Shown here: in pieces, positions 1 to 64,000 of the stretch
Layout: each line of letters begins with the position of its first letter
How positions within the stretch are numbered: the first letter of the stretch is position 1
Assembly: GCF_040907265.1 (NCBI RefSeq)
Contig: NZ_JBFOHP010000002.1
Span: forward strand, 558,001 to 622,000
Source: Streptomyces sclerotialus
GTDB lineage: Bacteria; Actinomycetota; Actinomycetes; Streptomycetales; Streptomycetaceae
Reading direction: 5' to 3'
Length of the DNA stretch: 64,000 nucleotides
Translations under genes and position numbers: made by a program
Notes under the pieces: model-generated
Seen by the model: only the letters and a program-made list of their open reading frames with translations
Told to the model about the DNA's origin: nothing
Databases searched by the model: none

Positions 1-1
1 G

Positions 2-247
2 GGCCTGGGCACGCTGGTGGCGCAGATCGCGAACTTCGCCCTGCCGGAGAAGATCCTGCTCGCCGGCGAGGGCGTGGGCCTGGTCGACGTCGCGGCACCG
101 GCGGTCCAGGAGGCCATATCCGCCAACCGGCACCCCTTGGCGGACCCCGTCGTCCTGGAGAGCAAGGTCTCCGACTTCCACCAGTGGGCCCGCGGCGCGG
201 CAGTCCTGGCCATTCAGGTACTGGTACTGGGCGCGAAGGAGGGGTGA
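2..247 (+). CDS. ROK family protein, C-terminal fragment (5' end outside window)
   Basis: Only the last 81 residues are present; the reading frame is open to the left edge. The stretch LLAGEGVGL followed by an amphipathic helix, and the end WARGAAVLAIQ, resemble the C-terminal half of the sugar-kinase-like domain in ROK (NagC/XylR-type) regulators and kinases. The DNA-binding or catalytic part lies outside the window, so regulator and sugar kinase cannot be separated. ROK regulators of this kind usually control sugar uptake or catabolic genes nearby. Confidence 0.6.
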   Translation, partial: GLGTLVAQIANFALPEKILLAGEGVGLVDVAAPAVQEAISANRHPLADPVVLESKVSDFHQWARGAAVLAIQVLVLGAKEG

Positions 248-495
248 GAGCCGGACCGCGCGATCATCGCATCGCGGCTGATGATGATTCTTCGGGAGCT
301 ACCGGGCGGGGGCTGCTAGGCCATCGGGCAGATGTCGTGGGGGTCGGTGCGGGATGCGGCGGCCGGGATGTGGGACGGTGCATGTGCGTCTCGTGGTCCG
401 GCCCGGCTCCCGCCCGTACGACTCTCCGTACGGCCCGGTCATGCTGGTTGGACCGTACGACGTGGAGGCAAGCACAACGAGGAGGAGAAGAGTCC

Positions 496-915
496 ATGTC
501 CAATCCGCCGCTTCCCGAGGCCGCCGTAGCCATGCTGAAGAAGCCGAACCCGGCTGTCATCACCACGCTCCGGTCCGACGGTCAGCCGGTGTCCACGGCC
601 ACCTGGTACCTCTGGGACGACGGCCGGGTGCTGGTCAACATGGACGAAGGCCGCAAGCGGCTGACCCATGTGCGCAGGGACCCGCGGGTCACGCTCACCG
701 CACTCGACGACGAGAGCTGGTACACGCACATCAGCATCATCGGGCGCGTCGTCGAACTGCGTGACGACGAAGGCCTGGCCGACATCGACCGGCTGGCTCA
801 GCACTACACGGGCAAGGAGTACCCGCAGCGGGACCGCAAGCGGGTCAGCGCCTGGATCGAGATCGACCGCTGGCACGGCTGGGGCACCCTCAAGGACAAC
901 AACCAGGTGGGCTGA
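496..915 (+). CDS. PPOX-class F420/FMN-dependent oxidoreductase
   Basis: A 139-residue protein of the split-beta-barrel flavin/deazaflavin-binding fold (pyridoxamine 5'-phosphate oxidase-like). The order is typical: helix 'LPEAAVAMLKKPNPAVITTL', strand 'GQPVSTATWYLWDDG', 'RKRLTHVRRDPRVTLTA' (cofactor phosphate side), and a C-terminal 'RKRVSAWIEIDRWHGWG'. Members usually reduce small substrates with F420H2 or bind FMN/heme; the substrate is unknown. The ATG at 496 has GGAGGAG about 6 nt upstream, so I prefer it to longer in-frame extensions that are not protein-like. Confidence 0.85.
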   Translation: MSNPPLPEAAVAMLKKPNPAVITTLRSDGQPVSTATWYLWDDGRVLVNMDEGRKRLTHVRRDPRVTLTALDDESWYTHISIIGRVVELRDDEGLADIDRLAQHYTGKEYPQRDRKRVSAWIEIDRWHGWGTLKDNNQVG

Positions 916-1230
916 CCAGAGGGCGAGGCCCCACCCCAAGGGGGCTCCCGAGGGACCGTTCCGAGGTCCTGAGCGATCATCCCCAGGGACCGTCCTGCGG
1001 GAGCACCCCGAGGGGCCGCAGGCGGGTCCGGCTCCGCCCAGTGCCCAGCCATCCCGCCTGCCGACCTGCCGACGGCCCTGACTGCCCCGCCTGCCGACCT
1101 GCCGACGGCCCTGACTGCCCCGCCTGCAGGCCCGCCCGCAGCCCTGGCCGGTCTGCTGGCTACGCGTCATCCGCCTGCCCGGCGTCCGGTTGTCCGGCTG
1201 CCCGGCTGCCCGGCTGCCCGGCTGCTCCGG
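916..1230. repeat. Gene-free spacer with GC-rich direct repeats
   Basis: No coding signal. About 1051-1130 holds a roughly 33-bp unit (CCTGCCGACCTGCCGACGGC core) repeated twice with a decayed third copy. About 1190-1228 holds a short CCGGCTGC array. The stretch lies between the convergent ends of the PPOX and carbonic anhydrase genes. Confidence 0.6.
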
Positions 1231-1836
1231 CTAGCCCGCGACCTGCCCGTTTCCGTCACTGCGGCCGCTGCCGGCTCCGCTGCCACTGCCGCTGCCGCTG
1301 CCGCTGCCGCTGCGTACGGTTTCCCGGTGGCGGGCGGCCAGGTCGACGTAGACCGCGGCGTTCAGCTTGATGGACTCCCGCTCCTCGTCGGTCAGCTCGC
1401 GCTTGACCTTGGCCGGTACGCCGGCGACCAGCGAATTGGGCGGCACCTGCATCCCCTGGGGAACCAGCGCCTGCGCGGCGACCAGCGATCCGGTGCCGAT
1501 GCGGGCACCGTTCAGCACCGTGGCGCCCATGCCGATCAGGACGTCGTCCTCGACGGTGCAGCCGTGCAGTACCGCGTTGTGACCGACCGACACCCGCTCG
1601 CCGACCGTGACCGGGAAACCGGGGTCGACATGAACGGTGCAGTTGTCCTGGATGTTGCTGTCCGCGCCGAGAACGATGGGGCCACCGTCGGCTCGCAGGA
1701 CGGTCTGGTACCAGACGCTCGAACCGGGAGCCATGGTGACCTCACCCAGTACGACGGAGGTCGGGGCGGTGAACGCGCCGGGGTCGATCTTCGGCTCCGG
1801 CCCGCCCACCCCGGAAATCAATGCCTGTCCCGTCAT
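1231..1836 (-). CDS. Gamma-class carbonic anhydrase family protein
   Basis: A 201-residue left-handed beta-helix protein built from hexapeptide repeats (for example IVLGADSNI, VTVGERVSV, VLIGMGATV). The metal ligands of gamma-carbonic anhydrases fit His69, His86 and His91 (the GHNAVLHGC motif). The likely reaction is reversible CO2 hydration in the cytoplasm, but many paralogues of this YrdA/PaaY type are not proven enzymes. The C-terminal 30 residues are an extra Ser-Gly tail (SGSGSGSGSGSGAGSG), encoded by a CCGCTG hexanucleotide microsatellite and absent from the compact family core. ATG 1836 is kept because the family N-terminus begins just after it. Confidence 0.88.
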   Translation of the reverse strand: MTGQALISGVGGPEPKIDPGAFTAPTSVVLGEVTMAPGSSVWYQTVLRADGGPIVLGADSNIQDNCTVHVDPGFPVTVGERVSVGHNAVLHGCTVEDDVLIGMGATVLNGARIGTGSLVAAQALVPQGMQVPPNSLVAGVPAKVKRELTDEERESIKLNAAVYVDLAARHRETVRSGSGSGSGSGSGAGSGRSDGNGQVAG

Positions 1837-1983
1837 CGCAGTCTCCTCGTGATGTCTTGTCGTCGCGCCGACAGCACCGTAGGTGACGTGCGCAGGGAAC
1901 CAGACCCTGCTGGGGCGAAGATCACAAGGAGATGAGGGATAGGAGGCAGCGGGACAGGCGGCGCCTTGCTCCTCAGCAGCGGT

Positions 1984-2688
1984 CTACTCGGCAGCGGCGG
2001 CTGTGGCGGCCGGCTGCTCTTCCTTCGTCCCCTGCTCTTCCTTCGCCTCCTGCTGCTCCTCATGCGCGGCGGCGGCCTTCGCGGCCCGGCGCTTCATGAC
2101 GATCAGCGAGCCGAGGCCGAAGAGGACCGCGGCGACCAGGCCCAGCCAGGAGAAGCGCTTCAGCCAGGGCTCGGCGACGATGCCGACGCTGTAGATCAGC
2201 GCGGTGGTGCCGCCCGCCCAGACGATGCCGCCCAGCACGTTGGCGATCAGGAACTTCCAGTACGGCATCCGCAGCACGCCCGACAGCGGCCCGGCGAAGA
2301 TCCGCAGCAGCGCGATGAAGCGGCCGAAGAACACCGCCCACATGCCCCACTTGTCGAACTTCTCCTCGGCCATCGCCACGTGCTCGGGCCCGAAGTGCCG
2401 GGGGAACTTCCGCCCCGCCCAGTCCAGCAGCGGCTGGCCGCCCTTGCGGCCGATGAGGTATCCGATGGAGTCGCCGACGATCGCACCGACCGTCGCGCAC
2501 GTGCCCAGCACGTACGGATTGATGTGGTCCTGGGTCGCGGCCAGCAGCGACGCGCTGACGAGGACGATCTCACCCGGCAGCGGGATGCCCAGGCTCTCCA
2601 CCCCGATGACCACCCCCACCAGGAGATAGACGCTCACCGCTGGTACGGACTCGAGCCACTCCTGGACGTGCAACGCGCCTTCCTCCAC
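1984..2688 (-). CDS. DedA family membrane protein
   Basis: A 234-residue integral membrane protein. It has the DedA/SNARE-associated signature: a re-entrant loop around 'GVVIGVESLGIPLPGE', a central 'GDSIGYLIGRKGG', and 'FFGRFIALLRIFAGPLSGVLRMPYWKFL'. About five hydrophobic segments are visible. DedA proteins are linked to phospholipid and undecaprenyl-phosphate flipping and membrane energetics. The last 35 residues are Ala/Glu/Lys-rich and probably cytosolic. It is separated from the carbonic anhydrase gene by about 150 nt. Confidence 0.9.
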   Translation of the reverse strand: MEEGALHVQEWLESVPAVSVYLLVGVVIGVESLGIPLPGEIVLVSASLLAATQDHINPYVLGTCATVGAIVGDSIGYLIGRKGGQPLLDWAGRKFPRHFGPEHVAMAEEKFDKWGMWAVFFGRFIALLRIFAGPLSGVLRMPYWKFLIANVLGGIVWAGGTTALIYSVGIVAEPWLKRFSWLGLVAAVLFGLGSLIVMKRRAAKAAAAHEEQQEAKEEQGTKEEQPAATAAAAE

Positions 2689-2914
2689 CTCGTATCGGGC
2701 CCATCGTGCGGGCCGCCCCCTGACGCGCGGTGCCGCGCGTCTGGGAAGCGTACTAGATCTGCTGGTCGCGGCCGCAGCCGTCGCCCTCGGCGCCCGGCAA
2801 CGGTCAGCCGCTGTTTATTCAGCTCATTCAGCTGGTTCACATGGTGTGACGCAACGTGAAGCCCATCAGTTGCCCGCGACCCCGGTGAAATCACGGACGG
2901 CCCCGGACGGAGAG

Positions 2915-2991
2915 CCCTGGCAGCCCTGGCAGCCCTGGCAGCCCTGGCAGTGCAGACAACGCAGACAGTGCAGACAACGCAGACAGCGCAA
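2915..2991. repeat. Two adjacent short tandem repeats
   Basis: A 9-bp unit (CCTGGCAGC) is repeated about four times, followed directly by two copies of an 18-bp unit GCAGACAACGCAGACAGT. Read on the plus strand it would give PWQ and CRQRRQ repeats, but there is no supporting start or downstream domain, so it is treated as non-coding. Confidence 0.8.
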
Positions 2992-3026
2992 TGAAGCTGG
3001 TGACCGCTCCGCGGCGGGAGGGCGTC

Positions 3027-3180
3027 GACGAGGCCGGGCGGGGGGTGCCGCTGGTGCCTGACGCCGGGAGACCGGGTCCTTCTGGTGACGGCCTGCCGGT
3101 GCACCGACCTCACTCCGCGGCAGCTGGCCCCGCTGTTCGGCGTCTCGAAGCGCGGCGCTGCGGCTGCTGGTCGACGATCC
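3027..3180 (+). pseudogene. IS5-type transposase remnant (N-terminal helix-turn-helix relic)
   Basis: In the plus frame ending with the lysine codon at 3148-3150, the conceptual translation reads LTPGDRVLLV then LTPRQLAPLFGVSK. This matches the N-terminal HTH segment common in Streptomyces IS5/DDE transposases (family pattern 'LT.RQLAPLFGVSKSAADRI'). The similarity stops right after the SK pair; neither the DDE catalytic part nor terminal inverted repeats are visible, and there is no start codon. I infer an old insertion eroded to about 150 bp. Confidence 0.5.
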
Positions 3181-3229
3181 CGGGAAAGCCCCGTTCACGT
3201 AGTGCTCCGAGGTCCTCCGGTCGCCGATG

Positions 3230-3260
3230 ATCTCCTGATCTCCTGATCTCCTGATCTCCT
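3230..3260. repeat. Octamer tandem repeat CTCCTGAT x4
   Basis: CTCCTGAT is repeated four times in a row with no interruption, in the gene-free stretch downstream of the biosynthetic operon. Confidence 0.85.
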
Positions 3261-3285
3261 CGAAGGTGTCGGCGATGACATCGCA

Positions 3286-3376
3286 TCCGGGTCTCGTCCG
3301 CCCCCGCACCGGGTCTCGTCCACCCCCGCACCGGGTCTCATCCCCCCCCCCGCACCGGATCCCGTCCGCCCCCGCA
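3286..3376. repeat. 22-bp tandem repeat, four copies
   Basis: The unit CCGGGTCTCGTCCGCCCCCG (plus CA) occurs four times: copies of 22, 22, 24 and 22 bp with one or two substitutions each. There are no spacers between the copies, so it is a minisatellite and not a CRISPR array. Confidence 0.88.
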
Positions 3377-3490
3377 CCACCGTCCCCACGTCGGCGCCGT
3401 GTGTCGCCCGGGCCCGGCTCGCGGCCTCCGGCCGGCGCGGGAGCTGCGGCTGAGCGGGCAAGCGCGGTGTGGAGCAGCTCGTACGAGCTG

Positions 3491-4681
3491 TCACGCCCGT
3501 TGTTCGGACAGTGCGTGGAGCCCAGCGCCGAGGTCTGCCTTGAGATCGTCGAGGTCCTCCAGGCCCACGTGGACGCGGACCAGAGGGCCCCGGCCGGACC
3601 AGGTACCCGGAAGGCGATGGCTGACCGGGTCGGCCGGCACGATCAGGCTTTCGTATCCGCCGTAACTGTGGCCGAGCCCGAACAGCCGCAACTCTCCCAG
3701 GAACGCGTCCACGGCGGGCTTACGGTACCGGGGATCCAGTTCGAGTCCGAACAGGCCCGCCGCACCGGAGAAATCCCGGTGCCACAACTCGTGTCCCGGA
3801 TCGTCAGGGAGGGCCGGGTAGAGCACGCTGACGACCCCGTCCTGTTTCTCCAGCCAGCGTGCGAGCTCCAAGGCCTGGTGCTGGTGGTGACGCAACCGGA
3901 CGCCGAGGGTGCGCAGTCCGCGCAGCCCGAGGTAGACGTCGTCCGAGCTCGCGCACTGCCCCAGCCTGATCGCTGTGGCGCGGACCGTGGCAAAGGTGGC
4001 CTCGGTGCACACGATGGCGCCGAGGATGCTGTCGGCGTGGCCGGTCAGGTATTTCGTCGCCGAGTGCACCACGACATCGGCGCCCAGACCCAGCGGCCGG
4101 CAGAAGGCGGGAGTGGCCCAGGTGTTGTCGATCACCGTGACGACCCCTCGGGAGCGGCACACACCAGTGATGGCCGGCACGTCCTGCACTTCAAAGGTGG
4201 TGGATCCGGGGGACTCCAGATAGACCAAGCGCGTGCGGGGGCGGAGCAGGTTGTCGATGTCCTTGCCCACACAGGGGTCGTAGTACTCGATCTCCACTCC
4301 CAGCCCGGTGAGGGAGTCGCAGAACTTCCGGGTGGGCAGGTAGACGGAGTCGCTGACCAGGATGTGGTCACCGGCCTGGACGAACGACAGAATCGCCGTG
4401 GTGATCGCGGCAAGGCCCGAGCAGGTGGCGACGGCGGCATACCCGCCTTCCAAGTCGGTCAGTGCCGCTTCGAACGCGCGGCCGGTGGGGGTGCCGAAAC
4501 GGCCGTACACCGGCATCTCGCGCTTGAGAGGGTCGGCCTGGGAGGCATCCATCGCCTCGATGTCCTCGTACAGCACGGTTGACGCCCGGTAGACCGGTGG
4601 GTTGACATAGCCGTGCTGTTTCCGAGGGTCGGAGCCCGCGTGCACGAACCGGGTGTCCATCGCGGCCGGGTGTTCCGTCAC
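3491..4681 (-). CDS. Cystathionine beta-lyase-type PLP enzyme (C-S lyase)
   Basis: A 396-residue Cys/Met-metabolism PLP enzyme. The lysine of 'SATKYLTGHAD' (K210) should form the Schiff base. 'YGRFGTPT', 'LESPGSTTFEVQDVPAI' and 'GLRTLGVRLRHH' follow the MetC pattern closely. MetC-type enzymes cleave C-S bonds of cystathionine, cystine or other S-substituted cysteines, giving pyruvate, ammonia and a thiol or persulfide. The GTG start overlaps the exporter stop (GTGA), so it is the last, translationally coupled gene of the operon. With the sulfurtransferase two genes upstream, a role in sulfur insertion or C-S cleavage during metabolite assembly is more likely than housekeeping methionine synthesis. 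Confidence 0.88.
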   Translation of the reverse strand: MTEHPAAMDTRFVHAGSDPRKQHGYVNPPVYRASTVLYEDIEAMDASQADPLKREMPVYGRFGTPTGRAFEAALTDLEGGYAAVATCSGLAAITTAILSFVQAGDHILVSDSVYLPTRKFCDSLTGLGVEIEYYDPCVGKDIDNLLRPRTRLVYLESPGSTTFEVQDVPAITGVCRSRGVVTVIDNTWATPAFCRPLGLGADVVVHSATKYLTGHADSILGAIVCTEATFATVRATAIRLGQCASSDDVYLGLRGLRTLGVRLRHHQHQALELARWLEKQDGVVSVLYPALPDDPGHELWHRDFSGAAGLFGLELDPRYRKPAVDAFLGELRLFGLGHSYGGYESLIVPADPVSHRLPGTWSGRGPLVRVHVGLEDLDDLKADLGAGLHALSEQRA

Positions 4682-5928
4682 GACACCGCCTCCAGTTCGG
4701 TACCCGTGGTCGGCTGCGCTTGAGCTGCTGTCCGGCGGCCGCCGAGCAGCAGCGCTGCGATGGCCATCACCGCACACTGGACCGCGACGAAGAGCCAGAA
4801 GGAGCCCAGCTCGCCCGCCTCCTCGTAGTGGGCGAACACGAAGCCGCCGACGACGCCGGCGAGCAGCCCACCACCGCCGGCGGCCAGCCGCTGTACTCCG
4901 AAGGCGAACGCCGGATTGCCCGGCACACGGTCGACGAGTTCCAGGTCGCAGCGCAGGAAGAGGAACACCTCGCTGAGCGTGAACATGGCCGTACCTGCCA
5001 GCAGGGCCGGGATGTTCCCCATTGACATCACGGTCATGCCCGCAGCCATCAGCGCGAAGGACCCGGCGAGCAGCCGACGGTAGTTGGCCCGTGCGATCCA
5101 CCCTGCCAGGGGCGGCTGCAGAAGTACCACCATGGCGCAGTTGACGAGCATGACCCAGCCGAGTGCCTGGAGGTTGGACACCCCGGCGGCGTAGAGGCCC
5201 ATGAAGCTCTGGAAGAAGAAATAGAGGTAGAAGACCGCGAACGTGAACAGCACTGGACGCAGGGCGCTGCGCAACGCCTGGCGTCTGCCGGTCCGGGCGG
5301 GTTCCCGGCCGTCGGGGTGGCTTCCGGGTACGGCAGGGGTGGGCGTCACGGGCCGCATGGTGACCTGGTGGGCCACCGTGATCAGGCCGAACAGCGCGGC
5401 CGCACTGAGCAGCAGTGTCACCGGGTTCGCATCGATCAGCAGGCCGGCGAGGAGCGGTCCCAGGCCCATGCCGGCGTTCAGGGCGGCGCTGCTGACACCG
5501 AGGAACAGCGGGCGCAGATCATCGGCGACCGAGGTGACGATGTACGCCTTGTTCGCCGGGAGGTACAGGGCGGGGCCCATGGAGACGAGCACCACCGCCG
5601 GATACGCGGCCCAGGGCACCACGACAGCCAGGCTGAGCAGGACGAGGCCCGCGGTGCGCAGGGCGAGCGAGACGACCATGGTCCGTTTGAGTCCGAGCCG
5701 GTCCACGACCGGTCCGCCCAGGATGCTGCCACCGAACTGGATGAACGTCGCCGCGGCAACCAGTACACCGGCCAGGCGTACGTCCAGCCCGACCCCATCG
5801 ACCAGGAGTACTCCGATGAAGGGGGTGATCATGTAGCTGCCCAGCGCCACGACGAAGGACAGCGTGATCAGGGCTTTCAGGCCCGACGGAAGGCCGGCGA
5901 ACGTTCGCCACTTGGCGGAGAAAGGCAT
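4678..5928 (-). CDS. MFS transporter, probable exporter of the cluster product
   Basis: A 416-residue, 12-helix major facilitator. Helix 1 contains 'LITLSFVVALGSYMITPFIGVLLVDG', and the loop after helix 2 carries 'GGPVVDRLGLKRTM', the MFS motif A. A hydrophilic loop of about 25 residues separates the two halves. The ATG lies 2 nt after the sulfurtransferase stop and the 3' end overlaps the lyase gene by 4 nt, so it belongs to one transcript. Drug/metabolite efflux or self-resistance is the simplest role; uptake cannot be excluded. Confidence 0.85.
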   Translation of the reverse strand: MPFSAKWRTFAGLPSGLKALITLSFVVALGSYMITPFIGVLLVDGVGLDVRLAGVLVAAATFIQFGGSILGGPVVDRLGLKRTMVVSLALRTAGLVLLSLAVVVPWAAYPAVVLVSMGPALYLPANKAYIVTSVADDLRPLFLGVSSAALNAGMGLGPLLAGLLIDANPVTLLLSAAALFGLITVAHQVTMRPVTPTPAVPGSHPDGREPARTGRRQALRSALRPVLFTFAVFYLYFFFQSFMGLYAAGVSNLQALGWVMLVNCAMVVLLQPPLAGWIARANYRRLLAGSFALMAAGMTVMSMGNIPALLAGTAMFTLSEVFLFLRCDLELVDRVPGNPAFAFGVQRLAAGGGGLLAGVVGGFVFAHYEEAGELGSFWLFVAVQCAVMAIAALLLGGRRTAAQAQPTTGTELEAVS

Positions 5929-5930
5929 CT

Positions 5931-6788
5931 TCAAGGCCGTGCGTCCTCGCTCTCCGCTCCGGTGGTGACCGGCAGGTCCGAGGGCAGGCCCCATTCGCTC
6001 CATGAGCCGTCGTAGACGGACAGTTCCTGGTACCCGGCCAGTTCGGCCGCCAGTGCCAGGACGCAGGCGGTCACGCCGGACCCGCAGCTGAAGAACAGTC
6101 GCTCCCGGTCGCCGGCCAGGGAGGAGAAGGCGGCGCGCAGCTCCGGTACGGGGAGCATCCGCCCGTCGTGCTGGACCTCGGAGAATGGCAGGTTGTGGGC
6201 GCCGGGCATGTGGCCACCGCGGAGCCCTGGGCGGGGTTCCGCGGCCACGCCGGCGAACCGCTCCCTGGAGCGGGCATCGAAGACACCGGCTCCCGGGTCG
6301 GCCAGGGCCGCTCTCACGGTGTCGCTGCCGACGATCAGCCCCGTGCGGGGCCGTGCGGTGAAGTCGCCGCGTCGGCCCGTGGGCGCGGGATCTCCGCTTT
6401 CGAGCGGGAGTCCGGCAGCGGTCCAGGCGGGCAGGCCACCGTCGAGAACGGCGGCCCGGTCGAAGCCCATCGCCCGCAGCATCCACCACGCCCGGGCGCT
6501 GGAGTAGATGCCGGCGCCGTCGTAGACGACGACGGTGCTGCTGTCGTCGACGCCGAGAGCGCGCATCGCCTCGGTGAATGCGGCAGCGCCGGGCATCGTG
6601 TGGGGCAGCGGGGAGGAATGATCGGACAGCGGACCGTCGATGTCGAAGGGCCGCGCCCCCGGAATCCGGTGCTCGGCACCTCGGTGGGCCCCTACCGAGG
6701 CATCGAAGACCACCAGTCCCGGCTCGGCCAGGCGGGCGGCGAGCCAATCGGCGTCGACGAGGGGGCCGGGCGGGTTCGTGGCGGTCAC
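5931..6788 (-). CDS. Mercaptopyruvate/thiosulfate sulfurtransferase (tandem rhodanese)
   Basis: A 285-residue protein with two rhodanese domains (about 10-125 inactive, 145-275 active). The catalytic Cys235 sits in CGSGVTA, the loop form typical of 3-mercaptopyruvate sulfurtransferases rather than thiosulfate rhodaneses. 'GHMPGAHNLPF' is the usual rhodanese strand-turn. The enzyme would carry sulfane sulfur as a Cys persulfide to an acceptor in the cytoplasm. The GTG start overlaps the upstream ATP-grasp stop (GTGA), which indicates coupled translation and a shared pathway. Confidence 0.88.
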   Translation of the reverse strand: MTATNPPGPLVDADWLAARLAEPGLVVFDASVGAHRGAEHRIPGARPFDIDGPLSDHSSPLPHTMPGAAAFTEAMRALGVDDSSTVVVYDGAGIYSSARAWWMLRAMGFDRAAVLDGGLPAWTAAGLPLESGDPAPTGRRGDFTARPRTGLIVGSDTVRAALADPGAGVFDARSRERFAGVAAEPRPGLRGGHMPGAHNLPFSEVQHDGRMLPVPELRAAFSSLAGDRERLFFSCGSGVTACVLALAAELAGYQELSVYDGSWSEWGLPSDLPVTTGAESEDARP

Positions 6789-7999
6789 AGCGTGCCTCCT
6801 GCGGACTCGGCGGGACGCCATCTGACGTGTTCGGAGAACCAGGCCAGGACCTTGTCCATGTTGACGGCCACCTCGTCCTCCGTGTCACCGGCCACGACAT
6901 AGCCGGCCAGGTACAGACCGGACTTGACGCCTCCGTGGAACTCCTGGCCGGCCTTCCCGGACAACGACACTTCACGGACGCAGTCCGGTTCGCCGCCGGA
7001 CGGCAGGTGCTCCAGCACGCCGGTGGTCGGCGGGATCCACATCCCGCCGGCGGGCTGGTAGGCGGGAGTGCCGAGCGTGGCGGGCAGGCCGCACTCGGCG
7101 TACAGCCACTCCTTGTCCAGGTCGATGCCGAAGGCATGGCGCACCACGGCGCTGACCATACCGCCGCCGGTACGACTGGCGACCTCGCAGAAGACCACCC
7201 GGTCGTCGGGAGTGATCCACAGTTCCGCGTGGAAGGCCGTGTGCGCCGGGGTGGGCAGCTCTGCAAGGACCGTCTTCGCCGCCTTGACCAGCCGGTCGTA
7301 CGCCGGATCCTGCGGTGCCAGCGGCAGGCTGCCCATCCATGCGTCGGCCCGGAAGGACAGACAGTCGTTGAGGTAGCGGAAGGGGTGGACGAATACCACT
7401 TCGCCGTTCACGACCAGGCCGTCGACGTGGTACATCTGCCCCGGGACGAAGGTCTCGATCTGGCTGGTCCCGCGCCATGGACGGGCGAGGTAGGCGTTCA
7501 GTTCCGTCTCGTCACGGATGATGTTCGCACCCAGCGAGCCCGACTCCGACACGGGCTTGATCACCACTGGGTAGCCGTGCTCTGCAATGAACTCCACGGC
7601 GGTGTAGGCCGAGTCGAGGAGCCGGTAGGCGGGAATCTCCACCGCCCCGCCGGCAAGGTGGTCCTTCATGACCACCTTGTCGCGGAAGGCGAGTGCGCTC
7701 GGGGTCCGCTGCCCCGGCAGGTCCAGCAGGTCCCGCAGCTGGGCGGCCCGCACCACATCTGCCTCGGCTCGGGCGAAGACCGCCTCGACCGCATGGGCGC
7801 GGGCCAGTCCCAGCGCCGTCTTCTCGACGAGCTGGTTGGTGTCGTAGTCGTCGAAGGCGTGCACATGCGGCAGATGGGCGTAGCCTGCCGCGAACTCCGT
7901 CGTGGTCAGGATGATCGGTTCGATGCCCGAGCCGGCCAGCCACCGGTCGTAGGGGGTCTTGGCGTGGGGCGTCTTGGCGAAGACGAGGACGTAGCGCAT
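6785..7999 (-). CDS. ATP-grasp carboxylate-amine ligase (second ligase)
   Basis: A 404-residue ATP-grasp protein. The N-terminal Rossmann-like part begins 'MRYVLVFAKTP'. The ATP-binding lysines fit 'RDKVVMKDHL' and 'GYPVVIKPVSESGSLG'. The Mg-binding acidic strand fits 'TAFHAELWITPDDRVVFCEVASRTGGG'. Such enzymes activate a carboxylate as acyl-phosphate and join it to an amine or another nucleophile, often making dipeptides. The gene starts 11 nt after the radical SAM gene and overlaps the sulfurtransferase. The substrate cannot be read from sequence. Confidence 0.88.
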   Translation of the reverse strand: MRYVLVFAKTPHAKTPYDRWLAGSGIEPIILTTTEFAAGYAHLPHVHAFDDYDTNQLVEKTALGLARAHAVEAVFARAEADVVRAAQLRDLLDLPGQRTPSALAFRDKVVMKDHLAGGAVEIPAYRLLDSAYTAVEFIAEHGYPVVIKPVSESGSLGANIIRDETELNAYLARPWRGTSQIETFVPGQMYHVDGLVVNGEVVFVHPFRYLNDCLSFRADAWMGSLPLAPQDPAYDRLVKAAKTVLAELPTPAHTAFHAELWITPDDRVVFCEVASRTGGGMVSAVVRHAFGIDLDKEWLYAECGLPATLGTPAYQPAGGMWIPPTTGVLEHLPSGGEPDCVREVSLSGKAGQEFHGGVKSGLYLAGYVVAGDTEDEVAVNMDKVLAWFSEHVRWRPAESAGGTL

Positions 8000-8010
8000 G
8001 GTTGCCGTCC

Positions 8011-9282
8011 TCAGGCCTTCGCGTCGACGAGGAGGGGCAGTCGGCGCCGCGCAGGAACGCGTGACACCAGCCCCATCTCCTCGGAGAGCTCCGTGGCGAA
8101 GCAGCCGTCCTTGTAGGCGCCGGACAGCCGCTTTGCCGTGAAGGCTTCGATCTTCTCCTCATCGAACTCCAGGTCGTAGCGCGCCTGCCGGCCGTCGTCA
8201 GTGACCGTGCGCACAAGGGTCCCGAGGTGGGGCTCGAAGGTGTTGACGCAGCCGACGATGTCCCCGATCTTCTCGCGGCGCTCGTCCGCGGTTTCCGACA
8301 GGACCTCTTCCTGAGTGGGGATGACGGCGAAGAGCTGACGGCCGGCCCGGCACCAGCCGACGTGTCCGGGGAAGTCCATGACCTTGATGCCGAAGGTGCC
8401 GAAGTCCTCGCTGACGCCGAGCTGGAAGTTCAGCTCCACGTTCTCGTGCAGCCACTTGAAGTCGCGGTAGGCCTGCTCGATCTCTTCGCGACTCAGGCGG
8501 AGCTCGGGATGGCGCCCACCGTGGTCGGTGAAGTTGTTGAACCGTACGGTCTCGACGCCCAGCTTGTTGAAGTAGCGGGCGTACCGCTCCAGGGACTCGC
8601 GGCCGTGGTTGTGGCGACCGACGGTGACGCCGATGTTGATGCGGAACGCGTCGGTGATCTCGGCGTCCTGCGGCAGGCCGGCACGGTACCGCTTGTTGTA
8701 GTCCTCGATCCGGCGCACCACCTCCTCGGTGTTCGCGCCGCTGAAGACCCCCTTGATCGGGTAGCTGCCGTCGTCCACCACGGTGAGGTTCTCGTCGATG
8801 ACGCCGTGGTAGGTGATGGAGATCGTGCCGTAACCGCACTCCCGGGCGAGGTCGAGGAGCTCTGTGCAGTTGTCCGCGAGCAGCGGGCGCCCACTGGTCC
8901 AGGCGTCGCCCTTCTCCATCGTTTCCGTGGGCTTGTGGTCGGACTCCTGCCGGAATTCCCGGTTGTTGGCGGGGCCGTAGAGGCGCATGAACTCTCCGTC
9001 GTACGCGAAGCTGTCCACGTAGCGCGGGTAGACGTGGTACCCGTGCGACTGGAGGCCCGCCAGGATCTGCGGCCCCTCCTCCATGGCGAACGACTTGTCG
9101 TGCACCTTCTCGTAGTTGACGAACCAGCAGTGCGTGCACTTCTGCCCGCAGGTGTTCTTCCCGACCTTGGTGTCCAGATCGAGGTAGATATGGATGTCCT
9201 CAGGCTTGAGGTCCGTGAAAGGCACGGTAAAAGGCGCGTCACCGTGAAAATCGTAAGAAATCGGCGTGTTCTCGGCAGACAT
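8011..9282 (-). CDS. Radical SAM enzyme of the orphan cluster
   Basis: A 423-residue radical SAM protein. The canonical CX3CX2C cluster is present as C45, C49 and C52 (NTCGQKCTHCWF), followed by a TIM-barrel-like pattern ('YGTISITYHGVIDEN', 'FRINIGVTVGRHNHGRESLERY', 'ETVRFNNFTDHGG'). There is no clear SPASM/twitch cysteine set, although the C-terminal half has isolated cysteines (GWCRAG, IVGCVNTF). No RiPP precursor is seen nearby, so a small-molecule substrate is more likely. ATG 9282 has GAGGGGG 4-5 nt upstream; a start at 9297 would bury this site. The first codons are unusually AT-rich for this genome. Confidence 0.88.
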   Translation of the reverse strand: MSAENTPISYDFHGDAPFTVPFTDLKPEDIHIYLDLDTKVGKNTCGQKCTHCWFVNYEKVHDKSFAMEEGPQILAGLQSHGYHVYPRYVDSFAYDGEFMRLYGPANNREFRQESDHKPTETMEKGDAWTSGRPLLADNCTELLDLARECGYGTISITYHGVIDENLTVVDDGSYPIKGVFSGANTEEVVRRIEDYNKRYRAGLPQDAEITDAFRINIGVTVGRHNHGRESLERYARYFNKLGVETVRFNNFTDHGGRHPELRLSREEIEQAYRDFKWLHENVELNFQLGVSEDFGTFGIKVMDFPGHVGWCRAGRQLFAVIPTQEEVLSETADERREKIGDIVGCVNTFEPHLGTLVRTVTDDGRQARYDLEFDEEKIEAFTAKRLSGAYKDGCFATELSEEMGLVSRVPARRRLPLLVDAKA

Positions 9283-9321
9283 GTGTCCCCCTCGCATGAT
9301 GGATCGACAGAAGGAAGAGAG

Positions 9322-9356
9322 GCGGGCAGAGCGGGAACGCGGCAGGCTCTGCCCGC
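9322..9356. promoter_or_regulatory. Stem-loop between ATP-grasp and radical SAM genes
   Basis: GCGGGCAGAG at 9322-9331 pairs perfectly with CTCTGCCCGC at 9347-9356 over a 15-nt loop, inside the only long gap (96 nt) of the operon. It could be a processing, attenuation or partial termination site that sets the first gene apart from the other five. Confidence 0.6.
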
Positions 9357-9378
9357 GGTCAGGCGCCCGGCCTGGGGT

Positions 9379-10617
9379 TCAGAGAGCGGGCCGGGAAGTG
9401 ATGATCGGGAGGGCCGTCAGCTCCGCCACGGCCGCAACGCACTCCGCGGTGCTCGCCGCGGTCAGGACAGCCATCCCCAGCCGGTCCGCGGAAGACCGGA
9501 GTGGCTGCACCACATCTCCGGGGCGCACCAGCACGTCCCACAGCCCGATGGATCCGTGCCGCAACGAAGGCTTCGGCGCGACGGCCGTCACCCGGCCGGG
9601 AGGCGCGGTGAAGAATACGGTCGCCGCTGCGGCGGCTGCGGGCGTCTCGCGCTGGAGTCCCTCGCCGACGGCCCAGCCGAGGGCGGCGCGGCGCCAGTCG
9701 ACGCCGGTGGTGAGCAGCACCAGATCGGCGAGTCCGTCCCCGCCGAGGCGGTTGTGGGTCTCGATGACGATGACCTTGTCACCGTCGATCTTGATCTCGG
9801 TGTGGCTCGGGCCGTCCGTCAGGCCTACGGCATCGAGGGTTTCCCTGACGGCCTGCTCCACCAGCCCATGCCGGGCGGGATCCAGGGAGGGCGGCGGCAT
9901 CATGTGGCTGACCTCCACGAAGCCGTCCGTCGTCCCCTTCTCGGCGATGCCCACGAGGGTGTGTCGCCCTCCTGAGGACATCGCTTCGACACTGAACTCC
10001 CGGCCGTCTGCGTACTGTTCGAGGAGCGTGGCCGCAGTCCTGCGGTCCTGCGGAAGCTCCTCGAGGCGCTCGACGAGCGCCACGGCAGCGCTGCCGGCTC
10101 CGTCGACCGGCTTGACCACCACCCGCGCGTGCGCGGCGAACAGCCGCTCCACGGCGACGGTGTCGTCGCCTGGCGCGAAGGCCGGGTTGAGGTGAGGCGC
10201 TTTCCGTTCAAGGATGCGCCGCATTTCCAGCTTGTCGCGAGTGCCTCTGACGACACTCGCCGCCACGCCTTTCGCCCCGAGGCGTTCTGCTGCGGCCGCC
10301 GCCGGCTCCAGGCCGAGCTCCGTGAGGGAAACGACGGCCGATGGCGACAGCGGATGGAGCACCTCGTCGATGAATGAGGTGAAGGCGGCGCGGTCCTGGT
10401 AATCGACCGTGAAGATCCGGTGGGTCCCCCGGGCCTGCAGGTCGTCGAGGTCAAGCGCCGGCGCGTCCGGCAGTTGCACGTGGATGACGTCGGCGGGGAG
10501 GGCGGCGGCCGCACGGGCCACCGTCGGATTGGCCCCGACGATCACCAGGGTCACGACGACGTCTCTTGAACTTGTATACAGCAGCACATCGTCAGCCCCC
10601 CGAATCCCCTGAGTCAT
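9379..10617 (-). CDS. ATP-grasp ligase (first gene of the operon)
   Basis: A 412-residue ATP-grasp enzyme of the carbamoyl-phosphate-synthase-like/L-amino-acid ligase type. 'VTLVIVGANPTVARAAA' is the N-terminal nucleotide-fold strand, 'RDKLEMRRIL' and 'ARVVVKPVDGAGSAAVALV' give the ATP-binding lysines, and 'HTEIKIDGDKVIVIETHNRLGGD' gives the metal-binding strand. Expected activity is ATP-dependent amide or peptide-bond formation. The start is uncertain: ATG 10617 has no Shine-Dalgarno site, while GTG 10554 begins exactly at the first beta strand and has a TATACA -10-like box (10573-10578) just upstream. With that start the protein would be 391 residues. Confidence 0.85.
   Translation of the reverse strand: MTQGIRGADDVLLYTSSRDVVVTLVIVGANPTVARAAAALPADVIHVQLPDAPALDLDDLQARGTHRIFTVDYQDRAAFTSFIDEVLHPLSPSAVVSLTELGLEPAAAAAERLGAKGVAASVVRGTRDKLEMRRILERKAPHLNPAFAPGDDTVAVERLFAAHARVVVKPVDGAGSAAVALVERLEELPQDRRTAATLLEQYADGREFSVEAMSSGGRHTLVGIAEKGTTDGFVEVSHMMPPPSLDPARHGLVEQAVRETLDAVGLTDGPSHTEIKIDGDKVIVIETHNRLGGDGLADLVLLTTGVDWRRAALGWAVGEGLQRETPAAAAAATVFFTAPPGRVTAVAPKPSLRHGSIGLWDVLVRPGDVVQPLRSSADRLGMAVLTAASTAECVAAVAELTALPIITSRPAL
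10573..10578 (-). promoter_or_regulatory. -10-like hexamer TATACA upstream of GTG 10554
   Basis: TATACA on the minus strand lies 18 nt before the GTG at the conserved N-terminus of the first ATP-grasp enzyme. No convincing -35 element is visible. If it is real, translation cannot begin at ATG 10617. Confidence 0.35.
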
Positions 10618-10710
10618 TGAACGCGGAACGAAACGAATCGCAGGCCACCCGGTACGCCCGCGGCGACCGCAGTTCGAGCCGCTCCACGAGCGTCAAGTTC
10701 GCACCGACGC

Positions 10711-10734
10711 TCACACGTCGTCAACGTCGTGTGA
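10711..10734. promoter_or_regulatory. Inverted repeat, candidate operator of the cluster
   Basis: TCACACG (10711-10717) and CGTGTGA (10728-10734) are perfect inverted arms around a 10-nt centre. The pair is about 95 bp upstream of the first possible start of the ATP-grasp/radical SAM operon, where a repressor or activator site would be expected. No regulator gene sits next to it. Confidence 0.45.
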
Positions 10735-11370
10735 CGAGTATCACATGCATCACGGAATAACCCCGGCCTCTCGGTCGTTCGCACCCTGGCACCGGCTCGA
10801 CCTGCTGCGTCGATTCGTTCGCGCATCATGGGGAGACCTCGCCCCGCCAGGAATCGTGTCCCGCCACGTCGAGCTGCGGAGCCTCGGCGACGACGCTTTC
10901 GCAAAGTCGGCTTCGGCGCGCCAGGCCGCCCAGGACGCCGAACTCCACGACGGCCTCGAACACGGGCGGCGCCGTCGAAGTCAGTCTCGGGGCGCCCAGG
11001 AAGGAAAACGCAGCTCAACTTCGTACACGGCGAGCCCGGACCGGCCTCAAGACGGATGCCACACGCTCATCGCGCGCACTCCGAGGCCCGCGAACTGTTC
11101 GGCCCCTTCATCCGTTCGCACGTTGCGCACATCATTGGACGCTTCGGCACGCCGAGAGGGATGCCACGGCTTGGATGCCACGGAATGGACGCCACGGACG
11201 CCGAGGAGCATGCATGACCACTGCCCACTGCGCCCCGGCCGTGCCGGTCAGCCGGTGACGTCCGTGCTCGCATGATCCGCAGGGCCGCCCCGAGCAGAAC
11301 GCCGGTCGCCCCCTTCGCCCTGCGTCGGGAGCCGTGAGACGTGGTCTCGCGCCGGTGACTCGGCCGCAGT
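10735..11370. other. Gene-poor stretch upstream of the orphan operon
   Basis: Open frames exist on both strands, but none has a ribosome site, family motif or consistent codon bias. Near 11155-11210 the motif ATGCCACGG recurs. I see no gene; decayed coding DNA is possible. Confidence 0.5.
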
Positions 11371-11378
11371 CGAAGAAG

Positions 11379-11406
11379 CCGGGCCGCGGCCGAAGGGACG
11401 GCCCGG
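11379..11406 (-). terminator. Stem-loop downstream of the thioesterase gene
   Basis: CCGGGCCG (11379-11386) pairs with CGGCCCGG (11399-11406) around a 12-nt loop, 38-65 nt past the stop of the minus-strand hotdog gene. There is no U-tract, as is usual in Streptomyces. Confidence 0.55.
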
Positions 11407-11443
11407 CCCGGTAGCAGGTCTCAGAGAGCCTTTCCGTGTGCCC

Positions 11444-11896
11444 TCAGTCGTTCAGCCGCAGCGTCCACACGACCGTCATCTCGCCCGTGACGGCCCCGTC
11501 CTCGCGCTGAATGGCGATACCGACCGGGAACTCCGGGCGCCCGCCCGCATCCAGCTCGGCCACGACCTCGTCCACCGGGCGGCCCAGGGTCGCCGTGGCT
11601 GTCACCGGCCCCTTGGCCACCTTCTTGTAGCCGATCTCGGCCCGCACCGCGAGCGGTACCGCACGAGAGAGCTGGTCACCGAAGGCCTTGAGGACAACAG
11701 CGCCGCTGGCGGACTCGGCCAGGGTGAACATGGCGCCCGCGTGGGGGCCGCCGATGTGGTTGTGGAAGTCCGGCTGGTCCGGGAGCCGGAGCACCGCACG
11801 CTCCGAGGTGACCTCGTCGAACTCCAGATTCAGGGTCCGCACCATCGGGACCGCGGCGGCCAGCATTTCGCCCATCGAGGCGCTCTCAACTGTCAT
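11444..11896 (-). CDS. Hotdog-fold thioesterase-like protein (DUF4442/PaaI type)
   Basis: A 150-residue single hotdog domain. 'FHNHIGGPHAGAMFTLAESASGAVV' matches the helix-and-loop signature of PaaI/DUF4442 acyl-CoA thioesterases, with HNHIGG near the catalytic site. Two long strand segments, 'AVPLAVRAEIGYKKVAKGPVTATATL' and 'GAVTGEMTVVWTLRL', complete the fold. It probably hydrolyses an acyl-CoA in the cytoplasm; the substrate is unknown. A single transcription unit, bounded by a hairpin at its 3' end. Confidence 0.82.
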   Translation of the reverse strand: MTVESASMGEMLAAAVPMVRTLNLEFDEVTSERAVLRLPDQPDFHNHIGGPHAGAMFTLAESASGAVVLKAFGDQLSRAVPLAVRAEIGYKKVAKGPVTATATLGRPVDEVVAELDAGGRPEFPVGIAIQREDGAVTGEMTVVWTLRLND

Positions 11897-12096
11897 GGGT
11901 GCGATGTTACCGACGGGTAGTACGGCTGGCCACCCTGGTGGCCGCCTCGCTCCCCTGCCCCTCCCCGTAAAAGCTCCTCGTAGGTAACGTGCCGGCGCGG
12001 TGCCGAAGCCGCCCGAAGCACCGCGAAGCGCATGTGAACGTCAGGGTTCTGTCACGCTCCAGCGGGGCAACTGTGACACCTCCCACCTCGGCCCTT

Positions 12097-12102
12097 TATC
12101 GT
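12097..12102 (+). promoter_or_regulatory. -10 box of a probable leaderless promoter
   Basis: TATCGT ends 8 nt before ATG 12111, and no Shine-Dalgarno sequence precedes that ATG. Together these fit a leaderless transcript. Confidence 0.45.
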
Positions 12103-12110
12103 TAGCGCCC

Positions 12111-13136
12111 ATGTGGCCAGGACAGCAGCCGCCCGGGGGCGAGCAGAACCCGCAGGATCAGAACCCTTATCAGCAGCCGGGGTACCAACAGCCGAATCCG
12201 TACCAGCAGCAGGGGTATCAGCAGCCGGGTTACCAGCAGCCGCACGGCTACCAGCAGCCGACGCAGCCGCAGTGGCAGGTACCGGGCGGACCGCAGTCCC
12301 CCAAGGACAACGGCCGCAACGAGAAGAAGACCACCATGACGATCGCCATCGTCGCGGCGGTAGCGGTCGTGGCGGCCGCCGTGGTCACCGGCGTCTTCGT
12401 CCTCCAGGGCGGCGAGAAGAAGCCCGTCGCCCATGACGACCCGAAGCCCACCCGGTCCGAGTCCGCGACGGCCGAACCCACGGAGTCGGCGGGCGGCGAG
12501 AGCGAGGGCGGCGGGCCCGGCAGCGACCCGAACGCGCCCGGTAAGCCCGTCATCAAGGGCTGGCAGACGGTGGTCAACGCCAAGCGGCACGTGGCGTTCG
12601 ACGTCCCCACCGAGGACTGGACGACCACCTCGGCCGACACCTACACCGGGTTCCAGGACGAGAAGGACAAGTCCGGGTTCCCCAAGACCCTCATCTCGAT
12701 GACCGCACCGGCCTACTTCAAGGAGGACTGGTGCACCGTCAAGGACAAGGACGGCAACGAGTCCACCGCCTCGCTGGCCGGCACCGGCGTCAAGGGCGCG
12801 CAGGGCGCCAAGAGCCAAGGTGAGGCCGCCCAGAACGAGGCCCTGAACTGGGTCTGGGCCGGTTACGACCAGAAGAAGACCGGTACCTTCAAGGGCACCA
12901 AGGCCAAGTCCTTCAAGAGCGATCACGGCATCACCGGAAAGCTGTCGACGGCGACCGTGACCGGCGTGAAGAAGGACAACAAGTGCGACTCGGACGGCAA
13001 GGCGTACGCGGTCACGTACACCGACACCACCGGTGAGTACGCGACCTGGATCCTTTACGCTGCCAAGGACGTCAAGGGCGAGATCGACGAGGCCACGGTC
13101 AAGAAGATCATGAGCTCCCTCCGGCCGCTCGAATAA
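12111..13136 (+). CDS. Membrane-anchored extracellular protein with PYQQPGYQQP repeats
   Basis: A 341-residue protein of unknown function. Residues 1-60 are a Pro/Gln/Tyr-rich cytosolic repeat (PYQQPGYQQP type). One transmembrane helix follows at about 78-100 ('MTIAIVAAVAVVAAAVVTGVFVL'), then a Ser/Glu/Gly linker and an extracytoplasmic domain of about 180 residues. That domain has two cysteines (DWCTV and NKCDS) that may pair, and ends 'VKKIMSSLRPLE'. The layout is common in Streptomyces surface proteins. ATG 12111 is chosen because upstream codons are not protein-like and a leaderless -10 box is present. Confidence 0.8.
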   Translation: MWPGQQPPGGEQNPQDQNPYQQPGYQQPNPYQQQGYQQPGYQQPHGYQQPTQPQWQVPGGPQSPKDNGRNEKKTTMTIAIVAAVAVVAAAVVTGVFVLQGGEKKPVAHDDPKPTRSESATAEPTESAGGESEGGGPGSDPNAPGKPVIKGWQTVVNAKRHVAFDVPTEDWTTTSADTYTGFQDEKDKSGFPKTLISMTAPAYFKEDWCTVKDKDGNESTASLAGTGVKGAQGAKSQGEAAQNEALNWVWAGYDQKKTGTFKGTKAKSFKSDHGITGKLSTATVTGVKKDNKCDSDGKAYAVTYTDTTGEYATWILYAAKDVKGEIDEATVKKIMSSLRPLE

Positions 13137-13160
13137 CCGAGTGACGCCTCCGGGCGAGCA

Positions 13161-13241
13161 CGCCATGCTGTGGTGCTGACCGCCATGCTGTCGTGCTGAC
13201 CCGCCATGTTGTTGTGATGAACGCGATGCTGTTGTGATGAA
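13161..13241 (+). repeat. Four 20-bp tandem repeats carrying mini-ORFs before an MFS gene
   Basis: Copies at 13161-13180, 13181-13200, 13202-13221 and 13222-13241 share the pattern CGCCATGCTGT.GTGCTGAC. Each holds its own ATG and in-frame stop: ATG 13165 (MLWC), 13185 (MLSC), 13206 (MLL) and 13226 (MLL). The last stop overlaps the MFS start as TGATG (13235-13239). Confidence 0.85.
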
Positions 13242-14613
13242 GATGAAGCGCCCCGCGTGGGCGGGGCGCAATTACACGCTGTTGACGGCCGCCGCCGTGG
13301 TCACCGGTCTCGGAAGTTCCGGGGCTCTGATCGCGGCGGCGTTCGCCGTGCTCGAAGCCGGCGGATCGGCGACCGACGTCGGCCTGGTCGCCGCGGCCCG
13401 TACGGTCCCCCTGGTGATCTTCCTCCTCGTCGGAGGCGCGGTCGCCGACCGGCTGCCGCGGCACCGCGTGATGGTCGCCGCCAACGTCCTGAACTGTGTC
13501 TCCCAGGGCGCCTTCGCGCTACTGGTGCTGACCGGAGAGCCGACGCTGTGGCAGATGGCGCTGCTGTCCGCGCTCGGCGGCACCGGCCAGGCGTTCTTCG
13601 CGCCCGCCGCCGAGGGCATGGTGCTGGCCAGCGTCTCCGGTGAGCATTCCGGCCGTGCCTTCGCCTTCTTCCGCATGGGCATGAACGGCGCGAACATCGG
13701 CGGTGCCGCGCTCGGCGGTGCCCTGATCGCGGCGGTCGGCCCCGGCTGGGTGCTCGCGGTCGACGCCGCCGCCTTCGCCCTCGCCGGGCTGCTGCGCGCG
13801 TTCCTCGACGTACGGGGCGTGCCGCCGCGGGAGCCGGGGCACGGTCTGCTCGCCGACCTCCGGGACGGCTGGCGGGAGGTGGTCTCCCGGCCGTGGCTGT
13901 GGTCGATCGTCCTGCAGTTCGCCATCGTCAACGCGGTCGTGGCGGCCGCGGAGGCGGTGTACGGACCGCTGGTCGCGCAGGAGCACCTCGGCGGCCCGGG
14001 CCCTTGGGGGCTGGCGCTCGCGGCGTTCGGTGCCGGCACGGTCGGCGGCGCGCTGCTGATGACCCGGTACAAGCCGCGCTACCTGCTGCGCGTGGGGGCG
14101 CTGTGCGTCTTCCCGCTCGCGCTGCCGTCCGCCGCGCTGGCCGTACCGCTGCCGGCCGGGGGCCTGACGGCCGTGATGTTCGGCGCGGGGATCGCGGTCG
14201 AGGTGTTCGCGGTGACGTGGATGATGGCGCTGCACCAGGAGATCCCGGAGGAGAAGTTCTCCCGGGTCTCCTCGTACGACTGGCTCGGCTCCCTCGCCAT
14301 GGTCCCGCTGGCCACGGCCCTGGCCGGCCCGGTCCAGGACCTGATCGGCCGTACCACCGCGCTGTGGGCCTGCTCGGCGCTGATCGCCTTGCTGACGGCG
14401 GCCGTGCTGTGCGTACGCGACGTGCGGTGGCTGAAGCGGCGTCCGGACGCGGCGCCGGCCGCCGAGCCGACGGAGTCGGCGGGGGCAGCGGCGTCGGCAG
14501 AGGCAGCGGCGTCGGCAGAGGTGCTGGACCACGCTCCGGCCGAGGCGCCCGGCCAGGTCCCGGTGACCGGCCTCCCGTCCACCGCGGCGGCCGACGACGT
14601 CACCCCGCACTGA
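13237..14613 (+). CDS. MFS transporter (EntS/DHA3-like exporter)
   Basis: A 458-residue transporter with 12 predicted helices. 'LLVGGAVADRLPRHRVMVAANVL' is motif A of the MFS, and 'FFAPAAEGMVLASV' and 'GMNGANIGGAALGGALIAAVGP' match the EntS/DHA3 branch of drug and siderophore exporters. The last 70 residues are Ala/Glu-rich, with an imperfect 'ASAEAAASAEV' repeat. GTG 13234 and ATG 13243 are alternative starts. I chose ATG 13237 because it overlaps the stop of the preceding mini-ORF; no clear Shine-Dalgarno site is seen. Confidence 0.83.
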   Translation: MKMKRPAWAGRNYTLLTAAAVVTGLGSSGALIAAAFAVLEAGGSATDVGLVAAARTVPLVIFLLVGGAVADRLPRHRVMVAANVLNCVSQGAFALLVLTGEPTLWQMALLSALGGTGQAFFAPAAEGMVLASVSGEHSGRAFAFFRMGMNGANIGGAALGGALIAAVGPGWVLAVDAAAFALAGLLRAFLDVRGVPPREPGHGLLADLRDGWREVVSRPWLWSIVLQFAIVNAVVAAAEAVYGPLVAQEHLGGPGPWGLALAAFGAGTVGGALLMTRYKPRYLLRVGALCVFPLALPSAALAVPLPAGGLTAVMFGAGIAVEVFAVTWMMALHQEIPEEKFSRVSSYDWLGSLAMVPLATALAGPVQDLIGRTTALWACSALIALLTAAVLCVRDVRWLKRRPDAAPAAEPTESAGAAASAEAAASAEVLDHAPAEAPGQVPVTGLPSTAAADDVTPH

Positions 14614-14658
14614 GAGCCGGTGTCGCCGGCCCGCACCGAACGGCCACGACCGGCAGCG

Positions 14659-15549
14659 TCACCCCACGCTGAATGCGCCTGTGGGTGGCTCCGGTGACGG
14701 GACCGCCTCCGCGTCCCGTACCGGCTGCGCGTCGCCGATGAGCCGGCGCAGCCGCGGGCCGTGCTCGACGCGGGCGGGGAAGGCGTCGGCCACCACCCGC
14801 CGGGCGATGTCCGCCAGCGGCAGCTCCTCCTGGGACGCGACGAGGACGGCGTTGCCGAACCGCCGTCCGCGCAGCATCGACGGCTCCGCGATCAGGCAGA
14901 GCCGCGCGAAGACCGCCGTGAAGTTGGCTAGCTGCCCCCGTAGGAAGGCGAAGGGGGCACTGTCGGCGAGGTTCGCCACGTACCAGCCGCCGGGCCGCAG
15001 CACCCGGCCGGCCGCCTGCGCGTACTCCGCCGAGGTCAGGTGGGCCGGCACCCGCGACCCGCCGAAGACGTCCGCCACCACGACGTCGGCGGAGGCCGGC
15101 GGCGCGGCTTCCAGCGCGGTGCGGGCGTCGGCGGCATGCACCGATATGCCGCTGTCCGGCGGCAGTGGCAGGTGCTCGCGTACGAGATCGAGCAGGCCGC
15201 GGTCGGCCTCGATGACCTGCTGCCGGGAACCGGGCCGGGTCACGGCGAGGTAGCGCGGCAGGGCGAGCGCGCCGCCGCCCAGGTGCAGCGCGTCCAGCGG
15301 GCGACCGGGCTCGGCCGCCGCGTCCAGGACGTGCGCGATCCGGCGCGCGTACTCGAACTCCAGGTACGTGGGCTCGTCGAGGTCCACGTACGACTGCGGA
15401 GCACCGTCCACGGTCAGCAGTACGGCGCGCGGCCGGTCCACGTCCGGCAGCAACTTGGCCGTGCCGCAGTCCACTTCCCGTGTGACGGGCACGGGTGTGA
15501 CGGGTGTCGGGTCGCCGACGGCTGCCGTCGTGTCGTTTCGGTCTGCCAC
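14659..15549 (-). CDS. Spermidine synthase-like methyltransferase-fold protein
   Basis: A 296-residue protein of the polyamine-synthase superfamily. 'DGAPQSYVDLDEPTYLEFEYARRI' is the N-terminal strand block. 'LDALHLGGGALALPRYLA' is the nucleotide-binding glycine loop and 'VIEADRGLLDLVREHL' the acidic ribose-binding end. 'DARTALEAAPPASADVVVADVFGGSRVPAHL' corresponds to the catalytic aspartate region. Many actinobacterial relatives lack proven aminopropyl transfer, so the substrate is left open. GTG 15549 is used because residues before it do not resemble the family. Confidence 0.8.
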   Translation of the reverse strand: MADRNDTTAAVGDPTPVTPVPVTREVDCGTAKLLPDVDRPRAVLLTVDGAPQSYVDLDEPTYLEFEYARRIAHVLDAAAEPGRPLDALHLGGGALALPRYLAVTRPGSRQQVIEADRGLLDLVREHLPLPPDSGISVHAADARTALEAAPPASADVVVADVFGGSRVPAHLTSAEYAQAAGRVLRPGGWYVANLADSAPFAFLRGQLANFTAVFARLCLIAEPSMLRGRRFGNAVLVASQEELPLADIARRVVADAFPARVEHGPRLRRLIGDAQPVRDAEAVPSPEPPTGAFSVG

Positions 15550-15659
15550 CGTCCTATTGTGCGGTGCGCGGGGCGGCTTCCGTACCGTTCGCCGCTTGGC
15601 ATACCGGGCTGCCGTACCGGGAGTTCGTCCCGGTCCACGGCGCCTGACGCCCGTGCCGG

Positions 15660-15775
15660 CCCCAGACGCCACGTACGCGCGCCCGGCTTCCCGTCCGTAC
15701 GCACACCCGGCTGTCCGTCCGTGCGTACGCACGCCCGGCTGTCCCGCGTGCCCGGCTCCCCCGCAGACTCGGCTA
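15660..15775. repeat. Imperfect direct repeats around GTACGCACGCCCGGCT
   Basis: Three to four degenerate copies of GTACGCACGCCCGGCTGTCC lie between the spermidine-synthase-like gene and the patatin gene. No gene is supported in this 265-nt gap. Confidence 0.65.
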
Positions 15776-15814
15776 CCGGGGAACCCACGCAAGCGCGAGG
15801 CTGAGGCCGGAGCT

Positions 15815-16714
15815 TCAGTTCCCGTCCGACCACACCCGTGCTGCCTCAGCCGCGTGGGCCGCGGCCTGGGTGCGGCCGGCGCGGGCCGCCGCGGCGCGCT
15901 TGGACGGGTCCAGGACGTTACGCCCGAAGGCGGCCCGCGCGGCCCGGTCCGGCGTGATGACCAGTACCTCCGCGCCGTCCGCCACCAGCCGCGCGGCCTG
16001 CGAGCGGGGCGTGGCGACGGGGCCACCGCCCGACGCCATCGGGGCGATCACGACGACGCGCCCGTACCCGGCGGCGAGGTCCACGTTCGCGCACGAGTGG
16101 ACGCCCCCGTCGATCCACCGCCGGTCCCCGATCGTCACGGGCGGCCAGACCCCGGGCACCGCGCAGCTCGCGGCGACCGCGTCGGCCAGCTTCACTCCGC
16201 TGCCGCCGTCGAAGACGCTGCGCTCCCCCGTGTACGCGTCCACCGCCGTGATCATCAGCCGCCTGGCCGGCCACTCCTGCGAGAGCAACCGCCCGGCGAT
16301 CACCGCACGCTGGGTGTTCTCCGGCCCCGTACGGGCGGCCAGCGCCAGTCGCCCCATCCGCGCGCCGAAGGCCACCGCGTCCCGCGACCGCAGCGCGATG
16401 GCCGCGAACCGCGCCATGGACACGGCGCCCATCCGGGCCGGCGCGCCCCCGCCCTGTGCGATGCCGACGGCGCCTGCGGATGCACCGACCGACGGGCCTC
16501 CCGAGGGCCCGGCCAGCTGCCGCTCGTACAGCTCCTCCAACGTCAGCTGCCCGGAGGTGAGCTGCGCGCCGACCAGGGATCCCGCGGACGTGCCGATGAC
16601 GACGTCGGCCGTGCAGAGGTTCACCCCCGCCTCGGCCAGTCCGGCGAGCATCCCGATCTCCCAGCCGATGCCCGTGAGCCCGCCACCGCCCAGCACCAAC
16701 GCCGTACCCGCCAT
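15815..16714 (-). CDS. Patatin-like phospholipase
   Basis: A 299-residue alpha/beta hydrolase of the patatin/RssA type. The oxyanion loop 'GGGGLTGIGWEIG' lies at the N-terminus. The nucleophile elbow is G-T-S-A-G ('VVIGTSAGSLVG'), and the catalytic aspartate sits in 'RWIDGGVHS'. It would hydrolyse fatty-acyl esters by a Ser-Asp dyad. No signal peptide is visible, so it is probably cytosolic or membrane-peripheral. It stands alone, transcribed toward the spermidine-synthase-like gene. Confidence 0.9.
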   Translation of the reverse strand: MAGTALVLGGGGLTGIGWEIGMLAGLAEAGVNLCTADVVIGTSAGSLVGAQLTSGQLTLEELYERQLAGPSGGPSVGASAGAVGIAQGGGAPARMGAVSMARFAAIALRSRDAVAFGARMGRLALAARTGPENTQRAVIAGRLLSQEWPARRLMITAVDAYTGERSVFDGGSGVKLADAVAASCAVPGVWPPVTIGDRRWIDGGVHSCANVDLAAGYGRVVVIAPMASGGGPVATPRSQAARLVADGAEVLVITPDRAARAAFGRNVLDPSKRAAAARAGRTQAAAHAAEAARVWSDGN

Positions 16715-16984
16715 GCGTGCCGCTCTCCGTTCGTCGATCGTCCGACACTTCTCGACTTCTCGATGGTCCGGCGGACCCGTGCTCCACGGGTCCGCCGGAC
16801 GTGCAGTCTTCCATCGAGAACGCGCCTTCGACAGGCCCCATCCGGACCCGGCACGCACGCCCGGACACCCGCGCCCTCGCACAAGAAACTGCACGTGAAC
16901 GCGGGTGTGCAGGTGCACGTGTGGCCGCACGGTACCGGCGCTCGGGGCACGGTCCGAGAGGGGCCGGGCCGGGTTCGGGACGGC

Positions 16985-17075
16985 TCCGCCGCATCACCGG
17001 CGCCACCGGCGTCATCGGCGCCACCGGCCTCGTCGGCACTACCGGCGTCACCGGCTCCGCCGACGTTACCGGCGG
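16985..17075. repeat. 9/12-bp GGCGCCACCGGC-type repeats downstream of tuf
   Basis: About nine imperfect ACCGGC-centred units directly follow the EF-Tu stop codon. The plus-strand translation would be collagen-like (GATGVIGATG), but no start or domain supports a gene. Confidence 0.65.
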
Positions 17076-18326
17076 CTACCGGCGCGCCTCCGGGAGCACG
17101 CTGCGGATCGTGCCGGCGCCGACCGTGCTGCCGCCCTCGCGGATGGCGAAGCCGAGGCCGGGCTCCAACGGCAGGCCGCGGCCCAGCCGTACGGTCACGT
17201 GGACGGTCTCCCCGGGGCGGGCGCTGCCGCGCTCCCCGAGGTCCAGCTCGCCGACCACATCGGCCGTCCGGAGGTAGAACTGCGGCCGGTAGCCGGTCGT
17301 CAGCGGCGTCCGCCGGCCGCCCTCCTCCGCGGACAGCACGTAGACGTCCGCGGTGAACGTGCGGTGCGGAGTGACGCTGCCCGGCGCCGCGATCACCTGG
17401 CCACGGCGGACCGCGTCGCGGGCCACGCCGCGCAGCAGCAGCGCCACGTTGTCGCCCGCCTCCGCGTACTCCATCGGCTTCCCGAAGGTCTCCAGGCCGG
17501 TGACCACGGACAGCGCGCCCGGCCCCGTCATCGGCCCCGCCGCGTCCGCCGCATTCGCCGCGCCCACGATCTCCGCGCGGTCGCCCTTGCGTACGCTGCC
17601 CCGCTCGACCGCGCCCGTGACGACCGTGCCCCGCCCGGTGATCGTCAGGACGTTCTCCACCGGGAGGAGGAACGGCGCGTCCACGTAGCGCTCCGGGATC
17701 GGCACATACGTGTCCACCGCGTCGAGCAGCGCCTCGATGGCCGCCGTCCAGCGCGGGTCGCCCTGCAGGGCGCGCAGCCCGGAGACGCGGACGACCGGTA
17801 CGTGCTCACCGTCGTACCCGTTCGCCGCCAGCAGCTCGCGGATCTCCAGCTCCACCAGGTCGGTGAGTTCGGGGTCCCCGGCGTCGGCCTTGTTGAGGGC
17901 GACGACGAGGTGACGTACCCCGACCTGCCGGGCCAGCAGCACGTGTTCGGCGGTCTGCGGCATGACCCCGTCGAGCGCGGAGACGACGAGGATCGCGCCG
18001 TCGAGCTGCGCGGCGCCGGTGACCATGTTCTTGATGAAGTCGGCGTGGCCCGGCATGTCCACGTGCGCGTAGTGCCGTGTGCTCGTCTCGTACTCGACGT
18101 GCGCGATGTTGATGGTGATGCCGCGGGCGCTCTCCTCCGGGGCCCGGTCGATGCGGTCGAACGGGACGTACGTACCGCTGCCGCGGTCGCTGAGGACCTT
18201 GGTGAGGGCGGCGGTCAGGGTGGTCTTGCCATGATCGACATGGCCGATCGTGCCGATGTTGAGGTGAGGCTTGGTACGCAGGTAGGCCGGCTTGGGGCTG
18301 TTCGCCCGGTTCTGGGTCTGGGACAT
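17076..18326 (-). CDS. tuf: Divergent elongation factor Tu paralogue (Tuf3-like)
   Basis: A 416-residue translation GTPase with all EF-Tu domains. The G motifs are GHVDHGKT (28-35), the effector GIT (69-71), DMPGH (90-94) and NKAD (145-148). Domains 2 and 3 follow ('[34 protein letters not shown]', '[13 protein letters not shown]'). It is clearly diverged from housekeeping EF-Tu (NKCD-type motif changed, inserted alanines near '[11 protein letters not shown]'). It is not inside a rpsL-rpsG-fusA-tuf operon, which fits the second or third tuf of streptomycetes. A role under stress or antibiotic (elfamycin) challenge is possible but not shown here. Confidence 0.9.
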
Positions 18327-18762
18327 GGGTCTGAGGTCTCCTCGCGCGCCCGGGCAGGCGTGACGGCCTGCGGTGACGCGGTGCTGCGACGCTGCGGCGA
18401 CGGCGGCGGCTCACGACCGCCGTACGGACCCCTGGCCTGGCCGACCCTCCCCCTGCGGGGCCCGCCGGACGATCCGGGAAGGGTCAGCTTCGGACGCCGC
18501 CGAGTGCGGCGCAGGAGACGGCTGCCACGGCAGCGGCATGAGGAATGACGGCAGCCTTCGGCGCGTCCGCGGCAGCGGACCTGAGCGCGTGGAAGGCAAA
18601 CCGGTTCATGGCACAAAGGATCGCGGGCGGACGCCGCCACGTCGACCTATTTTTGCGCTGCACGGGTCCCTGGCAGCCGGCGTGTCGCAGCGACCCCCGC
18701 CTCGTCCCTCACGCCCGGTCACCCGTACACACTTATTACACCGTTCTGACACCCGGTTCGGT
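18327..18762. other. Non-coding spacer upstream of tuf paralogue and TVP38 gene
   Basis: About 435 nt between two divergent genes. It should contain both promoters. I see no reliable ORF or RNA structure. Confidence 0.5.
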
Positions 18763-18768
18763 TACGCT
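18763..18768 (+). promoter_or_regulatory. -10 box of a probable leaderless promoter
   Basis: TACGCT lies 6 nt before ATG 18775, so transcription would begin at or next to the start codon. There is no ribosome-binding sequence. Confidence 0.5.
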
Positions 18769-18774
18769 CCCCTG

Positions 18775-19485
18775 ATGCTCGACTCCGCTGCCCCGCCCGA
18801 CGCCTTCGCCGTGCGCTGTACGCGGCTCCTCCTGTCGCCCTGGTCCCGGCTGGGACTGCTCGTCGTCCTGCTCGCCTGCGCCGCGATCGCCATGGTCGTA
18901 TGGCAGCCGCAGCGCCTGCTCGCCCACGGGTGGCCGCCCCAACTGTCCGGCGGGACAGCCGTGGTGCTCTTCACCGTCGCGTACGGCCTGTGCACCACGG
19001 CCTTCGTCCCGCGCCCCGTGCTGAACGCCGCGGCCGGTGCGCTCTTCGGCGCCCAGATCGGTACACCGGCTGCGCTGCTGGGCACGGTGCTCGGTTCCGG
19101 GCTCGCGTTCGGTCTCGGCCGGCTGCTGGGCCAGGACGCGCTGCGGCCGCTGCTGCGTGCCCGCTGGCTGACCGCCGCCGACCGGCAGTTGAGCCGGCAC
19201 GGCTTCCGCTCCATGCTGGCGATCCGGCTCTTCCCCGGCCTGCCCTTCGCCGCGACCAACTACTGCGCCGCGGTGTCCCGTATGCGGTGGCCGGCGTTCC
19301 TCCTCGCGACGGGGCTCGGCAGCATCCCGAACACCGCCGCGTACGTCGTGGCCGGTGCCCAGGCGTCCACTCCCACGTCGCCCGCATTTCTGATCTCGAT
19401 GGGCTTCATCGCCGTCACGGGTTTGGCAGCGGTCGCCGTCGCCTGGTGGAAGCGCGGCGCATTGCGCGGTAATTCGGATTCCTGA
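18775..19485 (+). CDS. TVP38/TMEM64 family membrane protein
   Basis: A 236-residue membrane protein of the TVP38/TMEM64 (VTT domain) group, related to DedA. Helix 1 is 'LGLLVVLLACAAIAMVVW', and the family core includes 'FVPRPVLNAAAGALFGAQIGTPAALLGTVLGSGLAFGLGRLLG' and 'RLFPGLPFAATNYCAAVSRM'. About six hydrophobic segments are visible. Relatives act in lipid scrambling or membrane homeostasis. The stop codon lies inside a 24-bp tandem duplication. Confidence 0.88.
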   Translation: MLDSAAPPDAFAVRCTRLLLSPWSRLGLLVVLLACAAIAMVVWQPQRLLAHGWPPQLSGGTAVVLFTVAYGLCTTAFVPRPVLNAAAGALFGAQIGTPAALLGTVLGSGLAFGLGRLLGQDALRPLLRARWLTAADRQLSRHGFRSMLAIRLFPGLPFAATNYCAAVSRMRWPAFLLATGLGSIPNTAAYVVAGAQASTPTSPAFLISMGFIAVTGLAAVAVAWWKRGALRGNSDS

Positions 19486-19521
19486 CCCTGGCAGGTATCG
19501 GATTCCTGACCCTGGCGGGTA
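19474..19521 (+). repeat. 24-bp tandem duplication spanning a stop codon
   Basis: TCGGATTCCTGACCCTGGCA(GGTA) is present twice, at 19474-19497 and 19498-19521, with a single mismatch. The stop of the TVP38 gene (19483-19485) is in copy 1. Because the unit is 24 bp, copy 2 repeats the same stop in the same frame. Confidence 0.88.
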
Positions 19522-19747
19522 AAGGACGACTGCGGATGCATGTGCATCAGCGGATGCGTCCGGCGCATGCATCGACATCTGCATTTGTGAACCGCGACAC
19601 AGTGCGCCGCACCACAGATGTCGATGCGCTTCCCCTTGCTTACGGCTCATGCTCGGGGCGCCACCCGTCAATTCCCCGCATCTCGATCCGCGAAGGCTTC
19701 ACCGATGACCGCTCCTGAGTAAAACTCATTCAGTTCCGGTCAATCGC

Positions 19748-20218
19748 CTATGCGGTACGAGCCATTCCCCTTTCGCAGGCGAGTTGCGCCGATGCGCCGC
19801 CCCCGGCCGGCGCGCCCGTACGCGGCACCCAGCTGACCGCGACCTCCGCCCAGCACCGCTTGCCCGTCGGCGTCCGCTCGGCACCGTGGTCGACGGATAA
19901 CGCCGCGACGAGGAACAGCCCTCGCCCGCCCTCGTCGTCCAGGTCCGCGAGACACGCGCTCGGCAGCTCGGTACTGGAGTCGGAAACCTCGATCAGCAGG
20001 ACCTCACCGTGCAACCGGGCGCTGACGGCGACGGAGTCACCGCCCGCGTGCTGGACGGCGTTGGTGATCAATTCGCTGGTTACCAGTTCGACGTTCTGGA
20101 GTGACTGGGCGTCGAACTGCACGCTCCAGTTCCGTAAGTCGCTCATTACCCGGCGCCGCGCTGCTGCTGCGGCGGCGGGCGTACCAGGCACGGAGAAGCT
20201 GAGCCCGTGCGCTTGCAT
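19748..20218 (-). CDS. RsbW-like ATP-binding (anti-sigma/regulatory kinase) protein
   Basis: A 156-residue GHKL-type ATPase domain. The N-box is 'VELVTSELITNAVQHA', the G1 region 'LLIEVSDSST' and the G2 'DEGGRGLFLV'. Hundreds of similar stand-alone domains occur in Streptomyces and are thought to bind or phosphorylate anti-sigma-factor antagonists. ATG 20218 has AGGAGG 7 nt upstream. It is divergent from the XRE regulator gene, with a shared promoter region of about 170 nt. Confidence 0.9.
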   Translation of the reverse strand: MQAHGLSFSVPGTPAAAAAARRRVMSDLRNWSVQFDAQSLQNVELVTSELITNAVQHAGGDSVAVSARLHGEVLLIEVSDSSTELPSACLADLDDEGGRGLFLVAALSVDHGAERTPTGKRCWAEVAVSWVPRTGAPAGGGASAQLACERGMARTA

Positions 20219-20391
20219 GAGTGGCCTCCTGACTGAGTGGGCAACTCAGGCAAGCAGCGAAACGGCCGTGGTGGCCAGATCGGACGTCGCCGCCGCATGA
20301 CTTATGCAGGAGTTGCATCACTCTCGATTATGGTTTCATTACGCTCGGTTGAGCAGTCAGGATCGGCGACGGCAAAGGGGCCGTGGCACAC

Positions 20392-21669
20392 ATGGTCGAC
20401 GCACAAAGTGAAGCGAAGAGGCTGGGCGAGGTGATCCGCCGGGCGCGAGTGCTGAAGAAGCGCTCGCAAGCGGATGTCGCCAGAGCCCTTGGCTATCACC
20501 AGTCGAAAGTGAGCCGCCTGGAAGGCGGCCGGGGCACCGAAGACACCCGATTGTTGCGCGAAGTCGCACAGGTTCTCGGTATTCCGCTGGACAGTCTCGG
20601 CCTTGCTGCCTCCCCGGATGCAAGCACCGCCGACCCTGAGGCAGAGGACATGTACCGCCGCACCTTCCTCGCCGCGAGCATCGCTGCGCTCGCGACGCCC
20701 GACGTACCGGCCCCCGTCGCCCACGACGACCTGGTCCGTTCACTCCTCCCCGGCCCGGGCAAGACGCCCGCCAGGCCGGTACTGAAACTCGCCGAGCTGA
20801 AGGAACGGGTGGCCGCCGTCCGCCGGCTGTTCAGCACCTGCAGTTACAAGGAACTGGAGGGCGACATCCCCGGCGTGATCGCCGATCTGCGGAACGCGGC
20901 CGAACACAATTCGGCCGACGTTCCGCATCTTTCCGGCCTCCTTGCCACCGTGTACCAGACCGCGGTCGGCCTGCTGCTCAAGCAGAGCGACCACGGGAAC
21001 GCCTGGCTCGCGGTCGGCCGCGCGATGGCGGAGGCCGAGCGCTCCGGAGACCCGGTGGTGCTCGCGTCCAGTGTCCGCGTCCACGCGCACGTACTGGTAC
21101 GCGAGAAGCACGCCGCGCAAGCGGTGGCGATCGTCCGGCACACCGCTGACCAGCTCTGCGGGTCCTACGACCGGCGCCCGGCGCAGTATCTGGCCGCACT
21201 CGGGCTGATGCTGCTGCGCGGTGTCACCGCGGCCAGCAGCAGCGGCGACCGGGCCGCGACCCGCGAGTTCCTCGACGAGGCGCGCGAGGTCGCGCGGTAC
21301 GTCGCCCACGACCGGCCGGACGCCTGGGCCAACTTCAGCCCCACCAACGTGGAGCTGCACACCGTCAGCGCGTCCGTCTCGCTCGGTGACGCGGGGCAGG
21401 CGCTGGAGGCCGCGCGCCCCCTCATGCGCCGACACATCCCCGTACCGGAGCGGCGCGCGGGCCTGTGGGTGGACGTGGCCCGGGCCTACAGCCAGCAGGG
21501 CAAGCTCGCCGACGCCTTCCAGGCGCTGCGGATCGCCGAGCGCTGCGCATCCCAGGACATCCGCCGGCCCGCCGTGCGCGAGATGGTTGCCGACATGGCC
21601 GCGCGCGACCGCCACCGCGCCCTCCCCGAGCTGCACCTGTTCAGCCGCCGCCTGGGAGCACAGGCGTGA
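20392..21669 (+). CDS. XRE-family helix-turn-helix regulator with TPR-like C-terminus
   Basis: A 425-residue regulator. The N-terminal HTH is 'LGEVIRRARVLKKRSQADVARALGYHQSKVSRLEGG' (about 9-44); the remainder is helical and TPR-like, ending 'LHLFSRRLGAQA'. This layout is typical of Streptomyces regulators paired with RsbW-like ATPases. AAAGGGG (20374-20380) is 11 nt from ATG 20392 but only 2 nt from GTG 20383, so ATG is preferred. The stop overlaps the next gene by GTGA. Confidence 0.88.
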   Translation: MVDAQSEAKRLGEVIRRARVLKKRSQADVARALGYHQSKVSRLEGGRGTEDTRLLREVAQVLGIPLDSLGLAASPDASTADPEAEDMYRRTFLAASIAALATPDVPAPVAHDDLVRSLLPGPGKTPARPVLKLAELKERVAAVRRLFSTCSYKELEGDIPGVIADLRNAAEHNSADVPHLSGLLATVYQTAVGLLLKQSDHGNAWLAVGRAMAEAERSGDPVVLASSVRVHAHVLVREKHAAQAVAIVRHTADQLCGSYDRRPAQYLAALGLMLLRGVTAASSSGDRAATREFLDEAREVARYVAHDRPDAWANFSPTNVELHTVSASVSLGDAGQALEAARPLMRRHIPVPERRAGLWVDVARAYSQQGKLADAFQALRIAERCASQDIRRPAVREMVADMAARDRHRALPELHLFSRRLGAQA

Positions 21670-22457
21670 TCCAGCAGGACAGCCGCAGCAGCAGCACGAC
21701 CGGTGGTGAAGGGAGCGGCCGGGAAAAGGCGGGGACCGACGACCATGCGGAGGCCGACAGTAAGGCGGAGCTACCGTCGGCCGGGAGCGGGACGGAGGCA
21801 CCGGCGACCGGTGGACCGCAGACGGCCGGCGGGACGGAGGCAGCCGGCGGGCAGGCGGGGTGGGTGGTCCGTGGCAGCACGGCTCGCACCTCGGCTCCCG
21901 GCGCGGCTCCTACGCCTTCCACGACGGGCCGGAATCCCTTCCTGTACGTCGTCCTCTGCGCGGCGGGCATAGCCGACGACGTGACCAAGCTGATCACGCC
22001 CGCGCTGCAACGCACCTGGCGCGTCGGCGTCATCGCCACGCCGCGCGGCCGGGAGTGCATCGACGCCGCCGCCATCGAGGCCCAGACCGGTTATCCCGTA
22101 CGGTCGGCATGGCGTGCGCCGGGCGAGTCGCGCCCGCTGCCGCCCGCCGACGCGATCGCGGTCGCCCCGGCGACGTTCAACACGATCAACAAGTGGGCCC
22201 AGGGCATCTCCGACACCCTCGCGCTGGGCATCCTGTGCGAGGCACACGGCTTCGGCATCCCCATCGCCGCGCTGCCCTACCTGAACTCCGCGCAAGCCGC
22301 GCATCCCGCATACGCGCAGAGCCTGGCCCGGTTGCGCCGCATGGGCGTCCTGCTCGGCGACTACGCCCCGCACCAGCCCGGCACGGGCGGCGGCCGCGTC
22401 CACTTCCGCTGGGAACAGGCACTCGACCTGCTGGCCCCGGCACTGGAACGACGCTAG
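21666..22457 (+). CDS. Flavoprotein (phosphopantothenoylcysteine decarboxylase-like fold)
   Basis: A 263-residue protein. Residues 1-95 are a low-complexity Gly/Ala/Thr/Ser-rich region; a HFCD-type flavin-binding domain follows. Visible marks are 'LYVVLCAAGIADDVTKLI', 'RVGVIATPRGRECIDAAAIEAQTGYPV', and 'ADAIAVAPATFNTINKWAQGISDTLALGIL', the PASANT-like FMN-binding stretch. Family members decarboxylate cysteinyl peptides or related substrates using FMN. The GTG start overlaps the XRE stop, so the two are co-translated; the functional link is not obvious. Confidence 0.82.
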   Translation: MIQQDSRSSSTTGGEGSGREKAGTDDHAEADSKAELPSAGSGTEAPATGGPQTAGGTEAAGGQAGWVVRGSTARTSAPGAAPTPSTTGRNPFLYVVLCAAGIADDVTKLITPALQRTWRVGVIATPRGRECIDAAAIEAQTGYPVRSAWRAPGESRPLPPADAIAVAPATFNTINKWAQGISDTLALGILCEAHGFGIPIAALPYLNSAQAAHPAYAQSLARLRRMGVLLGDYAPHQPGTGGGRVHFRWEQALDLLAPALERR

Positions 22458-22529
22458 GCCGCGGGGCCGCCGAGGCGGGGCCGGGCCGGCGGGGCACACC
22501 CGTCGGCCCGCGCCCCGCCGAAGGCCCGC

Positions 22530-22550
22530 GCCCGGCGGGCCCCGCCGGGC
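22530..22550. terminator. Strong GC hairpin after the flavoprotein gene
   Basis: GCCCGGCGG (22530-22538) and CCGCCGGGC (22542-22550) pair perfectly around a 3-nt loop, about 75 nt past the flavoprotein stop, in a block with further GC-rich inverted arms (about 22485-22525). Confidence 0.65.
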
Positions 22551-23003
22551 CCCCGGCGTACCGGAGGTAACCCCGATCGGTCCGGTACCGGACCGGTTCC
22601 GGGCCGATGTCTGACCGGTGCCGGGCCGGGAGGCGCCCCGCGCGAGGGCCGGGCCGATCGCCTGTCGATCACTTCGGGACGCTACGCTGCCCTACGACCG
22701 GCGCAAGATCGCGCCCTAGCCCGCCCACGAGCCACCCGATCACCAGCTGTGCCATCAGTGACCCGCACGTGCGTCTGCACGCGTTCGCGCCCCGCGTCCC
22801 GTGTCGCGCTCCGGGGTCGCCTGATGCTGCACAAGCCGAGCCAGAGCAAAGGGCCAGCCTGAGGACGACGACCACCACCACGACCGACTTCCTGAACCGG
22901 CACGCACAGCGGCCGCACGCACGACGGCCGCCACCCCGAATTCCCCGCTGGCCTGCACAATCGCCGGTCGCGGCACGATCACCTTCCGGATGGCGTACTA
23001 CCC
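22551..23003. other. Spacer upstream of uppP
   Basis: About 450 nt without a supported gene. It must hold the uppP promoter. TACTAC lies only 2 nt before the ATG and there is no Shine-Dalgarno site, so the exact start of transcription is unclear. Confidence 0.45.
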
Positions 23004-23876
23004 ATGTCTTGGTTTGAATCATTCATCCTTGGGCTTGTCCAAGGCCTGACCGAATTCCTTCCGATCTCGTCCAGTGCGCATCTGCGCCTGACCGCGGCCT
23101 TCGCAGGGTGGCACGACCCGGGCGCCGCGTTCACCGCGATCACTCAGATCGGTACCGAGACGGCCGTACTGATCTACTTCCGCAAGGACATCGTCCGGAT
23201 CATCTCGGCCTGGGCCCGCTCGCTGGGGAACAAGGCGATGCGGCAGGACCACGACGCCCAGATGGGCTGGCTGGTGATCATCGGCTCCATCCCGATCGGC
23301 GTCCTCGGCATCACCCTCAAGGACGCGATCGAGGGCCCGTTCCGCGACCTCCGCCTGATCGCCACGACCCTCATCGTGCTGGGAATCGTCCTCGGCATCG
23401 CCGACCGCCTGGCGGCGCGCGACGAGTCCGGCGGCCGGCACCGCGCCGCGAAGCAGCGCAAGACGCTCACCGACCTCAGCGTCAAGGACGGCCTGCTCTA
23501 CGGCGTCTGCCAGGCGATGGCTCTGATCCCCGGCGTCTCGCGCTCGGGCGCCACGATCAGCGGCGGCCTGCTCATGGGGTACACGCGCGAAGCCGCCGCC
23601 CGTTACTCGTTCCTGCTCGCGATCCCGGCCGTACTGGCCTCCGGCGTCTTCGAACTGAAGGACGCCGGCGAGGGCCACGTCTCCTGGCCCCCGACCATCT
23701 TCGCCACGATCATCGCCTTCGTGGTCGGATACGCAGTGATCGCATGGTTCATGAAGTTCATCACCACCAAGTCCTTCATGCCCTTCGTCATCTACCGCGT
23801 CCTGCTGGGCATCGCCCTCTTCGTCCTCATCGGCATGGGCGTGCTGAGCCCGCACGCCGGAGAGTCGGCCGGCTGA
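23004..23876 (+). CDS. uppP: Undecaprenyl-diphosphatase (BacA/UppP)
   Basis: A 290-residue integral membrane enzyme that dephosphorylates undecaprenyl diphosphate to recycle the lipid carrier of peptidoglycan synthesis; high levels give bacitracin tolerance. Both active-site motifs are present: '[14 protein letters not shown]' (residues about 15-28) and '[13 protein letters not shown]'. About eight membrane spans are visible, with a somewhat long Arg/Lys-rich loop ([15 protein letters not shown]) in the middle. A hairpin terminator follows. Confidence 0.95.
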
Positions 23877-23896
23877 CCACGGCCGAAGCCCGCTCC

Positions 23897-23929
23897 ACGC
23901 CCCGCCCGGCTCTGTCCGAGGCGGGGCGT
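23897..23929 (+). terminator. Terminator hairpin after uppP
   Basis: ACGCCCCGCC (23897-23906) pairs with GGCGGGGCGT (23920-23929) over a 13-nt loop, about 20 nt after the uppP stop. Confidence 0.75.
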
Positions 23930-24253
23930 CGGCGTTCCGCACCGCGGCCCCGTGGGCGGCCGTTCCCGGTAGCCCCGCCCCCCGCGCTGTCAGGGAGCGG
24001 GGCCGGTCCGAGTAGCGCCAGCAGCTCGGATATGAACGTTGCTCACCGTAGTGGGGGCCACTGACAATCCCCGTCGCGCTGCCTGGTGGCGGCCCGTTCC
24101 CGGCTGCTCCGGCACCGCGTTCACCTGCGCTTCCAGGTTTCCAGGCGCCAGTAATTCCCCCGTAGGAGTGAACCAGCCGTACCCCTGCCTTCCTTGACGG
24201 TCCTGTCCCGCTCGGGAAACGTGACCATCCGAGGCCGATCTCGAAGGAGCGCC

Positions 24254-24835
24254 GTGGGCGAGAACAAGGACCGCATGCTGGCCGGTGACTGGTACGTCCC
24301 CGACGACCCCGAGCTCCGCGCGGACACCGAACGCCGCATCGAGCTCTGCGCGGCCTTCAACGCGGCCGCCGGACACACCCCCGGCACGTACGACCCGGCC
24401 CGGCGCGATGCGCTGCTGCAGGAGCTCCTCGGATCGGTGGGCGCTGACGTACGCATCCGCCCGCCCTTCCACTGCGACTACGGATACCTGATCGGCATCG
24501 GCTCCGGTACGTTCATCAACTTCGGGGCTGTCCTCCTCGATGCCGCGCCCATCACCATCGGCGCGCACGTCCAGATCGGCCCCAACGTGCAGCTGCTCAC
24601 CCCCACCCATGAACTCGACGCCGAGCGGCGCCGGGCCGGCTGGGAGAAGGCACTGCCCGTGACCATCGGCGACAACGTCTGGCTCGGCGGCGGGGTGATC
24701 GTCTGCCCCGGCGTGACCATCGGCGACAACACCGTGGTGGGTGCCGGCTCCGTCGTCACCAAGAATCTGCCGGCGGGCGTCCTCGCCGTCGGCAACCCCG
24801 CCCGCGTACTGCGCAAGCTGGACGAGCCCGGCTGA
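24254..24835 (+). CDS. Sugar O-acetyltransferase (maltose/galactoside acetyltransferase type)
   Basis: A 193-residue acetyl-CoA-dependent transferase of the LacA/Maa group. The N-terminal Mac domain begins 'DRMLAGDWYVPDDPELRADTERR'. The left-handed beta-helix follows, with 'GSGTFINFGAVLLDAAPITIGAHVQIGPNVQLLTPTHELDAERR'; its His (THELD) is the catalytic base of the family. It ends with 'GAGSVVTKNLPAGVLAVGNPARVLR'. GTG 24254 has AAGGAG 4 nt upstream. A single-gene unit. Confidence 0.92.
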   Translation: MGENKDRMLAGDWYVPDDPELRADTERRIELCAAFNAAAGHTPGTYDPARRDALLQELLGSVGADVRIRPPFHCDYGYLIGIGSGTFINFGAVLLDAAPITIGAHVQIGPNVQLLTPTHELDAERRRAGWEKALPVTIGDNVWLGGGVIVCPGVTIGDNTVVGAGSVVTKNLPAGVLAVGNPARVLRKLDEPG

Positions 24836-24878
24836 AGCCGGCGTCGATAACTCTCGGCCGGTTGTCAGTGCCTGCCCC

Positions 24879-24884
24879 TAATAT
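24879..24884 (+). promoter_or_regulatory. -10 box of a probable leaderless promoter
   Basis: TAATAT is 7 nt upstream of ATG 24892, with no Shine-Dalgarno site between. It is the clearest leaderless promoter in the window. Confidence 0.55.
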
Positions 24885-24891
24885 GTGTTCC

Positions 24892-25077
24892 ATGTCCGCA
24901 ACTCAGCTTCTTCCGGGCCAAGTCCGCCCTTCTGCCGCCGAAGTGAACGACTCCATACGGCGGTTCGTCAGGGCTCGGCGCGGGTGTGCCTGGACGGCGG
25001 AGGACCGCGAGGAGTACGCACGGCTCGTGGCGGCCTGGACATCGGCGATGCGGGACGAGATCGTCACGGCGGCCTGA
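24892..25077 (+). CDS. Small conserved-looking actinobacterial protein, 61 aa
   Basis: A 61-residue protein of unknown function: 'AAEVNDSIRRFVRARRGCAWTAEDREEYARLVAAW'. It is mostly helical, with a basic patch (RRFVRARRG) and an acidic second half. Codon third positions are GC-rich as in neighbours, and the leaderless promoter supports expression. Similar short proteins are widespread in Streptomyces, often annotated hypothetical. A longer start at 24862 would ignore the promoter. Confidence 0.65.
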   Translation: MSATQLLPGQVRPSAAEVNDSIRRFVRARRGCAWTAEDREEYARLVAAWTSAMRDEIVTAA

Positions 25078-25167
25078 CACGGCAGGCCGAGCGAGCCGCC
25101 GCGACGTGCGCACCGCACGCATCGCACGAAGCGCGCGTCCGGGCGCGCGGCGAGGCAGACTGGCCTC

Positions 25168-25386
25168 ATGTGCCGCAGTATCAAGACTCTCCGCCCACCG
25201 ACCACCCCTGACGTGACCGAGGAGGACATCCGCGCGGCGGCCTTGCAGTACGTACGCAAGGTCTCCGGCTTCCGCGCGCCCGCCGCGCACAACCGGGAGG
25301 TCTTCGACCAGGCCGTGGACGCCGTCACCGCCGCCACCCGCGACCTCCTCGCAGGCCTCCGCGTACGAGGCAGCGCTCCGCAGTAG
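25168..25386 (+). CDS. DUF2277 family protein
   Basis: A 72-residue protein that begins with the DUF2277 hallmark MCRSIKTLR and continues with a predicted helix (EEDIRAAALQYVRKVSGFRAPA). The family is small, cytosolic and uncharacterised; the conserved Cys2 suggests metal or redox binding. No Shine-Dalgarno site; a CAGACT hexamer 6 nt upstream may be a -10 of a leaderless message. Confidence 0.85.
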   Translation: MCRSIKTLRPPTTPDVTEEDIRAAALQYVRKVSGFRAPAAHNREVFDQAVDAVTAATRDLLAGLRVRGSAPQ

Positions 25387-25447
25387 CTTCCTCCCGCCCC
25401 CTCTGCCGCTCTCCCCCCTCTACCGCCTCTGCCCCCTCTACCGCTCC
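25387..25447. repeat. Pyrimidine-rich direct repeats between convergent genes
   Basis: Three degenerate copies of CCCCCTCTACCGC form a CT-rich tract between the DUF2277 and endonuclease/phosphatase-family stops. It may act in termination; no clear hairpin is seen. Confidence 0.55.
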
Positions 25448-26467
25448 CTACCACTCCAGCACGGCCTGCACCGGAAAGTGATCGCTCGGGTACTGTCCGT
25501 CCTTCGCGAAGACGTTGATCTCCGCGCGCAGCGTCCGCACGGCCGGCGAGGTGAGCACCCAGTCCACCCGGTCGCCGTCCGGCACGGGCGGCCGGTAGCC
25601 GTGGAACGTGCCGTAGTGCGCGCTGCGCTCTTCGGCGGTGTCCCAGGAGTCCACCAGCGAACCGGCGCGCAGCATCGTCTCGTACACCGGATTCTCGTGC
25701 GCCGCGACGTTGAAGTCGCCGGTCACGATCCGGGGCAGGGCCGCGTCCAGGCCGCGCAGCCGGTCGGTGATGAGCGCGGCGGAGCGTTCGCGTGAGCCCT
25801 GGTGAGCGTGGTCGAGGTGGGTGTTGAGGGCGTAGAACTCCCCTCCGGTCACCATGTCGCGGAAGCGTACCCAGGTCACCATGCGGATGACGGTGTTGCC
25901 CCAGGTCGCCGAGCCGATCACGTACGGCGTATCGGACAGCCAGAAATGGTCGTACTCGACCGGCCGAAGTCGTCGTGTGTCGTAGAAGATCGCCGCGAAC
26001 TCGTCACGGCTGCCGCCTGCCCGCCCCGTCCCGAGCCAGGCGTACCGCGTACCAAGATCCTGCGCGATGTCCTGCAGCTGGCCGTACAGCCCCTCCTGCG
26101 TTCCCAGGAGATGCGGCGCCTCCTGCCGCAGCAGCTCGCGCGTCACCGGACGCCGCTGATCCCATGAGTTCGGCCGCTCGTCCGAGGCGTACCGCAGATT
26201 GAACGACATCACCCGCAGCCGCCGCCCGGCACCACTGCCCTCCGCCCCCTTGCCGGCGGTCGCGGGCTCGGCATGGGCGGCCCCGGCCGACACCGGCACC
26301 GTGCCCGCGGCCGCCACCCCCACCGCCCGCAATGCGAGCCGACGGCTGACCCATCCCCCTCCGGTCCCGGTCCCGGCCACGGTCCCGACCCCGGCCGCGG
26401 CACTGGCACGCCCCGATTCACCAGCACCGACAAGTGCACTCGCTCGTGCGGTCCCCGCAGCAGTCAC
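25448..26467 (-). CDS. Secreted endonuclease/exonuclease/phosphatase family protein
   Basis: A 339-residue EEP-domain protein. A Tat-like signal (SRRLALRAVGVAAAG ... AHA) precedes the domain. Catalytic motifs are 'RVMSFNLRYA' (Asn), 'LLGTQEGLY' (Glu), 'LNTHLDHAHQGSRERSA', 'IVTGDFNVAAHENP' (Asp/Asn) and 'YPSDHFPVQAVL' (Asp-His). These coordinate Mg2+ for phosphodiester hydrolysis. It resembles secreted phosphodiesterases of the nocturnin/CCR4-like branch and may cleave nucleic acids or phospho-sugars. GTG 26467 has GGGAGA 6 nt upstream; GTG 26380 would give a shorter Tat leader. Confidence 0.85.
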   Translation of the reverse strand: MTAAGTARASALVGAGESGRASAAAGVGTVAGTGTGGGWVSRRLALRAVGVAAAGTVPVSAGAAHAEPATAGKGAEGSGAGRRLRVMSFNLRYASDERPNSWDQRRPVTRELLRQEAPHLLGTQEGLYGQLQDIAQDLGTRYAWLGTGRAGGSRDEFAAIFYDTRRLRPVEYDHFWLSDTPYVIGSATWGNTVIRMVTWVRFRDMVTGGEFYALNTHLDHAHQGSRERSAALITDRLRGLDAALPRIVTGDFNVAAHENPVYETMLRAGSLVDSWDTAEERSAHYGTFHGYRPPVPDGDRVDWVLTSPAVRTLRAEINVFAKDGQYPSDHFPVQAVLEW

Positions 26468-26573
26468 GTCATCTCCCACCAGCACGATCCCCACCAGGCC
26501 CCGGCGAGTGTCAGCCCTCCCCCTTATTGGGAAGTGACCACCACCCTGCCCCCGCCGGAATTCGCCATGACGC

Positions 26574-26606
26574 CATGGCTCCTTGGCTCCTTGGCTCCAT
26601 AGCTCC
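26574..26606. repeat. Short repeats of TTGGCTCC/ATGGCTCC
   Basis: Four GGCTCC units in 30 nt, in the spacer between the divergent EEP-protein and pectate lyase genes. Confidence 0.6.
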
Positions 26607-26743
26607 ACGGAGAGTCCGCCGCTGGGCGGCAACCTGGACGGCCGCAGCGGCAACTACCGCGCAGAGAGGCGACATCCAGCAATCGCAGTCCAGCTGTCGC
26701 AACACCCAGCATTCAGAGGCGAAGGACGAATGGGGAGATGAGG

Positions 26744-27853
26744 ATGAGACGATCAGTCGCGCTGCGACTTCACGCGGCGCTGGCCACGATGGCCCTTGCG
26801 GCCACGGCCGGTGGGGTTCTGTCGATATCGGCACCGGAGGCGTCGGCAGTAACCGCGGGCGCCACCGGCTACGCGACCCAGAACGGCGGGACGACCGGCG
26901 GTGCGGGCGGGCAGACGGTACGGGCCACCACGGGGACCGCGATCCACACGGCCCTGTGCAAGCGGGCCAGCAGTGACACCCCGATCATCATCCAGGTCGA
27001 GGGCACCATCAATCACGGCAACACCGCCAAGGTGTCGGGCGACAGCTGCAACACCGCCGCCGGTGTGATCGAGCTCAAGCAGATCAGCAACGTCACGATC
27101 GTCGGAGTCGGCAGCGGAGCCGTCTTCGACCAGCTCGGCATCCACATCCGTGAATCCAGCAACATCATCATCCAGAACGTGACCGTCAAGAACGTCAAGA
27201 AGTCGGGCTCGCCCACGTCCAACGGCGGCGACGCCATCGGCATGGAGAGCGACGTGCGCAACGTCTGGGTCGACCACGCCACGCTGGAGGCGTCGGGCGG
27301 CGAGTCGGAGGGGTACGACGGCCTCTTCGACATGAAGGACAACACCAAGTACGTGACCCTGTCCTACAGCACCCTGAGCAACTCCGGCCGCGGTGGCCTC
27401 ATCGGGTCGAGCGAGAGCGACGTCTCCAACGGCTACGTCACCTTCCACCACAACCTGTACAAGAACATCGACTCCCGTGCTCCCCTGCTGCGCGGCGGCG
27501 TCGCGCACATGTACAACAACCACTACCTGAACCTCAACGACTCCGGCATCAACTCCCGGGCCGGGGCCCGCGCCAAGGTGGACAACAACTACTTCGAGGA
27601 CTCCAAGGACGTCCTGGGCACCTTCTACACCGACGCGGCCGGCTACTGGCAGGTCAGCGGCAACACCTTCGACAACGTGACCTGGTCCGAACGCGGCGAG
27701 GACAACAACCCCGCCGGCCCGAACCCGCAGTCCAACACCTCGGTCAGCATCCCGTACTCCTACAGCCTCGACCAGACCGCTTGCGTGCCGGACATCGTGA
27801 GCCGGACCGCGGGAGCCGGCAAGGGACTGCAGGTCTCGGACGGCAACTGCTAG
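26744..27853 (+). CDS. Secreted pectate lyase (polysaccharide lyase family 1)
   Basis: A 369-residue parallel beta-helix protein. A Sec signal peptide runs to about AEAS-A ('VALRLHAALATMALAATAGGVLSISAPEASA'). PL1 marks are 'NVTIVGVGSGAVF', 'NVWVDHATLEAS' (the vWiDH motif), 'YDGLFDMKDNTKYVTLSYSTL' (Asp for Ca2+) and 'VTFHHNLYKNIDSRAPLLRGGVAHMYNNHY' with the catalytic Arg in SRAPLLR. It cleaves polygalacturonate outside the cell by beta-elimination. GGGGAG is 6 nt before ATG 26744, so it is preferred over ATG 26738. Confidence 0.93.
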   Translation: MRRSVALRLHAALATMALAATAGGVLSISAPEASAVTAGATGYATQNGGTTGGAGGQTVRATTGTAIHTALCKRASSDTPIIIQVEGTINHGNTAKVSGDSCNTAAGVIELKQISNVTIVGVGSGAVFDQLGIHIRESSNIIIQNVTVKNVKKSGSPTSNGGDAIGMESDVRNVWVDHATLEASGGESEGYDGLFDMKDNTKYVTLSYSTLSNSGRGGLIGSSESDVSNGYVTFHHNLYKNIDSRAPLLRGGVAHMYNNHYLNLNDSGINSRAGARAKVDNNYFEDSKDVLGTFYTDAAGYWQVSGNTFDNVTWSERGEDNNPAGPNPQSNTSVSIPYSYSLDQTACVPDIVSRTAGAGKGLQVSDGNC

Positions 27854-27917
27854 GCACACTCGCACAACAGGCACCGAGCACCCACCGAACAGGGGCCGAT
27901 CAGGCACCGAACAGGGA

Positions 27918-27940
27918 CCGGCTTCCCGCAGGGAAGCCGG
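27918..27940 (+). terminator. Terminator hairpin after pectate lyase gene
   Basis: CCGGCTTCCC (27918-27927) pairs perfectly with GGGAAGCCGG (27931-27940) over a 3-nt loop, about 65 nt after the stop codon. Confidence 0.85.
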
Positions 27941-28178
27941 AATCCTTGCTCAGTCGGCGCTCAGTCGGCGTGCAGCGCCGAGCGCAAGGCGCCGGCGGCC
28001 ATGGTGATCCGGAGTAATTCCCCGGACAGCGTTTCCCGATCGCTGGAATTGATCCGATCGGGCCTGCCACACCCCCCGCAGGATCCGGCGCGTAAAAAAG
28101 TCCCTTACGGCATCCGACGATCTCCGCGGAACCACTAGCATGAAAGGGGTTCTGCGCTTCAAGGGCCGCGGGGGAAGC

Positions 28179-30494
28179 ATGGGAGATCTTCGGTTCCGTC
28201 TTGATCTGGTCGAGACGGATGATGACTGGGTAATCGTCTGCACATCACCGTTCGGCGGGGCAGCGACAAAAATCCGGGCGCCTTTTTCGAGCGAAACACT
28301 CAGCACCGCACTCTCCGGTGTGGAGAAGGCCTTGATCCGGTCGTCCGCCCCGTTGATCACCAGGCGGGCCTCGGCGGTGGAGCACACCACCCGGGAATTC
28401 GGCGAACGGCTCGCCGACAGCGTGCTGGTCGGCGACGTCAGGTTGCTGTTCGACCAGTGTCGGAGGCACGCCCGGACGACGGGCACGGCATTGCGGGTGT
28501 TGCTCGCTCCGGTCGGGCCCAACCTCTCCCGCATTCCCTGGGAGTTCACCGTCGACCCGTCGGCTCGCGACGCCTACCTCGCCCTTCGGGTGCCGATGGC
28601 ACGCTCACCGCAGCTCATGGAGCCCAAGCCGCCGTGGCCGCTCCTCCCGCCGCTGCGTGTCCTCGGCGTGCTCTCCCGGCCCACCGACCAGCCCGAACTG
28701 GAGGTGGAGCGCGAGCGGGACGAGATCACCCATGCGCTGCAGGGGGCCAGCACCGGCGTCGCCGTCGAGTGGCTGCCGGGCAGCAGCTGGCACGAACTGG
28801 CCGAAGCGGCACGGGCCCGGACACCACACGTGCTGCATTTCGTCGGCCATGGCGGCTTCGACGAGGAGACGGACTCAGGATATGTCGAGCTGACCGCCAA
28901 GGACGGCACGTCCATGCGCGTCTCGGGCACCGATCTCGGCACGCTGGTCCGGGACATACCGCAGCTACGCCTCGTCGTCCTGAATGTGTGCGAGTCGGCC
29001 ACCTGCGGGGCTGAAGGAGTATTCACCAGTACCGCTGCCAGAATCGTCCGGGAGGGCGTACCGGCCGTGGTGGCCATGCAGTACGAGATCACCGATCCCG
29101 CAGCGCTGGCCTTCGCGTCGTCCTTCTACACGGGAATCGCCCGCGGCCTGCCGGTCGACCGTGCGATGACGCTCGCCCGCGAAAGCGTGAAAATGACCTT
29201 TCCGGGAACTCTGGAGTGGGCCACGCCGGTGCTCTTCCTCGGTTCCGAAGAGCCACAGCTGTTCCAGGTTCCCGCTTCTCGAATTCCGCAGTCAGCCCCT
29301 TCCGTCCCGTCCGGCTCGCCCGGCTCGCCCGATGGCAGCGAAGGAAATTCACCGCCGACGCATCAGACACCGTCACGCGACTGGTTGCGCTCAGTCCGTA
29401 CGAGAGTCACCGCTTTCGTGAATCACAGTACGGCCGCCGGCACGACCGGCGATTCCCCGCCCCCGCCGTCTTTCACACCGCGCACACCACCCACACCACC
29501 GCGGTTCGACAAGGGGCCCTTGCGCTCTTCCCGGCCCACCGAGGGCGGACAGGGTGGATCGTCGTCGGCCGCGCCGCATCCGGCGGGACTGCGTCCCATG
29601 CGGACGTTGCCGTCGCTGGGGCCCTGTTGCCACATCGCGCTGGGACCGACGGACCTCCTCGCCGTGGCGTGCGCCGACGGTGCGGTGCGGGTCGTGCACG
29701 CCCGCACCGCGGACCTGCTGGGCGAGTGCATGCACGCGTACCGGGCCAGGCCGGTGCGGCTGGCCTGGAGCCCGTGGCCACGCCATGTGGCGAGCCTGCA
29801 CGAAGACGGCAGCGTCATCGTGTGGGACGTCAGCACCGAGGTTCCCGTACGCGTCCTGCCCGGGCAGCCCGGCGTGACGCAGGCGTTGGCGTTCAGCAAC
29901 GACGGCCGTTGGCTGGCCACCGCCGGCAGCGGCCGCTTCCAGGTCTACAACGCGGACGGCGACCGCATGCGCGACCTCCCTCTGGACCCGGCCGCCACAC
30001 ACTCCGCCCGCTCAGAGGTCGGAGCGCTGAGCTTCACACCGGACGATCGTCACCTTCTCGTCGCCACCTCCGATCACCTCCTGCGCCAGCTGGACGTCCA
30101 CGGGCGCCTGGTCAGGAGCTGGCCGCATCCTCAGCCGGTCACCGGTCTGGCCGTCGCGCCGGACCACATCGCCACGGGCGGCACGGACGGCCGGGTGAGC
30201 CTCTGGGACTGGGAGGGACAGTTGCTGTTCCGTGTCCACCAGGGCGGACGGGTCGCCGACGTGGCCTCTTCCGGGGCGCCCCCACTGCTCGCCGTGGTCT
30301 CCGACGATCACGGGATGGTCCTCTGGGACCGCACGCACCGCCGCGGTGTCCGGGGCAGGCTGTCGGGCCGGCCCGTCGGAGCCGGCTTTCTCGGCCGGCA
30401 GCAGGCCGTGGTGACGGGCACGCGGGACGGCGTCATCGAGCACTGGCCGCTGAGCGCCCCGCCCACGGACTCTCGGGAGGGAGCAGGCGCATGA
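28179..30494 (+). CDS. CHAT-domain protease fused to a WD40 beta-propeller
   Basis: A 771-residue protein. Residues about 130-375 form a CHAT domain (caspase/separase-like peptidase). The catalytic His224 lies in 'HFVGHGGF' and Cys271 in 'VVLNVCES'; 'GVPAVVAMQYEITDPAALAFASSFY' is the usual CHAT strand-helix. A Pro/Ser/Thr-rich linker (about 380-460) leads to a WD40 propeller with about six to seven blades (examples 'DGSVIVWDV', 'DGRVSLWDW', 'HGMVLWDR'). I infer a propeller sensor that controls a protease, as proposed for bacterial conflict systems. ATG 28179 follows GGGGGAAG; ATG 28140 has no ribosome site. The 3' end overlaps the next gene by ATGA. Confidence 0.88.
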   Translation: MGDLRFRLDLVETDDDWVIVCTSPFGGAATKIRAPFSSETLSTALSGVEKALIRSSAPLITRRASAVEHTTREFGERLADSVLVGDVRLLFDQCRRHARTTGTALRVLLAPVGPNLSRIPWEFTVDPSARDAYLALRVPMARSPQLMEPKPPWPLLPPLRVLGVLSRPTDQPELEVERERDEITHALQGASTGVAVEWLPGSSWHELAEAARARTPHVLHFVGHGGFDEETDSGYVELTAKDGTSMRVSGTDLGTLVRDIPQLRLVVLNVCESATCGAEGVFTSTAARIVREGVPAVVAMQYEITDPAALAFASSFYTGIARGLPVDRAMTLARESVKMTFPGTLEWATPVLFLGSEEPQLFQVPASRIPQSAPSVPSGSPGSPDGSEGNSPPTHQTPSRDWLRSVRTRVTAFVNHSTAAGTTGDSPPPPSFTPRTPPTPPRFDKGPLRSSRPTEGGQGGSSSAAPHPAGLRPMRTLPSLGPCCHIALGPTDLLAVACADGAVRVVHARTADLLGECMHAYRARPVRLAWSPWPRHVASLHEDGSVIVWDVSTEVPVRVLPGQPGVTQALAFSNDGRWLATAGSGRFQVYNADGDRMRDLPLDPAATHSARSEVGALSFTPDDRHLLVATSDHLLRQLDVHGRLVRSWPHPQPVTGLAVAPDHIATGGTDGRVSLWDWEGQLLFRVHQGGRVADVASSGAPPLLAVVSDDHGMVLWDRTHRRGVRGRLSGRPVGAGFLGRQQAVVTGTRDGVIEHWPLSAPPTDSREGAGA

Positions 30495-30955
30495 CCGAAG
30501 TGGAGATCTTCTGGCCGGCGGCGCTGCCACCCGACGCGGCGCTGGAGACGGAGACCGTACTGCGCGCCGCCGGCATCACCACCACATGCCGGCTGCAAGC
30601 CACCCGCCGGGGGATGGAGACCTACGTACTCGTCATGCTCGCGGTCCCGGCCCTGCAGTCGTTCCTGCAAGGGGTGTTCGAGAGGCTGGGCTCTGAGGCC
30701 TTCGACGCGTTGCGCAGTTGTGTGCACCGACTGCTGGGAGACGGGCAGCCCGGAAAGTCCGCCCCGGAAGGGGTGGTGTTCGAGTCCGCCACCACCGGCT
30801 CGCAGTTCCTGTTCACCGCAGATCTGCCGGAGGACGCGTTCCGGCAGGCGATGGCCCTCGACCCGGGATCCGCACCGGGCCGCTGGGTCTGGCACGGCCG
30901 GCAGCACGGCTGGCTCCGGGAGCGAGGCGCACCGGGGCCCGCAAACAGGGAGTGA
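30491..30955 (+). CDS. Small partner protein of the CHAT-WD40 gene (unknown function)
   Basis: A 154-residue protein not matched to a family. It starts by ATGA overlap with the CHAT-WD40 stop, which implies coupled synthesis in fixed ratio. Residues 1-45 look like a beta-alpha-beta unit (EVEIFWPAALPPDAALETETVLRAAG). A hydrophobic segment, 'TYVLVMLAVPALQSFLQGVF' (about 46-65), could be a membrane or pore helix or a buried helix. The C-terminal half has charged strands ('GVVFESATTGSQFLFTADLPEDAFRQAM'). Possible roles: substrate, effector or adaptor of the CHAT protease. Confidence 0.75.
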   Translation: MTEVEIFWPAALPPDAALETETVLRAAGITTTCRLQATRRGMETYVLVMLAVPALQSFLQGVFERLGSEAFDALRSCVHRLLGDGQPGKSAPEGVVFESATTGSQFLFTADLPEDAFRQAMALDPGSAPGRWVWHGRQHGWLRERGAPGPANRE

Positions 30956-30967
30956 GGAAACGCCGCC

Positions 30968-31375
30968 ATGACCAATCCTCCGCACGGGCCCACGCCCGGC
31001 GACGACTGGGACACCGGGTCCCCTTGGGGCCGGACGCCACCAGGACCACCGCCGCAGCAGCAGCCCTACTCGTACTCGTACCAGGCGCACCAGTACCCCC
31101 AGCCGGGAGCCGGTCCCCCTGTCGCGCCGATCCGGACGTACATGGTGCCGGCCATACTCGTCACCCTGCTCTGCTTCTTGCCGACCGGCATCGCCGCGAT
31201 CGTCTTCGCGACGCAGGTGACGGCGAAGTCGAACGCGGGAGACTACCGAGGAGCACAGGAGGCGTCACGCAAGGCCAAGCTGTGGTGCGTCGTGAGCCTG
31301 GTGGCCGGCATCATCGTCGGGCTGATCTACCTGGTGATCCTGGCGGGCGCCTCAGGAAGTTCCACCGGATACTGA
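30968..31375 (+). CDS. CD225/dispanin family membrane protein
   Basis: A 135-residue protein. A Pro/Tyr/Gln-rich N-terminus of about 50 residues precedes two membrane segments with the dispanin pattern 'PAILVTLLCFLPTGIAAIVFATQVTAKSNAGDYRGAQEASRKAKLWCVVSLVAGIIVGLIYLVI'. The first acts as an intramembrane helix and the connecting loop carries 'SRKAK'. Bacterial members have no established role. It starts 12 nt after the CHAT partner gene, behind a GAGGAAA ribosome site, so it is probably in the same transcript. Confidence 0.9.
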   Translation: MTNPPHGPTPGDDWDTGSPWGRTPPGPPPQQQPYSYSYQAHQYPQPGAGPPVAPIRTYMVPAILVTLLCFLPTGIAAIVFATQVTAKSNAGDYRGAQEASRKAKLWCVVSLVAGIIVGLIYLVILAGASGSSTGY

Positions 31376-31429
31376 GCACCGCCGGATACTGAGCGTCCAC
31401 CAGGTACGGGGAGCCCACCGGATACCGAG
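31363..31429 (+). repeat. Tandem copies of CACCGGATACTGAG spanning a stop codon
   Basis: The 14-nt unit occurs at 31363-31376 (containing the CD225 stop codon 31373-31375), 31380-31393 and 31416-31429, with one substitution in each later copy. Confidence 0.82.
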
Positions 31430-31449
31430 CAGCTGATCACTGCATACCG

Positions 31450-31857
31450 ATGGCATCGCATCGCACCACCGCGCGCACGCGGATCGAGGCGTGGTCCGGG
31501 GCCGCGCTGCTGGCGACGCTGGCCGTACTGGTCACCGCCGTCGACCCGCACGAGCCCGGCCATTACCCGACGTGTCCCTTCCGGGCGGCCACCGGGTGGT
31601 CATGCCCCGGGTGCGGCAGTCTGCGCGCACTCAACGACCTCGTGACCGGCCATTTCACCGAGGCCCTCGGACACAATGCCGCGATGGTGGCGGCCCTCCC
31701 CGTCGCCATCGTCTGCTGGCTGCGGGTCGTCTCCGGCCGGGCCGGCACGGGCCCGGCCGCACCGGCGTGGTCGGCGCCGGCCGTACTCGCCGGCTTGCTG
31801 CTGTGGACCGTCGCACGCAACCTGCCACCACTCCGCGCCGCCTTGTCCGCTCCGTAA
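31450..31857 (+). CDS. DUF2752 membrane protein
   Basis: A 135-residue protein with the DUF2752 core 'CPFRAATGWSCPGCGSLRALNDLVTGHFTEALGHN', in which the two Cys of CPGCG and the preceding Cys could bind metal. Three hydrophobic segments are visible. The family is often encoded next to CD225/dispanin genes, as here, 74 nt downstream. No strong ribosome site is visible. Function unknown. Confidence 0.88.
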   Translation: MASHRTTARTRIEAWSGAALLATLAVLVTAVDPHEPGHYPTCPFRAATGWSCPGCGSLRALNDLVTGHFTEALGHNAAMVAALPVAIVCWLRVVSGRAGTGPAAPAWSAPAVLAGLLLWTVARNLPPLRAALSAP

Positions 31858-31918
31858 CGCACCATTCGGAGGCAGCGGATTCCCCCGGTGTGACCGGAAG
31901 CAACAGGGCCGCGTCCAC

Positions 31919-31937
31919 GTGGTGCATCGTTTTCCTG
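31919..31937. promoter_or_regulatory. LacI-type operator-like box 1 (mannanase promoter)
   Basis: GTGGTGCATCGTTTTCCTG; its reverse complement contains GGAAAACGATG, close to the GAAAACG half of LacI/GalR-family operators. Identical to box 2 except one base. Confidence 0.5.
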
Positions 31938-32087
31938 CAGAATGCTGATGGAGCGCACGCGAGGCGCCGAAGTCAGGGCGGCGCCCCGCGGTCTGGCGGT
32001 GGAACGGGTGGGAGATCTTGCCGTGCGTCTGGCAAGTGCGTTGAGAGTAGGGCGGGTTACCGGTGCGGTCAATGCGTTCGCTTCCAA

Positions 32088-32106
32088 GTGGTACATCGTT
32101 TTCCTG
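32088..32106. promoter_or_regulatory. LacI-type operator-like box 2 (mannanase promoter)
   Basis: GTGGTACATCGTTTTCCTG, 18 of 19 bases shared with box 1. It lies upstream of the GH26 gene and is the likely main control site. Confidence 0.55.
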
Positions 32107-32252
32107 ATTGCTGGGTGAACCGCAGTCGTTCTCTGGACGTCGAGTTGGCCGGGCGCTACGGTGAGGCCGCGGTCGACCGGAGGTGTCAGGGCTGACGGCC
32201 GGCCGTGCGGGAGAGCCGTGCCGTGCCTCGACACGACAGGAAGATGCATCCC

Positions 32253-33302
32253 GTGCGTACACCAAGACGTGGCAGACTGCGGCTGCTCGCCTGCCTCACC
32301 ACCGCAGCGGCGACAACGACCGTTCTGGCCCTGACCGTGGCGCCGCAAGCCGGAGCCGGCACAGCCGTCCAGAGCGACAAGCAGGACGTGCTCGCCTACC
32401 TGAATTCCCTCAAGGGCTCGTACACCGTATCGGGGCAGCACAACAAGGAACCCGCGAGTCAGCCCTCGCAGTACACGCAGCAGGTCAAGGACATCACCGG
32501 CCAGTACCTGGGGCTGTGGGGCGGTGACCTGATGTTCCGCGCGCAGGACGTGGCCGACCGGCAGCGGGTCGTCGACCAGGCGAAGACCGAGTGGGCCAAC
32601 GGCTCGCTGGTCACACTGACGTGGCATGTGTGCACCCCCACGGGTGGCAGCACGTGCGAGTTCGACGGCGGCGTCAAGACGCAGATCTCCGACACGCAGT
32701 TCCGGCAGATCGTCACCGACGGCACCGCCCTCAACAGCGCCTGGAAGCGCCGCCTCGACGAGGCCGTGCCGTACCTGCGGCAGCTCAAGGACGCGGGCGT
32801 CCCGGTGCTCTTCCGGCCGCTGCACGAGATGAACGAGTCGTGGAACTGGTGGGGCCACCGGCCCGGCTCCGAGGGCGGGGCCAAGCTCTACCGGATCACC
32901 CACGACTACCTGGCGGGCAAGGGCCTGGACAACCTGATCTGGGTGTGGAACGTCCAGGACAACCCCGAAGGCGGCTGGTCCCGCTACTACCCCGGGGACG
33001 GCTACGTCGACGTCGTCTCCCTGGACGCCTGGTACAAGAACTATCCGAGCCAGTCGGACTACGAGCAGCTCAAGGGCATCGCGAAGAGCAAGCCCATCGC
33101 GCTGGCGGAGATGGGGAAGGTGCCCGATGACGCGCTGCTCAGGGGCCAGCCGGAGTGGACCTACTTCATGATCTGGTCCGAGCAGCTGCGTGGCAACAAC
33201 ACCAACGCCGAGATCCAGGCCACGTACTTCCATCCGCGCGTCCTCAACCAGGGCGAGGTGAAACTGCCGGGAGTGGCGGAGGCAGCGCCGCCCACCCGGT
33301 AG
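32253..33302 (+). CDS. Secreted GH26 endo-beta-1,4-mannanase
   Basis: A 349-residue enzyme with a Sec signal peptide (positively charged RTPRRGRLRLL, then a hydrophobic core, cut near AGA-GTA). The GH26 catalytic acid/base is Glu192 in 'RPLHEMNESWNWWG', and the nucleophile is Glu286 in 'PIALAEMG'. It hydrolyses internal beta-1,4-mannosidic bonds of mannan outside the cell. No carbohydrate-binding module is attached. GTG 32253 has AGGAAG 9 nt upstream; ATG 32244 is an alternative but too close to that site. The oligosaccharides should feed the transporter and beta-mannosidase encoded next door. Confidence 0.93.
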   Translation: MRTPRRGRLRLLACLTTAAATTTVLALTVAPQAGAGTAVQSDKQDVLAYLNSLKGSYTVSGQHNKEPASQPSQYTQQVKDITGQYLGLWGGDLMFRAQDVADRQRVVDQAKTEWANGSLVTLTWHVCTPTGGSTCEFDGGVKTQISDTQFRQIVTDGTALNSAWKRRLDEAVPYLRQLKDAGVPVLFRPLHEMNESWNWWGHRPGSEGGAKLYRITHDYLAGKGLDNLIWVWNVQDNPEGGWSRYYPGDGYVDVVSLDAWYKNYPSQSDYEQLKGIAKSKPIALAEMGKVPDDALLRGQPEWTYFMIWSEQLRGNNTNAEIQATYFHPRVLNQGEVKLPGVAEAAPPTR

Positions 33303-33334
33303 GGCCTCCGAAGAAGCACAGTGTGCGGCGGCGA

Positions 33335-33362
33335 GCCGCTCCGGACAGGCGTCCGGAGCGGC
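33335..33362. terminator. Bidirectional terminator between mannanase and GH5 genes
   Basis: GCCGCTCCGGAC (33335-33346) and GTCCGGAGCGGC (33351-33362) form a perfect 12-bp stem with a 4-nt loop, between two convergent stops. Confidence 0.88.
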
Positions 33363-33372
33363 CCGTGCCGGG

Positions 33373-35319
33373 TCAGGCGTCGCGCCGCGCCACCACGACT
33401 CCGTACGGGCTCAGGGTGACGGCCGTCAGGGCCGTGCCGTCGTCCAGGCTGGTGAGTGCTCCCTTGCTCACCTGCGGCGTGACGGTCAGCTCCGCGGGGT
33501 GCTGGCTGAGGAACCAGACGAACCGGTGACCGTCCTCGTGCTCCATCTCCCCCGTCACGACCCGGCCGTCGTCGACGGTGACCGGCGGGGTGGTGCCGGC
33601 CTCGGCGGCCAGGGCCGCGTACAGCCGCCAGGTGGGTTCCGGGTTGACGGCCGGGGTGCGCGCTGCCATGTGTTCCAGCGGGTAGGTGGACAGGACCAGC
33701 TGGCCGGCGCCGGTGCGGTGCCGGACGAGAGCGGGGCGGCCGTGGGCGTCGGTGGCGAGGACCTCCGCGCCGTCGGGGACGACGGGCAGGTAACTGCGGG
33801 AGTGTGCGTTGCCCGCGACGGGGAAGACCAGTTCCGTACCGGCCGCCAGGGTGCCGAAGTCGCGCTGGAAGACCATGCGCAGCTCGTCGTCCTCGACCGT
33901 GTCGACCAGGCCGTAGCGCAGCTGCTTCGTCACTCCGAAGGTCTCGTCCAGCTTCGGCCACCAGGCACCGCGCTGGGTGGCGTGGGACCCGGCGAAGTAC
34001 GAGGCGTACACGGTGGCGCCCCGCTCGGCGTACTCGCGCAGGGCACGCCAGGTGGGAGCGGTGAGCTGCTTCGCGCTGGGCAGGAGGTACAGCGCGCTGT
34101 CGGCCGGCAGGCCGTCCGCCTCGCGGGCCACACCGACGGGCAGGTCGGCCTCGCGGGCCGCGACGTAGGCCTGGCGGGTGGCGGTGAGGACGTCGGCGGC
34201 GTCCTCACGCTGGGTGAAGGGGTACTGCTTCTCCAGGTACGAGGAGACGATCAGGGTGATGTCCGTGTCGGGACGGGAGAGCCGGGTGAACTCCGTGCGG
34301 TCCAGGAGCTGAGTGAAGGCGTGGATCTCGCGGAGCTGTTCCTTGGGCCTGCCCTGGTCGTCGGTGAGCCCGAAGTGCATCTCGAAGGGGTGGTGGGAGT
34401 AGGGCTCCTGGTCGGCGAGCGCGTCGTAGTCGGTGTTGTTCCAGGGGATCCAGCCAGTCGCCCCGGCCAGCAGGGTGTGGTGGAGGGTCTGGCGGTAGTA
34501 GTGGGCGGCGTTCTCCTCGGAGGTGTAGTCGGAGGAGACGCCGAACTCCTCCATGACGACCGGCTTGCCGCCGATGTCGAGGAGTTCGCAGACGAAGGCG
34601 GCGCCGAGGTGCTGGCGGACCTGGTCGTCCTCCATGCGGTAGACGTGCGGGCCGTGGAAGTCGACCAGGGGTTCCAGGTCGCGGACGCGGAAGCCGTTGT
34701 CCTCGCCGCTCATCTCCACGCCCCAGGCGCCGTCGCCGAGGGACACGGGCTGGTGGGCCCCGGCCTCGCGCAGCGCGGTGGTGAGCGTGCGGGCCCAGGC
34801 GGTGACGTGCCGGCGGTCGACGGTGCCGATGCCGCGGGAGCGCCAGTCGGCGTAGATGGGGACCTCGTTGGTCAGCAGCCAGCCGGCGACGGCCGGGTGG
34901 TCCTTCCAGCGGGCCGCGCACTCGCGTACGTACCAGGCCTGCCGCTCGACGAACCACTCGTCGGCGAAGACATCGCGGCCCTCGCGCCAGGCCGGGTCCC
35001 AGTTCTGGCCGGACATGTGGCCGACGAGGAAGGTGGGGATGGTCGTCATGCCGAGGGCGTGGTGGCGGTCGAGGAAATCGTCGAAGCGTTCCAGCATCCG
35101 CCGGTCGAGACGGTCGGGCTCGGGCATGAAGTCCGGCCAGTACAGGAAGCTCCTGGTCAGGGTGATGCCGTGGTCGCGCAGGGTGCGCAGCTCCTCGTCG
35201 ATGACGGTGCCGTCGTAGTGACGCCACATCAGCGGACCGCCGGCCCGGGACCAGAAGTTGACGCCGATCCAGGCGGTGGGCCGGTCCGCCGGGCCGAGTT
35301 TGGCTGCGTTGCGGTGCAT
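33373..35319 (-). CDS. GH5-type glycoside hydrolase, probable beta-mannosidase
   Basis: A 648-residue intracellular enzyme (no signal peptide). The N-terminal TIM barrel (about 15-340) carries the acid/base Glu152 in 'WLLTNEVPIY' and a nucleophile in 'VVMEEFG' (Glu257/258). A second, glutamine-amidotransferase/beta-galactosidase-trimerisation-like domain follows (about 365-530, 'RGATVYASYFAGSHA'), then a small beta domain. This arrangement fits the GH5_18 beta-mannosidases of bifidobacteria and streptomycetes. It would release mannose from the non-reducing ends of imported manno-oligosaccharides. It is divergent from the ABC operon and shares its operator region. Confidence 0.82.
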   Translation of the reverse strand: MHRNAAKLGPADRPTAWIGVNFWSRAGGPLMWRHYDGTVIDEELRTLRDHGITLTRSFLYWPDFMPEPDRLDRRMLERFDDFLDRHHALGMTTIPTFLVGHMSGQNWDPAWREGRDVFADEWFVERQAWYVRECAARWKDHPAVAGWLLTNEVPIYADWRSRGIGTVDRRHVTAWARTLTTALREAGAHQPVSLGDGAWGVEMSGEDNGFRVRDLEPLVDFHGPHVYRMEDDQVRQHLGAAFVCELLDIGGKPVVMEEFGVSSDYTSEENAAHYYRQTLHHTLLAGATGWIPWNNTDYDALADQEPYSHHPFEMHFGLTDDQGRPKEQLREIHAFTQLLDRTEFTRLSRPDTDITLIVSSYLEKQYPFTQREDAADVLTATRQAYVAAREADLPVGVAREADGLPADSALYLLPSAKQLTAPTWRALREYAERGATVYASYFAGSHATQRGAWWPKLDETFGVTKQLRYGLVDTVEDDELRMVFQRDFGTLAAGTELVFPVAGNAHSRSYLPVVPDGAEVLATDAHGRPALVRHRTGAGQLVLSTYPLEHMAARTPAVNPEPTWRLYAALAAEAGTTPPVTVDDGRVVTGEMEHEDGHRFVWFLSQHPAELTVTPQVSKGALTSLDDGTALTAVTLSPYGVVVARRDA

Positions 35320-35481
35320 GGGGCTCCTGTCGTGGTGTCAGTGTCACTGGTGTCACTGGGCGTCAGTGGTCGGCCGACTGTCCGCACACCGGACGCATCC
35401 CAGTAGGTATATCGATTGACTCGCCAACTGTCGAGGGATTGCGGGGAGTTGTCGGCGCTGTTAAGGTCCGGCACATTCGCA

Positions 35482-35497
35482 GGTCAATCGTTTTCTT
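35482..35497. promoter_or_regulatory. LacI-type operator-like box 3 (GH5 / ABC operon divergent promoter)
   Basis: GGTCAATCGTTTTCTT; the reverse complement AAGAAAACGATTGACC shares GAAAACGAT with boxes 1 and 2. It is 33 nt before the substrate-binding-protein start and about 160 nt from the GH5 start. Confidence 0.5.
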
Positions 35498-35529
35498 ACG
35501 CAACGCTGGATACCGGGACAGGAGCGTCG

Positions 35530-36810
35530 ATGAAGCGATGGCGGAACCTGGCGGCAGGAGCCGCCGCAATCGTGCTGGTGGCTGCGTGCACGGGGTGCGG
35601 CGGACCACTGGATCCCAAGACGGGTGATCCGGACACGCTGGTGGTGCACAGCCGGTTCGCCCCCGGCACCTACGGCGCGGACACCTACAGCTCCGTCGTC
35701 GCGCAGTTCGAGCGGGAGAACCCCGGCGTGCACATCAAGAACCTCTACAACGGCGACGACATCTTCAACTCGTTCGAGACCGCGCGGCTCGCCGGCAAGG
35801 AAGCCGACATCCTGCTGATCAACCTCTACGACAAGGCCTACTCCTGGACCGAGTTGGGCGCCACACCGCCGGTCGACCGCTACCTGAAGGAGTGGGGCCT
35901 CAGGGACCGGGTCGAGCCACGGGCCCTGAAGGCCTGGACGGACGGCCAGGGCCGGCTCCGGGCCTTCCCCTGGACGGGCTTCACCTGGCCGGTGCTGGTC
36001 AACAGCAAGCTCCTGCACAAGGCCGGGATCGAGAGAGCCCCGCGCACCCTGCCGGAGCTGCGTGCGGCACTCAAGGCGCTGAAGGCCGAGCGGATACCGG
36101 CCATGACCATCGGCGGCAACGACTGGTCGGGGCAGAAGTTCCTGATGCAGGTGATGCAGGGGTACATGGAGCCGGCGGTGGCCAAGCGGGTGTTCAGCAA
36201 GGGCGGTTACTGCGCCGAGCCACAGGCCAGGAAGGGGCTGCGGCTCTTCGGGGAGCTGCGGGACGCCGGGCTGTTCGTCAAGGGCGCCCAGGGCCTGAAC
36301 GCCGACCAGATGAACGCCGACTACCTGGAGGAACGCGCCGCGATGATGCCGGCCATCTCCTCCACCATCGCCGCGGTCCCCGCTCCGCTGGCCCGGCACA
36401 CCGAGATCACGGGTTTTCCCGTCCCGTCCGACGGCACCTACGACAAGCCCACCGTCTACAACGGCGCGACCTCGACGGGCATCTGGCTCACCCCGAACGG
36501 GGCCGAGAAGCCGGACCTCAGCGAGAAGTTCGTGACGTTCCTCTACCGCAAGGACGTGGTGCAGAAGTTCATCGACAAGTCCGGTTACGTGATGACCCTG
36601 CGCGGCCAGCGGCCTTCCGAGGAACGTCCGCTGGTGAGCGAGTCGTCGCGGGTCACGCACGGCGACACCGTCAGCGAGGCCGTCATGCCGGACGACTACG
36701 TGCCCGCCGCGGTCTCCACTCCGCTCAACCGCGCCACCTCCCTCGCCTACACCCGGGGCACCGGCGTGCAGGCGATGTGCAAGGCCCTCGACACCGCCTA
36801 CCGCAGCTGA
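35530..36810 (+). CDS. ABC sugar transporter substrate-binding lipoprotein
   Basis: A 426-residue class-I (MalE-like) binding protein. The lipobox is 'VLVAAC' with Cys20, so it is tethered to the outer face of the membrane. Family marks are 'VVAQFERENPGVHIKNLY', 'ADILLINLYDKAYSWTELG' and 'AFPWTGFTWPVLVNSKLL', with aromatics expected for sugar stacking. AGGAG is 5 nt before the ATG. As first gene of the transporter operon in a mannan locus it probably binds manno-oligosaccharides. Confidence 0.92.
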   Translation: MKRWRNLAAGAAAIVLVAACTGCGGPLDPKTGDPDTLVVHSRFAPGTYGADTYSSVVAQFERENPGVHIKNLYNGDDIFNSFETARLAGKEADILLINLYDKAYSWTELGATPPVDRYLKEWGLRDRVEPRALKAWTDGQGRLRAFPWTGFTWPVLVNSKLLHKAGIERAPRTLPELRAALKALKAERIPAMTIGGNDWSGQKFLMQVMQGYMEPAVAKRVFSKGGYCAEPQARKGLRLFGELRDAGLFVKGAQGLNADQMNADYLEERAAMMPAISSTIAAVPAPLARHTEITGFPVPSDGTYDKPTVYNGATSTGIWLTPNGAEKPDLSEKFVTFLYRKDVVQKFIDKSGYVMTLRGQRPSEERPLVSESSRVTHGDTVSEAVMPDDYVPAAVSTPLNRATSLAYTRGTGVQAMCKALDTAYRS

Positions 36811-36825
36811 CCGGAGTGAGCCACG

Positions 36826-37758
36826 ATGACTCTGACAACGATGTCTGATTCTCCCGCGCCCGTGACCCGCCCCAGATCCCGCCCCGGCCGGCCCACCCGC
36901 CGCACCCCGCGCACCACCGTGATGGCCGCGCCCGCGCTGCTCTGGTACGCCGTCTTCATGATCGGGCCGATCGGGGCCATCTTCGTCATCTCCGTACTGC
37001 GCTGGCCCGGCATGCTCGCCGAGACCGGCTTCGCCGGGCTCGACAACTACCGCGCCGTACTGGGCGACAGCCTCTTCTGGCAGGCAGCCCGCAACAGCGC
37101 CGTCCAGCTCGTCATCGCCGTTCCCGTCATGATCGTCGGCGCGTTCATGCTGGGCTACTTCCTCTCCACCAAGCCCCGCGGCTACCGCGTCCTGAAGGTC
37201 GTCATCTTCACCCCGGCGCTCATCTCCGCCTCCGCCAAGGCCATGATCTTCTGGGGCATGTTCGCGCCCCAGGGCGTGATCAACAAGCTGCTGGGCGGCG
37301 TCGGCCTCGCCTCCCTCCAGCACGCCTGGATCGCCGACACCGCCACCGCGTTCGGCTGCATCATCGCCATCGACATCTGGGCCGGCATCGGCTACACCGC
37401 CACCCTGTACGCGGCCCGCCTGGACGCCCTGCCCAGCTCCGTCCACGAGGCCGCCGAGATCGACGGCGCCGGACACTGGCGCCGTATGTGGGGCATCGCC
37501 TACCCCATGGTGCGCGACTACGTCGGCGTCACCGTGATGCTGCAGTTCCTGTGGACGCTGTTCACCTCGGCCCAGAACGTCCTGCTGCTCACCCAGGGCG
37601 GCCCCGGCAACAGCTCGACCAACCTGTCCTTCCTCGTCTACCAGAAGGCCTTCGTCCAGTCCGACCTCGGCTACAGCCAGGCCGCCGGCGTCCTGCTGTT
37701 CGCCGTCGGGCTGGCGGGGATGCTGGTGATCCGCCGCGCCTTCCGGCAGTCCTACTGA
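36826..37758 (+). CDS. ABC sugar transporter permease (MalF-like)
   Basis: A 310-residue permease with six membrane helices after a basic N-terminus (PRSRPGRPTRRTPRT). The EAA loop is 'SSVHEAAEIDGAGHWRRMWGIAYPMV', which contacts the ATPase. It is 15 nt downstream of the binding-protein gene. No ATPase is encoded in this operon; in Streptomyces the shared MsiK ATPase usually serves such importers. Confidence 0.94.
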   Translation: MTLTTMSDSPAPVTRPRSRPGRPTRRTPRTTVMAAPALLWYAVFMIGPIGAIFVISVLRWPGMLAETGFAGLDNYRAVLGDSLFWQAARNSAVQLVIAVPVMIVGAFMLGYFLSTKPRGYRVLKVVIFTPALISASAKAMIFWGMFAPQGVINKLLGGVGLASLQHAWIADTATAFGCIIAIDIWAGIGYTATLYAARLDALPSSVHEAAEIDGAGHWRRMWGIAYPMVRDYVGVTVMLQFLWTLFTSAQNVLLLTQGGPGNSSTNLSFLVYQKAFVQSDLGYSQAAGVLLFAVGLAGMLVIRRAFRQSY

Positions 37759-37773
37759 CCTAGGGATCCCGTC

Positions 37774-38658
37774 ATGACAACGCTCCCCGCATCCCCCCGT
37801 ACCGGCCGCCTGCGGAGCAGAAGTCCACGCCGCAGGTTCGGCGTCGGCCGCGCCGTCTCCTACCTGGGGGCCTGGTCCTACGCCCTCATGCTGCTCCTGC
37901 CCCTGTACTACCTGCTGGTCTCCTCGTTCAAGGACAACGGCGACATCTTCGCCGCTCCCCTGGGCCTGCCCGACTCGCTGTCGCTGCGGAAGTTCGCCAC
38001 CTCCGTCCACGACGCCCGCCTCGACCTGGCCGTCCTCAACTCGGTGATCGTCACCGTGCTGTCCCTCGCGGTGATCCTGCTGCTCGCGGTGCCCGCCGCG
38101 TACGCGCTGGCCCGCGCGAGCGGCAAGGTCGCCGCCGCCATCGAACGCGCCTTCTCGCTCGGCTTCCTCATCCCCACCTTCGCCGCGCTGGTCCCCACCT
38201 TCCTCCTCGCCGCGCAGCTCGGCCTCTTCCACACCCGGACGTTCATCGTCCTCTTCCTGCCCGCCACCTCGCTGCCGCTGGCCGTGGTGCTGCTGACGCA
38301 GTTCATGCGGACGGTGCCTCACGAGGTGGAGGAGGCCGCGCGGATGGACGGCGCCGGCAACTGGACGGTCCTGGTGCGGATCTACCTGCCCATGGTGGTG
38401 CCGGGCATCGTCACCGTGCTCATCCTCAGCTTCCTGGCCTTCTGGAACGAGTACCTGTACTCGCTGGTGATCATCGGTCCTGACGAGGCGCAGCGCACCA
38501 TCCAGGTCGCCGTGCCCACTCTGCGCTCCTCGCTGTCCACCGATTTCGGGGTTCTCTCTGCTGGTACCGTGGTCACACTGATCCCTGTGTACGCCGTGTA
38601 CGCCGTTCTCCAGCGCCGTATGGAAGGCGCCCTCATGGGCGGCGCGGTGAAGGTCTAG
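37774..38658 (+). CDS. ABC sugar transporter permease (MalG-like)
   Basis: A 294-residue second permease. The EAA loop is 'HEVEEAARMDGAGNWTVLVRIYLPMVVPG', and six hydrophobic helices begin at 'WSYALMLLLPLYYLLVSSF'. It follows the first permease by 15 nt behind AGGGA, and its stop codon shares a base with a GTG at the front of the lacI-type gene, which shows one operon. Confidence 0.94.
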   Translation: MTTLPASPRTGRLRSRSPRRRFGVGRAVSYLGAWSYALMLLLPLYYLLVSSFKDNGDIFAAPLGLPDSLSLRKFATSVHDARLDLAVLNSVIVTVLSLAVILLLAVPAAYALARASGKVAAAIERAFSLGFLIPTFAALVPTFLLAAQLGLFHTRTFIVLFLPATSLPLAVVLLTQFMRTVPHEVEEAARMDGAGNWTVLVRIYLPMVVPGIVTVLILSFLAFWNEYLYSLVIIGPDEAQRTIQVAVPTLRSSLSTDFGVLSAGTVVTLIPVYAVYAVLQRRMEGALMGGAVKV

Positions 38659-38672
38659 TGGCGGAGGAACGG

Positions 38673-39737
38673 ATGCCCTCCGCGGCGAGAAGGACGGACG
38701 TGGCCCAGCGCAGAACCAGCAGGACGACGATCAGCGATGTAGCGGCTCTCGCAGGGGTCTCCGTCTCCGCCGTGTCGAAAATCGTGAACGGCAAGGGGAG
38801 TTTCCCCGAGGCCACCCGCGAGCGGGTGCTGTGGGCCGCCGACCGGCTGCGCTGGTCCCCCTCCGCCGCGGCCGTGGCACTGCGCGGCGCCAAGACGCGG
38901 GCCATCGGCATGGTGGTCAACCGCGCCCCCGACCTCCTCAACGCCGACCCGCACTTCGCCCTGCTGATCGCCGGTATGGAGAGCGAACTGGCCCCGCGCG
39001 ACTACGGCTTGCTGCTGCACATCGTCGGTGAGCGTCCCGAGGCCGAGGAGCGCGCCTACCGTCGCCTGGCCGACGAACGCCGCGTCGACGGCGTCGTCCT
39101 CACCGAGAGCCGCGTCAACGACCCGCGGGCGGTCCTGCTGCGTGACCTGCACCTGCCGGCGGTCCTGATCGGTGCTCCCTGGCAGGAGCACGCGATACCT
39201 TCCGTGGAGGCCACCGACCGGGAACAGGGCATGAAGGACGCCGTCGACCACCTGGTGGATCTCGGGCACCGGAGGATCGCCTACGTCTCAGGGCCCGAGG
39301 ACCGTGTGCACACCGGTCGCCGCCGGGCCACCTTCACCGACCGGCTCCGCCACCACCGCCTGCTGCCCAGTCATACGCTGACGTCCGACTTCGCGGCCCG
39401 CACCACCGGTTCGGTCGTCACGGAGGTCCTCCAGTCCGACGCCCCGCCCACGGCGATCGTCTTCGCCAACGACATGATGGCGCTGGCCGGCATCTCCGCC
39501 GCGCGCCGCCTGGGCCGCGACGTCCCCGGTGAGCTGTCCGTCGTCGGCCATGACGACCTGCCCCTCGGTCAGTTGCTGCACCCGCAGCTGACGACCATCC
39601 GCCAGGACCTGGACCACATGGGCCGCGCTGCCGCGCTCACCCTCCTCCGGCACCTCGGCGAGGAGGGCACTCCGCCGGCACCGTCCGTGGCCGCTCCCCG
39701 GCTGATCGTCCGCGAGTCCACCGCGAAGGCACCATGA
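38673..39737 (+). CDS. LacI-family repressor of the mannan locus
   Basis: A 354-residue regulator. The LacI HTH is 'TTISDVAALAGVSVSAVSKIVNGKG' (about 18-42), and the periplasmic-binding-like sensor domain contains 'ATDREQGMKDAVDHLVDLGHRRIAYVSG' and 'PTAIVFANDMMALAGISAARRLGRDVPGELSVVGHDDLPLG'. GGAGG is 5 nt before ATG 38673; an earlier GTG 38658 is possible. It likely represses the transporter, beta-mannosidase and mannanase genes until a mannose-type sugar binds. Confidence 0.92.
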   Translation: MPSAARRTDVAQRRTSRTTISDVAALAGVSVSAVSKIVNGKGSFPEATRERVLWAADRLRWSPSAAAVALRGAKTRAIGMVVNRAPDLLNADPHFALLIAGMESELAPRDYGLLLHIVGERPEAEERAYRRLADERRVDGVVLTESRVNDPRAVLLRDLHLPAVLIGAPWQEHAIPSVEATDREQGMKDAVDHLVDLGHRRIAYVSGPEDRVHTGRRRATFTDRLRHHRLLPSHTLTSDFAARTTGSVVTEVLQSDAPPTAIVFANDMMALAGISAARRLGRDVPGELSVVGHDDLPLGQLLHPQLTTIRQDLDHMGRAAALTLLRHLGEEGTPPAPSVAAPRLIVRESTAKAP

Positions 39738-39760
39738 CACCCGCGAAGGCACCGTGTCAC
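39721..39760 (+). repeat. 20-bp tandem duplication spanning the lacI-type stop codon
   Basis: CCGCGAAGGCACCATGACAC (39721-39740) is followed directly by CCGCGAAGGCACCGTGTCAC (39741-39760), 18 of 20 identical. The TGA stop at 39735-39737 is in copy 1. Confidence 0.85.
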
Positions 39761-39832
39761 CGCCGGGGATGATCTCGCCTGACCCGTACGTTGTGGGGAC
39801 CGAAGAGCCTTCGATTGCTGGGAGATGGTGAC

Positions 39833-40312
39833 ATGCCGCTCAAGGGCGAGTACGAGCCGAGCACGACGCAGTTGGTACGGGACCAGGTGGAGCTGTACGA
39901 GAGCTCCGGTGGTACGGAAGGCACGACCCTGGGGAGCCTGGTCGGTCCGGACGACGTGGCGCGGCGGGACCTGCCGGTCGTCATCCTGACCACCCTGGGC
40001 GCGAAGAGCGGCAAGATCCGCAAGACCCCGCTCATGCGGGTGGAGCACGAGGGGTCGTACGCCGTGATCGCTTCCCTGGGCGGAGCACCCAAGCACCCGG
40101 TCTGGTACTACAACGTGGTGGCCGACCCCCGGGTGGAACTCCAGGACGGCCCGGTGCGCCAGGACATGGTGGCGCGTGAGGTGACCGGGGACGAGAAGGC
40201 CGTGTGGTGGGACCGGGCGGTCGCGGCGTTCCCGGACTATGCCGAGTACCAGAAGAAGACGGACCGTGAGATCCCGGTCTTCGTCCTGGAACCGGCGGCT
40301 CAGGAGCACTGA
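39833..40312 (+). CDS. Deazaflavin (F420)-dependent nitroreductase family protein (Ddn-like)
   Basis: A 159-residue protein of the Ddn/F420H2-dependent quinone reductase group. '[56 protein letters not shown]' is the family signature, including the GxKSGKxRKTPL loop that binds F420 phosphate. It would use F420H2 for reduction of quinone-like or nitro compounds at the membrane face. GGGAG lies about 8 nt before the ATG. Confidence 0.93.
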
Positions 40313-40323
40313 GGTAGCAGTAC

Positions 40324-40355
40324 GCGGGGCCGGCCCTGTCGGCGGCCGGCCCCGC
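40324..40355. terminator. Bidirectional terminator
   Basis: GCGGGGCCGGCC (40324-40335) and GGCCGGCCCCGC (40344-40355) form a perfect 12-bp stem with an 8-nt loop, between the convergent F420 and MFS genes. Confidence 0.88.
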
Positions 40356-40362
40356 GGTGCCG

Positions 40363-41910
40363 TCAGCGCTCCGGGTGGGTGGAGCTGGGCTGCGGTACGG
40401 GGGTGTGCTCGGCTCCGTCGGCCTCCGCTGCCGTTCCGGTGCCGGAGTCGGATTCGGCGGCCAGGGTGGAGCGCGACTGGGCGGGCCGCGTCGTGCGGCT
40501 GACGAACAGCGACGCGAGGAACGCGAGCACACCGATGACTCCGGCGACCATGAACGCCGTGCGCAGGCCGCCGGCGTCGGGCGCGCCCGACGGGTCGGAC
40601 GTGCTCAGGGAGGCCACGGTGACGAAGACGGCCGTACCGAAGGCACCCGCGACCTGCTGGAGCGTGGAGAGGATCGCGCTGCCGTGGGAGTAGAGCTGGT
40701 TGCTCAACGCGCCCAGTGACTCGGTCATCAGCGGCGTCATCATCAGCCCCAGCCCGCCCATCAGCAGGAGGTGGATGGCGATGACCGCGGCCAGCGGCGA
40801 GTCGGCACCGAGGAAGGTGAAGAGCCACAGCGACACGGCGAGGGCCAGCGCGCCCGGGATCACCAGGGGGCGCGCGCCGAAGCGGTCGAACAGCCGGCCC
40901 ACCGGACGGCCCAGCAGACCGAGCAGGAGTCCGCCCGGGAGGACGGCCAGACCGCTGACGAACGTACTGGTCTTCAGGACGGTCTGGAGGTACAGCGGCA
41001 GCATGATCGACCCGACGCCCAGCAGGCACATGAACAGCAGGGCCGACAGGACCAGGGCGACGCTGAACGCGCGGGTCTTGAACGGACGCAGGTCGAGCAG
41101 GGCGCGGTCCGCACGCTGCAGACTGAGCTGGCGTGCGACGAACACGCCCAGCGACGCGAGGCCGACCACGATCGGGATCCACGGCGCGACCGTGTGCTCC
41201 CCGCCGCCGGACTCGCCGACGGACGCCAGGCCGTAGAGGACGCCGCCGAAGCCGACGGCGGACAGCGCCACCGAGAGCAGGTCCAGCGGCACCTTCCGGG
41301 TCTCGCTCTCCAGGCGCATCCAGACCGCGCCGAGGACCAGCGCGGCCACGGCGAGCGGCAGGACGATCCAGAACATCCAGCGCCAGCCCAGCGAAGCGAG
41401 AACCGCGCCGCCCACGGTCGGTCCCACGGCGGGGGCGACCGCGATGACGATGCTGATCGTTCCCATCGTCGCGCCGCGCTTCTCGGGCGGCACGAGGCGC
41501 ATGACCGAGGTCATGAGCAGCGGGAGCATGACGGCCGTGCCGCACGCCTGCACCACGCGCCCGGTCATCAGCACTCCGAAGCCGGGCGCGAGGCCGCTGA
41601 CGAGCGTGCCCACGGTGAAGAGGGTCAGCGAGGCCAGGAAGACCTGGCGTGCGGTGAATCGTTCGAGCAGGAAGCCGGTGATGGGGATGATCACGGCCAT
41701 GGTCAGGAGGAATCCGCTGGTCAGCCACTGCACTGTCGTGGTGGAGATGCCCAGGTCGACGGTGAGGTCGCGGAGGGCGACGCTCAGGATCGTCTCGTTG
41801 AGGATCATCACGAAGGCGGAGACGACCAGCACGGCTATCAGCACCGGGGCACGTACAGGGGAACTGCCGCGGGGAGAGCCCACGCCCCCGGCGTTCGCGG
41901 GTTCGATCAT
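40363..41910 (-). CDS. MFS multidrug exporter, DHA2 family (14 TMS)
   Basis: A 515-residue drug:proton antiporter. Helix 1 'LIAVLVVSAFVMILNETILSVALRDL' holds the DHA2 Asn-Glu-Thr motif. Other marks: 'QWLTSGFLLTMAVIIPITGFLLERF', motif A-like 'RQVFLASLTLFTVGTL' and motif C 'AVAPAVGPTVGGAVLASLGWRWMFWI'. About 14 helices fit. ATG 41910 is chosen; GTG 41922 is in frame 12 nt earlier. Confidence 0.9.
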   Translation of the reverse strand: MIEPANAGGVGSPRGSSPVRAPVLIAVLVVSAFVMILNETILSVALRDLTVDLGISTTTVQWLTSGFLLTMAVIIPITGFLLERFTARQVFLASLTLFTVGTLVSGLAPGFGVLMTGRVVQACGTAVMLPLLMTSVMRLVPPEKRGATMGTISIVIAVAPAVGPTVGGAVLASLGWRWMFWIVLPLAVAALVLGAVWMRLESETRKVPLDLLSVALSAVGFGGVLYGLASVGESGGGEHTVAPWIPIVVGLASLGVFVARQLSLQRADRALLDLRPFKTRAFSVALVLSALLFMCLLGVGSIMLPLYLQTVLKTSTFVSGLAVLPGGLLLGLLGRPVGRLFDRFGARPLVIPGALALAVSLWLFTFLGADSPLAAVIAIHLLLMGGLGLMMTPLMTESLGALSNQLYSHGSAILSTLQQVAGAFGTAVFVTVASLSTSDPSGAPDAGGLRTAFMVAGVIGVLAFLASLFVSRTTRPAQSRSTLAAESDSGTGTAAEADGAEHTPVPQPSSTHPER

Positions 41911-42279
41911 GGTCGAGCACACCTCACTGGATTCGGTCGGGTCGGGCGCGGGCCCGGCGGCATGCGCCGGTCGATGAGTCGTCGGGAGCCCGGTCGGCAG
42001 GGGCGCCGAGGCTGACGGTCAGGACGTCCTCCACCGCAGCGGGGCGCTCTCGCGCGCTGCGGTGGACTCGGAACTACCGGAGGGCTGCCGCCGCCCCTCG
42101 CTTTCGATCTCCCCCGAACGTCACCTGTGCGGTGACCACAACCCCTGCCCCCGATTTCTTCATCGTTCCGCCAGTCTATTGAACCCGCCACGCCGATTTC
42201 GCCCGGGTATTGCGCGGGCAGCCGGGCCGGAGTCACGGTACGGGCCTGTGGCCGCCGACGATGCCCTGAACAGCCGTGT
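41911..42279. other. Spacer upstream of the DHA2 exporter
   Basis: About 370 nt without a supported gene. It should hold the exporter promoter. No adjacent TetR or MarR gene is present, so its control is not evident. Confidence 0.45.
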
Positions 42280-42323
42280 GCCGTGTGTCCGGGGCGGCAC
42301 CTCCGCCTCCCCGGACACACGGC
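42280..42323 (-). terminator. Terminator hairpin after the secreted-protein gene
   Basis: GCCGTGTGTCCGGGG (42280-42294) pairs over 15 bp with CCCCGGACACACGGC (42309-42323), with a 14-nt loop, 26 nt after the minus-strand stop. Confidence 0.9.
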
Positions 42324-42349
42324 GTACCGTCACCTGCCGGCGGCGCGGA

Positions 42350-42874
42350 TCAGCAGCGCTTCGAGCCGGCCGCCTGGGCGGACACCGGGTCTCCGGCCTT
42401 GCGCAGCGAGCCGACGCCCGCCGTGCAGTCGTTCACGGTGTCCGTGCCGTTGGACCAGAATTCCTGGTCGTTGTTGTTCGTCCAGGCCCGCGTGCCGAGG
42501 ATCTCGTCCTGGGAGTAGCTGTAGACCGCCGTACTGACGTCGTAGTCACCGGCCGTTGCCCGGAAGGAATCCCAGACCCACAAGTAGCCGTAGTTCTGCC
42601 GGCATTTCGGGGAGTAGAACTGCTTCACCGAGGCAATCTTCACTCCTTGCCGGACGATGTACCCGGTTTCTCCGATCGCATAGGCGTCGCTGCACACACC
42701 GGCCGCTTTCGCCCGCGCACTGACGGGATTTCCAGCGGCTGACGGGGCGGTGGACTTGGCCACCGACCGTTCCGGCGGGGCCGGTGCAGGGCCGGTGCCC
42801 GCCATCGCGGAGCCGGCCGGAACGAGCGCGAAGACACAGGTCAGCCCGATGAGGGCACGCTTGGAACATCTCAC
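42350..42874 (-). CDS. Small secreted protein with DUF2690-like core
   Basis: A 174-residue secreted protein. The signal peptide is 'CSKRALIGLTCVFALVPAGSAMA'. A Pro/Ala/Ser linker follows, then a domain with four cysteines (VCSDAYAIG, SPKCRQNYG, NDCTAG, SKRC), probably two disulfides. 'VKQFYSPKCRQNYGYLWVWDSF' recalls the DUF2690 pattern of actinobacterial surface proteins ('LRYSPrCrtaWAR'). Function unknown. Confidence 0.75.
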   Translation of the reverse strand: MRCSKRALIGLTCVFALVPAGSAMAGTGPAPAPPERSVAKSTAPSAAGNPVSARAKAAGVCSDAYAIGETGYIVRQGVKIASVKQFYSPKCRQNYGYLWVWDSFRATAGDYDVSTAVYSYSQDEILGTRAWTNNNDQEFWSNGTDTVNDCTAGVGSLRKAGDPVSAQAAGSKRC

Positions 42875-43118
42875 GGCGAATTTCCTCCTTGAATGCGTAC
42901 ACAGGCGTACGACTTTTACGGAGGCCCCGCGCAGCGCCTTCGGCAGCTATACGGATGGATACCGTCCCGCAGGAATCTCCGATTACCCAGGAAGACCAGC
43001 GACCGGGTGAAAAGGTTGCATGCCGACTTCAGTCCGCGGGTTTCCACGGAAAGCACACAAACAAGAGGGGGAATTCCGAACTCACTCGGTACGGCGTACC
43101 GGTGCGAACTCGCGGAAC

Positions 43119-44039
43119 CTACTCGTGCGCGGCCGGGAGCAGCTCCGTGGCGGAGGCGCGGAGGAGTTCGAGGGCCTGTGCGACGACGGGGTGGTGCGCC
43201 GCGCCCTTGCGGGTGGCCGCGATGATCCGGCGGGCGGGTGCGGGCTCGCCCGACAGGCGGATGCGGGTCATGGGCCACTCCGTGCTGATGCGGGCGAGGC
43301 GGGGCACCAGGATCACACCGAACCCCTGGGCGACCATCGCCTTTCCGGTGTCCCATTCATCGGCCTGGTGGGCCATGTCCGGTGTGAAGCCCGCCGCCAT
43401 GCAGGACGTGACGACCAGCTGGTGGTAGGTGCTGCCCGGGGTGCCGAGGATCCACGGCTCCTGAGCCGCGTCCGCGAGGGATACCCGCTTCCGCGCCGTG
43501 AGCGGGTGGCCGACCGGCACGATCAGGTCCAGCGGGTCGTCCAGCAGCGGCTGCTGGTCGAAGCGGTCGTCGTTCAGAGGCGGCGAGTCGGGCGTCACCA
43601 CCACGACCCCGAGGTCCGCTTCCTCCGCCAGGAGCAGTTCGAAGCAGCGGATCGGCTCCGCCTCCATCAGCCGGACGCCGAGGCGGGGGTTGCGGTCGCG
43701 CAGTGCTGCCGCCGCGAGCGGCAGCAGGTACGTCGCGGCGGTGGAGAAGCCGCACACGGTGAAGGTGCCCGATGCCTCCGCCGCCGTCGCCGCCAGCTCG
43801 CTGCGCGCCTGCTCCCATTGCGCCTGCATGACGGCGGTGTGCCGGAGCAGGGTGCGGGCCGCGGCCGTCAGCTGGATGCCCCGGCCCGCGGGCTCGATCA
43901 GTTTCACGCCGAGCTGCTCGGCCAGCTGGCGCAGCTGGTAGGAGACCGCCGACGGGGTGTAGCGCATGGCCTCCGCGGCGGCCGTGACGCCGCCGTAGTG
44001 GTCGACCATCTGCAGCATCTTGAGCTTGGGATCGATCAT
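43119..44039 (-). CDS. LysR-family transcriptional regulator
   Basis: A 306-residue LysR protein. The HTH is 'KMLQMVDHYGGVTAAAEAMRYTPSAVSYQLRQLAEQLGVKLI', and the effector domain begins at about 90 ('GTFTVCGFSTAATYLLPLAAAAL'). It is divergent from the MFS gene at 44112, with a 72-nt intergenic region. An inverted ACGGT-N10-ACCGT lies at 44053-44072. Autoregulation and control of the neighbouring transporter are the standard expectation. Confidence 0.92.
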   Translation of the reverse strand: MIDPKLKMLQMVDHYGGVTAAAEAMRYTPSAVSYQLRQLAEQLGVKLIEPAGRGIQLTAAARTLLRHTAVMQAQWEQARSELAATAAEASGTFTVCGFSTAATYLLPLAAAALRDRNPRLGVRLMEAEPIRCFELLLAEEADLGVVVVTPDSPPLNDDRFDQQPLLDDPLDLIVPVGHPLTARKRVSLADAAQEPWILGTPGSTYHQLVVTSCMAAGFTPDMAHQADEWDTGKAMVAQGFGVILVPRLARISTEWPMTRIRLSGEPAPARRIIAATRKGAAHHPVVAQALELLRASATELLPAAHE

Positions 44040-44052
44040 GCAAACATTTTGC

Positions 44053-44072
44053 ACGGTCATCTTCAAAACCGT
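44053..44072. promoter_or_regulatory. LysR-type inverted repeat ACGGT-N10-ACCGT
   Basis: Five-base inverted arms lie in the 72-nt gap between the divergent lysR and MFS genes, the usual site for LysR binding. Confidence 0.45.
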
Positions 44073-44111
44073 ACGATTGTGCCCACTGATCATTAATGTC
44101 ACGCTGCGGGC

Positions 44112-45374
44112 GTGTTGCCCATCAGTTCCTCCACGCGCCACCCTCGGAGTGCCCTCGCAGGCCCGCACCCGTCGCGTAGACGCCAGGCGGCGACGGGGCT
44201 CTACGTGCTGGCCGCGCTCACCTTCGGGGCCTATCTGCCCAGCTCGCTGTACCCCGGCTATCAGCACGCCTTCCGCGCTGACGACCTGACCATGACGCTG
44301 GTGTACGCCGTCTTCGCGCTCGTCAGCGCTCCCGCGCTGCTCCTGCTCAGCCCCGTCTCGGATGCCTTCGGGGCACGCCCTGCACTGCGCGCGGGGCTCG
44401 TGACGGCAGCGCTGGGCTCGGTCTGCTTCATGCTCGCACCGGGCGTCGAGTGGCTGGTCGCCGGGCGTGCCGCACAGGGGCTGGCCCTCGGGGTGACCAC
44501 CGGCGCTGCCGCCGCGCTCGTCAGCGAGGAGACGGAAGGGCGCGGCGCCCGGCGGGGTGCCGTGCTCGCCGGCATCGCTTTCGTGGCGGGCACGGCCCTC
44601 GGCGCGGCCGCCGGCGGCTTCTTCGCCCAGTACGCTCCGGCCCCGTACGTGATGCCCTTCGTCCTGCACCTCGTGCTGCTGGCGATCGCCTGGTACGCGG
44701 TCTCCGCCCTCGTGCCGACCGCTGCCGAGGGCGCACGCGTACCGCGCCGGAGCCCCACGATGCCGCGCATACCCAAGGGAATGCGGGCACTGTTCGCCAC
44801 CGCCTCGGCGGTCGGCTTCCTCGCCTGGACGACGGCCGGCCTGTTCCTCGCGATCATCCCGGCCCTGCTGGCACGGTCCGGCCGGCACAACATGGCGGTC
44901 ATCGGCTGCATCCTGGGCTCCGTACTGCTCTGTTCCGCCCTCACCCAGCCGCTGGTCGGACGGATCAGCGCACGCTCCGCGCAGCTCGTCGGCCTCGGAG
45001 CCCTCCTGGTGAGCCTGTCCCTGCTGTCGCTCACCGCGGGCAGGTCGACCCCGCTCACCCTGGTCGCGGCCGTGGTGGCGGGCGCCGGGCACGGGCTCGC
45101 CTATGCCGGGGCGGCCGCCGCGGTCGATGCGCGGGCGCCCGGGAAGGACCGCGGCGCCGTCACCGGTGCCCTCTATCTCTCCTTCTACCTGGGCTCCGGG
45201 CTGCCGGCCGTCGCCGTCGGGCTGCTCACCCTCCCGTTCTCCCTCACCACGGCGACTTCTCTGGTGACGTCCGTCGCCGCCGTCCTCGTCCTCCTGACGA
45301 GTGCCGCGGTCGCCGAAGTCGACCGCACCGTCCCCACCACGAAGAGAAAGCTTGTCCTTGTCCGAGTGAAGTGA
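44112..45374 (+). CDS. MFS transporter controlled by the divergent LysR
   Basis: A 420-residue 12-helix transporter. 'LLSPVSDAFGARPALRAGLV' is motif A, 'APGVEWLVAGRAAQGLALGVTTGAAAALVSE' is helix 4 with motif B, and 'GTALGAAAGGFFAQYAPAPYVMPF' is the helix 5 motif C region. Proton-coupled drug or metabolite export is likely. The annotated start is GTG; residues 1-28 are polar and a later start is possible. Confidence 0.87.
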   Translation: MLPISSSTRHPRSALAGPHPSRRRQAATGLYVLAALTFGAYLPSSLYPGYQHAFRADDLTMTLVYAVFALVSAPALLLLSPVSDAFGARPALRAGLVTAALGSVCFMLAPGVEWLVAGRAAQGLALGVTTGAAAALVSEETEGRGARRGAVLAGIAFVAGTALGAAAGGFFAQYAPAPYVMPFVLHLVLLAIAWYAVSALVPTAAEGARVPRRSPTMPRIPKGMRALFATASAVGFLAWTTAGLFLAIIPALLARSGRHNMAVIGCILGSVLLCSALTQPLVGRISARSAQLVGLGALLVSLSLLSLTAGRSTPLTLVAAVVAGAGHGLAYAGAAAAVDARAPGKDRGAVTGALYLSFYLGSGLPAVAVGLLTLPFSLTTATSLVTSVAAVLVLLTSAAVAEVDRTVPTTKRKLVLVRVK

Positions 45375-45520
45375 AAGCCCGCCCCTCCGCCACGGACAAC
45401 GATCCGTGGCCATGGGCTGTGAAGAGTACGCAGCGGCGGCCGGTCGTCCTTCCCCGACCGCGCCGCGCTGAAGTGCGCTCCCGGTGGTGCCCGCCGGGAG
45501 CGATGTTCGAGGAGTTTTTT

Positions 45521-46954
45521 GTGCAGGCCGCACATGCCGGTACCGAAACGGCGAGCCGGAAGCCGCTCACGGCTGAGGAGATAACGGTCACCGACCCCAA
45601 AGTGACGAGACGGGCGATCGGCGCCGCGGCGGTAGGGAACATCACCGAGTGGTTCGACTTCGGTGTCTTCGCCAACCTGACTCCGGTTCTCACCGCGGTC
45701 TTCTTCGCCGGTGCCGGTGAGACGGTCGGCACCATCGGCACTCTGGGCCTGTTCGCCGTCGCCTTTCTGGTCCGCCCGCTCGGCGGCATGTTCTTCGGCC
45801 CGCTCGGCGACCGCATCGGCCGCACCAAGGTGCTCTCCCTCACCGTCATCATGATGGCCATCGGCACCTTCGCCATCGCCTTCATCCCCAGCTACGAGAC
45901 CTGGGGCGCCGCCGCTCCCCTGCTGATGCTGCTCGCCCGCCTCGTCCAGGGCTTCTCCACCGGCGGCGAATACGGCGGGGCGATGACCTTCATCTCCGAG
46001 TACGCCCCCGACAAGAAGCGCGGATTCCTCGGCAGCTGGCTGGAGTTCGGCACGCTGACCGGTTATCTGCTCGGTGGCGTGGCCGGCCTGGTCATCCAGC
46101 TCCCCGGCGTGATGTCCCATGAGGATCTGCTCTCCTGGGGCTGGCGCATTCCGTTCCTGATCTCCGGGCCGATCGGCATCATCGGGCTCTACCTCCGCCT
46201 GAAGCTGGAGGACACCCCCGCGTTCCAGGCCGCCGTCGCGGAGACCAAGGGGCGCGAGGGCAACCAGACCCTCAAGGAAATCCGGAAGATCTTCTCCAAT
46301 TACTGGCGGCCGATGCTGATCTGCATGGGCCTGGTGCTCGTCTTCAACGTCACCAATTACATGCTCACCACGTACATGCTGGAGTACATCGGCAAGTTCG
46401 CGCCCGCGGTGAACGCCACCTGGGCGCAGCTCCTGGAAATCGCCGTCCTGGCGCTGGGCATGGTGCTCATCACCTTCGTCGGCCGGCTCTCGGACCGCAT
46501 CGGCCGCAAGCCGGTGATGTACTTCGGCTGCGCGATGCTGATCGTGCTCGGCGTGCCGTCGGTTTTGCTGATCCAGCAGAACACCCTGCTGTCCGTCTTC
46601 CTCGGCCTGGCGCTGATGTCGCTGATGCTGCTCTGCTTCAACAGCACCATCCCGTCCACGCTGCCCGCGCTCTTCCCCACCGAAATCCGTTACGGCGGCC
46701 TCTCGATCGCCTTCAACATCTCCGTCTCGCTCTTCGGCGGCACCACGGCCTTCTTCAACGCGCTGCTGGTGGAAGGCACCGGGGACATCAATGTGCCCGG
46801 CTACTACCTCATGGCCGCCGGCGCCATCGGTGCCGTCGCCTGCTGGTTCGCGGCGGAATCCGCCGGCCGGCCGCTGCCCGGCTCGGCGCCCGCGGTGGAG
46901 TCACGGGAAGAGGCCCGCGAACTGGCCCTCGCGGGCAGCGGCACGCGCGCCTAG
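45521..46954 (+). CDS. MHS-family (ProP-like) proton symporter
   Basis: A 477-residue metabolite:H+ symporter. The hallmark 'AAVGNITEWFDFGVFANLTP' opens helix 1, with 'FGPLGDRIGRTKVLSLTVIMM' as motif A and 'LVQGFSTGGEYGGAMTFISEYAPDKKRGFLGSW' as the MHS signature. Closest in pattern to proline/glycine-betaine transporters. GTG 45521 has GAGGAG exactly 6 nt upstream; ATG 45503 has a poorer spacing. Its stop codon touches the stop of the opposing nitrobindin gene with no gap. Confidence 0.92.
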   Translation: MQAAHAGTETASRKPLTAEEITVTDPKVTRRAIGAAAVGNITEWFDFGVFANLTPVLTAVFFAGAGETVGTIGTLGLFAVAFLVRPLGGMFFGPLGDRIGRTKVLSLTVIMMAIGTFAIAFIPSYETWGAAAPLLMLLARLVQGFSTGGEYGGAMTFISEYAPDKKRGFLGSWLEFGTLTGYLLGGVAGLVIQLPGVMSHEDLLSWGWRIPFLISGPIGIIGLYLRLKLEDTPAFQAAVAETKGREGNQTLKEIRKIFSNYWRPMLICMGLVLVFNVTNYMLTTYMLEYIGKFAPAVNATWAQLLEIAVLALGMVLITFVGRLSDRIGRKPVMYFGCAMLIVLGVPSVLLIQQNTLLSVFLGLALMSLMLLCFNSTIPSTLPALFPTEIRYGGLSIAFNISVSLFGGTTAFFNALLVEGTGDINVPGYYLMAAGAIGAVACWFAAESAGRPLPGSAPAVESREEARELALAGSGTRA

Positions 46955-47503
46955 TCAGCCGCGGTCCACCCGCCGCAGCCGCGCCGAGAGGTGGTGTTGC
47001 AGCGGCTGCCCGACCGCCGCGAGGTCGTGGCCGAAGTCGAGCGTGTCCTCGCCGGTCAGCGTGTAGCGGCGGCGGGTGGCGCTGACCTCTTTGGCGGTGG
47101 GTGTGAGCGCCACCTGATGGGTGGCGAGGTCGACCGTGCCGTCGCCCGCCCGGCCCACCAGGATCTCCGTGATCCCGGTGGGCTGAGTGATCAGTGCCTC
47201 CACCCGCCCCTCGGGCTGCAGCCGCCACCAGCCGCTCTCCCGGGCCGCGGGGCGCAGCGGCGCGCCGTCGCCGTCGAGCAGCCAGGCCCGGGCCTCGTAG
47301 TGGAGGAAGGGCCGGCCGTCGTGGCTGAAGGTGACCTCCTGCGCGTACGCGAAGTCCTCGGCGAGCGTCGGATACCCGCCGCTCCCCCGCCCGGTCCAGG
47401 TGCCCAGCAGCCCGGTCAGGGGCGCGAGCAGTGCGTGCGGCGCGGGTGCCTCGTCCGGTCCGAGGGCGTCGGGGTACGGGAGGTTCCGGACGGGTCCGGT
47501 CAT
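46955..47503 (-). CDS. Nitrobindin (FABP-like heme-binding beta barrel)
   Basis: A 182-residue protein of the nitrobindin/THAP4 C-terminal family. '[14 protein letters not shown]' is the N-terminal signature. '[40 protein letters not shown]' is the barrel centre, and '[13 protein letters not shown]' holds the proximal heme histidine. It binds ferric heme and handles NO or peroxynitrite in the cytoplasm. Confidence 0.92.
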
Positions 47504-47648
47504 GAGGTGCGCTCCTGGGTCGTGTCGAGTCCGCTGCCGGGTGGCAGCCTAGGGCGTGTCCGGGGCGTCCGCGTGACCTGCGACATCCCGGCTCCGGTGA
47601 TCGGCGACGTACGGTGGCACCGGGGGCGGCGGCCGTACGCTGGGGTCC

Positions 47649-48117
47649 GTGCATATCTGTTTCGTCTGCAGCGGCAACATCTGCCGGTCCCCCTCGGCCG
47701 CGCTGGTCTTCGCCGAGCATCTGCGCCGGGCGGGGCTGGACGGCGCGGTACGGGTCAGCAGCGCCGGCATCGGTCCCTGGCACGCCGGTGAACCCGTCGA
47801 CGAACGGGCCGGCGAGGTGCTGGCCCGGCACGGCTACCCGACCCGGCACGTCGCGGCCCAGGTCGGTGCCGAGCATCTGGACGCCGAACCTGTTCCTGGC
47901 GATGGACCGGAGCCATGAGAAGGCGCTGCGCCGGCTGGTGCCGGAGCCGTCCCGGGTCCGGCTGCTGCGGTCCTTCGACCCGCAGGCGTCCGGCGGGCTG
48001 GAAGTGCCCGACCCGTACTACGGCGGCCCGGAGGGATTCGACGAGGTGCTGGCCATGATCGAAGCTGCCGTGCCCGGCCTGCTCGCCTGGGTGCGCGAGC
48101 GTCTGGACGACGCATGA
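47649..48117 (+). pseudogene. Low-molecular-weight protein tyrosine phosphatase, frameshifted
   Basis: The first frame from GTG 47649 encodes 'MHICFVCSGNICRSPSAALVFAEHLRRAG', including the catalytic P-loop CxGNxCRS. It runs to 'AAQVGAEHLDAE' and then leaves the family and stops at 47918. The family resumes in another frame from about 47889 ('LFLAMDRSHEKALRRLVP ... DPYYGGPEGFDEVLAMIEAAVPGLLAWVRERL'), including the general-acid DPYY. Removing one A near 47886-47888 (GCCGAACCTG to GCCGACCTG) restores a full-length 155-residue phosphatase. This is a recent inactivation or a read error. The stop overlaps the next gene by ATGA. Confidence 0.88.
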
Positions 48118-48980
48118 CCGCGGGTGGTGAGGGCCCGGGAGCCGTGGCGGCCCGGCTCACCGGGCGGCCGGTGGCGGGCGAGCGGCGGGTGTCCTCCGCG
48201 CTCGCCGAGGTCACGCTCGACGGCGGACGGACGGTGATGGTCAAGCGCGGTGACGGCGCCGGCGCGGTGCGGGCCGAGGCCGCCGGGCTGCGCTGGCTGG
48301 CCGGGGCCGACGCGGTCCGCGTCCCGGCGGTGCACGGCCAGGAGGGGCGCTGGCTGGTGACCGACCACGTGGCGTCCGGCCGGCCGAGCGCAGCGGCAGC
48401 GGCCGCGCTCGGCCGGGAGCTGGCCGCCCTGCACGCCGCCGGCGCGCCCGCGTTCGGCGCCCCGCCCCCCGATGGCCCGCGGGACGCCACCATCGGACTG
48501 GCGCCCATGCGCAACGTCCCCGGCACCGACTGGCCACTCTGGTACGGCGAGCACCGGGTGCTGCCCTACCTGCGCCGAGCGGTCGACGACGGCACGGTAC
48601 GCCCCGCCGAGGCCACCGTGATCGAGCAAGTGGTGGACCGGCTGCCCGAACTGGCGGGCCCGGCGGAGCCGCCCGCCCGCCTCCACGGCGACCTGTGGAA
48701 CGGCAACGTGCTTTGGGGTGCCGACGGCCACGCCTGGCTGATCGACCCGGCCGCGCACGGCGGTCACCGCGAGACCGACCTGGCCATGCTGCACCTGTTC
48801 GGCTGCCCCGGCCTGGACCGGGTCCTGGCGGGCTACCAGGAAGCGGCGCCGCTGGCCGACGGCTGGGCCGACCGCATCGGCCTGCACCAGCTGTTCCCCT
48901 TGCTGGTGCACGCGGTGCTCTTCGGCCGCGGCTACGCCGAGCAGGCCCTCGCGGTGTCCCGGGCCGCCCTGGCCCGCTGA
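48114..48980 (+). CDS. Fructosamine-3-kinase-like phosphotransferase
   Basis: A 288-residue protein of the fructosamine kinase/aminoglycoside phosphotransferase fold. 'VMVKRGDGAGAVRAEAAGLRWL' holds the ATP lysine, 'RLHGDLWNGNVLW' is the catalytic loop (Asp, Asn), and 'WLIDPAAHGGHRETDLAMLHLFG' the metal-binding DPA region. It repairs glycated amines by phosphorylating ketoamines. It is coupled by ATGA to the LMW phosphatase gene, a pairing often seen in actinobacteria. Confidence 0.92.
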   Translation: MTAGGEGPGAVAARLTGRPVAGERRVSSALAEVTLDGGRTVMVKRGDGAGAVRAEAAGLRWLAGADAVRVPAVHGQEGRWLVTDHVASGRPSAAAAAALGRELAALHAAGAPAFGAPPPDGPRDATIGLAPMRNVPGTDWPLWYGEHRVLPYLRRAVDDGTVRPAEATVIEQVVDRLPELAGPAEPPARLHGDLWNGNVLWGADGHAWLIDPAAHGGHRETDLAMLHLFGCPGLDRVLAGYQEAAPLADGWADRIGLHQLFPLLVHAVLFGRGYAEQALAVSRAALAR

Positions 48981-49069
48981 CCCACCACGCATACCGGTAC
49001 GACGCCTTCCGGCCGGGGACGCGAGGACCGCGCTCCCGACCGTGACCGCTTGTCACCGCCCTCATGTGG

Positions 49070-49245
49070 GCATTACTGTCACCACGCCTTGGTGAACGGG
49101 AATTCCGGTGTGATGCCGGTGCGGCCCTCGCCACTGTGATCGGGAAGTCCGGCTCCGGCCCTCGCGGGCAGCCACTGGGTCCTCGGACCCGGGAAGGCGG
49201 AGCACGGGCGGTGGTACCCGTAAGCCAGGAGACCGGCCAAGGCGC
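49070..49245 (+). promoter_or_regulatory. Cobalamin riboswitch upstream of cbiM
   Basis: Conserved elements occur in order: GGTGAACGGGAATTCCGGTG, then CCGGTGCGGCCCTCGCCACTG, GTGATCGGGAAG, GCCACTGGGTCC..CCGGGAAGG, and the B12 box AGCCAGGAGACCGGCC (49223-49238). The switch ends about 45 nt before cbiM and should switch off cobalt import when adenosylcobalamin is sufficient. Confidence 0.93.
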
Positions 49246-49285
49246 GTCAACCATCCACGAGGTGCTGGAGAGGGTCTGCTGAGCC

Positions 49286-49987
49286 ATGCACATTGCCGAG
49301 GGTTTCCTGCCTCCGGCGCACGCCGTCGCCTGGGGCGTCGCGTCCGCGCCGTTCGTCGTCCACGGAGTCCGCTCCCTCACCCGTGAAGTCAGAGCACATC
49401 CCGAGAGCACGCTGCTGCTCGGTGCGTCGGGAGCCTTCACGTTCGTCCTGTCCGCGCTGAAGCTGCCCTCGGTGACGGGCAGCTGCTCCCATCCCACCGG
49501 TACCGGGCTGGGCGCCATCCTGTTCCGGCCCCCGATCATGGCGGTGCTCGGCACCATCACCCTGCTCTTCCAGGCGCTGCTGCTCGCGCACGGCGGCCTG
49601 ACCACCCTGGGTGCCAACGTCTTCTCCATGGCGATCGTCGGCCCCTGGGCCGGTTACGCCGTCTACCGGCTGCTGCGGCGGTACGACGTACCGCTGATGG
49701 TCACGGTGTTCTTCGGCGCTTTCGTCGCCGACCTGTCCACCTACTGCGTCACCAGCGTTCAGCTGGCGCTCGCGTTCCCCGACCCGGGCAGCGGATTCCT
49801 GGGAGCGCTCGGCAAGTTCGGCGCCATCTTCGCCGTCACCCAGATCCCGCTCGCGGTGAGCGAGGGGCTGCTCACCGTGCTGGTGATGCGCCTGCTGGTG
49901 CAGTCCAGCAAGGGGGAACTCACCCGGCTGGGCGTGCTGCTGACCGGCAAGCAGAACCAGGCCGGGGTCGAGGAGGTGGCCCGATGA
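49286..49987 (+). CDS. cbiM: Cobalt ECF transporter, substrate-binding membrane component
   Basis: A 233-residue CbiM. '[16 protein letters not shown]' carries the conserved N-terminal His-containing loop that binds Co2+, and '[21 protein letters not shown]' is the second family signature. About six membrane helices. First gene of cbiMNQO under the B12 riboswitch. Confidence 0.96.
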
Positions 49988-50373
49988 AGCGGAACACCAA
50001 GATCAACGCACTGCTGCTGCTCGCCGTGGCCGCACTCGCCGTACTGCCCCTGGCCCTCGGCCTCGGTGACCACAAGAAGGAGCCGTTCACGGGCGCCGAC
50101 GCCGAGGCGGAAACGGCGATCACCGAGATCGAGCCGGACTACGAGCCGTGGTTCTCACCGCTGTACGAACCGCCGTCCGGCGAGATCGAGTCCGCGCTCT
50201 TCGCCCTCCAGGCGGCCCTCGGCGCGGGTGTCCTCGCCTACTACTTCGGCCTGCGCAAGGGCCGCCGCCAGGGCGAGTCGCGGGCACTGGCCCGGCGGGA
50301 CGCCACGGTCGCCGGCCAGGACGCCACGCGTCCCGAGGGCGCCCCGGACGCGTCCGACGACGAAGGGGCCTGA
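49984..50373 (+). CDS. cbiN: Cobalt ECF transporter subunit CbiN
   Basis: A 129-residue protein with two membrane helices flanking a short outer loop. The loop '[40 protein letters not shown]' is the CbiN signature that loads cobalt into CbiM. It starts by ATGA overlap with cbiM. The C-terminal 35 residues are charged and cytosolic. Confidence 0.94.
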
Positions 50374-50378
50374 GCCCC

Positions 50379-51128
50379 GTGCTGCCGATCGACGCGACGG
50401 CGCACAGCAGCCGCTGGCGCCGCCGCCATCCCGTGGACAAGGCCGTACTCGGGCTGGGTCTGACCGTCCTCGCGATCTCGCTGCCACCGTGGCCGGGCGC
50501 GGCCCTGGTGCTGCTGACGGCGCTCGGCGTACTGCTGGGCCCGGCGGGCGTGCCCGTCCGCCGGCTGTGGCGTGCCTACCGGGTGCCGCTGGGCTTCTGC
50601 GTGACCGGTGCGCTGACCCTGCTCGTCCAGATCGGCGGGCCCGACGGGTTCGTCACCCTGGCCGACGGCGGCCCGGCCCGCGCCGGAGGCCTGCTGCTGC
50701 GTACGTCGGCCGCCTCCCTCGGCGTGCTCCTGTTCGCCTTCACCACCCCGATGTCCGATCTGCTGCCGCGACTGGTGAAGGCCGGGGTGCCCGCAGCGGT
50801 CGTGGACGTCGCCCTGGTGACGTACCGCATGAGCTTCCTGCTCCTGGACTCCGTACGCCGTATCCGGGAGGCCCAGGCCGCCCGGCTCGGGCACACCACG
50901 CGGGCCGCCACGTGGCGCTCGCTGGGCGGCCTCGGCGCCACCGCTTTCGTGCGGGCCTTCGACCGGGCGGCACGTCTCCAGACCGGGCTCGCCGGGCGCG
51001 GTTACGACGGCACCCTGCGCGTACTGGTGCCCGAGGCCCGGGTCTCCGTCCGCTTCACGGCAGTCAGCGCCGCACTCCTCGCGGGCCTGGCCGCCCTCAC
51101 CTTCGTCCTGGAAAGGCCGCTGTCATGA
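50379..51128 (+). CDS. cbiQ: Cobalt ECF transporter transmembrane coupling protein
   Basis: A 249-residue T-component. The coupling motifs are 'DSVRRIREAQAARLG' and 'RAFDRAARLQTGLAGRGYDG', the paired Ala-Arg-Gly motifs that sit on the ATPases. GTG 50379 lies 5 nt after the cbiN stop; the protein is shorter than a longer in-frame extension would give, and matches the family. Confidence 0.93.
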   Translation: MLPIDATAHSSRWRRRHPVDKAVLGLGLTVLAISLPPWPGAALVLLTALGVLLGPAGVPVRRLWRAYRVPLGFCVTGALTLLVQIGGPDGFVTLADGGPARAGGLLLRTSAASLGVLLFAFTTPMSDLLPRLVKAGVPAAVVDVALVTYRMSFLLLDSVRRIREAQAARLGHTTRAATWRSLGGLGATAFVRAFDRAARLQTGLAGRGYDGTLRVLVPEARVSVRFTAVSAALLAGLAALTFVLERPLS

Positions 51129-51988
51129 GCGCCCCCGTACCGGTCGCCCTGCGGGGCGCGTCCTACGCGTACGAGGACGGCCCGCTCGTACTCAGCGATC
51201 TCGACTTCGAGGTGCCCGAGGGCCGTGCGCTGGCGCTGCTCGGCCGCAACGGCAGCGGCAAGACCACGCTGATGCGGCTGCTCAGCGGTGGACTGCGGCC
51301 GCGCACCGGCCGGTTGACCGTCGACGGGCAGCCGGTCGGTTACGACCGCAAGGGGCTCACCCGGCTGCGGACGACCGTCCAGCTGGTGGTGCAGGACCCG
51401 GACGACCAGCTGTTCGCCGCTTCCGTCGCCCAGGACGTGTCGTTCGGGGCGCTGAACCTCGGCCTGTCCGATGCCGAGGCACGGGCCCGCGTCGAGGAGG
51501 CGCTCGCCGCCCTGGACATCACCGCGCTGGCCGACCGGCCCACCCACCTGCTCTCCTACGGGCAGCGCAAGCGGACCGCCATCGCGGGCGCGGTCGTGAT
51601 GCGGCCCCGCGTCCTGATCCTCGACGAACCGACGGCGGGGCTCGACCCGGACGGCCAGGAACGGCTGCTCGCCACCCTTGGCCGACTGCGCGCGTCCGGC
51701 ACCACCGTGGTGATGGCCACGCACGACGTCGACCTCGCCCTGCGCTGGGCCGACGACGCGGCCCTGCTGACGCCCTCCGGAGCGCACACCGGGCCCGTCG
51801 CGGCCATGCTGGCCCGCACCGATCTCCTGCACCAGGCGGGCCTGCGGCTCCCGTGGGGCGTCGCCGCCGCTCATCTGCTCCGCAGCCAGGGCCTGTTGAC
51901 CGACACGGCACCCGGCCCCCGTACGCCGGACGAACTGGCCGCTGTGGCGGCTGCCCTCGCCACTCCCCCGATACCGGCCGACGACTGA
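51125..51988 (+). CDS. cbiO: Cobalt ECF transporter ATPase
   Basis: A 287-residue ABC ATPase. Walker A is 'GRNGSGKTT', the Q-loop 'VVQDPDDQLFAASVAQDVSFG', the signature 'LSYGQRKRTAIAGA' and Walker B 'VLILDEPTAGLD', with H-loop 'MATHDVDL'. It energises CbiMNQ. ATGA overlap with cbiQ completes a tight four-gene operon. Confidence 0.96.
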   Translation: MSAPVPVALRGASYAYEDGPLVLSDLDFEVPEGRALALLGRNGSGKTTLMRLLSGGLRPRTGRLTVDGQPVGYDRKGLTRLRTTVQLVVQDPDDQLFAASVAQDVSFGALNLGLSDAEARARVEEALAALDITALADRPTHLLSYGQRKRTAIAGAVVMRPRVLILDEPTAGLDPDGQERLLATLGRLRASGTTVVMATHDVDLALRWADDAALLTPSGAHTGPVAAMLARTDLLHQAGLRLPWGVAAAHLLRSQGLLTDTAPGPRTPDELAAVAAALATPPIPADD

Positions 51989-52021
51989 CGGCTGAGGACC
52001 AGGTGGCACCCCGCGCCGTCT

Positions 52022-55000
52022 TCACGAGGCGGTCGGTGCGGCCCGGCTCTGGAGGTGGGTGAGGAGTCGTTCGACGGATGGCATGAGGCGTGGTCCCGCC
52101 GCGGTGGCCAGGACGGCGGCGGCCACGCCCGCGAGGGCCACGGGCCCCAGTGGGGTACAGCCGAAGAAGTGGCTGAGGCCGGGTGTCTGTACGACGGCCA
52201 TCAGGGCGGCGGCGGAGCCCAGGGTGGTCGCCCACAGCAGGGGGCTGCGGTGGCGGCCGGTGAGGGTCTGGGTGAGCTGGGAGCCGACGACACCGCACAG
52301 GGCCATGGTGCTGGTACGGCGCATGGTGCCAGGGGTGAAACGGCCGACCAGCCACGCGACGGTGGCACCCAGCGCGGTCACGACGCCCCGCTGGCGGATC
52401 TGGCGCAGCAGCGGAGCGCCCAGTGCACCGGTACCGACCGGCGCGCTGCCCGGCGTGGTGGATTCCTCGGCGTTCCGGTCGTCCGGTGGTGTCACGGCCA
52501 CGGCCATCGCGGGGAACATGTCCGTCAGCAGATTGACGAGCAGGAGCTGACGGGTGGACAGCGGCGACGCCCCGGAGACCAGGGTGCCGAGCACGGTGAA
52601 ACCGACCTCACCGGCGTTGCCTCCGATCAGGATGCTGATGGCGTCCGCGACGCTGCGCCACAGGGCCCGCCCTTCCCGCACGGCCTCGACCAGTACGGAC
52701 AGGTCCGGGTCGGTCAGGACCAGGTCGGCGGCGTTTCGGGCGGCGGCCGAGCCACGGGCCGCGAGTCCGACACCGACATGGGCGGCGCGGATGGCCGCGG
52801 CGTCGTTGGCGCCGTCGCCGACCATCGCGACGACCTTGCCCGCGGCCCGCAAGGCCTCGACCACCTGGAGCTTCTGTTCCGGAGCGACGCGGGCGACGAC
52901 CCCCGCGTCGCGCAGGAGGCGGGCGCGGCCCGCCCGGTCGGCGGCCGCGAGCTCTTCACCGGTGACGACACCGGTGTCGTCCGGCCAGCCCAGTGCGACG
53001 GCGATCGCGCGCGCGGTGTGGGGGTGGTCGCCGGTCAGCATGACCGGCTTCAGCCCGGCGTCCCGCAGTTCTTCGATCATGGGGGCCGAGCCCGGCCGCG
53101 GGGCATCGGCGAGTGCGACGAATCCCGCGAACTGCAGTTTCGCCAGTGGTTCGTTGACGAGTTCGTCGGGGTCGTGGCCGGTGGTGAGGGTACGGGCGGC
53201 GACGGCGAGCACGCGCAGTCCCGCGCCGGCGAGCGAGTGGGCCCACTCGGCCGCCTCCGCCGGCAGGTCCTCGCAGGCGTCCAGGACGGTTTCGGGGGCT
53301 CCCTTGACCACGAGCAGCGCATCCCCGGCCCCGGATTCGCCGACGGCAGCGGTGTAGCCGCGGCTCGCCTCGAAGGGCAGGCCGGCCTTGGCCGTCCAGT
53401 CGGGGTCGGCCGGGGCGGCGGCCAGGACGGCTTCGTCGGTGGCGTGCGCCTGCCGCCCCGCGGTGTCCTCGGCCTCCTGCGGACAGGCCCGGCCCGCCAG
53501 CCGCAGGACGTCGACGGCATCGTCCTCGTCCGGCTCGCACACGGTCCCGTCGGCGGTGACGAGCCGGGCCACGCGCAGCTGGTTCTCGGTCAGCGTGCCG
53601 GTCTTGTCGAAACACACCGTGTCCACCCGCCCGAGGGCCTCCAGGGCACGGGGAGTACGTACCAGGATGCCGCGCCGGGTCAGGCGCCGGGCGGCCGCCA
53701 TCTGCGCCACGGTGGCCACCAGCGGAAGCCCCTCGGGGACGGCCGCGACCGCGACGGCCACACCACCGCCGACGGCCTCGCGGATCGGGCGGCCCCGGAG
53801 CAGGGCGAGCCCGGTGACCGCGGCCCCGCCCGCGAAGGTGAGCGGCAACGCCTTGCCGGTGAGTTCCTTCAGCCGGCCCTGCACACCGGCGGCCGGCGGG
53901 GTGCGGGAAGCGAGGGTGACGGCCCGGCCGGCTTCGGTGTGCTCCCCCGTGTCCACCACGACGGCGGTGGCCTGCCCGGCGACCACCGTGGTGCCCTCGA
54001 AGACCATGCACCGGCGGTCGGCGATGGCCGCCTGCGGGGTCGCGGTGATCTGTTTGGTGGTGGGCAGCGACTCGCCGGTCAGGGCGGACTCGTCGACCTC
54101 CAGGCCGGTCAGTTCCAGCAGGCGCGCATCCGCGGGCACCACGTCGCCCACGTCCAGCTTGATCAGGTCGCCCGGTACCAGCCGTGCCGCGTCGACCGTG
54201 GCCGGCGCGTCGTCGTCACGGCTGTCGGCGCGCCGCGCCTGCTGCTTCTGGCCCTTGGCCAGTGCGGTCAGGGCCTGTTCGGCGCGCTGCCGCTGGACGC
54301 CGCCGACGAGCGCGTTCATGCCCATCGCGCCGACGACGAGGACCGCGTCGACGGCCGACCCCACGATGGCGGAGGCCGCCGCGCCGACCGCGAGGACGGG
54401 GGTGAGCGGGTCGTCCAGTTCGGCCCGTACCGCGTTGGCGAGCCGTACCGACCACCGGGCCGGTGCGAGGACCGGATGGCCCGTCACCCGTGCGGCCGCG
54501 CCACGCGTCGTCGTCACCGCGCGTGCCAGCGGCGTGGGTGCGCCGGGGCGGCTTTCCTGCAGCCGGGCCTCGGCCTCTTCGGGCTCCAGGGCGTGCCACG
54601 GTACGCGGGGCCGCGGCCGCGGGGCCGCTGCGGCGGCCACGCCGAGGGCCGCCCGCCAGCCCGTCAGGAGCGCGCCCAGGGCCGCGGCGTTGACCGGGCC
54701 GTGCTGCGCGCCGGTGAGGAAGGAGAGCCCGCGCCGTTGGGCGCCGGTGGCGACCAGCAGGCCGGAGAGCGCCGCGCCCGCCCGGGCGAGTATCTGCGAC
54801 TGCCGGCCCACGGAGCGTGCCGCGGGCACGGCCCGCAACAGCCGCCACACGTCCTTCAGCCCGCCGAAGGCCAGGACGTCCGCTTCCCACACGACGGCGC
54901 TGTCGTCGTCGGTGAGGGCCACCGCCACGTCGCTGCTCAGCAACCCCGCCAGCAGCTCCTCGTCCTCGTCCTGGACCGCTGTCCCCGGCTGCGCGCCGGC

Positions 55001-56605
55001 CGTACCGTGCGGGGCCGGTACGCGTGCGACGGTCAGGATCGCGTGCCCGTCGGCCTGGCGGCTCCGTACGTGGTCCACCAGCGGGCGGTCGGCGGAGACG
55101 ACTTCGTCGGCCAGGGCGGCGAAGTCGGCCAGCGCCGGGTCGTCCACCACGATGGTGTACTGGTCGGCCTGCCGGGCCGCGTCCAGGACGGCTTCGGTCA
55201 GCGGATCCAGTTCCCAGCCGACCGTCACCGTGCCGACGTCCTGCCCGCCGGCCGAGACGATCATCATGCCCGTACCGGCCGAGGGCTCGCCCGGTACGGG
55301 GCGCAGCGCCACCCCTTCCGCGTCGTCGGCCGCTTCGCCGTTGCCTTCCCGGCCCAGCGCCGCTGCGGCGGCCTGCCACAGCCGGACACGGTCCCACCCC
55401 TCCGCGCTCGGATGCGCCTCGCAGAGGGTGCGCTTGCTGCCGCGCAGGGCGCTGGGGTGCAGCACCACCGTGTCCACCAGTTGCAGCTGCTTCAGCCGCT
55501 CGGGGTCACGTACCAGCACCCCTGAGCGTGCCAGTGCGCTGCCCAGTGCCGCGGAGAAGGCCACCGGACCGTACCGGGCCGCCTTCGGGGAGCCGGAGAG
55601 CACCGCCTCCGCCGCCTCGTCGAGGTTCCGCCGCAGCAGCAGTGTCGCGGCGGCGCCCAGCATGCTGCCGGTCGCGGCATGGGCCGCGTACTCCTGCGCC
55701 GGTGTCGGACGCAGCGGCGGCCGGGAGACCGTCCGCGTCGTCGCGCTGCAGCGTTCCGGCGCGCACACCCGGTCGTGGGCGGAGTCAAAGACGGCCGCCC
55801 GCGCCACGGCCTCCACCAGCTGCCCGGCGCGCAACATCCCGTCCAGGACCAACGAGGTGGGCGACTGTCCCGCACCGTGCACCGCGGCGTTGGCGGCGGC
55901 GAGCGCCAGATCCGCGCCCGCGGAGCCGAGCCGGCTGTTCAGCAGGGCCCGGAACCGCGGGTTCTCCCGGACCAGCGTCACCCCCGCCGTCACGACCCTG
56001 GACGAGCGCGGCACGCGCAGCACGCGCCCGGTCATCGCCGCCGCGACGCCGACCGCGTCCAGCGCCAGTGCCGTCGCGGCGACCCGCACCGCCGTGGTGC
56101 CCTCCGGGTGCGCGAACTCGTGCAGGGGTTCGTGTCCCCCGGTCAGTCCGTGCCGCTCGGCCAGCTCGGTGGCCTTCTCCACCACCCGGTCGGTGGCCGT
56201 CTCCTGCGTCGCGGTGACCACCAGCCGGGCCAGCCCACCGTCCCAGTAGGCGAGCAGTACGTCCGGCCGTTTCGCGAGCGCGGTGGCCACCTTCCTGGCC
56301 GCTGCCTCCGCCCCGCCCGCACGCCGTACCTGGGTGTCCGAGGCAGGCTGCAACGCGAGGTGCACCCGGGGGCCGGCCCGCCATTCCTCCGCCCCGCCCG
56401 GCATCGCGTTGCGCGCCACGTGGGCCACGCGGACGCTCGTCCCCGCCACCGCCGCCGCGCCGTCCGACGCGGCACGCAGGCCGGCGCCGATGGCGTCCCC
56501 TGCCGCCGAGGCACACGCCTCCGCACCACGGGCGACGTAGCCGGGCGCGGACAGTGCCGCCCCCCACCCCATCGCAGGCAACCGGGTCAACAACCCAAGA
56601 ACCAT
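52022..56605 (-). CDS. Very large P-type cation ATPase (CtpI-like)
   Basis: A 1527-residue P-type ATPase, about 600 residues longer than ordinary P2-type pumps. The actuator TGES ('SALTGESLPTTKQ') is near 845. M4 has 'AVAAVPEGLPLVATV', and the phosphorylated Asp is in 'DTVCFDKTGTLTENQ' near 997. The hinge is 'MVGDGANDAAAIRAAHVGV', and M5-M6 include 'LLLVNLLTDMFPAMAVAVTPPD'. The N-terminal 600 residues have predicted helices and a degenerate second nucleotide-domain-like part, as in mycobacterial CtpI. The transported ion is not evident (PEGLP suggests a P2-like divalent cation pump). It converges on cbiO, so a metal-homeostasis link is possible. Confidence 0.9.
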   Translation of the reverse strand: MVLGLLTRLPAMGWGAALSAPGYVARGAEACASAAGDAIGAGLRAASDGAAAVAGTSVRVAHVARNAMPGGAEEWRAGPRVHLALQPASDTQVRRAGGAEAAARKVATALAKRPDVLLAYWDGGLARLVVTATQETATDRVVEKATELAERHGLTGGHEPLHEFAHPEGTTAVRVAATALALDAVGVAAAMTGRVLRVPRSSRVVTAGVTLVRENPRFRALLNSRLGSAGADLALAAANAAVHGAGQSPTSLVLDGMLRAGQLVEAVARAAVFDSAHDRVCAPERCSATTRTVSRPPLRPTPAQEYAAHAATGSMLGAAATLLLRRNLDEAAEAVLSGSPKAARYGPVAFSAALGSALARSGVLVRDPERLKQLQLVDTVVLHPSALRGSKRTLCEAHPSAEGWDRVRLWQAAAAALGREGNGEAADDAEGVALRPVPGEPSAGTGMMIVSAGGQDVGTVTVGWELDPLTEAVLDAARQADQYTIVVDDPALADFAALADEVVSADRPLVDHVRSRQADGHAILTVARVPAPHGTAGAQPGTAVQDEDEELLAGLLSSDVAVALTDDDSAVVWEADVLAFGGLKDVWRLLRAVPAARSVGRQSQILARAGAALSGLLVATGAQRRGLSFLTGAQHGPVNAAALGALLTGWRAALGVAAAAAPRPRPRVPWHALEPEEAEARLQESRPGAPTPLARAVTTTRGAAARVTGHPVLAPARWSVRLANAVRAELDDPLTPVLAVGAAASAIVGSAVDAVLVVGAMGMNALVGGVQRQRAEQALTALAKGQKQQARRADSRDDDAPATVDAARLVPGDLIKLDVGDVVPADARLLELTGLEVDESALTGESLPTTKQITATPQAAIADRRCMVFEGTTVVAGQATAVVVDTGEHTEAGRAVTLASRTPPAAGVQGRLKELTGKALPLTFAGGAAVTGLALLRGRPIREAVGGGVAVAVAAVPEGLPLVATVAQMAAARRLTRRGILVRTPRALEALGRVDTVCFDKTGTLTENQLRVARLVTADGTVCEPDEDDAVDVLRLAGRACPQEAEDTAGRQAHATDEAVLAAAPADPDWTAKAGLPFEASRGYTAAVGESGAGDALLVVKGAPETVLDACEDLPAEAAEWAHSLAGAGLRVLAVAARTLTTGHDPDELVNEPLAKLQFAGFVALADAPRPGSAPMIEELRDAGLKPVMLTGDHPHTARAIAVALGWPDDTGVVTGEELAAADRAGRARLLRDAGVVARVAPEQKLQVVEALRAAGKVVAMVGDGANDAAAIRAAHVGVGLAARGSAAARNAADLVLTDPDLSVLVEAVREGRALWRSVADAISILIGGNAGEVGFTVLGTLVSGASPLSTRQLLLVNLLTDMFPAMAVAVTPPDDRNAEESTTPGSAPVGTGALGAPLLRQIRQRGVVTALGATVAWLVGRFTPGTMRRTSTMALCGVVGSQLTQTLTGRHRSPLLWATTLGSAAALMAVVQTPGLSHFFGCTPLGPVALAGVAAAVLATAAGPRLMPSVERLLTHLQSRAAPTAS

Positions 56606-56696
56606 GTCCCACCCTCGTCAAACGGTCGACGCACACGGAGGCCCGGCCCGGGGAGCGCGGCCGGGCCGCCGCTCGCTCCCCGGTGCGGAGTCACGT

Positions 56697-57272
56697 TCAG
56701 GAGGCCGTTGCCCGCGATGACGTGCGCTTCGTCGCCTTCGCGCCCGACGCGGTACGTGAGCGGGTGCCGGTGGCCTTGCCCGCCGTGGTCTTGCCCGCTG
56801 TCGCCTTGCCCCCCGCCGACTTCCTCGTCGTCGCCTTCCCGGCCGTCGCCTTCGCGGCCTTCTTGGCCGTGGGCTTCGCCTTGGCCGAAGTCCCGGTCCG
56901 GCTCTTGGCAGCGGTCTTGGCAGCGGTCTTTGGAGCGCTCCTGGCAGTGGTCTCGGGAGCCGCGGTGCCCTGTGCGGGGCTGCCCTGCTCACCGTGCTGC
57001 CCGTCCTCCTGGGGGCGGGGCTGGGTCAGCCAGACGGCAGCCGCACCGGCCACCGCGATCGGCCATTCGATGACGCCTGCCACGCCGAGCAGCCCCGCGC
57101 CGGCATACGCCGCGACGCGCCGTCCGTGCGGCGACACCACGCCCACCGCGTTGAGCGCGCCCTCGGCCGCCTTCTTCACCTCCGTGGCGCCGGGCACCTG
57201 ACGCAGGTTCGGCGAGATCGCCCGAAGCGGTCCCGGCAGCCTGCTTGAAGACGACGACTGCTCCTCGCTCAT
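56697..57272 (-). CDS. Lys/Ala-rich membrane-associated protein upstream of the P-type ATPase
   Basis: A 191-residue protein. Residues 1-55 are soluble ('LRAISPNLRQVPGATEVKKAAEGALNAVG'). A hydrophobic hairpin or helix follows at about 57-85 ('YAGAGLLGVAGVIEWPIAVAGAAAVWL'). The tail of about 100 residues has many AAK, TAK and KAT repeats, like histone H1/HupB tails, and could bind nucleic acid or acidic lipids. GGAGG lies 5 nt before ATG 57272. It is 91 nt upstream of the ATPase in the same direction, probably co-transcribed. Similar proteins sit next to CtpI-type genes. Confidence 0.82.
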   Translation of the reverse strand: MSEEQSSSSSRLPGPLRAISPNLRQVPGATEVKKAAEGALNAVGVVSPHGRRVAAYAGAGLLGVAGVIEWPIAVAGAAAVWLTQPRPQEDGQHGEQGSPAQGTAAPETTARSAPKTAAKTAAKSRTGTSAKAKPTAKKAAKATAGKATTRKSAGGKATAGKTTAGKATGTRSRTASGAKATKRTSSRATAS

Positions 57273-57493
57273 ACCGCCTCCGCATGCGATCCCACAGGTC
57301 CTCGCCGCAGAGGGACGGACGGTACCTGCATGTCTGCCGCTGTCTGCCTCCTGGTTCCCCGAAGGCCACGGAACAATCACACATCTCACCCCTGAGGGTG
57401 GACATCTGCGGCATACGTACCTGTCGGCTTGCCGCCATGGGACGGGTCATCGCAGGTGAGAGCGGTGCGAGGCCCGGTCGTGCCGGGCCGGGA

Positions 57494-58831
57494 CTAGATC
57501 CCGAGGGCGCTGAGGGCGGCCTCCATCGCGAAGACGCCGCCGAGGCCCAGGACGGCGAGGACCGTCGTGTAGGTGGTACGTGCCTTGATGGCGTCCAGGA
57601 CCGACAGGTTGAAGTACTCCTTGAACATCCAGAAGCCGGGGTCGTTGACGTGGGAGAAGGCGATGGAGCCGCAGGAGACCGCGAGGACCATCAGTTCCGG
57701 GTGGATGCCGCTGCCCGCGACGAGCGGCGCCGCGATGCCCGCCGCCGTGGTCACCGCGACCGTCGCCGACCCGAGCGCGATGCGCAGGATCGCGGCGATC
57801 AGCCACGACAGGAGGATCGGCGAGACGGACCACCCGTGGGTGAGGTCCTTGATGTAATCGGCGATCCCGCCTTCGACCAGGACGTTCTTGAAGGCGCCGC
57901 CGGCGCCGATGACCAGCAGGATCATCGCCATGGCCTGCGCCGCGTCGCCGCAGGAGGAAGCCACTTCCCCCAGGGAGCGGCCGATGCGCGGGCCGAACGC
58001 CCATGCCGCCAGGATCAGGGTGAGCAGCAGGGCGACAGGGGCGGAACCGAGGAAGGCGACCAGCGGCATTCCGGCGTGGTGTGCGCCCACCACCATCTCG
58101 GCCACCGACGCACCCGCGATGAGCACCACCGGGAAGAGCGCGACCGAGAGGGACCACCCCATACCGGGCATCTCCTCGTCGGTGAAGGCGCGGTCACTGA
58201 CGAGTCCGGTCGGGATGGACGGGTTCATCCGGCGGACGAAGGCCAGCCGGGGCCACACCAGCGCGATGAGCGCACCGGCCGGGACCGCGATGAACAGGCC
58301 GAAGAAGAGGGTCTTGCCGATGGAGGCGTCGAACATCGCCGCGACGGCGGTCGGGCCGGGGTGCGGCGGCAGGAAGCTGTGCATGGTGGACAGCGCGATC
58401 GACATCGGCAGACCGATCCACAGCAGGTTCTTGCCGGTCACCCGGACCAGCGTGAACGCCACCGGCACGATGATCACGAAGGCCACTTCGTAGAACATGG
58501 TGACGCCGATGAGCATGGCGGTGACCACCATGGCGACCTGTACCCACCGGTCGCCGAACCGGTCGGACATGGTCGTCGCGATCCGCTGGGCCGCGCCGGA
58601 GTCGCCCATCACCCGGCCGACCATCGCGCCGAGCCCGATCACGAGCATGGTGTCGCCGATCTGGCCGCCGACGCCCTCACCGAGTACGTCGGGGATCTTC
58701 TCCAGGTCGATTCCCCGGACGACTGCCACGACCACCGCGACCAGCAGCAGAGCGATGAACCCGTTGAGCTTGAGCCGGGTCATCAGGAAGAGCAGCGCCA
58801 CCACGCTGAGCGCCACGACGAGCAGGGGCAT
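57494..58831 (-). CDS. gntP: Gluconate/aldarate permease, GntP family
   Basis: A 445-residue GntP-type transporter with about 12 membrane segments. Family marks are 'LNGFIALLLVAVVVAVVRGIDLEKIPDVLGEGVGG', 'MVIGLGAMVGRVMGDSGAAQRIA', 'MHSFLPPHPGPTAVAAMF' and 'VSCGSIAFSHVNDPGFWMFKEYFN'. As the last gene after kdgD and the glucarate dehydratase it most likely imports glucarate or a related aldarate. GGGAG lies 8-9 nt before ATG 58831. Confidence 0.93.
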   Translation of the reverse strand: MPLLVVALSVVALLFLMTRLKLNGFIALLLVAVVVAVVRGIDLEKIPDVLGEGVGGQIGDTMLVIGLGAMVGRVMGDSGAAQRIATTMSDRFGDRWVQVAMVVTAMLIGVTMFYEVAFVIIVPVAFTLVRVTGKNLLWIGLPMSIALSTMHSFLPPHPGPTAVAAMFDASIGKTLFFGLFIAVPAGALIALVWPRLAFVRRMNPSIPTGLVSDRAFTDEEMPGMGWSLSVALFPVVLIAGASVAEMVVGAHHAGMPLVAFLGSAPVALLLTLILAAWAFGPRIGRSLGEVASSCGDAAQAMAMILLVIGAGGAFKNVLVEGGIADYIKDLTHGWSVSPILLSWLIAAILRIALGSATVAVTTAAGIAAPLVAGSGIHPELMVLAVSCGSIAFSHVNDPGFWMFKEYFNLSVLDAIKARTTYTTVLAVLGLGGVFAMEAALSALGI

Positions 58832-58940
58832 ATCACTTCTCCCTTGAAGTGATGCCGGGATGCGGTCCGCCGGAGGTGCGGCCTCCGGCGGACCGGGATC
58901 CCGGTGGTGAGTGGGAACGAACGGTGTGCGTGAGCAGGGA

Positions 58941-60287
58941 TCAGCGCACGAGCGCCGGCCGCTTGGGGTCGAACTCCCAGCCGGGGAGGAGGTACTGCAT
59001 GCCGGCGGCGTCGTCGCGGCCACCGAGGCCGAGGCTGAAGTACAGTTCCTCGGCCGCCTCGACGCGTTCCAGGTCGAGGTCGATGCCGAGGCCGGGGCGG
59101 TCGGGCAGGGCGATGGCGCCGTCGCGGATGGCGAGCGGCTCGCGGGTCAGGTGCTGGCCGTCCTGCCAGATCCAGTGCGTGTCGATCGCGGTGATGTCCC
59201 CGGGCGCGGCGGCGGCGACGTGGGTGAACATCGCCAGTGACACATCGAAGTGGTTGTTGGAGTGCGAACCCCAGGTCAGGCCCCAGGCGTCACAGAGCTG
59301 GGCGACGCGCACCGAGCCGTTCATGGTCCAGAAGTGCGGGTCGGCGAGCGGGATGTCGACGGCGTCGGACTTGACCGCGTGGCCGAGCTGCCGCCAGTCC
59401 GTCGCGATCATGTTGGTCGCGGTGGGCAGACCGGTGGCGCGGCGGAACTCCGCCATCGTCTCGCGTCCGGAGTAGCCGCCCTCCCCGCCGCAGGGGTCCT
59501 CGGCGTACGCCAGGACGTCGCGCAGCCCGCGCCCGATCTCGATGGCGTCCTTCAGCGGCCAGGCGCCGTTGGGGTCGAGGGTGACGCGTGCCTCGGGGAA
59601 GCGCTCGGCGAGAGCGGTGACGGCCTCCGCCTCGGCGTGCCCGTCCAGCACGCCGCCCTTGAGCTTGAAGTCCTGGAATCCGTAGCGCTCCTGGGCCGCC
59701 TCGGCGAGCCGGACGACGGCCTCCGGTGTCAGTGCCTCCTGGTCGCGCAGCCGCAGCCAGGCGTCCTTGGCGTCCGGGTCGTTCCGGTACGGGAGGTCGG
59801 TGCGCGTACGGTCGCCGACGAAGAACAGATAGCCGAGGACGGGGACGCTGGTGCGCTGTACGCCCTCGCCGAGCAGTGCGGCGGTCGGCACACCGAGGTG
59901 CTGGCCGAGCAGGTCGAGCAGGGCCGACTCGACGGCGGTCACCGCGTGCACGGTGATGCGCAGGTCGAAGGTCTGGGCACCGCGCCCGCCGGCGTCGCGG
60001 TCGCCGAACCGCTCGCGTATCGCCCGCAGTACGGCCTGCGGATCACCGACGGACCGGCCGACGATCAGGTCGCGCGCCTCCTCCAGGGTGGTGCGGATGC
60101 CCTCGCCGCCGGGCACCTCACCGACTCCGGTGCGGCCCTCGGAGTCGGTGAGCATCACCAGATTGCGGGTGAAGTACGGTGCGTGCGCGCCGCTGAGGTT
60201 CAGCAGCATGCTGTCCTGTCCGGCGACCGGGATGACCCGCATCGCGGCGACGACGGGCGGGCCGGCGGGAGGTGTGCTGGTGTTCAT
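58941..60287 (-). CDS. gudD: Glucarate dehydratase
   Basis: A 448-residue enolase-superfamily enzyme. The catalytic Lys pair is in 'FKLKGG' (K208/K210), the metal-binding Asp in 'VTLDPNGAW', then '[21 protein letters not shown]' and '[10 protein letters not shown]', and the catalytic His in '[10 protein letters not shown]'. It dehydrates D-glucarate (and L-idarate) to 5-dehydro-4-deoxyglucarate. It lies between kdgD and gntP, so the three act in sequence. Confidence 0.95.
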
Positions 60288-60385
60288 GGTTCGGTGCCTT
60301 TCACGAGCGGAGTGAGGCGGGCGTGACCGGCGGCGGGGCACGCCGGGAGGGCTGCCGGCGCGGCCGGGCGGGCGTCGGCGGTGGC

Positions 60386-61306
60386 TCAGCCGTCGAGACC
60401 CTGGATCAGGGCGGCGAGCTGCTCGAGCTCCGCCGGCTCCAGGTCGGTCAGCGGCGGCCGGACCGGCCCTGCCGGGTGGCCGGTGACGGTCATGCCGGCC
60501 TTGACGATGCTCACCGCGTAGCCCTGCTTGCGGTCGCGGATCCGCGTGTACGGCAGGACGAAGTCGTCGAGCATGCGCCGCACATCGGCGTGGCGGCGCT
60601 CCCGGACCGCGGCGTAGAAGCTGAGCGCGAACTCCGGAAGGAAGTTGAAGAGGGCCGAGGAGTAGGTGGTGACGCCGAGTTCCAGCAAGGGCGGGGCGTA
60701 CGTCTCGGCGGTCGGGAGGCCGCCGATGTAGGTCAGGCGGTCGCCCGTGCGGGCGTACAGGCGGGTGAGGGGGTCGATGTCACCGACGCCGTCCTTGAAA
60801 CCGATCAGATTCGGGCAGCGCTCGGCGAGGCGGGCGACGGTGTCCGGAGCGTAGACGGCGTTGGCCCGGCTGTACACGATGACGCCGAGCCCGGTGGCCC
60901 GGCAGACCGCCTCGGCGTGTGCGGCGAGCCCGTCCTGCGGGGCCTCGGTGAGGTACGGCGGGAAGAGGAGCAGGCCGTCGGCTCCGGCGCGCTCGGCGGC
61001 CTTGGCGTACTCGACGGCGGTGGCCGTGCCGTACCCGGCGGGGGCGATGACCGGCGTCCCCGCGGGCGCGCTCTCGACGGCGGCGGCGACGGCCCGCTCC
61101 ACCTCCGCCGGGGAGAGCGAGAAGAACTCACCGGTGCCACCGGCCGCGAAGAGGCCCGCCACGTCGTACTTCCCGAGCCGCGCGATGTTCTCGCGGTACG
61201 CGTCCTCGTCGAAGGACAGGTCGTCGGGCCGGAAGTGTGTCACCGGGAAGGAGAGCAGGCCGGAACCGAGGCGGCGGCCCAGTTCGGCAGGGGTGTGGTC
61301 GGTCAT
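60386..61306 (-). CDS. kdgD: 5-dehydro-4-deoxyglucarate dehydratase (copy 1)
   Basis: A 306-residue class I aldolase-fold enzyme. The Schiff-base Lys171 is in '[10 protein letters not shown]' and Tyr145 in 'VIVYSRAN'; '[24 protein letters not shown]' is typical of KdgD in the DHDPS superfamily. It dehydrates and decarboxylates 5-dehydro-4-deoxyglucarate to 2-oxoglutarate semialdehyde. AGGAG is 8 nt before ATG 61306. First gene of the aldarate operon. Confidence 0.95.
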
Positions 61307-61522
61307 GGCTGGGGCTCCTGGCTCACGGAGAGGCGTGCGGCTCACGCGGCTTCCCGGTTCCGTGCGTGGCCTGCCCACGACTTCCGGAACTTCCGAGCGC
61401 GGCGGGGCGCTTGCTGACGCCCGTGGCGGAAACCGCTTCAATTGCTGGCCGGAACGTTAAGAGCCTGTTGCGATGCGGGTCCAACACCATTTCGGCATCC
61501 TGCGATACCCGCGGCGCATCGT

Positions 61523-62398
61523 TCACAGATGCCGGAGGAGCGCGTGCAGAGCCGGGTTGTCGTTGGCCTTCCGCCAGACCAGGTGCAGCTCGACCGGGGT
61601 GGGGTCGGGCAGTTCGAGGGGCCTGAAGGTGATGCCGGAGAAGCGCATCTGGGCGGCCGCCTCGGGCACGAGGGCGATGCCCCAGCCCGCGTTGACCATG
61701 GCCAGCAGGCTGTGCACCTGGCTGAGGTACTGGGTGAACACGGGGGTGACCCGGGCGGCGCGGAAGATGCTGACCAGCAGTTCGTGGAAGTAGCGGGCCT
61801 CCACCGGCGAGTACATGAGCACCTGCTGCCCGTCGAACTCACCGACGCCCACCGGGCCTTCCGCCGCACCGAGCGGATGGTCGCGGGGCACGGCGGCCAG
61901 CAGGCCTTCCCTGATGGCCGGGCGGGTCTCCAGGTCGGGCCCGGTACTGGAGGGGCGGATCATGCCGAGGTCGAGCGAGCCTTCGGTGATCGCTTCGAGC
62001 TGGTCGCGGGTGACCTTCTCGCGCAGCACGATCTCCGTGCCCGGCATGGTGGAGCGGGCGACGTCGAGCAGCGTGCCGAGCGCGGAGTAGGCACTGGCGG
62101 CGGTGAAGCCGATGGCGATCGCGCCGGCCTGCCCGGCGGAGACCTGCTTGGCGGCGAGCGTCGCCGCTTCCGCCTGGCGCAGGATGTTGCGTGCTTCGTT
62201 GAGGAAGGACCGGCCGGCCGGGGTGAGGCGCACGGTGCGGTTGGTGCGGTCCAGCAGCTGCACGTCCAGTTCGTGTTCGAGCAGCTGGATCTGGCGGCTC
62301 AACGGAGGCTGGGTCATGCGCAGGCGCTCGGCGGCCCTCGTGAAGTGCAGTTCCTCGGCCACCGCGACAAAGCTCACCAACTGCACGAGTGTGAACAA
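61523..62398 (-). CDS. LysR regulator of aldarate catabolism
   Basis: A 291-residue LysR protein. The HTH is 'LVSFVAVAEELHFTRAAERLRMTQPPLSRQIQLLEHELDVQLL'; the effector domain contains 'GAIAIGFTAASAYSALGTLL'. The start is TTG 62398: the site GGAGGG is 6 nt upstream and the helix 1 sequence begins there. It sits between the two divergent aldarate operons and probably controls both. Confidence 0.9.
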   Translation of the reverse strand: MFTLVQLVSFVAVAEELHFTRAAERLRMTQPPLSRQIQLLEHELDVQLLDRTNRTVRLTPAGRSFLNEARNILRQAEAATLAAKQVSAGQAGAIAIGFTAASAYSALGTLLDVARSTMPGTEIVLREKVTRDQLEAITEGSLDLGMIRPSSTGPDLETRPAIREGLLAAVPRDHPLGAAEGPVGVGEFDGQQVLMYSPVEARYFHELLVSIFRAARVTPVFTQYLSQVHSLLAMVNAGWGIALVPEAAAQMRFSGITFRPLELPDPTPVELHLVWRKANDNPALHALLRHL

Positions 62399-62608
62399 CG
62401 ATACCCTCCAGGTATTGAGCCATCCAAAAACTAAGTTGGACGTGGATCAATCGCCGACCCTAGCGTCAGGGGAAATCCACGGCGAGCCACCCCTGCCGGC
62501 GCCCCGGCCGGGAGGAACCGCCCGCCTCGCACCGGGAGCGCCACCGGGCTCCTCCCCCTCCTCGCGGCCGACCGCGACCGCACCCACCTATCACCCCAGG
62601 GACATGAA
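62399..62608. promoter_or_regulatory. Divergent promoter region, lysR / talarate dehydratase
   Basis: A 210-nt spacer expected to hold both promoters and the LysR site. ATCCAAAAACTAAGTTGGAC at about 62424-62443 is the AT-richest part, with arms TCCAA and TTGGA forming an inverted repeat that matches a T-N11-A LysR box. An ATG at 62604 opens a three-codon ORF (MKW) just before the dehydratase start. Confidence 0.5.
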
Positions 62609-63787
62609 GTGGTGACCATGACGCATACCGCCACCTCCGCCGGCCGTCACGGCGAGGCGACGCTCGACACCATCGCCTGGATCAAGCTCTCCTCGGTCAC
62701 CCTGCCGCTGGCCACGCCGATCAGCGACGCCAAGGTCCTGACCGGACGGCAGAAGCCGATGACCGAAGTGGCGTTCCTGTTCGCCGAGATCGAAACGGCA
62801 CAGGGACACCAGGGCATCGGGTTCAGCTACTCCAAGCGCGCCGGCGGACCGGCCCAGTACGCCCACGCCAAGGAGATCGCCGACGAGCTGATCGGCGAGG
62901 ACCCGAGCGACATCGGCAAGCTGTGGACCAAGCTCGTGTGGGCCGGTGCGTCGGTCGGCCGCAGCGGTGTCGCCACACAGGCGATCGCCGCCGTCGACGT
63001 CGCGCTGTGGGATCTGAAGGCCAAGCGTGCCGGACTGCCGCTGGCCAAGCTGCTGGGCGCCCACCGCGACTCGGTGCGCTGTTACAACACCTCCGGCGGG
63101 TTCCTGCACACTCCCACCGAGCAGGTCCTCGACAACGCCACCGCGTCGCTGGCCAGCGGTATCGGCGGCATCAAGATCAAGGTCGGGCACCCGGACGGCA
63201 AGCAGGACCTGCACCGCCTGACCGCTGTACGCGAGCACATCGGCGACGACGTACCGCTGATGGTCGACGCCAACCAGCAGTGGGACCGCCCCACCGCCCG
63301 GCGCATGGGCCGCGCCATGGAGGACTTCGGCCTGGTCTGGATCGAAGAGCCGCTGGACGCGTACGACACGCAGGGCCATGCCGCCCTCGCGGCCTCGCTG
63401 GACACTCCCATCGCCACCGGCGAGATGCTGGCCGGTGTCGCCGAGCACTACGAGCTCATCCGCCGGCACGCCGCCGACGTCATCCAGCCGGACGCCCCGC
63501 GCATCGGCGGCATCACCCAGTTCCTCAAGCTCGCCGCGCTCGCCGAGCTCCACCACCTCCAGCTGGCCCCGCACTTCGCGATGGAGATCCACCTGCACCT
63601 CGCCGCCGCCTACCCCATCGAGCCGTGGGTGGAGCACTTCGACTGGCTGGAGCCGCTGTTCAACGAGCGCCTCACGATCAGCGACGGACGGATGCACGTA
63701 CCCGCACGCCCCGGTCTGGGCATCACGCTCAGCGACCAGGCCCGCGCCTGGACCCAGGCGACCCACGAGGCGGGCAAGCGCCCCTGA
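62609..63787 (+). CDS. L-talarate/galactarate dehydratase (enolase superfamily)
   Basis: A 392-residue mandelate-racemase-group enzyme. The catalytic lysines are in '[12 protein letters not shown]', the metal ligands in 'MVDANQQWD', 'WIEEPLD' and 'IATGEML', and the general base His in '[20 protein letters not shown]'. The pattern fits L-talarate/galactarate dehydratases. It would feed 5-dehydro-4-deoxyglucarate to KdgD. CAGGGA is 6 nt before GTG 62609; ATG 62618 is also possible. Confidence 0.9.
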
Positions 63788-63857
63788 CCCGCCCCCGCTC
63801 CCGCCCGGCGCGGCCGCGCCACCACCACACCCCTCACCCTCATCGCGGAGACCACGC

Positions 63858-64000
63858 ATGACGTCCTTCACCCCGGCAGAGCTCGGCCGGCGCATCGGCT
63901 CCGGCCTGCTGTCCTTCCCCGTCACCCACTTCGACGCCGACGACCTCTCCTTCGACGAGGACGCGTACCGCAACAACATCGAGCGGCTGGCGCAGTACGA
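63858..64000 (+). CDS. kdgD: 5-dehydro-4-deoxyglucarate dehydratase (copy 2), partial
   Basis: Only the first 47 residues are in the window: '[20 protein letters not shown]', then [21 protein letters not shown]. This is close to the N-terminus of copy 1. It follows the talarate dehydratase by 70 nt in the same direction, so each aldarate operon carries its own KdgD. Confidence 0.92.

Follow-up and report, generated by a model that had tools for sequence, protein, structure and literature searches.

An operon recurring in Streptomyces combines a radical SAM protein with predicted amino acid ligases, a sulfurtransferase and a C-S lyase and may make a small sulfur metabolite

The window analysed here, a stretch of 64,000 nucleotides from Streptomyces sclerotialus, carries six genes on the minus strand between positions 3491 and 10617, which we refer to in gene order as LIG1, RSAM, LIG2, MST, MFS and CBL. 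Starting from LIG1, they are separated by a 96-nt gap (LIG1-RSAM), an 11-nt gap, a GTGA overlap, a 2-nt gap and a second GTGA overlap. The open reading frames and the four tight junctions are those that a first-pass annotation of the DNA had described. No NRPS gene was found among the six.

RSAM (8011 to 9282, minus strand, 423 aa) is a predicted radical SAM enzyme of an uncharacterised SPASM/Twitch-fold family, with a C45-x3-C49-x2-C52 motif and three further cysteines, C311, C345 and C394. Translation most likely starts at the ATG at 9282, where the upstream sequence AGGGGGACAC is also seen in its relatives, rather than at position 9297. Neither Pfam nor NCBIfam gave a family match for the window protein at E ≤ 0.001, and PF04055 was touched by 13 of the 29 members of the RSAM alignment at E ≤ 5, with a best value of 0.0011. 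Judged by the predicted structure, this failure is a miss of the sequence model and not of the fold: the model contains a radical SAM barrel, and its best fold matches, extending to residue 404-406, were SPASM/Twitch enzymes, with MiaB at rank 20 (E 2.5e-03). No solved relative was found by phmmer up to E 1, and assigning a structure by profile search was rejected, the matches starting at a non-credible E of 0.17. The earlier call of a radical SAM enzyme thus gained a predicted SPASM/Twitch structure, while its support from sequence remained slight beyond CxxxCxxC.

That motif was present in 117 of the 120 listed RSAM homologues (the other three being gapped there), and C311, C345 and C394 were kept in 120, 118 and 118 of them, respectively. 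Over the same 120 homologues, 46 columns are invariant. RSAM was the best conserved operon member in the sequence comparison. It lacks the full seven-cysteine SPASM motif and retains three conserved C-terminal cysteines; we therefore considered it Twitch-like or MoaA-like. The pattern suggests that C311, C345 and C394 hold an auxiliary Fe-S cluster with one open iron. Before the strand at residue 31, the predicted model contains a 3-residue strand and a short helix and no winged helix, and RSAM was therefore judged to be without a RiPP recognition element. The RSAM family is uncharacterised, and neither Pfam nor NCBIfam has a curated model that covers it.

CBL (3491 to 4681, minus strand, 396 aa) is a MetC-type PLP C-S lyase (Cys_Met_Meta_PP). 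It matched the cystathionine beta-lyase model TIGR01324 at 9.4e-139 (462.3 bits, above the cut-off of 365.9) and the solved cystathionine beta-lyase 1cl1 (E. coli MetC) at 5.2e-95. Equivalents of MetC Lys210, Tyr111 and Arg372 are retained; the substrate-contact residues are not all retained, with Arg59 replaced by Phe, Tyr238 by Ile and Tyr338 by His (E. coli MetC numbering). CBL falls within a clade of its own (76 rows, SH-aLRT 99), in which His338 occurs in 75 rows, against 0 of the 44 other listed proteins, many of which also deviate from MetC at positions 59 and 116. Positions 59, 238 and 338 of MetC are named in paper titles as mutated or specificity-determining. The same genome holds four other CBL matches, with just 34-40% identity. 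A weak alanine racemase activity is attributed to E. coli MetC in the available part of one report (PMC5025676), and CBL could act on a different substrate or as a racemase.

Both ATP-grasp proteins named in the first-pass annotation are, by their domains and folds, predicted L-amino acid ligases. LIG1 (9379 to 10617, minus strand, 412 aa), which may in fact begin at a GTG further downstream, combines an ATP-grasp domain with a LAL_C2 C-terminal domain, both above cut-off in Pfam (ATP-grasp_4 2.4e-14, LAL_C2 4.1e-12); its nearest solved chain is the L-amino acid ligase BL00235 (3vot, 5.1e-17), and its identity was 68-72% in 11 of the 12 Streptomyces loci described below. LIG2 (6785 to 7999, minus strand, 404 aa; ATP-grasp_4) has a RizA-like L-amino acid ligase fold. 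Scores against equivalog models were far under cut-off for both, at 36.4 against 850 for LIG1 with BacD and 33.3 against 840 for LIG2 with DdaF.

MST (5931 to 6788, minus strand, 285 aa, GTG start) is a two-domain rhodanese of the 3-mercaptopyruvate-sulfurtransferase type. It scored just below the cut-off of 250 for NCBIfam PRK11493 (228.3 bits, 9.4e-68) and matched the solved 3-mercaptopyruvate sulfurtransferase 1urh of E. coli at 2.3e-56. Its active-site loop CGSGVT (SCGSGVTA), found in the window, in 11 of the 12 loci and in locus L023, falls in the CG(S/T)GVT motif class of 3-mercaptopyruvate sulfurtransferases. A further rhodanese-type match, 43% identical to MST, lies in the same genome. 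The MFS exporter (4678 to 5928, minus strand, 416 aa) matched MFS_1 at 1.3e-28 and, weakly, MdtH (2.6e-13) and YdeE (6.7e-06), in a scan that began at position 5889 and so missed 13 residues of the protein. YdeE is termed a dipeptide exporter in PMC9600279; calling the window protein a YdeE-type dipeptide exporter was rejected as too strong, since it scored just 25.4 bits where the cut-off is 582.

The grouping of the genes was followed across 392 Streptomyces genomes, with at most four candidates scored per genome. Matches to RSAM (E ≤ 0.001), CBL (E ≤ 1e-140) and LIG2 (E ≤ 1e-100) fell in an identical set of 9 genomes, with the genes adjacent, and this coincidence indicates a grouping beyond chance. 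A contig scan found 12 named loci, every one in Streptomyces, of which 10 matched all six genes. LIG1 was missing from one locus (L008) and from one of the nine genomes (G219), probably one species counted twice, and MST from another locus (L009). Across the 13 loci compared, i.e., the window and the 12 named loci, no flanking ORF of at least 80 aa was common to at least three. On sequence grounds, the six genes are one self-recurring unit. The label "orphan" given to the operon earlier consequently holds for its function and not for its distribution, which includes other genomes. No tRNA gene was found in the window or in 11 of the 12 loci, L008 having a tRNA-Ser close to RSAM, and insertion at a tRNA site was therefore dismissed. 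None of the six proteins matched PADLOC phage-defence models at E ≤ 1e-5, and carriage by phages was supported neither by a match in a phage collection nor by profile in viral contigs.

RSAM, LIG2 and CBL genes were also found on common contigs in divergent lineages, where they evolve in step. This contig-sharing test shows linkage and not gene order, whole chromosomes being uninformative on adjacency, and its control was restricted to contigs of 3-65 kb. The comparison covered the best 120 matches among about 8,000 candidates scored, with proteins clustered at 90%, so that a mismatch does not amount to absence. The co-occurrence evidence for CBL does not extend to the enterobacterial and Burkholderiales relatives. 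Proteobacterial neighbourhoods came from two plasmid records. The Providencia operon has one ligase, no MST and a PatB-family C-S lyase replacing CBL; on the E. cloacae plasmid, MST adjoins an RSAM remnant and MFS. The best model for both MFS proteins was YdeE, far below cut-off at 78.8 and 68.6 bits, respectively. Neither MST nor LIG1 is strictly needed, since L009 and the Providencia operon do without the former and L008 and G219 without the latter. Fold-type-I PLP enzymes include both PatB and MetC, and the exchange is thus one between families and not between unrelated folds; in this one operon, it points to C-S cleavage as a common need. Neither of the refuting outcomes that the first-pass annotation had named was observed: among the relatives listed, none carried a pathway name, and the genes did co-occur.

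The 96-nt LIG1-RSAM gap, when folded, contained a perfect 11-bp inverted repeat with a 13-nt loop (9322 to 9356, minus strand, coordinates counted by hand). This hairpin is strong and is possibly an attenuator or terminator; its sequence is not common to other loci. Some of these have gap hairpins of differing sequence, and no common regulatory element was therefore established. A generic scan returned one promoter and one terminator against 0.5 and 2.9 expected by chance, i.e., near or below chance, and its loop limit of 8 excluded the 13-nt-loop hairpin. Rfam gave no match up to E 0.5 in positions 1-14000 of the window. Likewise, neither the LIG1-RSAM gap nor the 2 kb around the operon contained a small ORF of 20-120 aa common to at least 4 of the 13 loci; two groups of three loci each fell under this number and were therefore taken as chance. 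The earlier statement that the operon has neither a RiPP precursor nor a regulator agrees with these searches.

Parts of the operon resemble known systems. As in the bacilysin (BacD), RizA and dapdiamide (DdaF) pathways, there are predicted amino acid ligases (by fold for LIG2, and by LAL_C2 and BL00235 for LIG1) and a dedicated exporter, whereas the equivalog scores set LIG1 and LIG2 apart from BacD and DdaF. None of these three pathways is known to have the radical SAM, MST and C-S lyase set. CBL resembles MetC in passing TIGR01324 and keeping the Lys210, Tyr111 and Arg372 equivalents, and differs in its own clade and three changed contacts. By analogy, the proposed logic is like that of ergothioneine EgtB/EgtE, in which a cysteine C-S bond is followed by a PLP C-S lyase (excerpt of PMC4493562); here, however, the candidate C-S bond maker is a radical SAM protein instead of a non-haem iron enzyme, and the lyase is of the MetC or PatB family. 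The predicted RSAM model shares with the sactisynthases CteB and SkfB the radical SAM core fold and a C-terminal auxiliary-cluster domain, with 12% identity over aligned residues; RSAM differs in having no RRE, no precursor peptide found and two ATP-grasp ligases beside it. An open auxiliary-cluster site, suggested in RSAM by the three cysteines, has been reported in CteB and observed in SkfB, which has a [2Fe-2S] cluster there; the cysteine bound to the open iron in the structure of CteB comes from the leader peptide and is not the thioether-forming one (excerpt of PMC6231123). In the open-licence literature, represented largely by titles and the starts of abstracts, we found no pathway with this RSAM-ligase-MST-lyase gene set, in line with the first-pass annotation; PMC3680222 lists a radical SAM region and a rhodanese region in different rows of a table.

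Taken as a whole, that annotation's interpretation was partly supported. We infer that the product contains sulfur. That the six genes make and export a small amino-acid-derived sulfur metabolite, without an NRPS or ribosomal precursor, is on the sequence evidence a possibility a little short of an even chance. In this reading, RSAM would bind a small amino-acid substrate near the three-cysteine (C311, C345, C394) auxiliary cluster, whose open iron would take a cysteine thiolate or the substrate, and a 5'-deoxyadenosyl radical would take a hydrogen atom, leading to a C-S bond at a hard-to-attack carbon. CBL, its active site re-cut, would then release pyruvate and ammonia from the cysteine moiety so that the sulfur stays behind as a thiol. 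MST may supply or retrieve sulfane sulfur or repair clusters, LIG1 and LIG2 would add one or two amino acids, and MFS would export the finished product. A bolder version, which we consider somewhat unlikely, is that a free-standing Twitch-type RSAM would place sulfur on an unactivated carbon of a small amino acid or dipeptide, first as a cysteine thioether made at its open auxiliary cluster, from which a dedicated C-S lyase would unmask the thiol.

The same genes can be read differently. MiaB/RimO-type enzymes insert sulfur carried on an open auxiliary-cluster iron, and RSAM might do likewise, with CBL making thiocysteine or sulfide and MST the persulfide that recharges the cluster; the product would again be a thiolated amino acid or dipeptide, and a cysteine conjugate would never form. 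The three-cysteine motif, the presence of MST in 11 of the 12 named loci and its position beside the RSAM remnant and MFS in E. cloacae fit this route, which we nevertheless rate as decidedly improbable given that L009 and the Providencia operon lack MST and that MiaB ranks well behind the SPASM/Twitch enzymes among the structural matches. The chemistry on a small ligase-built product could also spare sulfur altogether, the PLP enzyme and RSAM performing an elimination, racemisation, dehydrogenation or C-C bond formation while MST maintains Fe-S clusters. The SPASM/Twitch fold reveals function poorly, and the best fold matches include anSME, a dehydrogenase, and SuiB, which crosslinks side chains; against this stands the PatB-family C-S lyase that replaces CBL in Providencia, albeit in a single operon, and we consider this alternative unlikely.

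CBL and MST also resemble dedicated versions of primary-metabolic enzymes and might be insensitive spare copies instead of biosynthetic enzymes, protecting the producer from its own product, an amino-acid analogue toxic to cystathionine beta-lyase or to sulfur metabolism. Rhizobitoxine-type inhibitors hit MetC, PatB/MalY can replace MetC, the Providencia PatB-family protein is likewise a C-S lyase, and the genome's second rhodanese-type match would be in keeping with a spare MST. Yet at 34-40% identity, the other four CBL matches make no same-type housekeeping target evident, and the substrate-contact changes in the CBL clade are as compatible with a new substrate as with resistance, which leaves self-protection with a small probability. 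CteB, SkfB and SuiB illustrate that SPASM/Twitch enzymes are often RiPP maturases (excerpt of PMC6231123), but a RiPP pathway whose precursor peptide escaped notice appears extremely improbable in view of the missing winged-helix domain, the lack of a widely common small ORF and the 46 invariant RSAM columns.

Clusters of this type are expected to be overlooked by rules based on NRPS, PKS or RiPP genes, although the genes have remained linked across great evolutionary distances. The accessory ones, a sulfurtransferase and C-S lyases of two families, indicate that sulfur is handled. Once identified, the product would show whether free amino acids can be thiolated by radical SAM enzymes. If the thiolation reading is true, Twitch-type thiolation would be a radical, ribosome- and NRPS-independent route to free thiol amino acids in several phyla, and the product could belong to a new class of thiol dipeptides that are exported and perhaps act as antimetabolites.

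All six genes that the first-pass annotation had proposed as an operon were present on the minus strand at 3491-10617, and the junctions it had described were matched in the sequence. In transcription order, the ATP-grasp ligase gene LIG1 (9379-10617) comes first and is followed, after a gap of 96 nt, by the radical SAM gene RSAM (8011-9282), which lies 11 nt before the second ATP-grasp ligase gene, LIG2 (6785-7999). A GTGA overlap joins LIG2 to the 3-mercaptopyruvate-type sulfurtransferase gene MST (5931-6788), 2 nt separate MST from the exporter gene MFS (4678-5928), and another GTGA overlap leads to the MetC-type C-S lyase gene CBL (3491-4681), which is last. Visual inspection showed an exact TTGACA upstream of LIG1 in 10 of the 12 named Streptomyces loci matching the operon (L001-L007, L009, L010, and L012), and in 8 of these 10 GATGTT, GATTGT, or ATTGTC stands approximately 17 to 18 nt downstream, again by eye; the counterpart in the window is TTGACG. 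The TTGACA and its downstream element look like a shared operon promoter.

The host genome is 8.28 Mb in two contigs, with the window covering 558 to 622 kb of one of them. Elsewhere in the window, a P-type ATPase of 1527 aa (52022-56605, minus strand) has its first Pfam match from residue 789, leaving a long N-terminal region to which no Pfam family was matched at E ≤ 0.001. A second EF-Tu gene is located at 17076-18326 (minus strand), and it gives the weaker of the two EF-Tu domain-3 matches in the host genome (95.2 versus 140.2 bits). A divergent or antibiotic-insensitive kind of EF-Tu (tuf3) occurs in Streptomyces, and this gene is possibly such a tuf3-like copy.

RSAM was found in 9 of 392 Streptomyces genomes, as were CBL (E ≤ 1e-140) and LIG2 (E ≤ 1e-100), and the three sets comprised the same nine genomes, with neighboring coordinates. 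MST and MFS were matched in all nine and LIG1 in eight, and one of the nine carried a second MST on another contig. Across the phylum-wide sample, RSAM was detected in just 2 of 396 genomes, the host included and both of them Streptomyces, and the distribution is therefore sporadic. When the six-gene neighborhood was sought elsewhere, as the first-pass annotation had suggested, all six genes were matched in 10 of the 12 named loci; the others were L008 (S. morookaense), without LIG1, and L009 (S. flaveolus), without MST. By eye, a short 5' remnant of LIG1 seems to precede RSAM in L008 (approximately 9600-10001). The RSAM-carrying genome G219, which probably represents the same species as L008, gave no LIG1 match at E ≤ 1e-60. 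Counted among the 10 complete loci is L010 (S. misionensis), whose MFS match (13376-15030) is in separate pieces with an inverted fragment in between, reflecting either a broken gene or an assembly fault. No flanking ORF of at least 80 aa was common to at least 3 of 13 loci. RSAM was the most conserved protein (median identity 81%), with 70 to 77% for the remaining operon proteins. At the sequence level, the six genes behave as a unit under selection.

Linkage was also assessed from shared contigs, recognized by equal source-contig sizes across the protein lists (119 RSAM, 120 LIG2, and 120 CBL matches; P0033, a listed homolog, had no value). Among the matches listed, 37 contigs carried both RSAM and LIG2, 24 carried RSAM and CBL, and 19 carried all three genes. 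For contigs of 3 to 65 kb, the RSAM-LIG2 and RSAM-CBL counts were 29 and 16, versus 0.27 and 0.26 in jittered controls (n = 1000; maximum 3 each). Pairwise distances of the three proteins were correlated over the 19 contigs (r = 0.93, 0.92, and 0.95; no permutation out of 9999 reached these values), and they were also correlated among the eight contigs that diverged most (r = 0.71, 0.79, and 0.88). Given these correlations, RSAM, LIG2, and CBL seem to have evolved together. None of the Enterobacterales or Burkholderiales RSAM relatives was among the linked contigs for the matches listed.

A quick maximum-likelihood tree was built from 121 proteins (the best 120 of 7998 CBL matches plus E. coli MetC), with SH-aLRT as the only support measure. 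In it, 76 of the 121 fell on one branch (SH-aLRT 99, length 0.43; among the matches listed), including all 38 proteins linked by shared contig to RSAM or LIG2; the MetC branch was long. In MetC numbering, His338 was present in 75 of the 76 clade members (P0292 has Tyr) and in 0 of the 44 other listed matches, and Phe59 in 75 of the 76 (P0299 has Met) and in 8 of the 44. Position 238 was Ile in the window CBL and in 36 of the 38 linked proteins, and position 340 varied between Trp and Tyr within the linked set. Lys210, Tyr111, and Arg372 were retained in all 120 listed proteins. By the titles cited in PMC5025676, MetC positions 59, 238, and 338 are among those probed by mutation. The altered residues at these three positions, together with retention of Lys210, Tyr111, and Arg372, argue that the substrate of CBL has probably changed with the chemistry unchanged.

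The nearest relatives of RSAM are Streptomyces proteins; outside that genus, named RSAM relatives came from Kitasatospora, Corallococcus, Teredinibacter, Pantoea, Serratia, Photorhabdus, Trinickia, and Halarcobacter. A plasmid of Providencia sp. R33 carries RSAM (48%), one LIG1-type ATP-grasp protein (27%), an MFS protein without BLASTP similarity to the window MFS at E ≤ 1e-3, and a C-S lyase of the PatB family, a different PLP family from CBL; in this operon, CBL is evidently replaced by a lyase of another family. The plasmid of E. cloacae WP8-W19-CRE-02 encodes a decayed RSAM, MST (45%), and MFS (30% over 106 residues). These genes lie in that order at approximately 8001-10521 of pWP8-W19-CRE-02_1, typed as conjugative, and we regard them as the remains of the operon in a Serratia/Pantoea-like form. 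In a subfamily of relatives (P0101, P0107, P0110, P0117, and P0118; one named Trinickia), CRQxCxHCF(F/Y)INQP replaces CGQxCxHCWFVNYE. This subfamily shared no contig with LIG2 or CBL among the matches listed, and it may serve a different pathway.

For the pathway as a whole, we tentatively favor, at a little short of even confidence, a route in which RSAM would join cysteine to a small amino-acid substrate via a C-S bond, CBL would release the thiol from the cysteine conjugate, MST would handle sulfane sulfur or maintain a cluster, LIG1 and LIG2 would append amino acids, and MFS would export the product. In CteB, the open iron of the auxiliary cluster is reported to be occupied by a leader cysteine (PMC6231123). 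This route builds on genes that recur as a unit, on predicted folds and conserved cysteines, and on a lyase that has diverged and that is replaced by one of another family in Providencia; from these we infer the reaction, the order of steps, and the sulfur in the product. Non-sulfur chemistry is unlikely, insertion of sulfane sulfur in place of the cysteine-conjugate route is slightly less likely, and a role in self-protection is the least likely of these readings.

Ligase-built dipeptide pathways and unmasking by C-S lyases are kinds already known. The first-pass annotation had not recognized the gene set as a described pathway, and in the part of the openly licensed literature covered by a targeted search this gene combination was likewise not found. 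There is a fair chance that the six-gene pathway would involve new radical chemistry.
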